A stretch of DNA of 64,000 bases from Escallonia rubra (taxonomy: Eukaryota; Streptophyta; Magnoliopsida; Escalloniales; Escalloniaceae), in assembly GCA_033065855.1 (NCBI GenBank), contig JAVXUO010002585.1:32501-96500 (forward strand), written 5' to 3'. Made by a program: the position numbers and the translations under genes. How positions within the stretch are numbered: the first letter of the stretch is position 1; each line of letters starts with the position of its first letter. Shown one piece after another: positions 1 through 64,000 of this stretch. The notes below the pieces were generated by a model. The model saw nothing but the letters and a program-made list of their open reading frames with translations. It made no database searches and was not told the origin of the DNA.

Positions 1-519
1 TAATGTAGCGGACGGTAAATTATCGCCCTCTACATTATGTTGTGGATGGCCAAATCGTGCTAGCAACTTGCTAGCGCTAGCAATGGATCACGACCATATA
101 TATATATATTTTTTTTGTTTTTTACAAAAGGTAATAACCTCAAGAATATCTGTAACAACTTAAAAACCCTCTGAAGTTAAATAATAAAAGGTAATAATTT
201 ATCTTGAAAGTAATAAGGTATATATATAAGTCCTGTTAAATTTGAAATACAATCTTATTCCTTTTTAATTTCTACTTGACTGTTATAATAACCTCAGGAA
301 TATCTGTAACAACTTAAAAACCCTCTGAAGTTAAATAATAAAAATCATATATAACATCTTCAATTCAAAAGGGATACGTAACAGCCCCACTATTCTGTAA
401 TTACAACTACAATTGTATTTTTGCTATTTAGCTCTATGTGGCACCAGCATAACTATTCTATTATTCAAAGTATTAAGTCAATATTCATTTGAAATACTTA
501 CCTGACAATTTAAAACAAA
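1..519. other. AT-rich intergenic DNA with a short direct repeat
   Basis: No coding region is visible. A block of about 58 bases beginning ATAACCTCA occurs at about 131-188 and again at about 286-344 with only a few differences. The two copies are in the same orientation and may be a local duplication or the remains of an element. A TA run lies near 98-110. Confidence 0.5.
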
Positions 520-1249
520 GAAATAATTACAGCTGTGTTCCTGAGGTTAGGATGAAATTACAGGCGTGTCCATTAATTTGGACAAATTACACTTATATTG
601 TTGATCAAACGAAATACGAAAATACATAACGATTTTAACAAAAAGACCTGATTGCCTCTAAATAAAATTAAAATTCCATCTTTTTTTAATCTTTTCTCTC
701 TCTCTCTTCAATCTTCATCTCCTTTGTCTTCATTTCGAACACAGAAAAAAGCCTCACACTAAGCCAACGACAGATCTGGTCGGCGACGATGATCGTCTTC
801 TAGCTGTCTTCTTCGCTGCCTCTGCTATGCCATTAAAGGAGTGGGGCTGGTTGGTTGATTTTTGCGGCTGATTTGTTGGGTTGCGATTGGGGTATGGCAG
901 TAGGGGCGTTCTGAAGTGGGTACGGTGGTGGGAGGATGGAGGGAGGGGGTGCCGGCGGGGGAAGAGAGATGGGGCTGTTGCGGGGGGCGGGAGGCGGGAG
1001 GCCTGGGGAGAGATGAGAGAAAAGATGGGGGGGAAGGGTGACGTCCCAGGTGATGGGACTGAGGGAGGGGACTGCAGGCATGGGGCAAGTGAGGGGGTTG
1101 CCGCAGAGGGGGGCGAGGGGCTTGAAAAGAGAAAAGATGGAGGGGGAAGGGCGACGTCGCCCCCGATGAGAGTGACGCCAGCAGGAGATTATCGCCGGCG
1201 GTGGGTTCAAATTGGGGTTTTGAAACCTTATTTTTTAATGAAACCCCTT

Positions 1250-2690
1250 TGAAACCAATAAAACAATCCTAGAGGAGGGTGAATAGAGTTTTTGATAATT
1301 AATGGGGAATTTGAATTAAGCACAATCATAAATCTCAATCAAACCAAGTAATACTTCAAGAAGATGCTAACCAAACAATCTCAAACAAATAAAGAGCAAT
1401 AAGTAAAGAGATTGAGTTAGAGATACTTGACAAGGAGATTTAAATGGTTCGGCTTGAACTACCCTCAAGCCTACATCCACCTCTTCAAGGAAGTCCCTTG
1501 CAAGAGCACTAGAATCCACTAGTAACAATCTTCTTCCGGGTCAAGATCAAACTTACAACACTTGGTGATATCCCCACACCAAGCACAAGCCTTGAATCCA
1601 CAAAGCTCACCCAAGACTTGACAAACCCAAGCCTTGATCACAATCCTTTTACAAAGATCAAATGTGTACAAAGAAACCCTCTTGAAAGGAAATGAGTACA
1701 AATGAAGCTCTAGTGCAATAGAGAAATGAGAGAATTGATGACTTGAAGGATGCTCACTCTCAATCAAAGAATTGCTCACAAAGATGCTCTATTTAATGAT
1801 GTAAAATCATGAAGATGAAGAGAGATAAGTTTAATCTATGAGCCTTGATGTTTCTCTAATGAATGGAGGCTTAGAATGTGGTTTCCATGGTGTATGATGA
1901 AGCCCCAAATCATTTATATAGGGAGCAAATGAAATATAGCCGTTATAGGCATAATATGGCCAAAACTGCCATTGCAGTCGACTGTATTCCCAATGCAGTC
2001 GACTGGGTTCCCTCTAAAATAGCCGTTGGAGTCTTGTCCTCGAAAAATAGCCATTGGAGCTGAATTTTGACCAATGCAGTCGATTGGATTCAAATACAGT
2101 CGACTATATTACCCTACTGCCTATCGGCTGCCTCACAGAACCCCCTTTATTATTTTGGGCATAACGTTCTCTAGAAAAATCGGATTGAGGTGCCGTTTTT
2201 TGCGTTGAAAAGCTGATGAAACTTTGTAACACGATATGAAAATATTAGCACCAAAAACATTTTGGAGAAAATCTGAGTAAGCTCTAAAGTTCACTCATTT
2301 TCAAGAACCGCACTTGTGTGAATGGTTATGAACTCACATGCAATGCACAATGTGTCCTGAGGTCTTTTTAGGTCATAGTCATCAATCCAAGCATCAAACC
2401 AAGACTAGTTACATAATAATAAAGATCAATCATAATCGATAGTAACTTAGCCTTTGCATTCTTTCTTGCTCTTTGACATTGGACTTGATGAAGCTTCGAT
2501 AGCATGTCCACTATAGCATTTAATCTCCTTTGGCTTTAATCCATCTATCCAAATTCTCAAATGTGTCTTCATAAGTGTGCATGTATATGCCTACTAAGAA
2601 TACACTCAAAGCACACATTAAAACATAATCAATGTGTAGTTATCATCAAAACAAGATGTAAGCATATGTTATCCAACCGTAGGGCTAACA
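1250..2690 (-). repeat. 3' LTR of the Copia-type element
   Basis: This matches 9733-11176 along its whole length, with scattered single differences. It is flanked inward by the polypurine tract, so it is the downstream LTR of a minus-strand element. The plus-strand ends are TG and CA. Confidence 0.85.
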
Positions 2691-2710
2691 ATCTCCCCCT
2701 TTTTTATGAT
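2691..2710 (-). promoter_or_regulatory. Polypurine tract of the Copia-type element
   Basis: On the minus strand a run of A followed by GGGGGAGAT lies directly against the LTR start TGTTAGCCC. This is the expected plus-strand primer position for reverse transcription and fixes the element's orientation. Confidence 0.7.
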
Positions 2711-3204
2711 GAAAAACATTGATTCTATATAAGGTATGATGTATCATATGATAGACAATTAAGCACAACAATCTCACATAGAACATTCAATCATTTCTTG
2801 TATACTCAAGACATGTCCATTTATCTCGTATAGCAATTAAGCTCATAGCTACCTTCCCCTGGCGATATGCTCTTCTTCTAATGTTCTCACACAATCACAT
2901 AGCATATAGAATCAAGATTATTTCTCCCCCTTTTTTAACAACAAAAAGACAAGGGTATGCATTTGTGAAGAGATATTTATAAGAAAGATAATGGCGTGAA
3001 GTGCATATAACTCATGAACTCATACAGATGACATCAAGAGTTTCTTCATGATCCAAAGAAAGATATATACTGGAGCTTACTAATCTGTTCTACTTCATGC
3101 ATATTTCAAGAGTAACAAGATATTATATGATTCAAGCATGTATGCTCCCCCTATCAAGTTATCTTATGCATATTCCATCCTAATGTATGCTCCTCCTCTA
3201 GAGG

Positions 3205-3400
3205 TGTCAAAGGGCCGGGCTTGGGCCGGCCCAGCCCAAGCCCATCGGGCCTGCTAACGGGCCGGGCCGGGGCCGGGCCAAGTGAGGGGGAAAACGGGCC
3301 GGGCCCGGCCCGGCCTGGCGAAGGAAATCCTAGGCCTGGTCCAGGCCTAGGCCCTAAGCCCAATATTTAGGGCCGGGCTTGGGCCGGGCCCGGGCCTTTT
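3205..3400. repeat. Left subterminal GGGCCGGGC repeat array of the hAT element
   Basis: The region is a dense array of GGGCC and CCGGGC words in both orientations, far more G/C-rich than the surrounding DNA, and is followed by a T run. It mirrors the array at the right end. By analogy with other hATs it is probably bound by transposase; that role is inferred. Confidence 0.75.
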
Positions 3401-4243
3401 TTTTTTTTTTTCATTTTATTCAATTTTAAAGATAGGGAGTTTTAGATGCATATTACTTAAATGACCGGTCTGAACTGTTGAAACTTTGATTAAATCTTAT
3501 TTAACATGCGCAACTTTCACAAAATGTTTTAATAGTAAACCAACTTCAAATTAATCAACCTAATGTTCTCAAAAATGAGAAAGTGATGAGGGCAAGCTTT
3601 GCTGATGTTTCTTGTTAGCAAATACTCAGTTTCTAGGGTTCTTTAAGTGGAAGAAACTTACAAAGGCACAATGGAATGGCCAAGATCAGCAAGTTAGGAA
3701 TATCTTACCTAACAAACTTCTTGATAAAGCCTAATAACCCTGCAATTTCTTTATTCCAAATGTACAGTTTCTGAGCCCAAGGGCTAATGTAAGAATGTTT
3801 GCGAGAATATCGTTGATGATGATCTCTCATCGTGAACATGTATATTTCGCAGATTTGTTATCTCTAAACACATATTTTCTAAAAGTTATTTCAACAACAT
3901 TTGAGATTGCCACCATTAAATCTTAGAAGTCTCTGGCTAAAGGTGTTCATTATAATAAATGTGTTCATAGGCCCTCCTCCTTTTATCCGGGCTTGGGACC
4001 GGCTGCTTGTAAACAAACAGGCGAAGTTACCTATTTTTTTATATATACAAAAAAATATATATCTTGCGTGTAAAAAATTATTTTATATATATGGAAAAAA
4101 GTATATTTTGTGAAAAAATTTATTCTTAAAACTCTAACAATCAAAATAATAATGCATGTCTATCCAAAATATCAGCAATCAAAGATCAAGAAATCTGCAA
4201 CGTCAACCAAAAGGATCAAAAGAGGAAAATAAAAACAAATTAC

Positions 4244-6520
4244 CTAATCATCCGGAAGTACTTCAATATCCGAGTCACTGCTCTTCCTATCATCAATCGG
4301 TTTATCTTGCTCGCGGTATTTCGCATCAAGATAATCCTTCCAACATACACATAGCTCGAGCGACTCGGGGTTAAGACGACTCCTCCTGTCATCCAAAACC
4401 CTCCCGCTTGCTGAAAATGCCGACTCTGAAGCAACCGTGGAGGCTTGCACTGGCAGTACATCCCGTGCAATTTGGGATAAAGTTTTATACATGTTTTGAT
4501 TTTGTTTCCAAAAATTTAACAAATTAAAATTAATCTGTTCTTGCCTTGATAAATCAGAATAATGATCAGTATTTGCATATACACCAATCTCATTAAAAGA
4601 GGAAAAATTATACGAACCTCCCGAATTAGAAGTACCTTCACCTGGTAGTTGTCTTGCTACTAGATGTTCAAAGCCTTGAAGGTATGGCGCATAATACCTC
4701 TCAGCAGTGGATGATGATGTAGCTCGCCCGCGCACGTCAGCAGAATTACGATAGAGGTTGAACAAGTCCTCAAACCTCTTGCTCACTTTTGCTGTGAGCA
4801 AGGTTGTGTCCTCTGCTGTGTAGCGCATTAATTTCGATATCTCTTGTATCGAGCCGTTCACGCCATGCAACTTTAACCTAGGATCTAAACAAGTAGCCAC
4901 AGTAAAAATAGCAGGCAGTTTCCTCCAATATTTATTAAATTTTTGATCCATCACTTGTACTATTTCCCTAAAGGGTCCTATATATCTCCATTTTGTTAAC
5001 ATTGTTGCCATCTTCAGAATTTCTATTACAGCGAGAGGAGAGGTGGGATAGTACGTACCAGACAATAAATTGGTAGACGTGTAGAATACCTCCAAAAATT
5101 CAGCTAGGTATGTGGCCATCTGCCATTCCTCTTGAGTTGGCAAGCCGGCTGGGAACTGGGTTAGTAGAAAATGCGTGTAGACTTCTCGGTATGCCAGAAT
5201 GTGTAAAAGCATGTGGTATGTAGAGTTCCACCTGTGGACCACATCTGTAACTGCTCTCCTGCGAGGCATATTATATTGAACACACAACGTTTTAAATTGT
5301 TGTGTTCTCAAACTCGAGCCATTAACATACGCTGTCATACCCCTCATTTTGAGCAGAATATCTCCTGCAGCAGCTAAACCATCTTGAACAATTAAGTTAA
5401 TAATGTGACAAACACAACGAACATGAAATAATTCACCATCAAGTACAGGTTGAAGCGTCTCCTTTAAAGCTGCAACAGCAGCTTTATTATTAGAAGCATT
5501 ATCAAAACTAACACTCATAATCTTATCCTTAATTTTAAATGTGTTGCATGCTTTTAATATAAGAGTAGCAATGTTCATTCCATCGTGCGGATAAGGGAAG
5601 TGCTCGAAAGCGATGATTCTCTTGTGCATAACCCAATCTGCATCAATCCAATGAGCGGTCACACAAGAATAACTAACAAAAGTATAAGGAGATTGCCAAA
5701 TATCAGAAGTAAGACTAACTTTACCGTCAAATTTATCGAAATAATCGATAAGGCGTGCTTTGGCAGCCTTGTACTGTCGGAGTGCATCGGACCTCGTTGT
5801 GTTTCTATGAACCTTTTTGTACAAAGGTTGAACGTAGGTGTTCATATATCTAGAGTGCTTAGGATTATCGGCAAAAGAAAAGGCTTGTTCATCGTGAATA
5901 ACAAATTCAGCGAGACCGTCTCTTTGCTCTCGCTGATTATAAACAAATAACTTACCGTCAAAAGATAACTGCGTTTGGGTAGGTTCGACGTGGCCTTGTC
6001 GAGGTGCACACCCAGGGTAATGCCTGTTAAGATGTCCATTACCACTACCGGTCGAAAATAATTTAAGACAGTACTTACATCGAGCTTTTCGGGTGTCGTC
6101 CACCGTAATTACGTCGAAATGATTCCAACACTCGGCTTTCTTCTTTTTCCCCTTCTGGACTTCTGGCACGTTATCAGAGGCATTGCTCGGCCCTTCTTCA
6201 TCATGACCAGGCATAGGGTTGAGATTATGCCACTGAGTAGTAGCTTCGCCAACCGAGCTGCGTCCTTGACTATAATGCGGGGGGTCTTCATCAGGCGTGT
6301 ATTCAAAATCTGGAATGTTTTGATTGAACTCCCAATTGGCTTGGGTATCTATCATAGAGCCTGTACTCATTCGTCCACGAACGAATGGTTGTGTTGGTGC
6401 TTGGATTGGTGTTTCTGATGGCCGTGGCGCTGGCGCTTGTGCTGGTGGTGGTGCTTGCGATGATGATGATTTCTTTCGTGATGACGTTGCACGCCTCATT
6501 TTGTTCAATAATCCAGACAT
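4244..6520 (-). CDS. hAT transposase with BED zinc finger (758 aa)
   Basis: This is one uninterrupted 758-codon frame. The N-terminal ~120 residues are Ser/Pro/Gln-rich. A BED-type zinc finger follows (about residues 130-172: WNHF, CKYC, HLNRHYPGC). The RNase H-like core shows the first acidic residue in SLTSDIW and the second in SFDNASNNKAAV. The C-terminal dimerisation block has STVASESAFSASGRV and then DDRRSRLNPESLELCVCWKD, which includes the conserved Glu. This gives the D-D-E set of hAT enzymes, which cut and paste DNA in the nucleus. The length fits full-size plant members. No intron is needed to read it. It lies centrally between good terminal repeats, so it may still be functional, although activity cannot be judged from sequence. 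Confidence 0.93.
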   Translation of the reverse strand: MSGLLNKMRRATSSRKKSSSSQAPPPAQAPAPRPSETPIQAPTQPFVRGRMSTGSMIDTQANWEFNQNIPDFEYTPDEDPPHYSQGRSSVGEATTQWHNLNPMPGHDEEGPSNASDNVPEVQKGKKKKAECWNHFDVITVDDTRKARCKYCLKLFSTGSGNGHLNRHYPGCAPRQGHVEPTQTQLSFDGKLFVYNQREQRDGLAEFVIHDEQAFSFADNPKHSRYMNTYVQPLYKKVHRNTTRSDALRQYKAAKARLIDYFDKFDGKVSLTSDIWQSPYTFVSYSCVTAHWIDADWVMHKRIIAFEHFPYPHDGMNIATLILKACNTFKIKDKIMSVSFDNASNNKAAVAALKETLQPVLDGELFHVRCVCHIINLIVQDGLAAAGDILLKMRGMTAYVNGSSLRTQQFKTLCVQYNMPRRRAVTDVVHRWNSTYHMLLHILAYREVYTHFLLTQFPAGLPTQEEWQMATYLAEFLEVFYTSTNLLSGTYYPTSPLAVIEILKMATMLTKWRYIGPFREIVQVMDQKFNKYWRKLPAIFTVATCLDPRLKLHGVNGSIQEISKLMRYTAEDTTLLTAKVSKRFEDLFNLYRNSADVRGRATSSSTAERYYAPYLQGFEHLVARQLPGEGTSNSGGSYNFSSFNEIGVYANTDHYSDLSRQEQINFNLLNFWKQNQNMYKTLSQIARDVLPVQASTVASESAFSASGRVLDDRRSRLNPESLELCVCWKDYLDAKYREQDKPIDDRKSSDSDIEVLPDD

Positions 6521-6584
6521 ATTTCACGCTAAACTTTGTAAGAGTAACTAAATACACAAGTATAAGAGTAGTAATAAGAAATAA

Positions 6585-6795
6585 CAATTAAAAGAATGAA
6601 CGAGTAACAAATATTAGAGAGTTAGTAATTAAAAAGAATTTAACAAGACTAGTAATTAATAAACAAGAGTACTAATTAGTAAATACTAGTAGTAATTAAA
6701 AGAATGAACGAGTAACAAATATTAGAGAGTAAGAGTAATTAAAAAGAATTTAGCAAGACTAGTAATTAATAAACAAGAGTATTAATTACTAAATA
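6585..6795. repeat. Tandem duplication upstream of the hAT transposase
   Basis: A block of about 107 bases containing GAATGAACGAGTAACAAAT and AGTAATTAATAAACAAGAGT occurs twice in tandem in the leader of the transposase gene. A second shorter tandem pair (about 6940-7060) contains AAAATACCCC and GTTGTTGGGG. These may be promoter or leader elements of the transposon. Confidence 0.6.
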
Positions 6796-7129
6796 CTAGT
6801 AGTAATTAGCAAGACTAGTAATTGGAGAGGAAACTAGTAGCAAAGCTTGTTGTGAGAGTAAGAAGAGAGTAAGAAGATTGGTGTGAAAAATTGGAGAGAA
6901 ATGGTGTGAATTTATAGATTTTAGAAACTTCACAAAAGACCAAAATACCCCTACAAACTATCCGTTTATAGTTGTTGGGGAGGGTAAGAGTGTAAAGGAG
7001 TTGGAAAATATAGGTTAGACTAAAATACCCCCCAAACTAGCCGTTATATAGCTGTTGGGGGGGTAAAAGTGGAAGTTTGGAAAAGGGGGAGAAGCAAAGG
7101 GGAGAAAAGCAAAAGATTCAAAAAATGGT

Positions 7130-7405
7130 GGGGCCAAAACCGGGCCAAAAACCGGGCCGCAGACCGGGCCAGGTAACCGGGCCAAGCCCGGGCCGAAACC
7201 GGGCCGAAACCGGGCCGGGCCAAACCCGGGCCAAAACCGGGCCGGGCCGGGCCGGGCCGTTTTCCAGAATTTTCAGGCCTGGTCCAGGCCCAGGCCCCAG
7301 GCCCTATGTGTGCGGGCCGTTACTGTTCATCCACGGGGCCGGGCCAGCCCGGGCCGAAACCGGGCCGGGTCGGGCCAGCCCGCGGGCCGCCCGGCCCGTT
7401 TGACA
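7130..7405. repeat. Right subterminal GGGCCGGGC repeat array of the hAT element
   Basis: The words CGGGCC and AAACCGGGCC are repeated many times, ending at the right inverted repeat CGGCCCGTTTGACAACTCTA. It is the counterpart of the array at 3205-3400. Confidence 0.75.
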
Positions 7406-7969
7406 ACTCTATCATCCTCAATCAATGCATGCCAACAATATCCAACAAACACACTGAATGTCTAACTGAGTCATATTCCCTTTTTGGCATTTACAAAAAG
7501 GGGTGTGTGTATGAATGGCATTGTGAAGCATTAAGATGATATAATTTCAACATGAAATTTTCACAAAGCGAATAATGGTCATCAACAATCAATATTTTCA
7601 ATATAAGTGCAAGAGGACCATTCATCGGCAAAGTTCACATTAATTCTCAACAAGCAAGCTATTTATATCATGAGAAATAAGTATGACCATTTATGCATGC
7701 TTCATGACATATAAGTTCAGTGTATAGCACAATGTTGAATAGAGCCAAGTTTTACCCTCTTGATGAATTACCAAGGAATTGAGCTCATGAGTGATCATTC
7801 TTCAAGTCCATTTTCTTGACAAGCTTTGAGGCTCTCCTCATTTAAAGTAGTATGTCCAATCTCGGAATGCTTACTCCCCCTTAAGATTTAGCTCGTTGCT
7901 CCTCCTTCTCAAACTTTTCTTGGAGTCTTCTCCTTGTTGCTACTTGCCTTTGCTTTGAACAACCTACAA

Positions 7970-9673
7970 TCACAATTTAGGTCTAACTTTTGGTACCCAC
8001 ATTTTCTTGGGTCCATAAGTGTTAGTCTTAGCAACATTAAGAAACTCTTTAACAACCCACATTTTCTTTCTACCTCTAACATAGACAATTTTATAAGGAC
8101 AATAATTAGTTGTATGCCATTTCTTGTTGCACCAACCACAATGTGTAAATTGTGTGCAATAGTTCTTTGGTTGTTTTGTATAAATATTCAACCTAGCTTG
8201 TTGTTGCACAATTTTAGGAGGCACGGCCATATGATCTAATCCAAGACCACCTTTGTTTAGGCCAATTCTTTGGCGTCCAAGCATGACATCCAAATTGTTT
8301 TGACCATCAACAAATTTTTCAAGACATTTTTTTAAATCACAAATCTCAAGTTTTAAAACTTCATTTTGTTTTTCTAGAGCAAAAGTTTTGCAAGAGATTT
8401 GTTTTGAGCTAGGAGTGTTAACAATTAATTCAACCAAGTCATTATTCACATGTTTCACATATAAATGGTTGGAAATGCATTCATTCTTGGCATGCAACTC
8501 ATTATTTTGCATTCTCAACTTCTCTATTTGCTTATTAGCTTCAAGGAATTTCTTAGACAAAATAATGTTTTTCTTGAAAATTTTCTTGGATTCCTCATAT
8601 AAGTTATCATAAGCATCTTCAAAGTTTTCACCATCACTATCACTACCGGAAGAAGAACTTACCTCATCATCTTTTTGAGCCATGAAGCATAGATTTGCAT
8701 CTCCATCATCGAAATGACCACCTTCATCTCCACATGAATCATTATCACTACAAATGATGGCTTCGATTGATCTGTTTATGGAGTGCTTCTTTCTTGACCC
8801 TTTCTTCTTCTTATTCTCCCATGAGGTAATCTCTACACTTGAACCATTCTTACTCTTGTGTGAGTTTCCAACTTTCTTAATTTTGAGAAACTCATTGAAT
8901 TCCTTTGCAAGTATGTCTATCTCCTTGTTATTCAAGTCTTCTTCCTCTTCACTTGAAGATTGATCCATCATTGATGAAGCTTTAAGAGCAATGCACTTCT
9001 TCTTCTTCTTTGGAACTTTTTGCCCGGATGATTCGAGTTGCATTTCATAGGTCGTCAAGGAGCAAATTAATTCATCCAACAGGAAGGTATTAAGATCCTT
9101 TGATTCTTGAAGTGCGGTGATTTTTGCATTCGATTCTCTAGGTAATGACCTAATCACCCTTCGCACAAGATTACCGTTAGAGAAATCTTTTCCTAATTGT
9201 TTCAAAGTATTAACAATTTTAGTGAAACGGAAATTCATTTCCATAATAGATTCATCGGAAAATATTTGAAACAATTCATATTCTCTATGCCATAAATTCA
9301 TCTTTGAATCTCTTAGAAGAGAAGTCCCTTCATGAGTGACTTGAAGTGTATCCCACATACTCTTAGCCGAATCACACATAATAACTCGATTGAGTTCATT
9401 TGTGTTTATAGCACAAACAAGACAATTCTCAGCTCTAGAATTCATGCAAAGCATATATCTATCATAGTCATTAAATTCAGATTTCTCCTTTGGGACAAGC
9501 TTATTCCTAATCCACTTGGTTGGAACATAAGGTCCATCTTCAATGATTCTCCACATTTCATAATCTAAAGATTCTAAAAATACTCTCATCTTAATTTTCC
9601 ATATACTATATGAAGACCCATCAAAAAGTGGAGGTCTAGTAATAGAACTCCCCTCAAGACAAGGAAACCCCAT
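7970..9673 (-). CDS. Copia-type Gag polyprotein of the nested retrotransposon
   Basis: This is a 567-codon frame that starts about 60 bases inside the primer-site LTR, as expected for gag. The N-terminus has PPLFDGSSYSIWKIKMRVFL, the conserved opening of plant Copia Gag (DUF4219/UBN2 type). It is followed by the helical capsid-like part, a Lys/Ser/Glu-rich hinge, a predicted coiled coil (about residues 345-440) and near the C-terminus a zinc knuckle CGWCNKKWHTTNYC of the CX2CX4HX4C type. The product would be the structural nucleocapsid protein of retrotransposon particles. No pol frame follows, so the element seems to rely on partners. The frame looks whole. Confidence 0.88.
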   Translation of the reverse strand: MGFPCLEGSSITRPPLFDGSSYSIWKIKMRVFLESLDYEMWRIIEDGPYVPTKWIRNKLVPKEKSEFNDYDRYMLCMNSRAENCLVCAINTNELNRVIMCDSAKSMWDTLQVTHEGTSLLRDSKMNLWHREYELFQIFSDESIMEMNFRFTKIVNTLKQLGKDFSNGNLVRRVIRSLPRESNAKITALQESKDLNTFLLDELICSLTTYEMQLESSGQKVPKKKKKCIALKASSMMDQSSSEEEEDLNNKEIDILAKEFNEFLKIKKVGNSHKSKNGSSVEITSWENKKKKGSRKKHSINRSIEAIICSDNDSCGDEGGHFDDGDANLCFMAQKDDEVSSSSGSDSDGENFEDAYDNLYEESKKIFKKNIILSKKFLEANKQIEKLRMQNNELHAKNECISNHLYVKHVNNDLVELIVNTPSSKQISCKTFALEKQNEVLKLEICDLKKCLEKFVDGQNNLDVMLGRQRIGLNKGGLGLDHMAVPPKIVQQQARLNIYTKQPKNYCTQFTHCGWCNKKWHTTNYCPYKIVYVRGRKKMWVVKEFLNVAKTNTYGPKKMWVPKVRPKL

Positions 9674-9718
9674 GCTCTTTTAACTCTCTAGGTGTTAACC
9701 AAAAAATCAAGAGCCGAG

Positions 9719-9732
9719 GCTCTAATACCACT
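9719..9732 (-). promoter_or_regulatory. Primer-binding site (initiator Met tRNA) of the Copia-type element
   Basis: On the minus strand TGGTATTAGAGC follows the LTR end within a few bases. It differs at one base from TGGTATCAGAGC, the complement of the plant initiator tRNA-Met 3' end used by most Copia elements. Confidence 0.8.
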
Positions 9733-11176
9733 TGAAACCAATAAAACAACCCTAGAGGGGGGTGAATAGGGTTTTTGAAAATTAATGGGGAATTTAAACT
9801 AAGCACAATCATAAATCTCAATCAAACCAAGTAATACTTCAATGAAGATGCTAACCAAACAATCTCAAACAATTAAAAACCAATAAGTAAAGAGATTGAG
9901 TTAGAGATACTTGACAAGGAGATTTAAATGGTTTAGATTGAACTACCCTCAAGCCTACATCCACTTCTTCAAGGAATTTCCTTGCAAGAGCACTAGAATT
10001 CACTAGTAACAATCTTCTTCCGGGTCAAGATCAAAACCCTTACAACACTTGGTGATATCCCCACACTAAGCACAAGCCTTGAATCCACAAAGCTCACCCA
10101 AGACTTGACAAACCCAAGCCTTGATCACAATCCTTTTACAAAGATCAAATGTGTACAAAGAAACCCTCTTGAAAGGAAATGAGTACAAATGAAGCTCTAG
10201 TGCAACAGAGAGATGAGAGAATTGATGACTTGAAGGATGCTCACTCTCAATCAAAGAATTGCTCACAAATATGCTCTCTTTAATGATGTAAAATCATGAA
10301 GATGAAGAGAGATAAGTTTAATCTATGAGCCTTAATGTTTCTCTAATGAATAGAGGCTTAGAATGTGGTTTCCATGGTGTATGATGAAGCCCCAAATCAT
10401 TTATATAGGGAGCAAATGAAATATAGCCGTTATAGGCATAATATGGCCAAAACTGTCATTGCAGTCTACTGTATTCCCAATGCACTCGACTGGGTTCCCT
10501 CTAAAATAGCCGTTGGAGTCTTGTCCTAAAAAATAGCCGTTGGAGCTGAATTTTGACCAATGCAGTCGATTGGATTCAAATACAGTCGACTGTATTACCC
10601 TACTGCCTATCGGCTGCCTCACGGAACCCTCTTTCCTATTTTGGGCATAACGTTCTCTAGAAGAATCGGATTGAGGTGCCGTTTTTTTGCGTTGGAAAGC
10701 TGATGAAAAGTTTTAACAAGATATGAAAAGATTAGCACCAAAAACATTTTTATAAAATCTGAGTAAGCTCCAAAGTTCACTCATTTTCAAGAACCGCACT
10801 TTTGTGAATGGTTATGAACTCATATGCAATGCACAAGGTGTCCTAAGGTCTTTTTAGGTCATAGTCATCAATCCAAGCATCAAACCAAGACTAGTTACAT
10901 AATAATAAAGATCAATCATAATCGATAATAACTTAGCCTTTGCATTCTTTCTTGCTCTTTGACATTGGACTTGATGAAGCTTCCATAGCATGTCCACTAT
11001 AGCTTTTAATCTCATTTGGCTTTAATCTATCTACCCAACTTCTGAAATGTGTCTTCATGAGTGTGCATGTATATGCCTACTAAGAATACACTCAAAGCAC
11101 ACATTAAAACATAATCGATGTGTAATTATCATCAAAACAAGATGTAAGCCTAGGTTATCCAACCGTAGGGCTAACA
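9733..11176 (-). repeat. 5' LTR of the Copia-type element
   Basis: It is a near-identical partner of 1250-2690. It is flanked inward by the primer-binding site, so it is the upstream LTR and should hold the element's promoter. Confidence 0.85.
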
Positions 11177-11473
11177 CCCTAAATTTGAAAAATTAGGGTT
11201 TTCTTTACAAAGCCTAATTTTCAAATTAGTGTTTAAAATCCTAATTTGAACATTCTAAAAAATATTCAGTATATATAGTATAAAGGTAGTATTGCCATTT
11301 TAAAATTTTGTAACGATGACATCATAAAAGATACACGTTTTGGATGGCACCCTGACGGATGGACACAAGTGTTACAAAATTAGGGTTTTTGGTCACGGTA
11401 TGTTACATTTTGAAACTTAATGTTTTTTGCTGTAATTTCACCCTAACCTCAGTGACACTGCTGTAATTATCCC

Positions 11474-13787
11474 TAAACACAAGCTTAAAAAGGGCAAGTA
11501 TCTAGGGGTTGTATGTTTAGCATTTTTATTTTCTGTTTTCATTTTTATGATTTTCGTATCCACTTAGAAAACACGCTCGTGTTCTTTTATCATTTTCACC
11601 AAAAAACTTTAGCTACTTTTTCTACCAGGTTTGTGTACTTATATCATTTTCATTTTCACTTTTGTACTTGTATCCTTATTATTTATAATATGAAGCTACC
11701 ATACATGACCCACATCCCCCCTACCCCACTCTCTGCTCATTCCAACAAGCTTCCCCACCTACAGTCGCCCCAAGATGGGCGACTCCCATGGCTTCCAGAT
11801 AAATGTAGGGCTTCAAGATAGGCGACTGCCATGGCTTCCAGATAAACGCAGGAATTCAAGATGGATGTCTGCCATGGCTTCCGCCGTCGCAAAAGATGGA
11901 TGGTGGTCTAAACGACGATAAACCAAGCGAAGAATGTCAGATCTGATGTGCTCGGTGCAATATCTATCCCCACGACCAGAAAGAGTACACAACGACATCT
12001 ATCTCTTCACCTACCACATCTCTTTTTTTGTTGTTTGAAATGGTGTTACGATGGTTAGACATTAGCAATCGTGGGTTGCGATTAGAGAAAGACGGTATTA
12101 CGATGGTGGTTTTGTGGTAGGGTGCTGACTGTGTGGGTGTCGCTATGTCATTATAAAGGTCTGATCTGGCGTAATGGTGGTTTATGGTGGTTGTGTGACG
12201 ACGAAATGGCCGAAAAAGATGAGGTTTGAGTGTTTAGCGGTGGGCATGGTGGTTGTGGTGTGATTCTTTGCAGTGGTTCAATGACGGGTCTGGTTCTTTG
12301 AGGTGGTGCTAGGAGATTGGGGGGGGGGGGGTAGGAATTTGATGTGTCAGATTAGCGAGACATTTTTGCTTTTTTCTGGCATTGAGTTCACTTTGGTCGG
12401 AAAAAATTGAAAACACCCTTGGGGTTTTTTCAGGTTTTTGACACTTTTTGGATAATTGTATCCAAAATGAATACAAAATATGATAAAAGTACACGAAAAA
12501 ACATCTTTTTCGCCATCATTGTGGAAACAGAAAACAAAAACAGTAAACGTACCTTCTCCACTATATCGTTATCTATTCTTTATCTTTCAACTTAAAATAT
12601 AATAAAATTACAGGTAAACACACATGTATATGCAAACATCTGATAATAACCGCATGGATCCTAATCAAACAAATAATGCTATTTAATACTAAAAAAGTAG
12701 GAGTAATGCATGTGAATTTATTTTTTGATATGTTACTTAAGGTAGTAGTGATTAAATTAGGTAATAAGGTTATTCTTTATAGCCAAATGTGATGTTTTGT
12801 ATAATGTTAATGTCCTTTTTGACTCACGGTATTTGAGACGCATAATACACTTTTTAGAACCTTATGATACTGTGTTTTATGAACCGGCAACTTGGGTTAC
12901 TGCTCTAGTAATAATAGTAGTGTTTAAGAAGGGATATTTGTTCTTAAAATAGACATAATTGTTATTAATGTAGTGTCACTTTTGGAATGATTGTATGTTT
13001 TGATAAAAATTATGTATCTTATATTAGGACGTGCCTCAATCAAAGAAATTAATATTTGGGTTTTATTTTTGTCCTGTGAAATTCAATTGTAGCTCTAGCG
13101 TCACTGTGTAGCCACATTTTTGAAACATAGAACCAATATTCACGCATTATTAGCAAAATTGACGAACTTATTGCAAAAGATTGATGATAAGTGTTGAATG
13201 TGAATTACTTGAGCTTAATTGAAGAATTTGAGTAAGATTGACGAGTTTTGCATACCTTGCTTTATCACAAAATTTGCGGGTTTATCGTGAGGGAAATGCC
13301 TACCATTTTTCTTAAAATGGAAGAGAGAAGGCTTTAGAAAGTAGACTCGCACGCAAGTGAGATAAAGGGACAACACCCAGGATCATCGTCTTTGTTCCTT
13401 ATTTGGTTTACGCAACACTAAATTAATAGTAACAGTTAGAGACACACACTTAATTATGTTTCATATGATTAATAGCACTCAGCATTCATCAAGTTTATCC
13501 GAAAATATAGATTGTTCTGCCTATCTTTTTTTATCACTCTCCGCCCCCTATGGTTTTTCATTGTTGCATAAAACCCACTTATGTTAGGGAACTGACACGC
13601 TGTTTGATGCAAGTCACGTCTTACTTGTGTTAAGTGGATATCGTTAGAAGCATTGAATTTCTCTTATCCAGCTTCGATATGTTTTTATATCAATATGCAC
13701 TGCATTTGAAGAACACATGAATAACGAAGTTGTTTTATTTACAAAACCATGCCCATTCCAGAGCGAACCGGATGACCGGGCAATATT
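11474..13787. other. Intergenic DNA, possibly holding a degraded inverted-repeat element
   Basis: No credible gene is seen. The segment from about 11509 (GTATGTTTAGCATTTTTATT) resembles, inverted, the segment ending near 12552, so a decayed TIR element of about 1 kb may lie here; no target duplication was found. Three imperfect units of about 44 bases sharing CCATGGCTTCC lie at about 11775-11880. The rest (12600-13787) is unremarkable AT-rich sequence. Confidence 0.35.
11775..11880. repeat. Short tandem repeat, about 44-bp unit
   Basis: Units containing GGGCGACTCCCATGGCTTCC, GGCGACTGCCATGGCTTCC and TGTCTGCCATGGCTTCC follow one another at about 44-base spacing. They are imperfect copies. Confidence 0.5.
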
Positions 13788-13792
13788 CTACG

Positions 13793-14235
13793 TGTTGCAG
13801 CTAAAAATTGGATCGGGAACCACACTAGAAAATAGGCCTGCAAAAGAGAACACGGAGTGACCGTCGGGTGAGGTTCCGGCGGGGGAATGCTCCGATGCTT
13901 AAGTCAGAGATGACTAACAATGTAGAACCCTGAGAAGCAATAAAGACACAATGTGTATGTGTGTGAGCTTGTCCATACATGTGGGGCTTGACCCATTTAT
14001 ATAGTAGTAGAAGGAGGAATCCTAGTAAGACTGGGCATTGACCAACTCTAATCAAAATCTAATTAGAATCCTAGAGGATCTCATGTCAATCTTAGCTGAT
14101 AGAGTTAGAGCCCCTTTAGGATTCTGGCTGGTGATTGATATGACAAGTGCCAAATCAGTAATACGCCGGCATAGACTGCGTGTCATAACTACCACGTGTC
14201 ATACGTAGATTGGAAGGGTATTTTTAGTTATATCA
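13793..14235 (-). repeat. Solo LTR, probably Ty3/Gypsy-type
   Basis: This 443-base block has TG and CA ends (plus strand) and flanking pentamers CTACG and CTACT, a 5-bp duplication with one mismatch. On the minus strand it contains a TATA-like box (ACTATATAAATG) and then CTCTGACTTAAGCATCGGAG, a phrase I recognise from many plant Ty3/Gypsy LTRs downstream of the transcription start. No interior follows on either side, so it is a solo LTR. The family name is from memory. Confidence 0.7.
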
Positions 14236-14240
14236 CTACT

Positions 14241-14978
14241 ACGCATCTGGTCAATATATATTGATCCACAAAGGAAAACTTAGAAAACACAAATGGTATT
14301 TGGGATATGCGAGGCGATCGATCATCGCAATAAAAGTTTCTCTCTGTAGTGACATGTCAAATCCGCATAAAATTGATCTTGTACGGTGGTATGCTGCTTG
14401 TAAAAGGAAATAATCAGGTGAACTTGAAATTTATCGGATTAATTATGGTTGCATATGGGTTGACTTGTAATTATTAAGAGCTCTTCGTTGTGGGTAAAAG
14501 TATTAGGCAGCAAATATCTTAGAGATAAATAATACTTATGGGCTTCAAATGGTTGTAAATGCATCGTACCTATGGAAAAGCATTCATAAAGTTTGAGTTG
14601 AGAACTCCTTCCCCATCATCTTTTTTTGGCTGAGTGGCATGTATTTCCACGGTGTTCGTTTTTTAGAACTCCTTCAAGAAGGCATGGGATGGAAAATTGG
14701 TGATGGCCTCTCTGATAAAATTCTAGAAACATACATGGTCATTAGATCGGCCTCTCTACGAGTTTGCACCGATCGACAGCAATCGCAAATGACTATGAGT
14801 GAGCTCCGAAATGGGAGCCATATATATGGCATGGAGAGGAAGCAACAAGGGGTTGGGCTTACCTAGAACAGTTTCTTCCACTCGTAAGTTATCTCGTACT
14901 TCCTTTTGAAGGAATATTACATCAAGAAGATGGTAACAACGATCAAACGCTTTGGAAGCTTCAAAGAATCTGCATATA
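14241..14978. other. Intergenic DNA, no gene seen
   Basis: A 75-codon frame at 14639-14866 (plus) contains WKIGDG, reminiscent of the end of plant LINE polymerases, but nothing else in it supports that. Confidence 0.4.
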
Positions 14979-17468
14979 CACTACACCAAAATTGCCCTAT
15001 GGTGACAAGAAAGCCTACGGTATAAAAGGAACCGTAGGTACAAGTTATGTATGCCTACGGTTAACATTGTACCGTGGCTATTCGTGCTGCTTCGGTTTGG
15101 AAGAGCAGTCACGACGGTGCTTACCGTGGGGGCAGAAGTGTGGCAACTCCCTCTCTCTCTCTCTTCCCCCCCGACAGACGCACGACTCTCTCTGTCTCTC
15201 TGTGACTTGTCTCTCAGTCTCTCACCCATTACCAAACCGAAGACGGCAGACATCACCCCCGACGGCGACACGCTCACACGCCGACACGGCGGCCGGTAGG
15301 GGCTTTCACCTCCACCAGCCGACTCTCTCTGTTGAGGAGAGCTCAGATCTGGAACGAGTGGTCGGAGTGGAGCCATGGAAGGAGATGGAGATGGACCGGC
15401 GAAGAGGTCTTCTTCTGTTCGAATCTAGAAGTATCAGTGAACGGCGAGTGACAACGACGAGGTGAGGACTCCACCGGCCAAGAACCCACTGCCGGCGACG
15501 ACGCGTCAACGACCAGTGACCCGTGACCGGTCAATTAATCAACTGCCTTCATCATTTTCAGATTTAGGTACACATTTCAGATTGTTAATTGATCACTTGC
15601 TTGTAGACAATAGTAGTTTCTGTCATTTCGAGTGCACTACAGAAGTAGAGAGAGAAGAGAAAGAGCAGAGACGAGAGAGGATGTTGAAGTTCTTGTCGAG
15701 AGTGCGGATCGAGTTCAACGCCCTGGACCCATGCACGGCCGCTTCCATGGAATTCTTAGCACAATGCAACGCCCGCAAGGCCAAGGAGTCCAACCCGGCC
15801 TGCCAAGTAGTCGTCAAGCGCCGCACTGACGACCACCCGCCCCAAATCACGGTGACATTCGTCAACGGCGTCGAGGAGATGTTCGACGCCACCGCCACGC
15901 CCGCGCAGGACATCCGTAATATGATCCTCGAGAAGGGCCAGATGTTAGAGACCGAGCAGATGTTCAAAGAGGCCAGGGAAAAATGGCCTGTTATTATACC
16001 CGAAGAGGAGCTCAGCCAGTCTTTTCAGGGTTCTAAGGTAAACTTCCCTTTTTTTTTTGCGTAACTAGATGTGGGCAAGTCTCAGTTTTCGGTGGTTGTT
16101 TGTGTTTTGGATGAAGCAATTGGTCGAACAACTGGTGGGCAATGTTTCTTTCCCTTCGAATTTTAGCTTGATTGTGCCTTGCTTTCCCAATTGCTGTCCT
16201 AATAACATCCATGGTTTTGTTTTCTGCTTATTGATGTTGTTTTTAGAAAGACTCTGAATGCCTACAAAGTTATCCAATCTTTTGGGCTTAGTAGGAAATG
16301 GAAGTAGAAAACGAAGTAGTTAATGTCCTAATAACATTTGATGAACTTTAAGTAGTGTCTGCAGTTGCATCCGTGTCCACATTCATGCCTGTGCTACATA
16401 GATTGCGGCAAATTGCAAAGCCAAAAGACCTCAACTGCTCTGCTTGCTTTTTGGAAGACTATGTCTCTGTTTATGTTCCGTGAGCTTCATAAGCTGTTCT
16501 TAGAGTTCTGCTTGTGCATTGCTGGAACAAGTTGAATCTTAGTTCTCATTTATGAGCTTGTTGACCAAGGACCCGCCACAAGGTTCTTAAAATGTTGCTG
16601 CTGTTGGAGGGTGTTGAACATAGTTTGTTGTGGCATAGGTTGTTCCTAGTTAATTAAGGACCTAGATGGTTACGAAGCAGCTTGGAAAGCAAGTTCAGAT
16701 CATAAGAAGATGCTCATGTAATGACTTCTAACAAAAAGGTTATGTAGCACTTAAGTCAAAATATTTACCAACTTTGGGAACTGCCTTCACATTTGTGGTT
16801 AGTTTCCTTGTAACCGGGCCATCTACATAGCATTCCTATAATCCGGCAACTATTTGGTCTGAAATCTGACGGCATTTACGTCGGTGCATCAGGCACGTCA
16901 ACCTTTTAGCTAGTGAAAGAGGCTTTACAGAATGGTACGCTATTGAAGTTTAATACTTGTATCGCATGCTTTTTGTTATTACCTATCTTAACCTTCTTCC
17001 ACGAGATTGTTATGCATTTGGCTAAACTATAGAGTTAAGTCCCTAAAGCATTGTGATTTTAGTTAATTTGATTGGCATGATTATGGTTCCCTTACTGGTG
17101 CATCTATTGATCTTGCAGTAGCGGTTCTATAAGTTGGTGCTTGGCAGGGGTGTAGTGATAGCATAGAAATGATTTTGTAAATATTTTTTTTGACAAATAA
17201 GGAGCTATGCCTACGGTATGTACCGTAGGCATAGGTTGGGAATAAAAATAAGAATACAGCTATGCCTACGGTAATACCGTAGGCATAGCTGGGAATAAGT
17301 GGGCTACGGTATAACCGTAGGCATAACCTTCAACCCCCGTAGGCATAGATCTAGGGCATCGCCACTTCTGGCTACGGTATAGTACCGTAGGGATAGGCTA
17401 TGCCTACGGGACATGGCACCTATACCTACGGTACTGTACCGTAGGCATAAGCTGGTTTTCTTGTAGTG
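14979..17468. mobile_element. CACTA (CMC/EnSpm) element carrying a host gene fragment
   Basis: The left end is CACTACACCAAAATTGCC and the right end is inverted CACTACAAGAAAACC. The trinucleotide ATA flanks both sides (14976-14978 and 17469-17471), the 3-bp duplication of CACTA transposons. Both subterminal regions (about 14990-15130 and 17195-17455) are filled with copies of TGCCTACGGTA and its inverse TACCGTAGGCA, the usual transposase-binding layout. There is no transposase; the interior instead holds a CT-rich leader, one exon of an mL53-like gene and intron-like sequence. This is a non-autonomous, gene-capturing (Pack-CACTA) element about 2.5 kb long. Confidence 0.9.
15681..16037 (+). pseudogene. 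Captured first exon of mitochondrial ribosomal protein mL53 (yeast MRPL44 family)
   Basis: The exon encodes 119 residues from MLKFLSRVRIEFNALDP to the end at SFQGSK. I recognise it as the plant mitochondrial large-subunit ribosomal protein mL53, a thioredoxin-fold protein of the mitoribosome. Key stretches are EFLAQCNARKAKESNPACQV, VVKRRTDDHPPQITVTFVNG and EKWPVIIPEEEL. The exon ends at a good 5' splice site (AAG|GTAAAC) in phase 0. The short basic C-terminal exon expected to follow is not seen before the CACTA end at 17468, so the copy is truncated. The frame is open and conserved, with codons much more G/C-rich than the neighbourhood, so the capture is recent or selected. It lies wholly inside the CACTA element and should be treated as a gene fragment and not as the functional locus. 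Confidence 0.82.
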
Positions 17469-19418
17469 ATAAATGTCTTACCTTGCGAGCTATTAATGGA
17501 CAACCCTATGCAAAATTACTAGTGTGGCTAGTTCGGCACGATTGCAAACTTACAAAGGAGCTAAAAATGCACAGGGGAGTTTTAGATGAAACTAATCTCT
17601 GTATGTCTTTATGCAACGAAGATTACTCGATCTGGCAAAAAAGGGCTTGTACCTGCAAGTCTACCCAATCTGTTGAAAGAACCCCGGTACTGGCATCAAA
17701 CAAGAGACCTATTGAAATTTTACCCATACTCATAACGATCGTGATTCCGTTCAGGTCAAGTAAGGTTATTCGGATTTACCCGAATATCTTTAGTACATAA
17801 CTATAGGCTTAGGGTTCCAAATTACTTTTCTTTCTCTATCTCTCACTCTCATCTGTCGCTGTCTCTCCTCCTTCTTTATCTCACTCACACAATCTGTCAC
17901 ATACACAACGCACAATACTCAACTTACAGTCCACACTACACAGTCCACATTACACGCAGGCCACCGTCACCAGATCTGCCGCCTGTCGTCCACGTCAGTC
18001 GTTGGTGTCGTCGTCCCGCCGTCCACTTCCAACGTCCATAGCAGCTCCGCGCTCCTCTTGCCCGTTATCAGTCCACGACCGCAACAGAGCCGTCCACTCC
18101 CACCGTCACCGCAGACCTCTGTCCACTTTTCACACTCAACGTCGACAGCTTTATCTATCACCCAACGCCGTCACTTCATGACCGGCCTAACCTCATCATC
18201 TGTAACAACAAAGTTTGATATCCAACTAGATTAGATGGGTACCAAATCAAGGCACTACATCTCACACGAAGTTTTCACAATGGATAACAGCAGGTATGGG
18301 TTGTTGATTAATGATGATAGGTGTAATGGACGACCATGGTCTAGGGAGTACTGGAGAAAGCGCTGGACCATTTTAGCCATGGGTATACCTGAACTGCCAG
18401 GATAGGGTACCCGTTTCAGAGATGACTACTTAGAAAAAATAGGTACTTTTTAATCGTACCCGTTTTATCGGTACCTATGCAGGTATTGTTCATATCCGGC
18501 GGGTCAACCCGTTTGACAGCTCTAGAGAATACAGTACACACACTTCAGAACTATGAACATATAGCATCGGTGTGGCAACATTTGGTGCAGTCATGTTGCT
18601 GGAATACCTTTTCACTTTGCCCGTCAATGCTTAGGTAGACTCGAGTCTTAGAACAAAAGGCGTGCTCGTTAAGTGAGAGTTGTAACCATAAGATGCAATT
18701 ATAAAGCAGATTAGGCTAATGCATACTTGTAACCACGAGAAGCTAGTTAAGAGATCGAAAAAAGTCTTATATTCTCTCCTCTACGGTATATTGCTAAGTT
18801 TAATAAGAGACTGCAATTCATTAAGTGAGAGTTGAGGCCAACCTTTATATTTGTAGCTGTAGTTTTATATTGCAAACCCTAACCCATAAAAAATTCTACT
18901 AAATAAGGCCCATACATATGGCAAAGTCCATACATTGTCGGGTACGATCAAACGCATAAAGATGCACCCATCAACTGATTACAACCATTAAGCACAACTA
19001 TCGACATATTCCACTCCATTAAGCATTCTATAAATCCAATTTTTTATTACATGACAAATAATAAAATTGTGTTTAAGTCCACAGAAAAAATCTTACACAC
19101 GCACACTCTCAAATTGTTCGCGGGGTAAATGGTAATTTCCAAACGGTGAGATTAACAGGCCTGAGATGAAACCCCCACGGCTTCCAACATTTTTTGGGCT
19201 CTTTAGAAATACTTTCGATTCAGCTTCTACCTGGTCTAGTTATGTGGGCTGCAACTGAAATATTGGGCCAATTGCACTTTCAATACTCGATCGTCAAAAC
19301 ATCTTAATTTCCACCACATGAATTCAATGGTTATGTTAGTACCAGAAATGTGCTCCAGCAATAGCCATAAAATACTTTTAGCGACTAAAAGCTTAACTAA
19401 ATCTGTTGTTGCATCAAG
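17469..19418. other. Intergenic DNA with one hAT-like end
   Basis: A 105-codon frame at 17483-17800 has no recognisable features. The interval 17820-18180 is pyrimidine-rich and resembles leader sequence. No supported gene is seen. Confidence 0.4.
18405..18524. mobile_element. Possible right end of a hAT-like element
   Basis: The block ends CGGGTCAACCCGTTTGACAG then CTCTA, very like the hAT right end at 7391-7411, and is preceded by GGGTACCCG and GTACCCGTTTT subterminal words. No matching left end or 8-bp duplication was found, so this is either a fragment or an element whose start is unrecognised. Confidence 0.4.
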
Positions 19419-21592
19419 CTACTCGGCAGTTGTAGAAAGATAATGGTGTTCTTGGATAGGAGGGCTCGGTCGCAATGTTTCCTGCTTGCTCAATCGTCTT
19501 CCTGCATTCTTGAAATATGCAAGGGAAGCGAGTTCATTAACCGATTCTGCAATCTTCTCGCTGCATGTCACAACATCTAGGAGTAGTGAAGCCACCGTGG
19601 TGGTTGGGATCACCTCCAGAAGACCAGTTTCTGGTAGCCACAAGCCTGTTTTCAGCAAGGACTTGAGGTCTTGGGCAGCCACTCCCGCGTTCACGATATA
19701 GGAATTAGCAGTGGATGGCCGAGTCATGGTCTTCATTGCCAGTGCTAGTTCCTTCAGCGCATGGCTAGATTCTGAGCTTATTTTTGTGCAAGGTTCTTGA
19801 ATTTTTGCTCGGATTTCGTGTGCTGTCTGTACAAGTAGCATAACGCTAGTTAGATATCTGAACAGGTGGATCTTTTGTAGTCTATATGAACTCATAGGCG
19901 TACTAATAGAATTGGACAAACTATGTAATGTTTACACACTGGTGTGTGACACTTCTAGGATAGACGATGTTGCGCCGCTAAAAATGCATTCTATGTCTCG
20001 AGTTACCAAAGTTCCATACCTTACAATATCTATTCTTCCATTTCTATCCAGTCAATATCAGGGTTTGGAAATCTTTTTACACACTAAAAGTTCTCCAACA
20101 TTAGTCCAATTCCCATATTTTTTTAAAATATGCATAATACCTGGTTATTTGAGCAACTCAGATAAGCATTAAGTGCCTCAATTATGTTAGCACATTGACG
20201 AGTAAGGCCTCCAATTTTCAGGTATTGCTCCCAAGGATGTCGGTACTTGAACTGACCGTGACGAGGCTCCCATTTTGCAAAGTTTACCTGCAAAATAACA
20301 AGTTCGAATTGGATCACAATCCAAGCAAGATGAAGAACTGACGGAGCACATATGCAGTCAGATTTTATTTTCTGTTTACCAAAGATTCTTCCGTGTTTTT
20401 CGAATTGAGAACACTTTTATATGCTTGCACATCCTCAGGTTGTCCACTCCCTGATGAATTGAAGTATTGAGCTCCAAATCCTGTGTATTCATCATCTTTT
20501 TCTGAATAAAATCTTTCAAGTACAAGGGGGTGAAAACGAACAGAAAACTTGTTAAAAGGGACTGATGGGTACCATCTAGGAAGTCTGCGAGCTTTTCCAA
20601 GTTAGAGACAAGTAGAGTATTGAGATCGTCACCAGCCCATACGGGGCAAATGGAAATGCACACGAGCACAGCGACAGTGCTACCAATGAGGATCGTGGAG
20701 AGTCTCCTGTGAGCCATGTCTAACACCTCGTCGTCTTGGTAGCCAGATACACATATCAAGGAGAATGTCAGAATAAATATCATCAAACCATAGTCATATC
20801 TTGCTTTCATTTTTGGAAAGAACCGCAGAAATGTCACCACAGCAGCTGCAACAGATCAATCATTTCGAATCATCAGCTATACATTAATGTATGATGTTTG
20901 TAACGCGTTCATAGTGTGTATATCTTTATGTACCTACTAAGAACACGGAGAGCCCGAGTACTATAGGCTCAAACCTCTCTCCCGAAAAACCAGCTAAGCG
21001 ATGAGCTCCAACACCTAAAGCACCGCCCAGAAATGTTGCAATTCCTCTGTTTATACCTTTCCCAAGAGTTGCTCCTGACGATCAGCATAAGGATTAACAT
21101 AAGGACTAGTATATACAATCTATAAAGGTGCCAAATTAAGGATGATAATGTTACAAAGAGCTCAAAAGGAGGCTGTCAAAGCAGCTACATCTGTTCATTG
21201 TTGTATCACTTTCACTAACTGTCGTACATTACAATCCATGTTCTTCTTTAGATTTGGCAATGCCATTTTCGGCATAAATGAGATTCTAAAGGTTAGATGA
21301 CAATCTTACCCACAGTAAATTCGAAGATGACAACAACAGTTAACACTGCCCACATTGCTGCCACACCAAAGCCTTGGTACAGAGGCTCGAAGTAATATAT
21401 TTGCGACACCAAAGCTATGGCTAATCCTACTTTAAAGGAGTGAATAACCCTTCTTGGATCTTCTTGCCCAAGTTTCTTAACCTTGCTTCCAAGCTCGACT
21501 ACATCCGACCTTAATTTTCCTAGTAAGGCTTTGAACCTAAACCATGACTGAGTGATTAGTGGTTCTGCTGTTTCTTCTTTAATCATTGCCAT
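19419..21592 (-). CDS. Aluminium-activated malate transporter (ALMT) family anion channel, six exons
   Basis: Exons are 21592-21310, 21074-20934, 20845-20573, 20501-20380, 20287-20141 and 19826-19419. All have GT-AG borders and consistent phases, giving 457 residues. The N-terminal half has the ALMT membrane region: [56 protein letters not shown], then [20 protein letters not shown]. The C-terminal half is cytosolic and carries the family signature FAKWEPRHG (WEP motif) and [20 protein letters not shown]. ALMTs are anion channels that export malate or other anions across the plasma membrane or tonoplast, acting in aluminium tolerance, stomatal movement or nutrition; which subgroup this is cannot be decided here. 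The start was chosen at the first ATG (MAMIKEE); a second ATG lies two codons on. No lesions are seen. It is the only gene in the window that reads complete and intact. Confidence 0.93.
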
Positions 21593-21770
21593 TTTCAAGG
21601 GGGAAAATGGGGATGGCAAGCTGTAGGAAAAAGCACAGAGAGGAAGACAGACACAGGTTTTTCCTCCCTTGTTTAGTCTAAGGAATGAAAGAGGAGATGT
21701 AGTTAAAGAATAAGATAGTAGGAAATATATTTGTGATTCGAGGCGGTGTCCAAGATCTGTGCAGATCTCT

Positions 21771-21777
21771 TTATATA
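21771..21777 (-). promoter_or_regulatory. TATA box of the ALMT gene
   Basis: On the minus strand TATATAA lies about 180 bases upstream of the start codon. Transcription would start about 30 bases downstream, leaving a leader of roughly 150 bases without an intervening transposon. Confidence 0.55.
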
Positions 21778-21853
21778 CAAGTGATCTCACCAGGAAAAAT
21801 TGCCACAACGCCATATGGTAAGCGGTCAAGCATATTGGTGCCGCCGTAACCAA

Positions 21854-24800
21854 TCACAAGGTGACATATAAGTTTCGCACGCGCTTAATTAATGTGACAT
21901 ATAGGAGAAAGGCTAGATACTTTTAGCATCAAAGATAGAAGAAGATTCAAGCTAAGCATATCGTTTACCGACGAAAAGGCAAAAGTATAGGAAGTGGCAA
22001 ATTTTGGTACAAAGAATTTTTAGGAATTATAGGAGCGGCGAGTCAGCGTTAGGGATTTTGAATGACAATGATCAGTAAGAAATCATGTATGTATCGCTCT
22101 GCTACATGCCTGGTGTTGCTCTTGGTGGTACGTGATTTTTTTTCCTTCAATAATCTTTGATTTACCTCATATTTAGATCTATATTACGAATTTTCACCTG
22201 TACAAGTGAACTGGTAATCAATGCGGGACTTCATCAACTCGTATGTCTTTTTCGTGATGGTGTGCCATTTTCACGAGTTTTAAGTAATTTATATGATATT
22301 TCACTAGCTTTTAGGTGTTGATATAAAATTGTCTAACATCATCGAATGACATGAAAACTAGCGACTTGGTGGTACCTCGCCTTCACTCGTGGGAAAATCT
22401 TGATCAGAACAACTTTTTGGTGCCCAACCATACAAAGAGAAAATGGTATTTTTCTTGAAATTCATAGCGGATTTTTTTGTACTTTCGCTGATAAGTGTCA
22501 CTAGACATGTTTAGTCGCGAATATTTATTTTACTCTTAAAAGATGTGGGGGGTCGTTCCAAGTTTATTCTTCATCCTCCCTTCCAAGAAATTCCTTCCTT
22601 AAAATAAAAGCAGGCCGGCATGGACGCAGGTTAAGCAAGGACCATTGTTTTTCCCATAGCAGCTCATCTGGTTAAGGTTGTACTTGTTTTTTCCAGCTTT
22701 ATTGGGGTCTAACTGGAGCCACCATTACTTGGTGGCGGTGGTACCTTGGTCTAGCTATTCTGGGGGCATGCCCTGGAACCTGCGTGTACTTGACTCGTGC
22801 TTCTGTAATTGTTTTATTGCGAACCGTCCGCGTTTGTGTGAGAATGGGGGACTGGTTAAGGTCGTTGGTAGCCCAGAAGATTGGACTTTTGCTTCTAAGG
22901 TGGCGTAAAAGTAGTCAACAAAAGCTAAAGAAATTCACTTGCTTACTAAATGACATTGTACCCCTCAAAGCCTTGAATAAAAAATTACTACGTGTGCTGT
23001 TGTTAAGATTTTTATTTTTAATTTTTTAATAGAAGATTAAAAATATATAAATAAGTTAAGAAGAGAGTTACAACATGCTTAGAAAGGTAAGTAAAGACTC
23101 ACAAACATCCTTATTCGATAAGAATAACAATAAAAGAAAAGCCAACAACAAAAGCGACAAAATAAAACAAATCTTTAGGTTATACACTATATTTTACGGA
23201 ATATAACTTTTAGAAAAGAGAAACACAAAGAAGTTATGGATTTGAGATTCTGCATTGTACTGGTTATATCCCAAGGACGTAGCAAGATATGATGAACGTT
23301 CTTAATTCTCTTAGGCCAACAATTTTTTCTTTCATTAATTTTTCTTTGATTGTTTAGTCATTAAATTTGTTTTTGTAACAAGACTTTTGTTTGTGCAACA
23401 AGCATAAAAATCTTGTACGGTAAAAGTCGTTTTCTTAAAAGGGCAAAAAAAAGAGGAGGAAGCATGCATGGTATAGTGAAACACTAAAATGATACATGCA
23501 ATTTGTGGGTTTATCGGGTCTTGGCTATTATTTTTGTAAATCTTTTCGCACAAGTTGAGGCTTTTCTGCAAACCCTGGTGCCCCTGCATTATGCTTAATT
23601 GGGCTTGATAAGTTAAAGTTAGCTGATAGCCATCTTCTTTGAAGTTTTTCATACATATGATGAAGGAGGGAACGTAGGCATTTCCTAGTTTCTTAGTGGA
23701 AGACAACAAGCGCGTCAAAGTAAGCATGAAAAGGAACTAATTTTTTTAGCAAACCGCACTCTTTCCTCTAGAGATTGAAGAATGATACTTTTAGTCTCTT
23801 GGTCACCAAACCCCACTTTTTTCACCGCAAAAGTCTTATTTATTTATTTGTTTATTACTGCAAATCGCATTGATAAGAAGAAAGAATCACGAGCAGATTT
23901 CGGATGTCACATTAACAGTGGTTAAAAAGTTGGATATATAAACTTATTCGCTGGTGTATAAAGTTGATCATATATGACTAAATTTAATGCAGTAAACGAC
24001 ATCAAATAAGTTTAAAACATTTCTAGTTCTTAATTTCATGGGATGTGCAAAAAGAATTATATGTGCATTAGTCTCGCATCTATATTCAGGTTATATTATT
24101 TGTTTACGTCGTCTATACATTCTAGTCTCATTGACTCTTTTTTTGTAAACATGCAAATTTTTTTACAAATAATACGACTAAATGCTGCTCACATATAACA
24201 CTCGCGAGTATATTAGTTATACGTATATGAGAAATGCATATTTGAGATTGAGTAGCGAGAGAAAGTGTTATTTAAACTTTGAGTTTGTTTATACAAAACA
24301 AAAAAGAATAATTCAACTTTTCTTATCAGTTGGAACTAAAACAACAACATATAAAAAAACTGGCAAATTCACTCCAGACTTGCACTCTCCCAACCTCCAA
24401 ATAGTTTTTAGTGCCACTGGCTAATAACAAAATTTTAATCCTTGAAGACCTAAAAAAAAAAGTGGAAGAGTTCAAATCCCAAGAAAATATACTAGAAACT
24501 TCTAACTTTTTAATTTTAATGCCTTAATGAAAATTAATGTTAGTAACACAAGAAAAAAAAATTAATGATGGATAAGGGGGTGATGATGGTCCACTTCGCC
24601 CTATTGTAGGTCCGCCACTAATCATTTACAAGAGTGAAATAATTCATGGCCAGAACAGAAAATCTTTTGTACTTTTTTTCTAATCACAAGTAATATCCTA
24701 CCTTTTTCACAGTACCATTTTTCTAATCACAAGTAAGATAAAATTATACGTGCCCCCATTGTACGTGCCAAGCAAGTGCTACCACCAATCTTCCAATGCT

Positions 24801-24883
24801 ACCACCAATCTTCCAATTCAAAATCCTCAGCTTACAGCCGAGAGCAGCAAGGTGGCCCTTTTTGCCCAAATATATTCAACTTA
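21854..24883. other. Intergenic DNA upstream of the ALMT gene, no gene seen
   Basis: The sequence is AT-rich with only short frames. A segment at about 22660-22900 is less AT-rich (CTGGTTAAGG, GGAGCCACCATTAC) and could be a decayed SINE or exon, but nothing identifies it. Confidence 0.4.
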
Positions 24884-25929
24884 GGCCCTCTTTGTTTCAC
24901 GGAAAACGTCTTTAGGAAAATACTTCTTGAAAATAGTAGCCTCTTGAAAACATGTTCATGAATTATATTTTTAGTTGTTTGGATGACGCCCCGAAAAAAT
25001 GATAGAACGACATAAACTAAAAAATTTCTCAATACCACAACACACTGTAATTAGGACCACCACTGGTGGTCAAACATCGACCACATGTTCCTCATCTAGA
25101 ACCTGTAACTTTATCGCCAGAACCACACATACCATGCCACTAGTTACGACCACCACCGGTGGTCAAACACCCACCACCAGTTCCTAATCTGGAACCTCCA
25201 ACTCCAACTCCATCACCAAAACCAACACCTACCATACCACTAGTTAGGACCACCACCGGTCACTCAGACACCACCACTATACCAGCTAAGATTGGCACGC
25301 GAGGAACACCCAAAACCACCGGATCAACATAATAAATCCACCATGTGTTCAACGCCAAACACCACACTAGTCACTGTTGTTGCACTCACCGTCGTACCCA
25401 ACACTAGTGGATCGACATCACCTCCGGCAGTAAACTTTAGCATCCACGCACCACAATCATCGATTACCACAAAACCTATTCTCATAAACTGAAGACATAC
25501 AATTAAAATCAACAAGAAGCGTGAAGCAGAAGACCCAACTATGAGCAGTATCTATGCAATTGGTGTCGATGCTTTCGTTGCATCTCTGGTGACGACTTAT
25601 TTTAAGAAGATACAGATTGGTCGTGGGGGTGGAGAAAGTTGCGCTAGCAGTGGTGGTACAGTGGCGGTGGCGGCGGTTGAAATCACCACTGATGGGGGCG
25701 ACAAAAAGAGAGAAAGGGGAGGAGTGGGCAAGAGAGATAGAGTGTTGGGTTTAAATTTGGAAAATGACTTCCTGTTTTCATTTTCGTAATTCGTTTTCCA
25801 AGAAATTTGCCTTCCTGTTTTAGTGAACCTTAAACATTTTCTAGAAAAAGTTTTCTGATAAACACGGCAAACATCAGAAAATGCATAAAACATTTTTCAG
25901 AAAACGTTTTACATGAAACAAGCAGGGCC
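24884..25929. mobile_element. PIF/Harbinger-like non-autonomous element
   Basis: The left end GGCCCTCTTTGTTTCACGGA and the inverted right end GGCCCTGCTTGTTTCATGTA are similar over about 26 bases. TTA flanks both sides (24881-24883 and 25930-25932), the 3-bp duplication typical of PIF/Harbinger. The interior (about 25050-25300) repeats ACCACCACCGGTGGTCAAAC several times. No transposase is present. Confidence 0.8.
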
Positions 25930-27361
25930 TTAGACTCCAAGCTAAACAAGTTTCACTGTAAAAAGATGCATGTAATATCTTCGGCCAAGTTTGTAACTCC
26001 AATGCCAGAACAATATTACACTAGAAATTGAAGAAGGATAAATTCTACGCTAATCTGACATTCACATATGGTATTTGTTTGTCATTAAAATAAAGCATTA
26101 GTGACGAATAAAAGGTTGACACATGTTTTTTTAAAGTATTATTACGTGATCGAATAAAATTTTGCCACGTGTCATATGAATAAAGTAAATGGATGTTTAG
26201 ATAAGGATTAATTACGCGTGGGGTTCCCCATGTTAACCCGCAGTAGTGAGCTGTACCATAAAGATGATTTTAGCTATCCTGCACTATATACTTGTATACA
26301 TAAGGCATCTAACTCCTGCTGACCATTTCTCAGGCAAAGAACTCACTGGAAAGGTGATTTGGATTAACATTGGGAGGCATTTTTGGCAATCCATCTTCAT
26401 ATTTCGGCTTAAGGGTGGATAACGGCCCACTTTAATAAATGCTGAAGGCTCAATTTTATGAGATGTGACAAGTCGATGTAAGTTTCTTTAGAGTAATTGA
26501 TAAATAGCCTTTGCAGATGTGGATCTAAGTTGTTGATAAAATAATAGCTCATTGCGAGCTTCATCATTCCTAAAATCGAATTTTCATATTGAAGGACAAT
26601 TGAGCATAAAAAATCTATAGCTATAGCAAAATCAATGTGTAGTTGATTTCATCGGATTGATATCACGTGCTAAGTATAACTTGTATTTTCAGTGCTAATT
26701 TGCCAAGCGTATGATGTTACAGAAAAATTGCAGATTCAATTGGGCGATTCAAAACAAAAGCTTCTGGTTGTAGGATAACTCTATCCCTATCTTTATACTT
26801 GTGTAGCTAAAGCCGTAATGAACCATATGACCAGTCTTTCACTATACGCGAAAGTGTGTAAACGCCTGTAATACTTCACTGAAAAAGGATTAGACTAGCC
26901 ATGCAAAAAGTTATCGATGACCAGATACTAATATTGTCGGTATAGATCATAAACATGTCTATTTTCCGGAACTCGATTTCAGACACCATCCATAGTGTGT
27001 GAAGTTTCAACAGGTGGCCTCCTAATTAAATTGGACGATTGAGCACAAATATCTTATTGACTTTCAACTCTCACTTACAGCCTTTAACCATTGCAGTTAT
27101 TATACAACTGAGAATAATGATGTACTTTTCACTTTGGACAAAAGCACGTGGTTGATGTATCATTTCGATGGAAAAGCCTTGGACTCCCAATAAATGAGAG
27201 TGTCAGTGACCAGTGACTTGTGTTTGATCATCATGTGTCTTGTCACTGCGATGGGTCTGCTCTTGTCTGGTTCTCAAACGAGAACTATTCTACATGCGTG
27301 TATGCTTGGTTATATATGTTAGTCATGTTCATTGCGTATGATATGCCTAAGTTGTATGGCA
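25930..27361. other. Intergenic DNA, no gene seen
   Basis: This is ordinary AT-rich sequence. No open frame of useful length, repeat or element end was recognised. Confidence 0.4.
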
Positions 27362-27790
27362 GGACTTCCTGGTAGTTCTAATTATCGGCGATGTGAGAAT
27401 GTGTGGTTGTTGTGTGAAAGAAACAATGACTACAAAGAAGTGAAGTACACGGATCCTAGAGAGTATTATGCTGGTTTACGAAGAGAATCGGCATATCGAG
27501 TAAAGGAATCAGAAGCACTACACCAAGATCTCATTACGCTGAGAGAACATGTGCTGCATCATCGTTCACTTAGTATGCCGAGGCCTAATGTTGCCAAGTG
27601 TAAGAAAGTTGTGTGGCAAATTCATATGGAGAATAACCGGATGTTGCTGCGTAGAAAACGATTTGACATGCTTCAGCTTGCCGAAGAAATGGCACAGGCT
27701 AGTGGACGACACCTCAGTTCTAACGAGAGAAACACTATTTTAACCAATGATCAGTACTTATATGATGAATATATGTCAAATGAAGAGTGA
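27362..27790 (+). CDS. Possible terminal exon of an unrecognised gene
   Basis: An open stretch follows a plausible 3' splice site (TTGTATGGCAG|GACTTCC) and runs about 142 codons to TGA. The predicted product is charged and probably helical: YYAGLRRESAYRVKESEALH, then LITLREHVLHHRSLSM and MLLRRKRFDMLQLAEEMAQA, ending in the acidic tail YDEYMSNEE. Such heptad-like spacing suggests a coiled coil. I do not recognise the family, and no upstream exon on the plus strand was identified. It may be the last exon of a gene, a transposon-gene remnant or a chance frame. Confidence 0.35.
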   Translation, partial: GLPGSSNYRRCENVWLLCERNNDYKEVKYTDPREYYAGLRRESAYRVKESEALHQDLITLREHVLHHRSLSMPRPNVAKCKKVVWQIHMENNRMLLRRKRFDMLQLAEEMAQASGRHLSSNERNTILTNDQYLYDEYMSNEE

Positions 27791-30254
27791 TATATACCTC
27801 TTCCCACTATGTGTTATCGGTATTCCGACTATCAGTTGTGGACGTGTCATTGTAATAAGCGGACCACGCCATTGCATTTGTGTCTTATTTTCAAGCATTT
27901 GCTCATGTGGGATCACCGTCGTTACTAGGGTCTGTTATAGCACCTATGTAGCTTCTCATCCATTCAAAACTTTATGTAGCTTGCTTCTAGCTCTGTACTG
28001 TGCTCTCCATTTTCCAACTTATGTTCATCTTACATGAGGATTCTTGCCAATTTGTGTTACTATTGATGCTTTGGTAACCACGCTTGGAGTTTTTAAGAAC
28101 CCGTTAAAATTATATTTAACGGGTTGGCAGTAAACATTCCTATGTTTGTGTGACAGTTTCTGGAACAACGTTATTTGCACGGCAACATATTCATCACATC
28201 ATTGTTGTTTTACTAATACAGTATTTACTAATAGTTAACGTGTTCGTCATATTGTTGTTCTCTTCCAATTTTTCACTCTTATATGAAGTAGGATCAAGCG
28301 AGACTCAATTGATAAATACTGTCAAGTTATCTGCGCCCAGATGATTAACAATTTAATTTGGCATTGACAAAACTCTCAGTTACTATTCTTTTGGAATATA
28401 TGAAGGAAGACGTAGAAATTCCAACAGAATTAGACGCTCGCAACGTTCGTTCTTTGAGATAGCTAAAGGTAAGTTTGAAAGGAATCTAATTTTTTATTAG
28501 TTATACCATTAAGTTCTAACATGTGACACTCAATTTTAACTAAAAAAATTTTGTATTCAATTGAAGATTAACTTGTGGCAAGCTAAGCTTGAGTTGGAAG
28601 AAAACAAAAGTAAATCTAAGGATAAATGAGGAGCAAAACTAATTTTTCCCCTATTAATCAAATAACAACGGCAAATTATAATAGTTATGGCAATGGTATT
28701 AGGGAGCTTTCGGTGGTAGATGTCACATTACAACGGTGGTGGGAACTGTAAAGATGACAATGATTGTGAAAATGATGGTGGTAATCAAATAGTCTAAGTG
28801 GCAGCACTGTTAATGAGACTGAGATTTGTAGTAGGTCTGACTAGCGATGGATGCAATGGTGTTGGCGTGTAGTCCAAGAGATTGTTGTACAAGAACCATA
28901 ATCGTAGTAATGGTTGCAATAATGATGACAAAGTTGAGGGTAGTGGTAAACATAATAAGTGGTGATTCTAAGCCTTAGAATTTAAGGTGATTAGAGGTAT
29001 GATTATCATGGTGGTTGACAAGTTATGCCCCATACGTTTATCTACTAGTTATAAGGTGTTTGCAGTGGTAGTTCCAAATATGCTCATTGATGGTGGTAGC
29101 ACTAAGGTGTTTCGAGGTAGTATCAATGTAGTAGGGGTGCATGAGTTATACTCTAAATCTGGATTTGGACAGTTCGAAGAAAATGACGTAGTGATTGATA
29201 ATATGAACATAACCATAGAAGGTACGTATGTTACTATTTTCCTTTTCATCACGCACCCACATTCATTTTTTGTGAAGTGCTTTGCATAAAGAAAGATATC
29301 GGATGACTCGATTAGCATTTATGCTTATAGGAATTTTCATATACATCACCAAGTTAAAGGAAAAAATGTAACTATTTACTAGATTCTATTAACAAAAACA
29401 AAACAACTACAAAAATCAGTGGTAATTTTCCTTCTTCATAGCATCGTGTCATATAAGATTGCTTTAACTTGGTGATTAGAATATTGATGCTTCAATATTA
29501 AGTTAAAAGGTATTGGACCTATGATTATATATTGGTACGAGATTGTTGCTCACAATTTGTAACTAAATGTCAACAAGATATTGCTTATGAAAAAGCATCA
29601 TAATACTGTCGACTGATGCCAAAAATTCCAAAATATTTCTCACTTCCCCGACAAAATTTTGCTCTACAACACAGATAGATTAGAAAAAATAAAAAAAATT
29701 AATGAAATTCTATTGTCAAAAGATGTAAAACACAAACGAGGTGGTCGGCTGCCTAGTGCCTCTAATAATGTAGTGGTGGGCGCAAATATCGTGTTTCGAC
29801 ATGCTTGTAACATAGTTCTGGCAGAGCTCTGACATTGTTAGCAGAGACTCAGTGTGTCATTCGTTCCTACACGAAGCCCTCTGCTTATAGGCTAGCAGTT
29901 ACGTCTAGAGAACACGTGATTTAGGCCTTTGACTTTTTAAAATAAAGGGATGTAGTCCCCCTTAATTATCTGAAACTAATTAAGTAGATTGACTAATCTT
30001 CCCTTAATTTCTTTTCATCAAACATGACGTAATTGAATTTTTCGGTAGCAAGAACAATGCGTGGGTCAAATTTATTTTTTTGGAGTAGTCCTTCCAACTT
30101 GTCTTTGACTTCGAGCCCGTTCGAGCCACACATGGCTCGCTGCCTTAAAATAGTTGACATGTAAAAAATAAGCTGCAATGCATCGTAAAAATATTTTTTT
30201 TAGTGTCTACATAAACGCCTCCGTCTTCTGCAATAACAGGTGTCTGTTTATCTA
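27791..30254. other. Intergenic DNA, no supported gene
   Basis: A perfect 12-base inverted repeat (AACCCGTTAAAA / its inverse) with a short loop lies at about 28098-28125. A 100-codon frame at 28987-29289 has no recognisable features. The interval 28640-28980 is rich in GATGG/GGTGG words and looks like decayed simple repeat. Confidence 0.4.
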
Positions 30255-30534
30255 TATCATGGGCTAGAATTGGTAGCACGCTTGAAAAGGGATCGTAGAG
30301 TGTTAGAATCTGTGCCAGGAGGGTTTCGTGTCTTCTTCATATTTTATTAACATTCGATCTATTTCACAAAGGCAAGTCGTGCTAAGGAGGAAGGGGAGGA
30401 ACACGGATACATGGAGGACGCAGTACAACGAAGAGTTGTATGATGTGTTTGGGACGGATGAAATGCTCCTGAAAAGGAATATAATGATTCTCTTTCAATC
30501 GGGGGGGGGGGGGGGCCCTTGTAGGTGTGATGAT

Positions 30535-30586
30535 TTACTACACGGGTGAGGGGTCTGGTTCAATTCCAGGATGGGCTGGCTGCGAC
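30535..30586 (+). pseudogene. trnI-GAU: Plastid-derived trnI-GAU 3' exon remnant
   Basis: GGTCTGGTTCAATTCCAGGA resembles the T-arm of plastid tRNA-Ile (GGTTCAAGTCCAGGA). The acceptor end is altered and the 5' exon is absent, so it cannot make a tRNA. Confidence 0.75.
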
Positions 30587-30640
30587 AACAAATGAATAGA
30601 ACAAGCATTTGACTTCTTCATGCCTGTTCCACTTGGCTCG

Positions 30641-30681
30641 GGGGGGGTATAACTCAGCTGGTAAAGCTCCGCTATTGCAAA
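30641..30681 (+). pseudogene. trnA-UGC: Plastid-derived trnA-UGC 5' exon remnant
   Basis: GGGGTATAACTCAGCTGGTA then AAGCTCCGCTATTGCAA follows the plastid tRNA-Ala(UGC) 5' half with a few transitions, and the trnA intron start follows directly. The 3' exon is missing. Confidence 0.75.
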
Positions 30682-30865
30682 TGGGTCGTTGCAATTACGA
30701 GTTGGATGTCTAATTGTACAGGCGGTAATGATAGTCATAACTACCTGGACTAGTGGCCCAACTTATGTAAGTAATGGGAAAGAAGACCAAAACATGCCAC
30801 TGAAATACCCTACTGGGACAACGGTGGAATGTCAAGCACGCAGAGGACTCAGGATGAGCAGATAC

Positions 30866-32112
30866 GATTAGCAAAAGTATACGGACGACGGGCATGATAA
30901 ATTGTCCTAGAAAGATGGTGGCAGTAGTCATATTCCTCAGCAACGCTCAGGTAACAGAGTAGTAGCTCGAACAAATGATATTCTGAACTTGGATTACAGA
31001 AATAATCTAACCGTTGAATATAAAAAATCTGGTAATCCAACGTAGTTTCTTAAAGCGACAAACTTCACGGTTATATGTAGTATGGAAAGTTAGAGATGCG
31101 ACCGGTGTCTAAGACAATCTCCATATATTTTGTTATCGTTTTCAAGAGTCCTTTGCTGCTGAAACGCTATATTTATCGCTAAACTACTTGTGTTACGAAT
31201 GATAACAGCGATTCCATTGTGGGTCCAACTTATTCCATACCAAGGGACCAAAAGGCCTTTTGCATAAAATGCTTATACCAAGAAAATGATAGCCCAGACT
31301 TAAATGTCTGGCATATATGGAAAAATTTGTTAGCATATACGCACAAGGTAGTTACAATTTTGGCCACTTGTTTCTGAATGATTGGAGAGTACACTTTAAT
31401 GTAGATTCAGAGTCACGACACAATACCGAGATTTATTCCTCCAAAATAGCTTGAAGATAAGTCATCTTCGTAACTACTGCAAAAATGTAAGATTTGCCTA
31501 GTTATGCCTTCTCATAAGCTCTCAAAGTTCGATTAACAGCCGCAACAGCCCTCCATCTCAACGTTGTCATCAAAAGGCATATCTGCTTGTCCATGCAGCA
31601 CAAAATACGAGTTATTATTACACGGGAAACACTGTGTGACACGCGGAAATTGAAGCAAAAGATATTGACCGTATTGAAACCATAAATAGCTACCTTAATC
31701 GTCATAAATTAACTGTGACCAAAAGTAAGAAATATTCTCCCCCAGCAAGTGGATGCTCTGCTTTGCTTCTGCTCAGCATTTTTGAAATGTCCTCACCAAT
31801 TTTCACCTGTCAACAATTTACATACTTCAAAGTTGTGCGAACAACGTATGGAAGAATTTAATTGGGTGAAAATGAAGAAAACCTTAAGCATTGTCGTGGT
31901 CGATCAAAACGGATTGCCCAACAAAACGGATTGCCCAACCGATTCGCCATCTCCAGCATAAACTGTTTATCAGTTTGCGCCACATAAAATGCTGAAAACA
32001 AAATGACACGAGGTTTTGCAAATGCAAACTAGCATATTATAGCAGCAAATTTACAACAATGAGTAGGAAAAGATGATATACACCATGTACACCCTTTTCT
32101 CAAGTAACATGC
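30866..32112. other. Intergenic DNA, no clear gene
   Basis: Short minus-strand frames near 31500-31720 might be 3' sequence of the neighbouring peptidase gene, but no motif supports that. Otherwise unremarkable. Confidence 0.35.
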
Positions 32113-34020
32113 CTTAGGCTTTGCTAATCTGCTCGATTTCAGCGAGCAGTCGCGACCTCTCAGTGTTACGCTCATTCAGTAATAAGCCCACGACTGTCTC
32201 GGCACAATTGTCTCAACCTCACTCTGAAACACAATCACAATAAAAAATTAAGAAGTGTGCGGATCGTTAGGCTAAAATTGAGGATACAATTTTACTTGCT
32301 GGGTCTATACCCGCTGGAATTATACTCACCGGATCCATAACAAAATCCATTTTTCCATACCAATGCTCCAAATATTTTATCAAGTATATCCCACAGTGAC
32401 ACCTACAGAAAAAACGGGTAAAAGACATGACACTATTAGCAACGGCATAGATACATGGTGTCAACTAAACCTCAATGCTAGCAAAATGCGTATGCGAAAA
32501 AACATTCCACATAACAGTTCTACTTTTCATATGGATTGTATGAGGTACGGTTGCAAATGCAGATGACACATTGTATGCAAGCCAAACTTGGCAAAGTTCG
32601 TAAATCATATGGTATAATAACATACACTCGCTGCTGGCATGGCAGTGACATCAGCCTTACATAAAGTAGGTTGGAAGGATGTGTGTGTGGCACAAAGAGA
32701 AAGGGGGCTTGGCTAAGAAACCTCCACGGTTGAAAATTCACCTTCTGTGGATAAATACATGTTAGACCTCACCGCCAGGAAATATACTATCTACACCAAA
32801 CTGTTAACGAACGTTGGTCCTCATTCACAAACCAGGCAGCCCAGAGGTAAAATACAACCACTCATTAGAAACACAAAGGGTTTGACCATAGGCAATAAAA
32901 GCTTATGGTTTCGGTCAGGATTTTGGTGCTCTAATGGTCTTGTTGGTTACTCAATATGGAACGAGGGCGGTATATGATGCTGCCAGTTCCTTGAACCTGA
33001 AGGTGACAAAGGATCTGGCTCATGGAACCATGGGAATACAACTACAAGATCTCCAGGGGTAAGGATGTCAACAGCTCAGGCATCAGAGGTTCCTAGGAGC
33101 GATGGCAGTGGGGATGAAAGTAACCGGTTTCCCCCATAAAATATGTCTGGGCTATTTTTTACCCTAATTGCTGCCTGGGTTCACTGTCCCGTTGTAGCAT
33201 GGTGGAAGATAATATGATTTTCTGGGCACATCCCAATATGTGGCTTCATATTATGGCTGCTGTCAAAAATCAAAATAAGGACTAGAAATAAAAACAAACA
33301 TGGAGTATAGTAGATGATGATCTGAGTAACCTAGGTTCTAAGCAGTAGAAGAGAGTTGAGCATCTCTCCCGTTCATGGAGTGCAAGCTTAGTAAAGAAAT
33401 CTGGAATCAAGCACACTTTACAAACTTCTCATCACCGTGAATTTTAGCACACGCACACAAATCCCACGATATGCTTTCAACAAGTTTAGGGGGAAAAGTT
33501 CTGGAGCCAAACTACGTAAACTAGATGTGGCTGTTACAATATACAGTGGATGGGAAAAGAGAAAGCAGAGGATAGTCAATGAAAATCAGCAAGGGAGGCC
33601 TAAGACCATAACAAGGATTCAAAAGTGGAAACTCTATAGAGTATTGAGGTGGTAAAAGGCAGTGGCATCCAATACTAACAAGCAGCTATGCCATCACTGG
33701 GAATTACCCTATAGCAGTGGTGCACGTATGAGGCCCAATATACACGATAAGGTTTATTTTCTAGGTGTAGTTGTAAATTGATTTGGCTGTATGTTGATTT
33801 TTGGGTTTATTCATTGGCAATAAAGGACCTTCTACGAATAATAAAAAACATATATGGGCCGGACGAAGTAAATAACTCTTACGCAATGGTATCCCGTGGA
33901 ACATTGGTAGGGACGAAAGCAAATGACGCCGACGTGAAAGAGGTCCCTCCAATCACATCTGCCACGATAAGGGATATGACCATCCCCTACATAATAAGAT
34001 CGAAATAACAACCGTTAGCT

Positions 34021-34116
34021 ATTAATGAGGGAACGAATTGATGTGCAAATGACACTAGCAGCAAACCAATGAGGGAACGAATTGGTATGCAAATGACACT
34101 AGCAGCAAACCAATGA
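34021..34116. repeat. Tandem duplication, about 45-bp unit
   Basis: AATGAGGGAACGAATTG followed by GCAAATGACACTAGCAGCAA occurs twice in tandem, and a third copy of the first word follows. It lies in the intron directly after the His exon of the downstream Ulp1 copy. Confidence 0.7.
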
Positions 34117-34374
34117 GGGTTACCATTAGGTTAACGGCGTGTCTCATTCCGGGAAGAAGAGTTGTACTTGATGGATCCAAGTACTCCATGCTCGACGTAA
34201 GGAGATTGAAAGAAAATGCCACCCAGTGATTCCTTCTTCACAACATAGGCATTATGAGCTGAAACATCCATATGAAGAACAGTTAAATCTATGTGAATAT
34301 ATCATGAGCGTGCACAGAAAATGAGTCTTCTAACTCTTCCCCAAGATCATTTAAACACGAGAGGTTGTAAGAAA

Positions 34375-34447
34375 TTGGGCATATTTACCATCTGGCAGGA
34401 GTTAAGGTTCCTCTTAATCCGGTTCGGCATATTTACCATCTGGCAGA
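34375..34447. repeat. Direct repeat, about 51 bp apart
   Basis: GGCATATTTACCATCTGGCA occurs at about 34376 and again at about 34427. On the minus strand it falls in the region where the third peptidase exon of this copy is expected, so a duplication has probably disrupted that exon. Confidence 0.6.
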
Positions 34448-36985
34448 ATTTCATCATCCATCCGTGATTTTGAGAGGTAAGATGTAACGCTAGGCTACAA
34501 TGTGCATAGCATCGTGTTAATTCAAAATGTAACAAGGCATTGGAGCAACTATTCAAGTCATAGTCCCATCTTCTTTAGGTAAGCATTAATGATACTGGTG
34601 AAAATGAAAGAGTACCAAATGTAGAGGTACGTACCGCAAAGAAAGTGGGAAAGATGTATCGCTCTAGCGGGCCATTGCTCTCGGCGTTTATAACCCTGAT
34701 AACCATGTCGACAACCTGCATAGATAGCCATAAATTATAACACATGACAAATAAACCCACCTTGTCAAATCGTCATTGCATTTAAATGGTACTCACGGCT
34801 GCGCCAACCCAGTTATTGCCTTCCATGGTCGAGATATCAAACCTCGTTAAGTGGTAGTCGTACATACTTATCAGGACCTCTACAAAAGGCACAAACATAT
34901 ACGTGGGAAACCGATGAAAGGAAGCCCTTAAAATTGAATTCATAGAAAAAGGGAATGCCTTATTTACTATGTGCAAGTTGAACAATGTTCACCTTCTGTG
35001 TAGAAACATTGTGAGTTAGGACAACGGGATTAAAAGCACAGAGTATTGGTGGCCAAAGAGTCTAAGAGGAGAATAACGTTGCTAGTACTGTGAAATGGCT
35101 TGTACCTCGGATCACGGGAGGATGAAAAGGCATAGCTTAGTAAATCTGGCTTTTTAGCTAAGCTACATGCCTCTTGAGTGGTTGGCAGCTGACCGTTAGC
35201 ACCAGTTGTTGCCGCGTGCACCACCGGGGGTTGAATGTCATTCAGTGGATGGAGAATCAACCTGGCAGCAATCTGGACTCTGTTGTGCTTGACCTCGGAC
35301 TAACAACATAAGCATTATGTTAGTGTTGCATGAAGATATGAATTTACTTGCAATCGTGTATACTAAAACATTGCAAAAATTTTAATACAAACAAGATCGC
35401 TACACTGAACTTGCCCCACCAATGCTCCATAAACTTTAATGTATACACTCCGCAATCATCACTGAAATAGTTCATAACACACCTTATTCAGTACTGTCAT
35501 TAAGAGGATGAAGTTAGGAACGGAGTTGAGAGAAGTTATGGTTACAAAGGAACGACTATCGTACTCGTTTGTTTATTTTGGGCACAGATGACTCTGGAAA
35601 GCATAAGGCTGTAAGTCAATGTCTCTTCCAGCTTTATGCCTCAACATAAGTGTCAGGACGCGGGCCTAAGCACAGCAAAGGTTAAACGTATTATGATGCT
35701 CTACTTTATCTTATATCCGTTCAACAGCTGTAATAAATGCCATGGCTGAGTATATACCAGGTGCCTGCGAAAAACCTCAATCTCATCCAAAACACTGTGT
35801 CGACCAGAGTCGAGGTGGTCGATCCACCCCCTGTTGATGTTGATGCAGAGCATAAACCAATGATAGTTCTAGCAGATTGGCACGGAGAACTAAAAAGGGA
35901 AGAAAAATGTAGTACCTAAGGTGAGTCATTAACAATACACTTAAAATGGTTGATATAAAGGCGATGTCAAGTGCAAGAAGATCTTGTTTTTTGACAGTTA
36001 GTGCCATCTTTGCATGTATGCATGTGAACCTTGCAAGTGCACAAAGCCAATTTACAGATAGAATACTGCTACGAAAGAACTTAATGACCAAAGAGTATAC
36101 CAACTGGACATCCTCCATTTTAATCAGAGGGTCAGCATGTTCAAAGAAGCCGAAGAAAAAGTCAGAGATCTCATCGTCGGACCTGACGGCATCCATGAAT
36201 TTGATAACTAAGGACTGCACTTTATATAGGTGTACATGGCTCAGTTTCAAAATAATTGGAGCGAATGAGCAATACTCAAATTGAAACGACGTAAATCACC
36301 GCAAAGTCTGAAGCAAATGTGTAACGTAGCACAGAGCCTGAACGATCGGCATTGATGACTTCCGACCACGTATCAACAACCTAGAAACATAAGGCAGGGA
36401 TTACTTTCTTGAAACCTCGTTGATGTGTATTGATTGCATGCAAAGACGTTTGACCATTGATATCAACTGAACCATGGGATATGCAATATTATTCTCATCG
36501 CACTACCGTAAGTAACGAATGTTGACATATGAAATTTAAATAACAAGTGAGGAATCATTTAAAAAGTTTTGTTACCATCCATGAAAACATTTTATTTCTT
36601 GCATTATGCAATGAATGAATGAATGGACTATGCAACTGAATTCGACGGTGAGTGCAGAGTAGTAAGAATGGAACACATGTATGCACTCTGTGTTTGAAAC
36701 ATGTACAAAGGCTGAGAGCACAACCTGCCATTATCAAATATGTAATGTGATTGAGAAGACCACATTTAGTCTATGAGGCTGATCACAGTCACCAATGCTC
36801 CAGCCTAGCAATTCATTTTACTTGGACAACTTATATAAGGGAACCATATGTAGCAGACCCAAGCAACCAATTACTAAAATCGAATGAGGCTTCCTTTTAC
36901 ACTATTTGAAGCTGTTAAAATCAATTGTAAGCCAACGCCTTTAGTATAAAAGTATCGGTCGTTACGTTTATGTAAATAAAGATAG

Positions 36986-37011
36986 AGGATCTGATTGGTT
37001 TGTGATTATCA
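36986..37011 (+). repeat. 26-bp flanking direct repeat, left copy
   Basis: AGGATCTGATTGGTTTGTGA then TTATCA, identical to 42925-42950. Sequence similarity stops at both ends of the repeat. It lies just outside the left inverted repeat of the 37.0-42.9 kb element. Confidence 0.85.
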
Positions 37012-38417
37012 AAATCTATCCTTTTAAAAGGAAGAGGTAAATTGAGCTATTCTATAAACATGAAATGTCATAATTTGAGTGGTCTCTAGACTAAAGTTGG
37101 CATTAATTAGAGCAGAGTTCAGATATGCTCTAACTGAAGGTGTTAAAGCTGACATTAATTGAGTGGTCTCTAGACTAAAGCTGAATAAAATTATCTACCG
37201 AAGGAAATGAGAGCATGGACATTGTTGCAAAATAGTGTGTTATTATCTGTGTTAGTGAACGACCTTTTTCAACTAATAGAAAGCTAAATCTAGTTTCATA
37301 GTACTCTATATTTACTTGATAGAAGAAAGAATAGGAAAAAGGTAATCTCTTTTTGAGTTGGGAACTTTTATTAGTACATGCCACTTTTCTAGTTTGGTGT
37401 GGTATCTATTTATGTGTTAGAGTGCCATTATTGACACTCCTTAAATTGTTGGTGGCATTCTATTGACTACTTGTTTCTTCACTTGATCTGTATAAAGAAC
37501 AACTGTGCAAAACGATACTTGGAGTGCCATTAGCAGTTCAGAGAGTGCCAATATGGCTACTATTCTTGCAATTGGAACAACTACTCCGAGTGATGCTTCA
37601 AGTTTATATTAATTTAACCGTTACTTGTTGAAGTATAAACTTCTTGTTGAGGTCGTGATATTACGGGTTCATTGTTTTTACATCTTATTCCTTCCAAAAG
37701 ATCATAAACATATAGTACTGTGAAATTTATTGAATTTATCGAATTTTCATAATATAGACCTTGTAGAAATGTAGTGTTGTCAAAGCGATAATGTTCTAAA
37801 ACGGATATTGTCGTTTTACCTACCTTCAGTGACGAAAATATCTTTCCACCTACCTATATATGTTAAACTCCATCATGCGTTCCATCAACAGAAGATTTCA
37901 ATTTTTATGTTTCTCACATGTTTCAAAAAATGTTTGTCAATCACTTGCATTAGCTTCAAAATGGATTATCTTGATACTGTTCTGGAGATATTTTGTATGT
38001 TAGGTTCCTTAGATCAGTACAGATCTATTCGTGCCAATTGTAAATTGTTGAATACTAACATCAAGTTGATGCTTTCTTTCCTCATTTTCTTCAGACAGAT
38101 GGGACACAAGTCACATGTATATAAAGTGTCACAAGAGTAGAAGTTAAAGATTACTATTTATAAGTTAGAAAAAAACCTAAAAGTCCTACCATCTCCCTGT
38201 TTCATGTAAAAAGTAGATGGCATAACATTCATATGGAAATTTCAATAGATGTGCATGATAACTGCGATTCAGAAAAGCGAAAAAGTTTACTTAAATTGCT
38301 TATGGATATTAACATTTCATTATACAATATGTGTAACAAGCAACTAAATTGTTTCACATATAATATTAAACCGTATAGTTATGCCACAAATATATATTCA
38401 AATACAACGGCATGCAC

Positions 38418-39144
38418 TGTGATACCCCGGAAAATACCGAAAATTAATCTAATCGTGAGTTTGATTAATTAAGGAGTGCTATTTTTATTAAGTAGCATCA
38501 TGTTGGTGATAATTAAGTGTTAAGGAGCTAAATAAGGGGTTAGTGTGGCCGTGGGGGTTGAAATGTAATTTTGGAAAGTTAAGGGGCAAAAATATAATTT
38601 TGGAAAATATGATGAACGGGGATGCATATCTTTATTAAGTAGCATCCTTTTTATGATAATTAGGTGTTAGGGGGCTACATGGATGTTTAGGGTGATTTTG
38701 GGGTCAAATTATAATTTTCAAAAATTGAGGGATCAAAATGCAATTTTAGAAACTTGAGGGCCAAAGTGCAAATTTTGGAAGTTGGCAAAATGTGTCATAA
38801 TCTGAGGAAATCAGACCATGCACGATGGCAACCTCCTGGTTGCAATAAGCTGAGTCAAAGTGGGAAATATTAAAATACTTTGAGAGAAAATCTGGTGTGA
38901 AGAAATTATAAAAAGAATTTGGGGTGAAAAATAGAAATAATGGAAACTGAAGAACAACTCGTGAACAGTAACAGCAAGAAACAGCTGGAAGAAAAAAGGA
39001 AGAAAAAGAAACGGGGAAGAAGGAAAAAGAAAGAGGGGAAGGAAAATAAAATGGGGAGAAACCCTAAACCCATCATGGAATGATCTTAAACCCTAATTGC
39101 GAAAAAAATTGTGGGAATTGGATTGAATATTGGTTCAACTCAGC

Positions 39145-39220
<76 letters not shown>

Positions 39221-42008
39221 CTTCGGGTTTGTTAGTGGGTATGATTGTGTTTAATTGAATGAATTAGATGTATAAAAGTGTGTTCGGGGCATGATTGGAT
39301 GGATTGCAATGATTTTAAATGATTTAAGATGAGTTCTGGAGGAGATTCATGTGCGATTGAAAGAGAAACCAGGAGTGTGAAGCTGAAGGATGAAGAAGAT
39401 GAGTGTGTGTGCGTGAAGGTGAAGTAGTGTGTGTGTTGATGTGAATAGTGACTGTTTTTGTCACTAAAGGTGAAAATGAAGTACACAGTTTAAAATTCTC
39501 ATTTTTAAAAATAGTTAGGGTCCTATTTAGCCAAAGTGCAAAAATAAACCCTAGCTATTTTTAGGATACCTGTATCATGGAAACATTTCAGATTTTTCCG
39601 AGGTCAGGAAGGGGGTGAACAGACGTGGGAAGTTTGCAGTGAAATTTAAAATATCAAATGAACGCGATTTTGCGCAAAAATTTTTATGAGGACTCTATAA
39701 TGCTGAGAAGTTTCATTTCCCAAGATTTCGGGTCATTCCAAAGTCGTTAGCTATTTTTGGCCGAACGAGCTTTTAAGCGCTCGGTCCAGACACCGGTTCG
39801 GGATTTTTGGGTGAAAATTTTATAAAAATACTTTTTGGCTCAAGAATGAATTCAGGAGGCTTAAAATAGCATTTTAAAGTACTTTTGAGATTTTTCTGAT
39901 GCCGGGAACCCTCAGGGGGTATTTTGGTAGTTTGCCACCCGGAGATGGGTATTTTGATAATTTTCCCGGTAAAGTTTTTCAAAGGACTTTTTAGTCCAGA
40001 AAGAGTTGTAAAACACTTAAAAGGTTGTTTTGAAACAGATTTGGGGCGTTTGAGTGGTAATGAACCGTCAGGGAGTATTTTGATAATTTGCCATGTTGAC
40101 GCCAAATTTTAGGGAATGCGTGTAATTTAGCGTTCGAAATGGTGTAAAGTGAGGAATTATGTTAATACGTTGAAATAATGAGATAGTGGCTATTGCTAAT
40201 GCGTTGGTAAGATAAGTTAAGGATCCAATTATTGGATCGGATTAACAAGCTGTCGTAAGACGCTATAAATGATTAAATAGGAAGGGGTAGAATTGGGAGT
40301 GCGTATATGTGGAATGGTTTCTAACGAGCAGAATATTATTTGACTAGGTGATGCAGCTCGTTGCGATCAGAGATTGCGAGTTGGTTCGGTTATAAGCTAA
40401 TCAAGTAAGGACAATGCGGTTCTGATATGCTAATTCATTGTTCGATTAGCATGCCATGTTGATGACGTGTTGTCGAATTCTTGTCGCTATGATTGGACAC
40501 CGGTAGTCATTGTGACCGGTATATGCATATTTGAATTGTGTTGTTGAGGACTTCGGGTAAAATAAATTCCCTTGGTCCGCCCTGTTGATAGAATTTAATG
40601 AGGATGATGCGTGTCCTAGTATGCTATGATTCGATTCGATTAGCATACCTGAAGTTGATGATGGTATTGTGTAGGGTTGTTGTGTGTGGTTGTGAGATGC
40701 CGGCAATTATTGATAGCCGATATCTCTTCTCTTTGAGAACAGCATTGACGACTTGTGGCAACTTCTCCCGAGTCCGCCCTATCGTTGATGATGATGATGT
40801 AGAGATCGTTGCGTTGTTGTTGTGAAATGTCAGCACTTATTGATAACCGACATTTCTCTTATGTAAGAACGTTGTTGAGGGCTTGCGGTAATCTTCTCCC
40901 AAGTCCGCCCTGTTGATGATGTCACGTTGAACTCTTGTGGTTAGGTCTGAACACCGATTGATCTTCTAATCCGGTATTCCTTGTTGAGTTGTGTTGTTGA
41001 GGACTTAAGGTGGAATAAATTTTCCCTTAATCCGCCCCATGGATGAAGTCTTGTTGCTTGGCTGTTATATGGTTAGGGAAAGCACTCTAAATGAGTTCCC
41101 TGATTGTTGACAGTGTCTCTTCTATTTACTTGAGACTGAGATGAACATCCCATAAAATGGGACATCAATATGAGGATGATGGCCTATGAATTATAATCAC
41201 TGGCCAAAGAGGAGGAATGTCGCTCGAGCAGAGTTTGTTGTGTCTGGTCAAGTCTTGTCCGTCGTGTCCATGTGCATTGCATTTGATTTTCTTTTGATAT
41301 TGATGATTTTAATGATTTGTATTTCAATGATGTTTATCTTTATGACCTTGGATTTCGGGTTCAATTGCATAGTCGGTCAGTCAGTCCAGTCCATGAGGAG
41401 GTGGCAGCAATGCTGTTCTGTTGGGCCTTAAAGCCGCTCAGTCTAATGAAAGAAAAATTATCGTTTGACAATTATGCTGATGTCGAAAATTTATTGGAAC
41501 TCTTGATTCATTCCTATTGTTGAGATGATTATTATTCCTCCGAGTCTCTTGAATCATTTGTACACAATACTCCTCGTGTTGTCTTTACTGGGCGATTTGC
41601 GCTCATTCCTTATGTTGTATTGTGCAGGCTATAAGGTTGATCAAGGAGAACCTGCTGGAAAGGAAAAAGAAACAAGCTAGAAAAGTTGAGCAATGGGATC
41701 AGTTGTGTGAGGTAAGACCAGCTAGGAATGGTGGGATAAAGATTGAGTTGCGAGATAGATTGTTAAGAGTCCTACGACTACAATCGTATATTAGGTTGTA
41801 AACTCTCATGATGTTTAAAGACTTGAAAGTCTTCCGCTGCAGTATGATGTATGTTTGTAAGAAATTTTTTGTAAGGACGCAATTTAGAGCGTCTATTAAT
41901 GATGTATGAGTATAACGATGTAGTTGCTCTGTATTCAGCACAGGGTTTTGAATGTGATTATGGTTGATAAGTCAGCCCGGTGATGTCACCTGGGTTGAGG
42001 GTGTCATA
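38418..42008 (+). repeat. Large solo LTR (3.6 kb), probably Ty3/Gypsy Tekay/Del type
   Basis: It begins TGTGATACCCCGG and ends GGGTGTCATA. TGCAC flanks both sides exactly (38413-38417 and 42009-42013), a perfect 5-bp duplication. A related copy in opposite orientation lies at 50473-53390. The interior has the shared stretch GGGGGTATTTTGGTAGTTTG and no coding domain. The large size and TGTGATACCCC start suggest the Tekay/Del chromovirus group; that is from memory. The solo state implies loss of the interior by LTR-LTR recombination. Confidence 0.82.
39148..39219. repeat. Compound (TA)n(TG)n microsatellite
   Basis: About 19 TA units followed directly by about 17 TG units, inside the large solo LTR. 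Confidence 0.9.
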
Positions 42009-42345
42009 TGCACTCTGAGAATAAGCAACTATCTCAATGTTAGAAGTAAAAACTATCACCAAGATTTAAGTTATATAGAACTGAAAGAGTAGCTGCATCC
42101 GGTTTGTCTGCATACCTAATATTCTCGAAATTAGGTGAAAAATTACGATATACTAATATCACATGGTCAATAATTTTATTTGCCTGTTAAAAAGTATCAG
42201 TGGTGTATGACATCTGAATTATCTTTTTGAGATCCTGATCTTGCATTAATCTGTTATGGCGAGTAGAGAGCATACTTTACATATCAAATTCAGGTTATAA
42301 ACTCATAATTTGTTTTAAGGATTTTTCTCTTGCACCCAATACTGT

Positions 42346-42747
42346 AGGTACTGCGTCTGGTGTATCCAGAAGTGATAGGACAGCGGAAGATTCTGCCACC
42401 CCCATGTCTAGGGTAAGTGCTGAAGCCAATGAATCATCTGCTGCTCCCATACACAGGGGAAGTGTTGAACACAACCCCTCATATGCCCGTCCAATCCATA
42501 GAGAAAGTGTTGGACCCTCCCCATCATATGCTACATCCACCCATAGGGATATGGATGAACACATTCAACCCAATGCATCCTCATCTTCTGTTGTCTTGGA
42601 AGTTGAGGATACTCATATGGCTGCAGCAGTGGAGCACCTATCTGGACTGACTGGAGACTTGGGAACTCCTTTCACCTACTTAGCTAGTTTATCAGTTGAG
42701 TGGGCTGCAATGAGGGACACATCTCCTAGTGTCCTGGGAATAATTAA
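42346..42747 (+). pseudogene. Exon-like fragment with a threefold internal peptide repeat
   Basis: The frame opens after a plausible 3' splice site (ACTGTAG|GTACTGC) and closes at a 5' splice site (ATTAAG|GTGTGT), giving about 134 codons. It contains three imperfect units of about 19 residues: APIHRGSVEHNPSYA, RPIHRESVGPSPSYA and TSTHRDMDEHIQPNA. The C-terminal part is LEVEDTHMAAAVEHLSGLTG. I do not recognise the protein. It lies inside the inverted-repeat element, so it may be a captured gene piece or part of the element's own gene. Confidence 0.4.
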
Positions 42748-42924
42748 GGTGTGTTTGTATATACATTTCTCCTTTGAATATATGATTTTAACACCTTCAG
42801 TTAGAGCATATCTTCACCCTTCTCTAATTAATGCCAACTTTAGTCTAGAGACCACTCAAATTATGACATTTCATGTTTATCGAATAGCCCAATAACCATA
42901 AGTTCACTAGATTTATCATACTCA

Positions 42925-42950
42925 AGGATCTGATTGGTTTGTGATTATCA
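42925..42950 (+). repeat. 26-bp flanking direct repeat, right copy
   Basis: Identical to 36986-37011 and in the same orientation, lying just outside the right inverted repeat. Confidence 0.85.
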
Positions 42951-44812
42951 TGCTAGTTGGTTATTCGCGTTCTAAATATCTAAACAAACTGCTGGAAGAG
43001 GTATATAGAGATGTCGTACCTCGGATGAGACCCAATATTGCCCCTGAAGCGTGAGAATTTGGTCCTTTGTCAACAAGGTTTGAGGCATCTTAATGACAAC
43101 CTCACTGTTGATAACAAATGAAAATAATAGGAAAAGTAATAAGAACTTCTATAAATAGAATGACCCAAAAAACCCCAAAAGGCTTAAGCAGATTCCTTAC
43201 CTCGTAGGGACTTCGGATCGGAAGACGTTCTTCACCGCTTCATTTTCAAGCCTTGAAAGCATCACCTTTTGTTCACCAGCAATACGAACAAAGGGGCTCC
43301 TTGTCGTGTTAGAGCACTTAAGCCTTCTAATTGGAGCAGACCTCCTCTTTGGACGGGGACGGATGTTTGAGGCTTCGGTCACAGCCCCTTCTGCAATAGT
43401 ACGACTGCATGTCCTTCTCGTTTTAAAGGACAACTTTGATAAGGGTACGAGAAGGTCGGCGGCCAGAGAAGAATCCTCCATGTTGTCGCCACTCGGAATC
43501 GGTGGTGAACGGTGAAGGCTGGCACGTTTGGAGTGAGCAGCTACAGGAAACATTTCGATTGCAGGAAGGGAGGAGAAGGATCTTAGGCCCTTAGATACAG
43601 GTTCGTATAAGGCGCTTTCATTCTTCGGAACGGTCGGCCATTTTTCCCTCTTGCTCCTTCCAGTAGTGGCACGACCTGAAACAGTCCGAATCTCATGCTC
43701 GGATGGTGATAATAGTAGCCGAGCTCGAGGTGTCGGGCTAACTTCAGGTGATGATGGCTCCGTAGAAGCTGCAGCGCCCTTCTTTGCAAGGAGGAACTCC
43801 TCATGTTCTGGCAAGTGACGCACAATCTCCGCAAACTTGATTACCCACTGCAAATGACTCAAATTTAGTTGATACAAAAACAAATTGATTTGAGGGAGAA
43901 AAAAAAACCCAACAAAAGAAAATAACTTCAGTCCATTGACTTGCTAAGCTACGTACATGAATAGTGAAAGAGGTGCTAGCAGGGGTGGAGGAGACATCCG
44001 TGTCATTTTCTCCACGATTCTCCAATTCAACGCGGCTAGTTATACAGTGTGGTGTCCAAGCTGCCATATAGGGACTTTGAACCTCTCCGATGTCGAGGAC
44101 GCCACATGGAGCTTTGTGGAAGTAAAAAACTGCATGGGAAATGTCATCAGAGATCAGGTCAATAATAAACATAGCTCGATATTAGAATGTTCATATAGTA
44201 ATTGCCTACCATCAACAACGCAACGCAGCCATTGATACCAGTTTTGGTCCTGCCTTGCTTGAAATTGGTCACTCCTCGGACCAGTTTATCAAGGACAAGC
44301 TGCGACCAATTGTACTCTGCGGACGTTGATACTACAGATAGGGCATGAAACAAGTCGACAGATGGCTTGCCCCTCGTGGGACAAAGAAACGTACTCAACA
44401 AAAATAGCAAGAAAGCCAGACAAAATTCCTCATTGACCACTTGTACACTCGTGAAGTACGAGGCCAAGGCCTTTACACTCATCCGAGAAAAACGATCTCG
44501 AATGGGATGCAAGACATCATTGTCAATGAATGTTGGAACTCGTTTGCCCTTGTAGAGAATGCCTAATACGAGTCCAACATCACTGACATTTACACGTACG
44601 GTTTCAGTCTTGCTTATGCGCATCTTGTGCGTCTACGGGTCAAATCTATCAACAAGGCCAAGTAGGAAACTTCTTGGCAACGTTGAACAATGCATATTGA
44701 AAAAAGAATGAAAACCCATTGCCTCAATTGTGGATGATTTGGCGGCATTTTCTTGTAGACCATCCATCAAAGCAGTAACCATCCTTGGGTTGCACCGGCT
44801 CTCGAAGATTGC

Positions 44813-45334
44813 CTGCAATAAGTTAGTCTTGCTATCAATAAGGGCATGTGCAGTACATTTCCATATAAAATCTTTGTAAAATAACACTGTCCAATTATAA
44901 TGCAAGTTCCAATGTGTGATTGCTGAGTGTATAGAGAAGTCATTGTGCCTATGCAGCTTTCTCCTTGACTGTTTGTAGAGTGCTTGTATAGCTTAGCAGT
45001 GTACTGATGTTCTGGAGTTCATGAAGTACATAGGACCTTTACCCCCAGAATGAAAAATATATTTTAATTCAAGTTATGTGCTAAGTTCATGCGGGTGTTC
45101 TTTGTGACTTAGCTGGGGATTATTATAGAAGCGCAATGGACATGCAGATGAACTGCGCATAACGCGCAACAGTGGGAAAACTTGCTGCCACTTTGGCAAC
45201 ATGCATTGAAAATGAAAGAACCAGTGCACTGACCTGGTATTGGGATGAGGATCATAGAGTGTGATGGATGAGACAGATGTCGGATGACAGAACAACCAGG
45301 GATGTGTCGTGCATGACGTACTACATAATGTAAT
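44813..45334. other. Sequence upstream of the peptidase exons, no supported exon
   Basis: A minus-strand frame at about 45074-45295 (HWFFHFQCMLPKWQQVFPLL) could be part of an upstream exon, but no splice sites or motifs decide this. Confidence 0.3.
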
Positions 45335-46557
45335 GGGCTAATTACACCTATGTCCCTGAGGTTAGGGGGTAATTACACTCAATGACACAAAGTTTCAAAA
45401 TGTAACACTTATGTCCAATGACAAACGAAATACAAAAATACTTAACGGTTTTGACAAAAAGACCTATTTGCCCCTAAATAAAAGTTGAAATCCTGATTTG
45501 CCCCTGAGAGGCAGAAAACGGGAAAGTTTTAATGCCATTACATCCCACCCCCTCTTTCTGTCACTGAGCAACCCCATTTCTATCACTCCTACACGAACGG
45601 GTCCTCATCAGTGTACGTAGAAGCCACACGCATCCATCACCGATGTGCTGCCGGCAGCTTGGGGCGATGGAGCTGCCGGGTGCGCGAACGGGTCCTCAAC
45701 CATGGAATCGTGCTCCGAGGCCAGCCAATCCGGATCCCTGTCGTGATCTCTTCGACCCGAACGCCAGTCGTAATCATCTATCCTTTCAGCCGAACCAATA
45801 CGACCAGAGCGCGACGGCAGCAGAGCGTTGATTACTCGGCGAGTAAAAGCGGGGAGGCGGCGGCGGCGGAGAACGGAGTCTGGCTTTCCTTGACAGGGTC
45901 TGGCTTCACAAAAGAACGGCAGTGGCCGATTGAGTGGACTTTGATCTGGGCTAAGGGTGGCGTGGTGGGGGTAGGGTAAGGGGGAAGAGGGAAGGGCAGC
46001 GACATGGTGAAGGGGAGAAGGAAAGAGGCGGCGGCGATGGGGTTTGAGTGATGGGGCGGTAGCTCCATTGAAATTCAGAAATGATGATGGTTAGAGAGAG
46101 AGAGAGATAAAGTTAGGGTCTCAAATTAAATCCAATAAAAAAACACAAATTTGAAAGAAGAAAAAAGAATTTAAATCTGTAATTTGATTTTGGGAAAAAA
46201 GACTTAATTTATATTAGAGAGATCCTAATTTAAAAAGATTAAAACCTTAATTTGGAGAGAGAGAATTAGGTTTTGAAACACTAATTTGGTATTAGGTTTA
46301 AAAACCTAATTTTGTAAATTAGGATTTTTAATTTTTATACAGTGTATATGTAAATATGTGGTATAAGGGTAGTATTGACATTTAGAAAATACGCATGGAT
46401 GACATCAGCAAAAACATACACTTTTTGGACGGAACCCTGACGGATGGACACGGCTGATACATTTGAAACACGTTTGGTCACGGAATGTTACATTTTGAAA
46501 CTCTGTGTCCTTGACTGTAATTACCCCTAACCTCAGGGACATAGGAGTCATTAGCCC
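45335..46557. mobile_element. Non-autonomous MULE, copy 2
   Basis: The terminal repeat begins GGGCTAATTACACCTATGTC then CCTGAGGTTAGGG, with its inverse at the right end. TAATGTAAT flanks both sides exactly (45326-45334 and 46558-46566), a perfect 9-bp duplication. The interior has a G/C-rich stretch (about 45600-46070) with open but unrecognised frames, and AT-rich DNA with AAACCTAATTT words. No transposase is present. Same family as 520-11473 and 60418-61533. Confidence 0.92.
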
Positions 46558-46817
46558 TAATGTAATACATGTGTTCACAACCTATCCGGACCGCACCCCA
46601 GGGCCCGCTAAGAGACTCCACTGGCATGACATGTCACCCGCGGACCGCACCCAGGGCCCGCTAAAAGACTCTAGTGGCACGACACGTCACCCGCTCGGTA
46701 GTCAAATTTGCTCAACATCATTCCTCGGTCAAAACGCTCCGATGCTCAAAGCCATGCTCGATCAAAGCGCTCCGCGCCTTAAAACATTCAGACAGATCGA
46801 AAGTACCTCCCCCCCGA

Positions 46818-47095
46818 GGGGTCGGCCGCCCACTTTGAAAGGGGGTCGGCCACCCCCCTGAGAAGGGGGTCGGCCACTCCCCTGACAAGGGGGTCAGCCA
46901 CCCCCCTGAGAAGGGGGTCGGCCACCCCTTTTGTGAGGGGGTCGGCCACCCCTTTGTGAGGGGGTCGGCCAACCACCTTGTGAGGGGGTCGGCCACCCCT
47001 TTTGTGAGGGGGTCGGCCACCCCTTTTGTGAGGGGGTCGGCCACCCCTTTTGTGAAGGGGTCGGCCACCCCCTGAGAAGGGGGTCGGCCTCCCTT
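46818..47095. repeat. Tandem array, 24-25 bp unit GGGGTCGGCCACCCC
   Basis: About eleven units follow the pattern AGGGGGTCGGCCACCCCTTTTGTG with small changes. The units encode a repeated ADPLTKGV/GWPTPSQK peptide on the minus strand, but this is a by-product of the repeat. Confidence 0.9.
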
Positions 47096-47189
47096 GTCCT
47101 TAAGGGGGGAGGGGACCTGCTTACCGCTGCTATCACCACTCAAAGCATTCAGCAATGCTCACTCGTCGCTGGTGGTCGTGTGACGCCCA

Positions 47190-47640
47190 TTGTCGCCCGC
47201 ACAATCAACCGGGGCTCCGGCCCTCACGGCGGGACGGGCTCACAACCCTAAAGCCCTCGCCGGCACAATCAACCGGGGGCTCCGGCCCTCGCCCGCACAA
47301 TCGACCCGGGGCTCCGGCCCTCGCGGCGGGACGGGCTCACAACCCTAAAGCCCTCGCCGGCACAATCAACCGGGGGCTCCGGCCCTCGCCCGCACAATCA
47401 ACCCGGGGCTCCGACCCTCGCGGCAGGATGGGCTCACAACCCTAAAGCCCTCGCCGGCACAATCAACCGGGGGCTCCAACCCTCGCAGGGACAATCAACC
47501 GGAGGCTCCGGCCTTCGCCAGCACAATCAACCGATGGGCTCCGGCCTTCGCAGCACAATCAACCGGAGGCTCCGGACTTCGCAACGGGGATGGGCTCACA
47601 ACCCTATGGCCATCGCCGGCACAATCACCCAACGGGCTTA
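47190..47640. repeat. Second GC-rich tandem array (ACAATCAACCGGGGGCTCCG)
   Basis: Roughly ten degenerate units contain CACAATCAACCGG(G)GGCTCC, grouped into a higher-order unit with GACGGGCTCACAACCCTAAA. It lies within the same LTR-like block as the 24-bp array. Confidence 0.85.
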
Positions 47641-48462
47641 AGGGGGCTCCATTCGCAATGCCCCGGCACGAGGACCCTTCGCCACAGACTCTGGACATCA
47701 AGTTGCGAGCATGTGCACTCATGTTACCATTGATCATCGACACCACCAAGGCAATGAACCGCGAGTCACTCCGAGACGGGAGCAGGTCCTCGGAGGGCAT
47801 CGTGCCCGGCACGCCTAACAGTTGGCTGCAGGGACAACCCTCACCGCTGCCAGGATCTCGGCGCGTCTCATGACGCATCTCGTGGGATTCAGTAAGGGCT
47901 TGGACTGGAGGCTGGGGCAACGGGCTACTCTGACCATGCTACCGCAATGTGGTCAGTCTCCTCAGACAGGCAGAGGGACGCTGCAAAGGCAGGACGACAC
48001 GAACTCGGGGACCGGCAATTCGACGGACAATCAAGACTGCGGGACCCCCTACGGCGACGTGTCACTCCCGGAGGACGACACGTGTCGGCTGATGACACGC
48101 GCATATTTGTGCCTATATATAGTGGATTCCGGAGCTTATTCAAGGATTCGGCCTCATTTGACACTTTCATTTTTTTCTTTCTAAAACCCATTCTCTCTGG
48201 ATTTCTAGTGAGAGAAAGACATTTGGACTTACGACTTCGAGCTCTCGACGTCGCACTCTTGACACGGACTGTCGACCGCTGGCCCTGTTCGTCATCACCC
48301 TGCCTGCGCGACACTGCCAGCCCTCGCGACCTGCCTAAGGGGCCTTGCTCTCAGCCCTTGCGCCATCCTTGATGTCTCCCACTTTGCGTACTTGGAAGCC
48401 AACTCAGACTACATCCCTTGTGGCACCTCGACATGGCAAAGGACCCTCTTTCCGCACCAACA

Positions 48463-50472
48463 ACAGGCTGCAGCCACATTTTGAAAGTCAACTTAATGGA
48501 TAAATTACACAATCTAAGTGTAGCAGAAAAATTATGCACAGGTGAATGAAAATCCAAATTTGTCTACCTTAGAAAAAATCTGTGAACGTTATGCCTTCAG
48601 CACATCCACTAGTAGTGGAATCGTGCAAGGCTTATTTAGGAGGCTTTTAATTATGTTTTCATTTTGCAAATCATGTATAATGTGTATGTAATTTACTTTT
48701 CCTTTTTCTTTTGGTCTCCAATGCAATGAAAATACAAATCCTTTCTAGCGTGCTACCTTCGGTTTCAATAAATTTTCATGTTGTCATGGCCATATACGTC
48801 TTAGGTAATGTTATTTCTATTTTTTAAATTGTTTTTTGATTATCGCCAGACGAGGAATGTTCTTGGCCAGCCTGAAACTGGCAATTATGTGCAGTAATTA
48901 CATATCTTTTCATATACAGTTAGATTTGGTTGGCATCTTCTTTGCCTTCCAAACCCCAAATATCTTTTTCTAGCAATTCTTTATTTGATTAACACACCAT
49001 CATACAAGTGTTAGCTTCCAATTAGCTCAAATAATTAATTCTCTTATTTCCCAAATACAAAAAATAATTGCTAATTATCATGAAATATAACCACCCTAGC
49101 CCATGATCTCCCTACCACCATGTTTTTAGCCACCACTTCATTACCTTCCCTGTAAACTGAAACCGTTCCATCACCTTTCGGAAAGAAAGAAACCAAAAGA
49201 AACAGAGAAAAAACACAAAGCAAAAGAAAGAAACAAAAAAGCAATTACAGACAAGGTACACTCCAACTAAGTTAATTACATGTCAGTGTGCCACCATATA
49301 CTGCTTAACATTTCTCCGTTCCATTCAGTCACTTCGTGTTTGTTTGTATATATGTACTCAGATTATGACACAAGCCTCTCAATAGAGCCTTACCATCTCA
49401 TATTTGTAGAAGTTTATATGTCAATTTATAACAAAATTTCAAACATGGTTGTTTCATAACATGGTGGATTACAAACATATTTCTATAAGTTGTTTCGGAG
49501 CTTTCTACCAAACTTTCTTGAAATTTTTTCTCATAACGGCTTTTGAAATGACACTGTAGTCTTGCATAATTTAACCAACGAGATATAAACTTGGAGAAGG
49601 AATTTGAGAAGAGTTTGTGCCCGTGTTGTGGGGGTGCTCTCTGTGGGTATTTGATTGTGTGTGTATGCGTGTGTGTCACCTTAGAGCGGTTGAGCCGATG
49701 AAAGCGTTACTGGGGCCAAGTGAAATCGGGGCCGAGGGAAAGGAGGTCACTGGTGGGAACTGGAATATCGTCGAGCATGCGATCGTCAAATACCCATTTG
49801 GCATTATTCTCTTAAGGTGGTATCATCACACCGGGCAGGATGGCCGGAATTGTGCGGGCGATTCTTTTCCAATGGGATTCTAGACAGGTTGTTTCGCAGG
49901 TCTGAAAACTATTGCAGTTATTATTGGGATAGTCAGGAATGCTGAAAAGGAGTGAGAGATTTGTCAAAGTTGGCGACATGTGATAGTTTGGACTATGATA
50001 ACAACCCACCAGAAGTGGCTTCGGGTGGTAGGTGCCTCCATAAAAATGAAACAAAACATGGCCTCAAATTTCTTATTGGATAGTACCCTGTGTGCCCCGT
50101 CTGAGTGCGTGACCGATGGTTTTGCGGTTGCGCAACGTATGAAAGTTATGGGCTGCTTCCACTGTCTACGTAGGAGCTCCGTGTTGTGTGTGTGTTGAGT
50201 TTCTGTGCGTGAATGGAGGGGCAGAGGAGGGGAGGGAGGGAGGTGCTGTATATGCGTCCGTGCTGTGTGTGTATGTGACTTTTTGCGCATTTCATAATCA
50301 CGTCAAGATCAATTACATTTCCTACTTTTAATTCCTTTGACTTTTCACATATTCATAGAACAGAAATCAAAGATGTAAACTTTAAACCATACTCAAATAG
50401 TAATTGCATAAGAAATAAGTATGGGTTAACCAGTAGAACTAGCGGAGAAACAAGTCAAACAACGAATAAAGT
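48463..50472. other. Intergenic DNA, no supported gene
   Basis: Short frames near 49617-49883 (plus) and 49964-50290 (minus) have no recognisable features and overlap GT-rich simple sequence. No element ends were recognised. Confidence 0.35.
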
Positions 50473-53390
50473 TGTGACACCCCCAACCCAAGTTACGTCA
50501 CCAGAGCCGGGTTGTCAGTCATGACCGCATTATAAACCCTGTCGATACAGAGCAATTTTAGAAACATCCTTGAATATACATAAGGTTTCACAAAAAGCCA
50601 TCCTTACAAAAAATTTCATCGTAAAGCTCAACATGAACACAGCGGAAGTATTTACACAAAATGCCTAGTTGCCAAAATACGCATCTCATCGTCTTACTTT
50701 TCTATTCACTGAATAAGCTCCTTCTCCTTCCCTTTCCTCGAAGTTTCCCCTACTTCGCCCTGACTGTCTGAAACATTTCAGTTAAGGAATGAGCGCAAAT
50801 TGCCCAGTAAAGATAATACGAGGAACAACGCAGACAACAAAGTGACAGCCTTGGGAGAAATGATAATCATTCTCAACGATATCAAGAATCCAGAATTTCA
50901 AAGGATGACACAACATCAATTCAATGAATCAAGCAACATGTTTTCTTTCCTTTTAGTCAGACTGAGCGGCTTTAAGGTCTAACAGAACAACATTATCACC
51001 ACATTTAATGAACTGGACTGACCGAACCGACTGACCGACTACAATGCACACGAACACCAAATCGCCAAGTTAAACATCAATAAAACACAAGCCATTAAAA
51101 CCACAATATTATAGTAAAGTCAAATGCAATGCAAACACCGACTGAACTGACTGGACTCGACCGACACGACTGACTCGAACCGTACGCCCTACATCCTGTT
51201 TGTCGGTGATTACGTTTCACTGGCCCTCCTTTCACGTAATGTCCCGTATTCCGGGATGTTCATCTCAGTCTCAGACAAATAAAGGAGACATCAAGCACAA
51301 GAAGGGAACTCACGAAGAGTGTTTGTCCCCTAACCACGATATCGTCAAAGCACACACATTACAACAACTGGACGGACTAAGGGAACATAGTCCACCTTAT
51401 GTCCTCAATCAACAAACCTCTCAACAAGAAATTCTGGTCATACACGCGACCGGGGATCAACAAAGTAACTTGAAATTATTAATAACGCACACAGAGTAGA
51501 CTAGGGAACAAGCTAGTCGAAAACCACAACAACATTTCAAGACATGAGAGCTACCGGCACAACAACCGCCGATACATCATATTCACCAGAAAACGTTCAT
51601 CATACTTCACATCATCAATGAGGTGTATGCCACGAGGAGCAAATTCATAGCATACAGAGAACCGTACTATCCTTACCTTACTAGCTTTTAGCCGACGAGC
51701 CTAAAAACTTCAAACCGCTGCGAGCAGGGTCACCTAATCAAATAAGACTTTACTCATTAGCCACTATCCATCATAATACAAAATTATTCTACTTTCATTT
51801 TATCAGTTATTTACCGTGTTTTACAGCGGTCGGTTACTCCGACCCAACAGCCAGGTCTTTAACCTAGCCGAGCATCGCATTAGTGCTGATACCCTTCATT
51901 TAGGAATTTTCATCCCATTCCCCGCTTCTTGTTATTCTAGAATGTTCAATTAAGGCATTCGCGAAGTTCGGAGTTCGCGCGGTAAAATTACCAAAATACC
52001 CCCGTCTAGTGGCAAATTACCAAAATGCCCCCGGGGTCCACTATCACTCCCATCACCTCAAATCAACTTCAAACAACCCTTTGGGTGTTTTACCCCCATT
52101 TTCGGACTAAAAAGTCCTTCGAAAAACTTTATCAGGAAAATTACCAAAATGCCCCTCTCCGGGTGGCAATTTACCGAAATGCCCCCATGAGGGTTGCCCG
52201 TATTGGTTAACCCCTTTCCAGTCCTCGGAAAAATATGAAATTTTTCCCTGACGTAGATTTCCTAAAAATACCTACGGTCTCTTTTTCACACTTTGGCTAA
52301 ATCTGGCTCTAGCTATTTATTACAATTTATTGAAATATTGCTTAATTACATTTCCACCTTTAGCGACCATTTCAGTCACTATTTGGATCTAAGCACACAC
52401 CAAAACACATTTTTCACACATAGACTTCATCTTCTTCATGTGACCGAGACACAGCCATCCCACATACTTACTTCATTCCACTGTTATACCCCTTCTTCCC
52501 CATTTCTCTACCTAAAACCCACATCCAACATCACCAACATATTACAACACCTAAAATTTATAGACTAACCCATCCGAAACACACACAATCACACACTAAC
52601 ACACCCGAACTACCCACACTTAAGAACACACAAGAACACTCACTCACGCACCACATGGCACACCCTGAAACACACTCTGCCACCCACGAGTTCACCCACC
52701 TACACCTAAATCTCTCACCCAATTCACTCATACACATGATTTTTTCCCCATTACTCTCTTCACTTCACACAAATAATACCCATTTTCATTTTCCATCCCC
52801 CATACCGCCCAGCCGTGAACCCACCTACAGGAACACACACCAACTTGCACGCACAGACCCACCAACCCGTCCCAACTTCATCACCATCCTTCCTACACAC
52901 TGCGCGCACACAGGCACGCTGAACGCACCCACGCACTGAAACACACACTACACACGCAGAAAATACCCCTCTCACGACATGGCTTCAAAGCCATGGTCAT
53001 GGCCAACTCATGCGCCCCACAGTATAAAAATTTACTCACTAATTCCACTTATACATGCTATCTTACACAGATTCGAGGCTTAGGAAGGTTTACCTGCTAA
53101 AGATGGCAGAAATCCCTTCTGTTTCTTTTTTTTTCCTTCCCCGAGCCCTGTTCTGCTTTCCCTCTTTTTTGTTTACCCAACAATTCAACCATCCATTAAT
53201 TAAGTATTTAAATTCACTTAGTCACCACCCTAGCATGAGGTGGCAACCGGAAACCAATTCCCTTGAACACTTGGCATATGGGAAAGGTTTTCAAAATTTA
53301 TGAATTGACCCCCAATAGTTTTTCATATTTATAAAATGACCCCTAAGCTTCATGTAATTAACTTTTTTTTTATACGTTCGGCGTATCACA
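50473..53390 (-). repeat. Large solo LTR (2.9 kb), same family as 38418-42008, opposite orientation
   Basis: The plus strand begins TGTGACACCCCCAACCCAAG and ends GCGTATCACA, the inverse of the first copy's ends. AAAGT flanks both sides exactly (50468-50472 and 53391-53395). Shared inner stretches include ACCAAAATACCCCCG/AATGCCCC, inverse to the first copy. The segment 52570-52960 is rich in CACACA words. No interior domain adjoins. Confidence 0.82.
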
Positions 53391-55507
53391 AAAGTCAACA
53401 CTTGTAATGTCCAAAATCTATCACGAAACGCGCAATAAAAAATCCACCAAAGGAGACAAATCATGCATGCATCAACATAAAATACAATCAGGCACGTTGT
53501 GATGTCACTCAGCGTCTCTATCGCGGAACTTGCCGGCGAAGAGGTCGTCGATGACGCCAGCCCTAGCTCCTTCTACCTCTATACACACAAAAACACTACA
53601 ACATCTCATGCCCTATTGCCCTAGGACAGTCCACAATATCAGTAGTTTCCCCTTCCCTTTTTACCTCTAAAACCCATCATAATACATTCACTACACTGCC
53701 CTGTAACACCACCATACACCCACCCACTTACACACCATCAAGCACAGGCACACACCGGTCTCCCATAAACACGGCAGCCATGGATGCCCTTGCAACCATA
53801 GCCCTCTCTTTTTCCTCAGACCTACATACATACGCACACTAGGGCAGCCACCATTGCTGCCCTCACTTCACGCACAATACAAACACAATTCCACACCCAA
53901 AACACACCATACCCACATGATGCACCAAGACTGAAGCAACCCCTCCTTCGCACCTTGGCTATACCGTAGCCCACATTCTCGGCAGTCCAATTATACACGT
54001 AGAAACTCTCACAAACACACATTCCTCATGCATTCATTGTACTGCTCTCTTTCTTTCCTTGTCCTTACACATATACAAGAAAGAATGGCCAACAGAAGAA
54101 ACATGTACACCAGAGGCATTGTGTCACCATTGGCCAATAGAGTTTCAACATCGCTTCCTTGTTTTTCAATTGCAAAACCTCATTCCTCACACTCACAGAT
54201 TTATATTGACACACTACACACATTACTCCAAAAATCACAGCCCCTTACTCCCTAAACAACGAATAAACCTATTATACGTAAACTTTAATGGATCAATTGC
54301 TAGACAATGGATAGACCTATTATGCGTAAACTTTAATGGATCATTTGCTAACGTAATATTGATAGATCACTTAATTAAGTATGCATCACAGATAATAAAT
54401 TGTCATTCTTAATAATTACTCCGTTAATGCCAATGTATGCGAGTATTATTGTTTCTTGACAAAACAATGATGATGGCGGAGACATTATTGACCATGGAAG
54501 GCGTCAGAGTCGAGTTGTGGTGCTGTTTACCGATGATGATGGAGGTGGGTCGTGGCGCTGGTTACATCTCCTTTAGCAGCAATAATGTCAGTGATGATGG
54601 CGATTGGAACCAAGGAGGCTAGGAGAGAGAAATGAGTGAGAAATACAAACCTCTTGCTACATAAGTCACTTGAAATTAAGTTCGTTTATCTTAACTATTT
54701 GACTTAGATGCACTCTGAAAAGTCACGTGAATGACTTGTATTCACGTTCGTCCATCAAATTATAACGGCTGACAAATTTTGTGTTTAGTTATTGTAATTT
54801 ACGAATGCTAACGGGTCATGTGCTCGATTTGAAATCTAGGAGCTAAAATACCAAAAATGATAAACCATAGGGAATTGAATGTCATTTAGTCAATAAATTT
54901 ATCTCAGTGCTGCAGGGTATACTAGCTCTGTACTATTTTAGTGACATTGTACGTGTTGCCTCAATTAAATATAGAGAGACCGAAGAATTTCAGGAATGAA
55001 ATGATTACTTCAAAATGGAACCAATACACACCATAAACCCCATTCTGTCTCAGATAAACATTGTCAGCTTGGAGCGAGTTATTCCAATTTGAGACCGAGT
55101 CTATCATCTCTCACCATCTTACACTCACGCTATTCATGTATGTCTTTGATCCAGCATATGTCAAAGTCTTAGAAGTCCACGCGATGTTGGTATATGAGAA
55201 AAACGTAGCTCAAACATTATTTCTCTTATTTGAACAGTACTTTTTATTAAAGTTTCTATATGCGACACTTTAAAGACAAGTAGTTTTGAAACTGGCGTTC
55301 AAATGGGGAAAGGTAAAGCTCATATATAAGTTTCTTTTGTTTATGTAAGTTTAACACGCAAAATAACCAAATATACATCCCTTTCAAGCAATCACAAGCT
55401 TTTTATAGCGATATTTTTGTTTATATGACTTAAAATGCCTAATACACATGAAAAAATTAAAACGGGAGTAGCAGCTGGGCACGTGCTTCACTAGCTGTAT
55501 AATAGTG
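53391..55507. other. Intergenic DNA, low-complexity, no gene seen
   Basis: The interval 53640-54260 is rich in ACAC/CCAC words like the nearby LTR interior and may be a further LTR fragment. Positions 54250-54360 hold a short imperfect direct repeat (GTAAACTTTAATGGATCA twice). Confidence 0.4.
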
Positions 55508-56260
55508 TTGTTCCCGTGCTTAGCACGGGGACATATCTCCATTGTGCCATCACTGGCAACATATCTCCAGATGTTTGGAGTTTAGAGAGTCTGGAGACAC
55601 TGGACCTAAGTGAGAACAGGCTTGTTGGGATGCTGCCATCAGTTCTCTCTACCATGAAAAACCTCAGAGAACTTGTGCTTGATGACAATAGTTTCTCTGG
55701 CAGTATACAGTCAACAATTGGTCTCCTCAAAGAACTTAAAGAGCTCTCTGTCCATGCAAACTCATTTTCACACAATCTTCCAAATGAACTAGGAAACCTA
55801 TAGAATTTGCAGTCCCTTGACCTCAGAGTAAAACTTTTCTCTAGAATCTTTCCCTCCAGTTTAGGCAATCCTACAAGCCTTCTGTGCTTTGATGCTAGTC
55901 AGAATAGATTTACAGGACCAGTATTTCCAGAAATTGGAAACTTGATGGTGCTTAGAACTATAGATCTGTCATGGAATTCCCTGAATGGATCTTTACCAGC
56001 AACAATTGGCAATCTACGAGATCTACGGGTACTTAATCTCCAGAGTTGCAGGTTCACAGGAAATATCCCGGAGGAAATCTCAAAGCTAACTAACTTGGCT
56101 TCCTTGGATATAACGTAGAACAATTTTGAGGGGGAACTTCCATCAAGCTTAGGCAGGCAGACTAATATAGTTTACCTTCTTGCAACCAATGCAGGACTAA
56201 GTGGGAGAATAGAAAATGGAAAAAGAAACAAGATGCAACAAAGGACGGGTGAAAAAAGGA
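55508..56260 (+). pseudogene. LRR receptor-like kinase fragment (EMS1/MSP1-like), decayed
   Basis: About 235 codons in one frame encode plant extracellular leucine-rich repeats with SGxIP-type units: ITGNISPDVWSLESLETLDL, LDDNSFSGSIQSTIGLL, DASQNRFTGPVFPEIGNL, LNLQSCRFTGNIPEEISKL and NNFEGELPSSLGRQTNIVYL. The order and wording recall the EMS1/MSP1 class of receptor kinases; that match is from memory. Two in-frame TAG codons break it, at 55801-55803 (where Q is expected in GNLxNLQSLDL) and at 56116-56118. There is no signal peptide, membrane span or kinase domain. It is a partial copy that similarity leaves abruptly near 56250, with no parent gene in the window. Confidence 0.85.
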
Positions 56261-57837
56261 AAATAAACTTGAGGTAGTTTGGGACAAAGAAAAGTAGAAG
56301 TCATTACTTATTATAGAAGTACCTTATTTTCGTAGCTACTTCATTGCTTTTTTAGAACCTTCAATATTTAATCTTTGTATGTTTGAATAAACAACAAGCT
56401 TATCGCAAACTAACTTAAGTTCAGTGCATTGCACGAGCTAATTAGCTAGTACTTAGAATACAAAATATTGCTACCAAAGATACTTTACTCAAGGTTAACG
56501 CCTTTATAGATCACTGAGTAAATAAGATATATGAAGGTGAACTTGTGTGTGTGATTGTGATGCGGAACGATAGATGCTAGATGAGATGTGTATGTCCTCA
56601 GTGTTCAAGTACTGTTTTAAAAGATTAGCTTATTAGAAGTGTCCTTATGTGCTTCATTTTAGCTTATCCGTTCCTTCTTTTTATTAGCTTACATATCATC
56701 CACTTTAGTGACAACCACGTGGTTCCAATTTTCAGCTTCCGTATACTTATTTTGTGGGAAAAACCATACAACAATCCAACCATAACAAGTTAGAACATTA
56801 CCATGACATTCTCATGTCTTGGCAACCACAAAACTACTAATCGAGCTTTACAAGCACCATCTTCCTTTTCCTCAACTATTCGGCAACCAAGCACGTAAAA
56901 ATCTAACACCGATGTCAATGCTTCAGAGAGTATCCACGCTACAAATATTAAACACTTAATAGCACAAAAGACGAAAATTTAATTCTAATATTTCTCTAAT
57001 CTCTTTGAGAAACTAAAAAGAACAACGGTGCTGCGCCTATCTCTCTTATTTTTCTGCTAATTTCTTGTCATCTACCTAAACTTATCTATTTGAAATCCTA
57101 TGATATAGCCGGGACTATTTCAATGTCTTGCAACCATACAACTAATAAATAGAGCTTTAGAGTATCATCTTCCTTTTATCGTCCTAAATTTCACAACTAT
57201 GTCTCAACATCGTTATATCCACGCTATAGTTATCCAACTCCAGCTAGCGTAAAAAAGCATAAGAATTCCATGTTATATACCTCCACTCTCTCATCAACCA
57301 AAAAGAAAAAGAAAGAGAAAATAATCACCTCTGCCTGCTTCATTCGTTTCTCTATTATAATCTTGTCATGTCCCACAACAACTTAGACTACTTACAAACA
57401 TACACTTGAAATTCAAAGGACGCCAAAATTGTGAGTATTTCTGCAACCTATTTTCTATGGCCCATTCGTATGAAATTTCTCAATTAACAACTTTACTGCA
57501 TACCCGTGCATGTCCATATAACTAGTAAAATTTCCTTGGGCAATTACACAAGCAACAGTTAATGCCTGTGTCTCACTCATTAAACACAGTTATTAAACAC
57601 AAAAAACACCAACATAACAACAAAAGCATCACCTCTACCTACTTCTTTAATATCTCTACGACCACAACGACTAAAAGGACATACGAACATAATTTCGTCG
57701 TTCTCCCTGTAATTTGGACAGGAATGGTTCTAGTACTCCTAGGATTTTAGATAGTATTACGATGCATGAAAAATTCAGTCACTTTTTGGCTGATATTTTT
57801 TAGTGTTTTTCAAACCCCTTTGAGGTTGCGATTTTCT
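56261..57837. other. Intergenic DNA with degenerate ~300-bp repeats
   Basis: Related segments seem to recur near 56800, 57110 and 57480 (TCTTGCAACCATACAACTA, CATCTTCCTTTT, AAAGAAAAAGAAAGAG, ACCTCTGCCTGCTTC and variants). They look like a strongly diverged local duplication. No gene is seen. Confidence 0.35.
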
Positions 57838-60000
57838 CACTACAAGAAAATTCACTTTTACTGACGGAATTTTCCGTCCCTAAAAATCCGTTGGTGACCA
57901 CCCCGTCACTAAAAGATTAGAGACAGAATTTGGTTGTCTGTCGGGAAAAATTCATTTTTTACCAACGGAATTGATTACTTTTAGCGACGGAAATTCCGTC
58001 GCTAAAGGTATTTTTTATATTTTGACTAATTTATGAATTTTTTTCAAAAAAAATTCAAAAACTTTTAGCGACGAATTTTCTGTCGCTAAAAGTGCGTTGC
58101 AAAGTCTTTAGGAACATTAGTTTTGTCGTTAAAAATGTGTCGCTAAAACGTTTATTGATATGTAAGAGGACTTTTAGCGACGGAATTCCGTCGCTAAAAA
58201 GCTAAAAAAGGTTTTTTTTTTTTTTTTGGGTTATTTTTTATAAATTCAAACCTACTTCAAGCAATTAATCCTAACCAACCAACCCAACAACAATTTAACT
58301 CTTTAAACTAAGATTCATCCTTTATCAAAGTTCAAGTAATACAAATAAAAATTAAATCATAAACACCACCAATTAATACTCGATACAACAAATTACATCT
58401 TCACTAAATACAATAGATGACATTGTACAAATCCAAAAAAAACAAAATAACAAGTTTCATTGAAACTAAAAATATATAAATCAAGATCCTTGCTCCGAAG
58501 CCTGAAAAATATCTCTCTGTTACGTATTCAAGGACAATTCCAATCACACTCCTTGCAACTGATGATGAGCCAATATCCACATCGATCTGCATATATAAGA
58601 TGTTCTTTTAGCTTAATGTTATTCAAGGAGCAGAAGGAACAAAAACCTAAACCAAAGGGAACTCTAATAGGCCTGTTTAACCGTAAAATAAGTTAGATAA
58701 AACCAAGAATGATATTTTAGGATCAAGATTAACCATTAAGTGACAAAGCATACAGTTGACATTTTTCTTCCTACAAGATATATGTACAAACACATTACTC
58801 TAGCCAACATTGAAGAAAACCACAGTTCATTGAAACACTTCATAAAATGGCAACTTCAAAGTATATGCATAAACAAAGATTAACTCGAAAAGAGGAGATT
58901 GCAGGACTATTCAATTAATTTGCCAAGCCAAAATAGCTAAAAATTTCATTCATTATTCTTGTCACGCTTTATCGCTTTTGGTTCCTTTTGAATATTGTTC
59001 AAGTAAAAGCACAACTGCTATTGATATACTCAGTGCTAAAGACCATGTCACTGTTTGCTTGTCAAACCTAATTCTAAAACCCTAATTAAAGTAATATTAT
59101 ATAACACCCTTAATTACATACTCTAATTGAAACCCCAAAACTTTAAAACCCTAATCTAAAACAAATTAACAATCAATTAGTCCATTAGAAGAACAAGAAA
59201 ACGAAAATCTAACAAATCTATTCTAGAAAAAGAACAAGAATTGAACTACTGAAGAATAGAAAAGTCATCAATGGAAGGAGAAGAAATTAAAGAGATAGAA
59301 CGAGATTGAGGAGGAGATGAGCACTTACTGTTGGCGAGACTCGAGATATAGGGGTGAGGTATGGTCGCCGCCGACGGCCGGTGGAGTCCGGAGTCTAGAC
59401 TCGAGAGAGACAGTGAGAGTCGTAAGTTGCAGAGACCAGAGAAAGAGGCGCGTCGTGCGTCGTGCGTGGGTTCTGAAGTCGTAGAGATCCAGTGTGGTTC
59501 CACCCCTAACGGCAGAAGTAGGGGTGGGGGTGGGTGGCTTTGGAGATGGGTGCCATGGGAGGTGGGAGGGGGCCGGCGGCGGTGGGCTTCGAAGCTGGAA
59601 GGGTGAGAGAGATCAAGAGGCAGAGAGAGAGAGGAAGACGAGGGGGACGAGTGAGCGGCGGGGAGAACATAAAGAAGGGTAGGGTTTCTCTAATTTTAAT
59701 GACTTTTAGCGACGGTAAAAATCCGTCGCTAAAAGTTATTAAAAAATTGGAAAAAAACATTTTCTGAGCCAAAAAAATCCGTTCAAAAATTAAAAATTAA
59801 AAAAAATGAGAATTAGCGATGGATTTTTCCGTCGGTAAAAGTCTGTCGCTAAATCTCTTTACCGACGGGTTCCTCTGTCGGTAAAGATATTTAGCGACGA
59901 ACTTTTACCGACGAACTATTTCGTTGCTAAAAGAGCCTTTAGCGACGGAATTCTGTCCATCGCTAAAATTCCGTCGAAAAATTATCTTTTTGTTGTAGTG
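57838..60000. mobile_element. CACTA (CMC/EnSpm) non-autonomous element
   Basis: The left end is CACTACAAGAAAATTCAC and the right end is inverted CACTACAACAAAAAG. TCT flanks both sides (57835-57837 and 60001-60003). Many copies of TTTTAGCGACGGAATT and its inverse fill about 57880-58200 and 59700-59985 as subterminal repeats. The interior has AT-rich DNA and a G/C-rich block (about 59340-59680) with open but unrecognised frames; no transposase is seen. It may carry a captured promoter or leader. Confidence 0.92.
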
Positions 60001-60194
60001 TCTTTTCTCAGGGGTACGGCCTAAATGTCCAACCCCCCGTAGTTTATGATTTTGTTTATCATTAAATCACAGGCTAAGCCTATTTAACCAAAAAAAAAAC
60101 CCTATATATTATGAGTCAACCTTGGGATTACTAACTCGATGTCTTTACCACGAAACTATTCATGCATAACAATAAAATGGTATGAAATGAATAC

Positions 60195-61773
60195 TTGTCT
60201 TATCTATTTTGCGTTTTTCTTTGCCTTTCTTGAGAGTTGCGTTATACTCCTCCATGTCTTTTTTGGCTTGGAGGACATACGATAATTTATCTTTCTCGCT
60301 TAGGTCTTTCCACATTCGTGAGGCAAGCTGTGAAACCTAAAATAAAGACATTCATTTTAGCTTGTTTATAGAGCGGTTACCAAATAAGTGAGTTAGGAAG
60401 TGCTGAAATAGTTTCAAGGGCTAATTACACCTATGTCCCTGAGGTTAGGGTGTAATTACAGAAAAAGATATTAAGTTTCAAAATGTATCAGCTGTGTCCT
60501 TCTGTCCTTCGTCCGTTAAAAAATCATACATTTTGATGATGTCATCCGTTACGTATTTTTAAAATACCAATACTACCCATAATACAAATTTAAATCCTTT
60601 TTTTCAATTTTTTCACAAATTTAAAACCTTATTATTATTTTTTCCTAAACCCTAATCATGCTCTCTTCTCCAACTCTCTTCTCCTCGCCGCCGCCACCCC
60701 TTACCGCTCGCCACCTCTACCCCTTCCCCTACCCTGCTGCCCGTCCCCTTTCCCTCCAAGCCGATGCCACCCCAAGCCATCTCGACCAGTCTCCTGTCGG
60801 CGACAAAACCCATCGCCGGCGACGTCGCTCTTCCCCCTCCATCTCTTCTCTCCTCCCCCACAGCAGCCCACTCCCTCGCCCCACGCCGACAGCTCCATCG
60901 CCCCACACCGTCGTCGCTCTTTCCAATGCCTACTTTGTCTTTCCCTTTCCCTCATCACACCAAGATTTGACAAACTACACGCAATGACGCCGGCCGAAAT
61001 ACTCGCCGGCCTTTTCTTCCTCCTTGCCCTCTACTGTGGAACAGACCCTTTGAAGCACGGTGCCATTTACAACTTTCCCAACTTTGAGACGGTCAAAAAT
61101 TGACATGCCACCGTGGTCTGAAGTTCTGGTGGAGAAAGATGCCGCAGTGGTCAATTATCAAGCAGTTGGGAGGTACTGCCCAAGATTGAACGTGGGTCGA
61201 GGGAGGGGTTGAATTGAAATTAGGATTTCAAATTAGGGTTTTGAAATCCTAATTTTAAGGCTTCAAAACCCTAATTTTCAAATTAGGGTTAGATTTCAAA
61301 TTAGGGTTGGATTTTAAATTGGCATTTGAAAGACAAAGAAATAAATTAGGGTTTTAACCCAAATGGCATTTGAGAGTTACATTACTAACTGAGGGGCATT
61401 TTGGTCATTTTATCCAAACCGTTTTGTATTTTGGTATTTTCGTTTAGTCAACGGACACAAGTGTAATTTGTCCAAACTATTGTCCTTGACTGTAATATCA
61501 TCCTAACCTCAGGGACACTGCTATAATTAGCCCTAGTTTCAATCACCTCTCTCATCGTCATGTATCGACTAGAGTGGGACTGCTGTCGTCCTTGTTTCGT
61601 TTCGGTGCTGAAGACAGTAATCCAAACCAAGGTCAAACACTTAACATAATTGCATGTCTTGCATCTACACTACCTTATAAACTTTATCAAAACTTACAAA
61701 AATCTCATGAACGCGTTGACATGTCTCTTCCTTGTACATGATGCCTCGCCTCGCTCCATGTTTGAGCTCATTA
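60195..61773 (-). CDS. HMG-box protein gene, three exons recognised (partial)
   Basis: Minus-strand exons 61773-61699, 61607-61547 and 60336-60195 join in consistent phase with GT-AG borders. They read an HMG box: RKRHVNAFMRFF at the start (the KRPxNAFM-type motif), then YMTMRE, VSQLASRMWKDLSEKDKLSY and AKKDMEEYNATLKKGKEKRK, with the conserved W and basic tail. HMG boxes bend DNA in chromatin or transcription complexes in the nucleus. The first exon holds an ATG (61771), but whether it is the start is unknown. Downstream exons would lie beyond the CACTA element. The second intron contains an inserted MULE. No lesion is seen in the three exons. The gene is incomplete as seen, and expression is unknown. 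Confidence 0.7.
60418..61533. mobile_element. Non-autonomous MULE, copy 3, in the HMG-box intron
   Basis: The left end GGGCTAATTACACCTATGTC and its inverse at the right end are bordered by a perfect 9-bp duplication TAGTTTCAA (60409-60417 and 61534-61542). The interior has a G/C-rich stretch (about 60660-61200) sharing GGCGACGTCGCTCTTCCCCC-like sequence with copy 1, then AAATTAGGGTTTT words. No transposase is present. The insertion site is a few bases inside the intron, next to the 5' splice site of exon 61607-61547. Confidence 0.92.
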
Positions 61774-63354
61774 CTGAAAATAAATGGCAATCGTAAATAC
61801 AGTACATACTTCACAAGCTAATATCCTACCCAGATGTTATATCCACATGATAGGCATGACCCAGGAAAATCGTAAACCACCATAATCATAAAAAACTGCG
61901 AGCAGTTGAAAACAAAGATCTTCACCAAATTTTCCTTTCCATATACACTACCAAATATAAACAACGGCACTTTATCGTAACAAATCCCATTAAATCTAAA
62001 TCAAACAATTATCTTGACCAAAATCATTAATCCCAGACCATCTAAAAAAATCTTTGTTGCCTAATATGTTGTTAGAACATTCATTCAATGCAGCAATACT
62101 GCATAAGGCTAAAATTTGACAAAAAACCAAGAGAAAAAAACAAAAGGATGTTCAATATTTCAGCAGTTACAATTGCATGCATGCCCATTTTGTTTCTCAC
62201 CGAACCAATTGCATGCATATCAAAGTACGAATTGTTGTGACTTTGTCAAAAAAACTCTTGATCATAAAAACAGAAAGCAAGGTCACTCGGAATACTCTCG
62301 ATCAACCTAATACTACTGATTGCAAAATGTAAGAAGGGGGTATCTTTACACAAGCGCGCACAAATCTCGAGCTTCAGACTGCGATCTTCAGTGCCTTTAC
62401 AGCGACATGCATGAAAAGCTTCGGAATTTTGTTGTTACGACAGCGGGGGTGGGGAATTCCGAAGTGGTGGTTGGGGGGAGGGGTTGGGCGAAAGGGATGG
62501 AGGGACAGTGCGGGTGCTGGTTGTGGTAGTGTTGTGTGCGTGGAAGAGGGGATAGAGCAGGAGTGGACGGGATGTGGTATGAGGAAAAGGGCCAATTTTG
62601 AGGGAAATATAGGGTGAGGGGGGGGGGGGGGGTATCCCGCTGTAGGGTGGGGGGTGGGTGGGAATGGAAGAATTTTTGGAGGGAGTAATAATCTGAAGTG
62701 GGTCAATCGGGATTGGGGGAGAACTGGAAAGGGAGATCCGATGTGAGTCAACCTGGGGATGGGTAATTTGGGGATGAAAAATTAGTTAGTTTAAAAAAAC
62801 CATTTTTTTACAATTTACCCCACTTTTCAGAAATTTTTAAGATTGGCCCCCCTTTTTCACAATTTTTCAAAATTAACCCCTCATCCACAAATATTTAAGT
62901 CCAAATCCCCTGTTTTTCTAATTTTCCCTAACACTAGACAAGTCCATTTCAGAAGACGGACTCTATAACCATTTCTACTTTGGACTCCTTTTACTTGCAA
63001 TGATAGACATTTAAACGGAATGAGCCACTTCGCTTTTGTTATCCAAAAGGGAAATGTTGTCACTAGGGATCGTCCGACTAAACTAAGACATCATCTAGAA
63101 CTGGTTCATGCATCGCCAAACTCGTGAGCAGACCTACTAACCCACTTGAACCATTAACCAATGTTACTCCCCAGATCTGTATTAAAAGGACCTCCATTGC
63201 TAGATTTTGTTTCAGTGTACTGTGCATTTCCCTTTCCGTTCCTTACCACTCACATGCACATGGGACATGACCACATGCCCGTACTGCTTCCCTTGCCTAA
63301 AGGCAACATGTAATCACATGCATCTTCTATCTTCTAATAATTGATCACATGCAT

Positions 63355-63398
<44 letters not shown>

Positions 63399-63560
63399 CC
63401 TCCAGTTGCCCAGTATGTTGTTATACAGCTCACAACATCCCTAAACGTTAGCTCCTTGCGGCTACGATTTTATGGATAAAGTCTTCATCCGGTGATGCAT
63501 GAATTCTCCTGCACAAGTCACAACACAAGTAGAATGATGTTGAAATCAAAGGGTAAGTGC
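61774..63560. other. Intergenic DNA or unrecognised upstream part of the HMG gene
   Basis: No exon upstream of 61773 was identified. The interval 62440-62760 is strongly G-rich, with a run of 18 G near 62617-62634. A (TC)n microsatellite follows at about 63356-63394. Confidence 0.4.
63356..63394. repeat. (TC)n microsatellite
   Basis: About 19 uninterrupted CT units followed by CCCTCCCTCC. Confidence 0.9.
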
Positions 63561-64000
63561 TCAACTCTTCTTGAGGACCTTGTCAGTCATGGAGGAACCC
63601 ACAGCACAAGGGCCACAACCCCTTTTTGCAACATTGAATAGCTCTAAAGCTGGGGCAGAGGTAGCTCCCAGAGTTAAACATGGCACCGCTTTTGGGACGC
63701 TTGAACAATAAACTAGGTGTATGATTAGGTCCACTGCTAGTCTGCCAAAGAGAATATAATCCAAATTAGGGGGACCAAATCGGGCCTCCTTGTTCCTCAC
63801 TTTTGTTGGGTTAATGTTGTACTGATTGCTAACAATACTGGGTTCAGACCTAAGTACAGCCGCAAATAGTGTATAGGTTATGTCATGCATTATGCTGATA
63901 ATAATGTTCCTCCAAAGCGTTCGACCTTGTTTATCCAGAATAGACTTGGTGGCCCACTGGCCTATTATTTCATCTACTGGACCTTCCTTCTTAAGAATCT
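63561..64000 (-). CDS. Partial open frame running off the right edge, unrecognised
   Basis: The minus strand is open from the window edge to a TGA at 63561, about 146 codons. It reads EIIGQWATKSILDKQGRTLW near the start, then KEARFGPPNLDYILFGRLAV and CGPCAVGSSMTDKVLKKS at the end. The length is notable for this AT-rich DNA, but I recognise no domain. It could be the last exon of a gene or a transposon protein remnant. Confidence 0.3.
   Translation of the reverse strand, partial: ILKKEGPVDEIIGQWATKSILDKQGRTLWRNIIISIMHDITYTLFAAVLRSEPSIVSNQYNINPTKVRNKEARFGPPNLDYILFGRLAVDLIIHLVYCSSVPKAVPCLTLGATSAPALELFNVAKRGCGPCAVGSSMTDKVLKKS

Follow-up and report, generated by a model that had tools for sequence, protein, structure and literature searches.

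Paired Ulp1-like peptidase domains in Escallonia rubra as probable cargo of a giant Mutator-like transposon

A tandem pair of Ulp1-like (C48) peptidase exon sets in Escallonia rubra very probably belongs to a dead copy of a giant Mutator-like transposon with terminal inverted repeats (TIRs), which carries a multi-exon peptidase gene. The original prediction for this locus had offered two readings, an old transposon locus or a duplicated host family. The former is supported by dispersed copies, a shared TIR and perfect 9-bp duplications in four of five TIR pairs; the latter finds no support in the dispersed copies and TIR-bounded relatives. The tandem pair is explained as transposon cargo, and for annotators this means that dozens of such loci should not be counted as host SUMO proteases. 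With its many copies, the family also allows selection analysis to address what transposon-borne Ulp1 domains do.

The window, i.e. the whole stretch of 64,000 nucleotides analysed here, corresponds to C1762:32501-96500 in an assembly of 566 Mb and 3222 contigs. The peptidase unit was compared in an alignment of the window with 19 relatives (20 copies). Positions 1-28000 and three extra blocks within the element hold 75 frames of at least 85 aa, 10 of which were scanned, and further frames from the largest block (5.9 kb) were included in a Pfam scan of 133 frames. The scan of the 10 frames showed that the window also carries other transposons as well as ordinary genes of the plant (ALMT, MRP-L53).

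Exon structure of the peptidase unit

The two exon sets are present where they had been placed, head to tail on the minus strand, and their exon plans match. The His-Asp-Cys order was borne out as HW, LD and DDCG in the upstream set (B) and as HW, LD and HCG in the downstream set (A), and so were the near-equal exon sizes (85, 81 and 132 nt in B; 83, 81 and 135 nt in A). Exons b2x, b3y and b5 are additional to those named before. In 5' to 3' order of the minus strand, the unit consists of the following exons.

44162..44812, minus strand: N-terminal domain exon with a weak plant-mobile-domain match; stop codon at 44635-44633
43201..43847, minus strand: basic linker exon, fast-evolving (dN/dS 0.70)
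43020..43104, minus strand: exon b1, 85 nt, with which peptidase domain B begins
36300..36380, minus strand: exon b2, 81 nt, from the copy alignment
36101..36214, minus strand: exon b2x, 114 nt, from the copy alignment
35758..35889, minus strand: exon b3, 132 nt, with the catalytic His and Asp; interrupted by a stop at 35871-35869
35586..35665, minus strand: exon b3y, with the Gln that precedes the catalytic Cys by six residues; putative donor site
35389..35461, minus strand: exon b4, catalytic Cys (DDCG); 3' end uncertain
35106..35299, minus strand: exon b5, last part of domain B, perhaps linking it to domain A
34797..34879, minus strand: exon a1, 83 nt in the window (85 in relatives), start of peptidase domain A
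34635..34715, minus strand: exon a2, 81 nt, from the copy alignment
34124..34258, minus strand: exon a3, 135 nt, with the catalytic His and Asp; interrupted by a stop at 34240-34238
32330..32402, minus strand: exon a4, catalytic Cys (HCG)
32176..32223, minus strand: possible exon a5, with a TGA at its end by reading

AG/GT splice signals were found at most exon edges in most of the 20 aligned copies, with a few exceptions per junction. The size mismatch of 85 versus 83 nt is due to a 2-bp deletion in a1 of the window copy; the stretch is 2 nt longer (85 nt) in 18 of the 19 relatives, and the remaining one, L024, has another deletion. The donor position of b3y was set such that Gln would fall six residues ahead of the Cys (QSHLDDCG). 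In the C72 copy the Cys motif of a4 is retained with a stop behind it, and a5 is not retained.

Profile searches confirmed the C48 assignment for set B, while set A was only marginal and remained just under the cut-off. Spliced B matched PF02902 above the cut-off with E=9e-12 in the window copy (with X at the stop) and 8e-13 in one relative. Spliced A gave E=0.0014-0.002, with 18.5-19 bits against a cut-off of 20.7. In a single comparison of exons that we picked ourselves, b1-b3 and a1-a3 were identical at 29 of 92 positions (BLASTP E=2e-17). A profile built from four B readings found the SENP5, SENP2 and SENP3 chains at E=0.0002-0.0005 but yeast ULP1 only at 0.16. Domain B, with its PF02902 match above the cut-off and its His, Asp, Gln and Cys, is of the C48/Ulp1 type.

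The expectation that the upstream copy carries the N-terminal domain of MULE-borne Ulp1 genes, DUF1985, did not hold. No DUF1985 match was detected in this domain at E<=1 with the HMMER filters on, which remove most matches above 0.1. Of the matches obtained, only that to PF10536, the plant mobile domain (PMD), was relevant, and it was weak (E=7e-5 to 4e-4; 20-23 bits against a cut-off of 34.9). NCBIfam gave no match.

Dispersed copies and element termini

The search for further copies and their flanks revealed many dispersed copies, in which the same terminus is found beside unlike flanks. Using window positions 34200-36400 as query (2.2 kb; set B from b2 onward plus a1-a3), at least 40 places including the window itself were found at 80-90% identity, the best 40 of 66 first-look candidates being scored. 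The match was full-length at 31 of the 39 other places listed, which indicates that the peptidase pair moves as one unit. The N-terminal part occurs at no fewer than 42 places including itself, with the best 40 of 81 candidates scored. In the 21 relatives common to both listings, the distance between the N-terminal and peptidase parts is 0.5-0.9 kb in 16 and about 2.1-2.2 kb in 5. The two parts lie 6.8 kb apart in the window copy because a 5.9-kb block is present there that is missing from the C58 copy. This block splits set B, a feature absent from the original prediction, and 107-bp inverted repeats and a 26-bp direct repeat lie close to its edges. Following collinear pieces outward gave the element the extent and features below.

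28500..62928, minus strand: element as followed in collinear pieces, by homology from 62.9 kb to 28.5 kb
62929..62937, minus strand: 9-bp flank, candidate target duplication, partner not found
62829..62928, minus strand: 5' terminal inverted repeat, reading GGGAAAATTAG... on this strand; its outer end lies at 62928, and the 100-base inner limit is arbitrary
55495..56115, plus strand: leucine-rich-repeat (LRR) gene fragment within the element, in opposite orientation, also present in the C58 copy
50473..53390, no strand: block of about 2.9 kb, missing from the C58 copy, probably an insert
45335..48462, no strand: block of about 3.1 kb with GC-rich tandem repeats, missing from the C58 copy, probably an insert
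37035..42947, no strand: 5.9-kb block between b1 and b2, missing from the C58 copy

The terminus starting GGGAAAATTAG is shared by the window, C72, C58 and C312, and their flanks differ. When the first 22 bases of the TIR were searched with at most three mismatches, 586 matches were obtained (282 forward, 304 reverse), compared to 6 and 5 for a reversed-pattern control. Among the places listed are a number of inward-facing TIR pairs on one contig. Five such pairs were retrieved with 100 bases at each end, and identity was counted over 80 ungapped bases. It amounted to 80 in C972, 79 in C67, 77 in C2773, 75 in C2000 and 48 in C1684, where the left TIR end diverges beyond some 40 bases. A perfect 9-bp target duplication flanks the pairs of C67, C2773, C2000 and C1684 and is absent at the TIR pair of C972. 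Long TIRs together with 9-bp duplications are marks of the Mutator superfamily.

Among the matches listed, the N-terminal part and both peptidase sets fall within the TIR pair of C2773 (29.65 kb), both sets within that of C67 (37.0 kb), and the set-A part within that of C2000 (27.9 kb). All or part of the unit is in this way surrounded by three pairs with TIRs identical at 75-79 of 80 bases, perfect 9-bp duplications and spans of 28-37 kb; part of these lengths is probably nested insertion. C972 has only 5' sequence in common among the matches listed, and the C1684 pair is evidence on the ends only. No 3' TIR was found in the window between 18 and 31 kb, where local alignment scores were not above those of shuffled and opposite-strand controls, and the matches listed include no combination of target duplication and TIR on the window's contig. 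The membership of the window copy consequently rests on homology and on its 5' TIR. A reading as an LTR element was rejected; the direct repeats in the C72 stretch do not mark its two ends but sit side by side inside it or coincide with the start of the TIR in a nested family.

Selection, decay and the number of genes

The exons of the peptidase unit evolved under purifying selection. In the 20 copies the differences at codon positions 1, 2 and 3 were 0.077, 0.077 and 0.125, versus 0.133 in non-exon bases. The dN/dS values were calculated as pairwise means, which are not independent since the copies are related; they were 0.35 for set B (b2-b4) and 0.30 for set A (a1-a3), each in 20 copies, 0.38 for the N-terminal domain (27 rows, the exon being largely present in 12) and 0.70 for the linker exon. 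Introns read as codons in three frames gave 0.82-0.94. Catalytic residues are largely kept, in B the His in 17, the Asp in 19, the Gln in 19 and the Cys in 18 of 20 copies, and in A the His in all 20 and the Asp in 19.

Decay is also widespread. The tested exons, a set that excluded b1, b5, a4, a5 and the N-terminal exon, are open in 10 of 20 copies for B, in 10 of 20 for A and in 6 of 20 for both; 3 of 20 copies are open in both sets with all checked residues kept. The N-terminal exon contains a stop in 6 of 12 copies. The window copy is dead and without a recognisable 3' end. It has stop codons in the N-terminal exon (44635-44633), b3 (35871-35869) and a3 (34240-34238), which had gone unmentioned in the earlier reading, as well as the 2-bp deletion at a1 and the three extra blocks of 3-6 kb.

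The pair had been described as two tandem genes. The two exon sets are real, but they are probably parts of one gene with two peptidase domains. As judged from the exon phases, we favor with some reserve a single protein with an internally duplicated peptidase domain, because b5 and a1 would join in frame, in the same phase as the linker and b1. Both a1 and b1 start in phase 2, which is also the phase supplied by the b5 donor in the five copies printed; the join is broken in the window copy by the 2-bp deletion. The single-gene model is weakened by b5 itself, of which the first 60 nt are constrained (dN/dS 0.11) and the last 44 codons are not (dN/dS 1.43), and by a b5 frameshift in two copies. 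These observations would suit an element with two distinct peptidase genes in tandem, where the N-terminal domain belongs to the first and the peptidase exons were duplicated within the transposon, since an unconstrained second part of b5 is expected if the first gene stops soon after 35240. However, a1 in the relatives needs an upstream exon, as an ATG-led frame just before it runs into stops; the b5 donor phase fits in the five printed copies; and the unconstrained part of b5, read in the window's frame, has a stop in just 1 of 20 copies. Two separate genes are thus a possibility to be taken seriously, albeit not the one we would choose. The product of the single gene would have a PMD-like domain at its N-terminus, followed by a basic linker and by two C48 peptidase domains in tandem.

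Mobility, origin and relation to known elements

The observation that no mudrA-type transposase lies nearby held in profile scans of frames of at least 75 or 85 aa, in sampled parts without the 3' part of the element. The longer-reaching of these scans took in the C72 stretch and window pieces at 28.0-45.3, 48.5-50.5 and 53.4-64.0 kb (133 frames, minimum 75 aa), the other one nine further loci (74 frames, minimum 85 aa); neither found a transposase family at E<=0.01. Elsewhere in the genome MULE transposase domains gave at least 150 matches (the best 150 of 3309 candidates), and this abundance makes movement in trans possible. Since no transposase was found in the parts read, the elements are probably mobilised in trans by a Mutator transposase whose gene lies elsewhere.

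Two other explanations of the peptidase unit were weighed. A host ULP/ESD4 family that had multiplied through segmental duplication would account for the multi-exon structure, the purifying selection and the resemblance of domain B to SENP chains, but the dozens of dispersed copies and the three surrounding, near-identical TIR pairs with 9-bp target duplications make it highly improbable. No duplicated host family is needed for the pair, because it is a decayed copy of one transposon-borne unit. The unit could also be a passenger in a non-autonomous Pack-MULE, as functionless for the element as the LRR fragment that sits in the same element. No transposase was found in the sampled parts, and only 6 of 20 copies are open throughout the tested exons of the two sets, as a passenger would have it; yet its exons show dN/dS values of 0.30-0.38, unlike the introns, and the checked catalytic residues are kept in 17-20 of 20 copies, so that we regard a mere passenger as less likely than not.

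The protein might protect the element by deSUMOylation or by an anti-silencing action, a role already proposed for proteins of the KIU/VANC type in other MULEs; we consider this suggestion plausible but still short of probable. Even more tentatively, and rather as a speculation, a giant (28-37 kb) Mutator TIR lineage without its own transposase would have kept one PMD-like, double-C48 protein under selection across dozens of insertions, for anti-silencing or deSUMOylating action in trans.

Classic Ulp1-MULEs of the same genome likewise carry a C48 peptidase beside a MULE transposase domain, the mudrA-type and C48 matches converging 1.8-3.0 kb apart at eight places. The C48 sequences retrieved from eight loci are only distantly like domain B. 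Assignment to this class was rejected, as a tblastn search of the window and the 28-kb C72 stretch with those L001-L008 frames that reach 140 aa returned nothing at E<=0.01; one L007 query frame is the C-terminal part of a mudrA-like frame, judged by its position beside the MULE match. CACTA elements have CACTA termini and 3-bp duplications. Membership among CACTA elements with ULP domains was rejected because the termini here start GGGAAAATTAG and the duplications are 9 bp long.

In the literature, as far as the accessible portions of the sources go, ULP domains are reported in TIR MULEs, non-TIR MULEs and CACTA elements (PMC2528002), and PMC10398659 contains nothing on such transposon-borne domains. 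Among the titles listed in a search chiefly of non-subscription literature, none concerns tandem C48 domains carried by a transposon. Kaonashi of Arabidopsis (KI-MULE/KIU) is, in the excerpts available, likewise a high-copy MULE with a C48 peptidase gene (PMC6117577, PMC13317346). KI-MULEs are described as non-TIR elements with ULP in reverse orientation to mudrA (PMC2528002), whereas the Escallonia elements have TIRs and no mudrA in the sampled parts; Kaonashi membership, which requires non-TIR ends, was rejected. KIU-carrying Vandals induce hypomethylation of related elements according to the consulted section of a review, which groups KIU genes with the anti-silencing protein VANC of VANDAL elements, likewise a MULE accessory protein (PMC13317346). 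A figure legend gives the VANC domains as DUF1985 and DUF287 (PMC5735166), while DUF1985 was not detected in the Escallonia unit. PMD-carrying MULEs similarly bear a plant mobile domain, but in the available text it is fused to the transposase (PMC5418596), as opposed to a weak PMD-like domain ahead of peptidase domains in Escallonia.

The ULP1-carrying TIR-MULEs of melon and grapevine are, in the accessible part of their description, likewise Mutator TIR elements with a C48/ULP domain (PMC2528002). In the grapevine element the ULP lies downstream of a transposase frame (same source and extent), whereas no transposase was found in the sampled parts of the Escallonia element. The Escallonia unit further differs from both in its two peptidase domains and in TIR-bounded spans of 28-37 kb. 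Ulp1-carrying TIR-MULEs are already known, and the paired domain and the size make the Escallonia element a variant of them.

Repeats and gene fragment within the transposon

In the window copy of the transposon, the block at 37035-42947 carries near its edges 107-bp inverted repeats that are 94% alike, together with a perfect 26-bp direct repeat. One copy of the inverted-repeat unit is retained at the corresponding place in the related copy on contig C72. Two further features lie inside the transposon.

46817-47630: GC-rich tandem arrays, with repeat units 24 bp and 97 bp long, within the 3.1-kb block
55495-56115, plus strand: LRR gene fragment

The LRR fragment, which is probably a captured gene, is also present in the related copy on contig C58, and the corresponding interval of the C72 copy is shorter. 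A second repeat family is nested in the C72 copy (C72:31465, minus strand) and has the same TIR start as the transposon.

Other features of the window

The frame scan identified two ordinary host genes, and domain matches marked two other transposon frames.

4247-6523, minus strand: hAT transposase frame, 759 aa, stop-to-stop (PF05699 and PF14372)
7973-9679, minus strand: copia-type gag frame, 569 aa (PF14223)
15441-16061, plus strand: MRP-L53
19422-21853, minus strand: aluminium-activated malate transporter exons

Ulp1-MULEs elsewhere in the genome

Domain searches of the Escallonia rubra assembly found convergent MULE-domain and C48 matches 1.8-3.0 kb apart at no fewer than eight places (contigs C272, C2268, C27, C1209, C1738, C2254, C2265 and C2764). 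These eight are classic Ulp1-MULEs.
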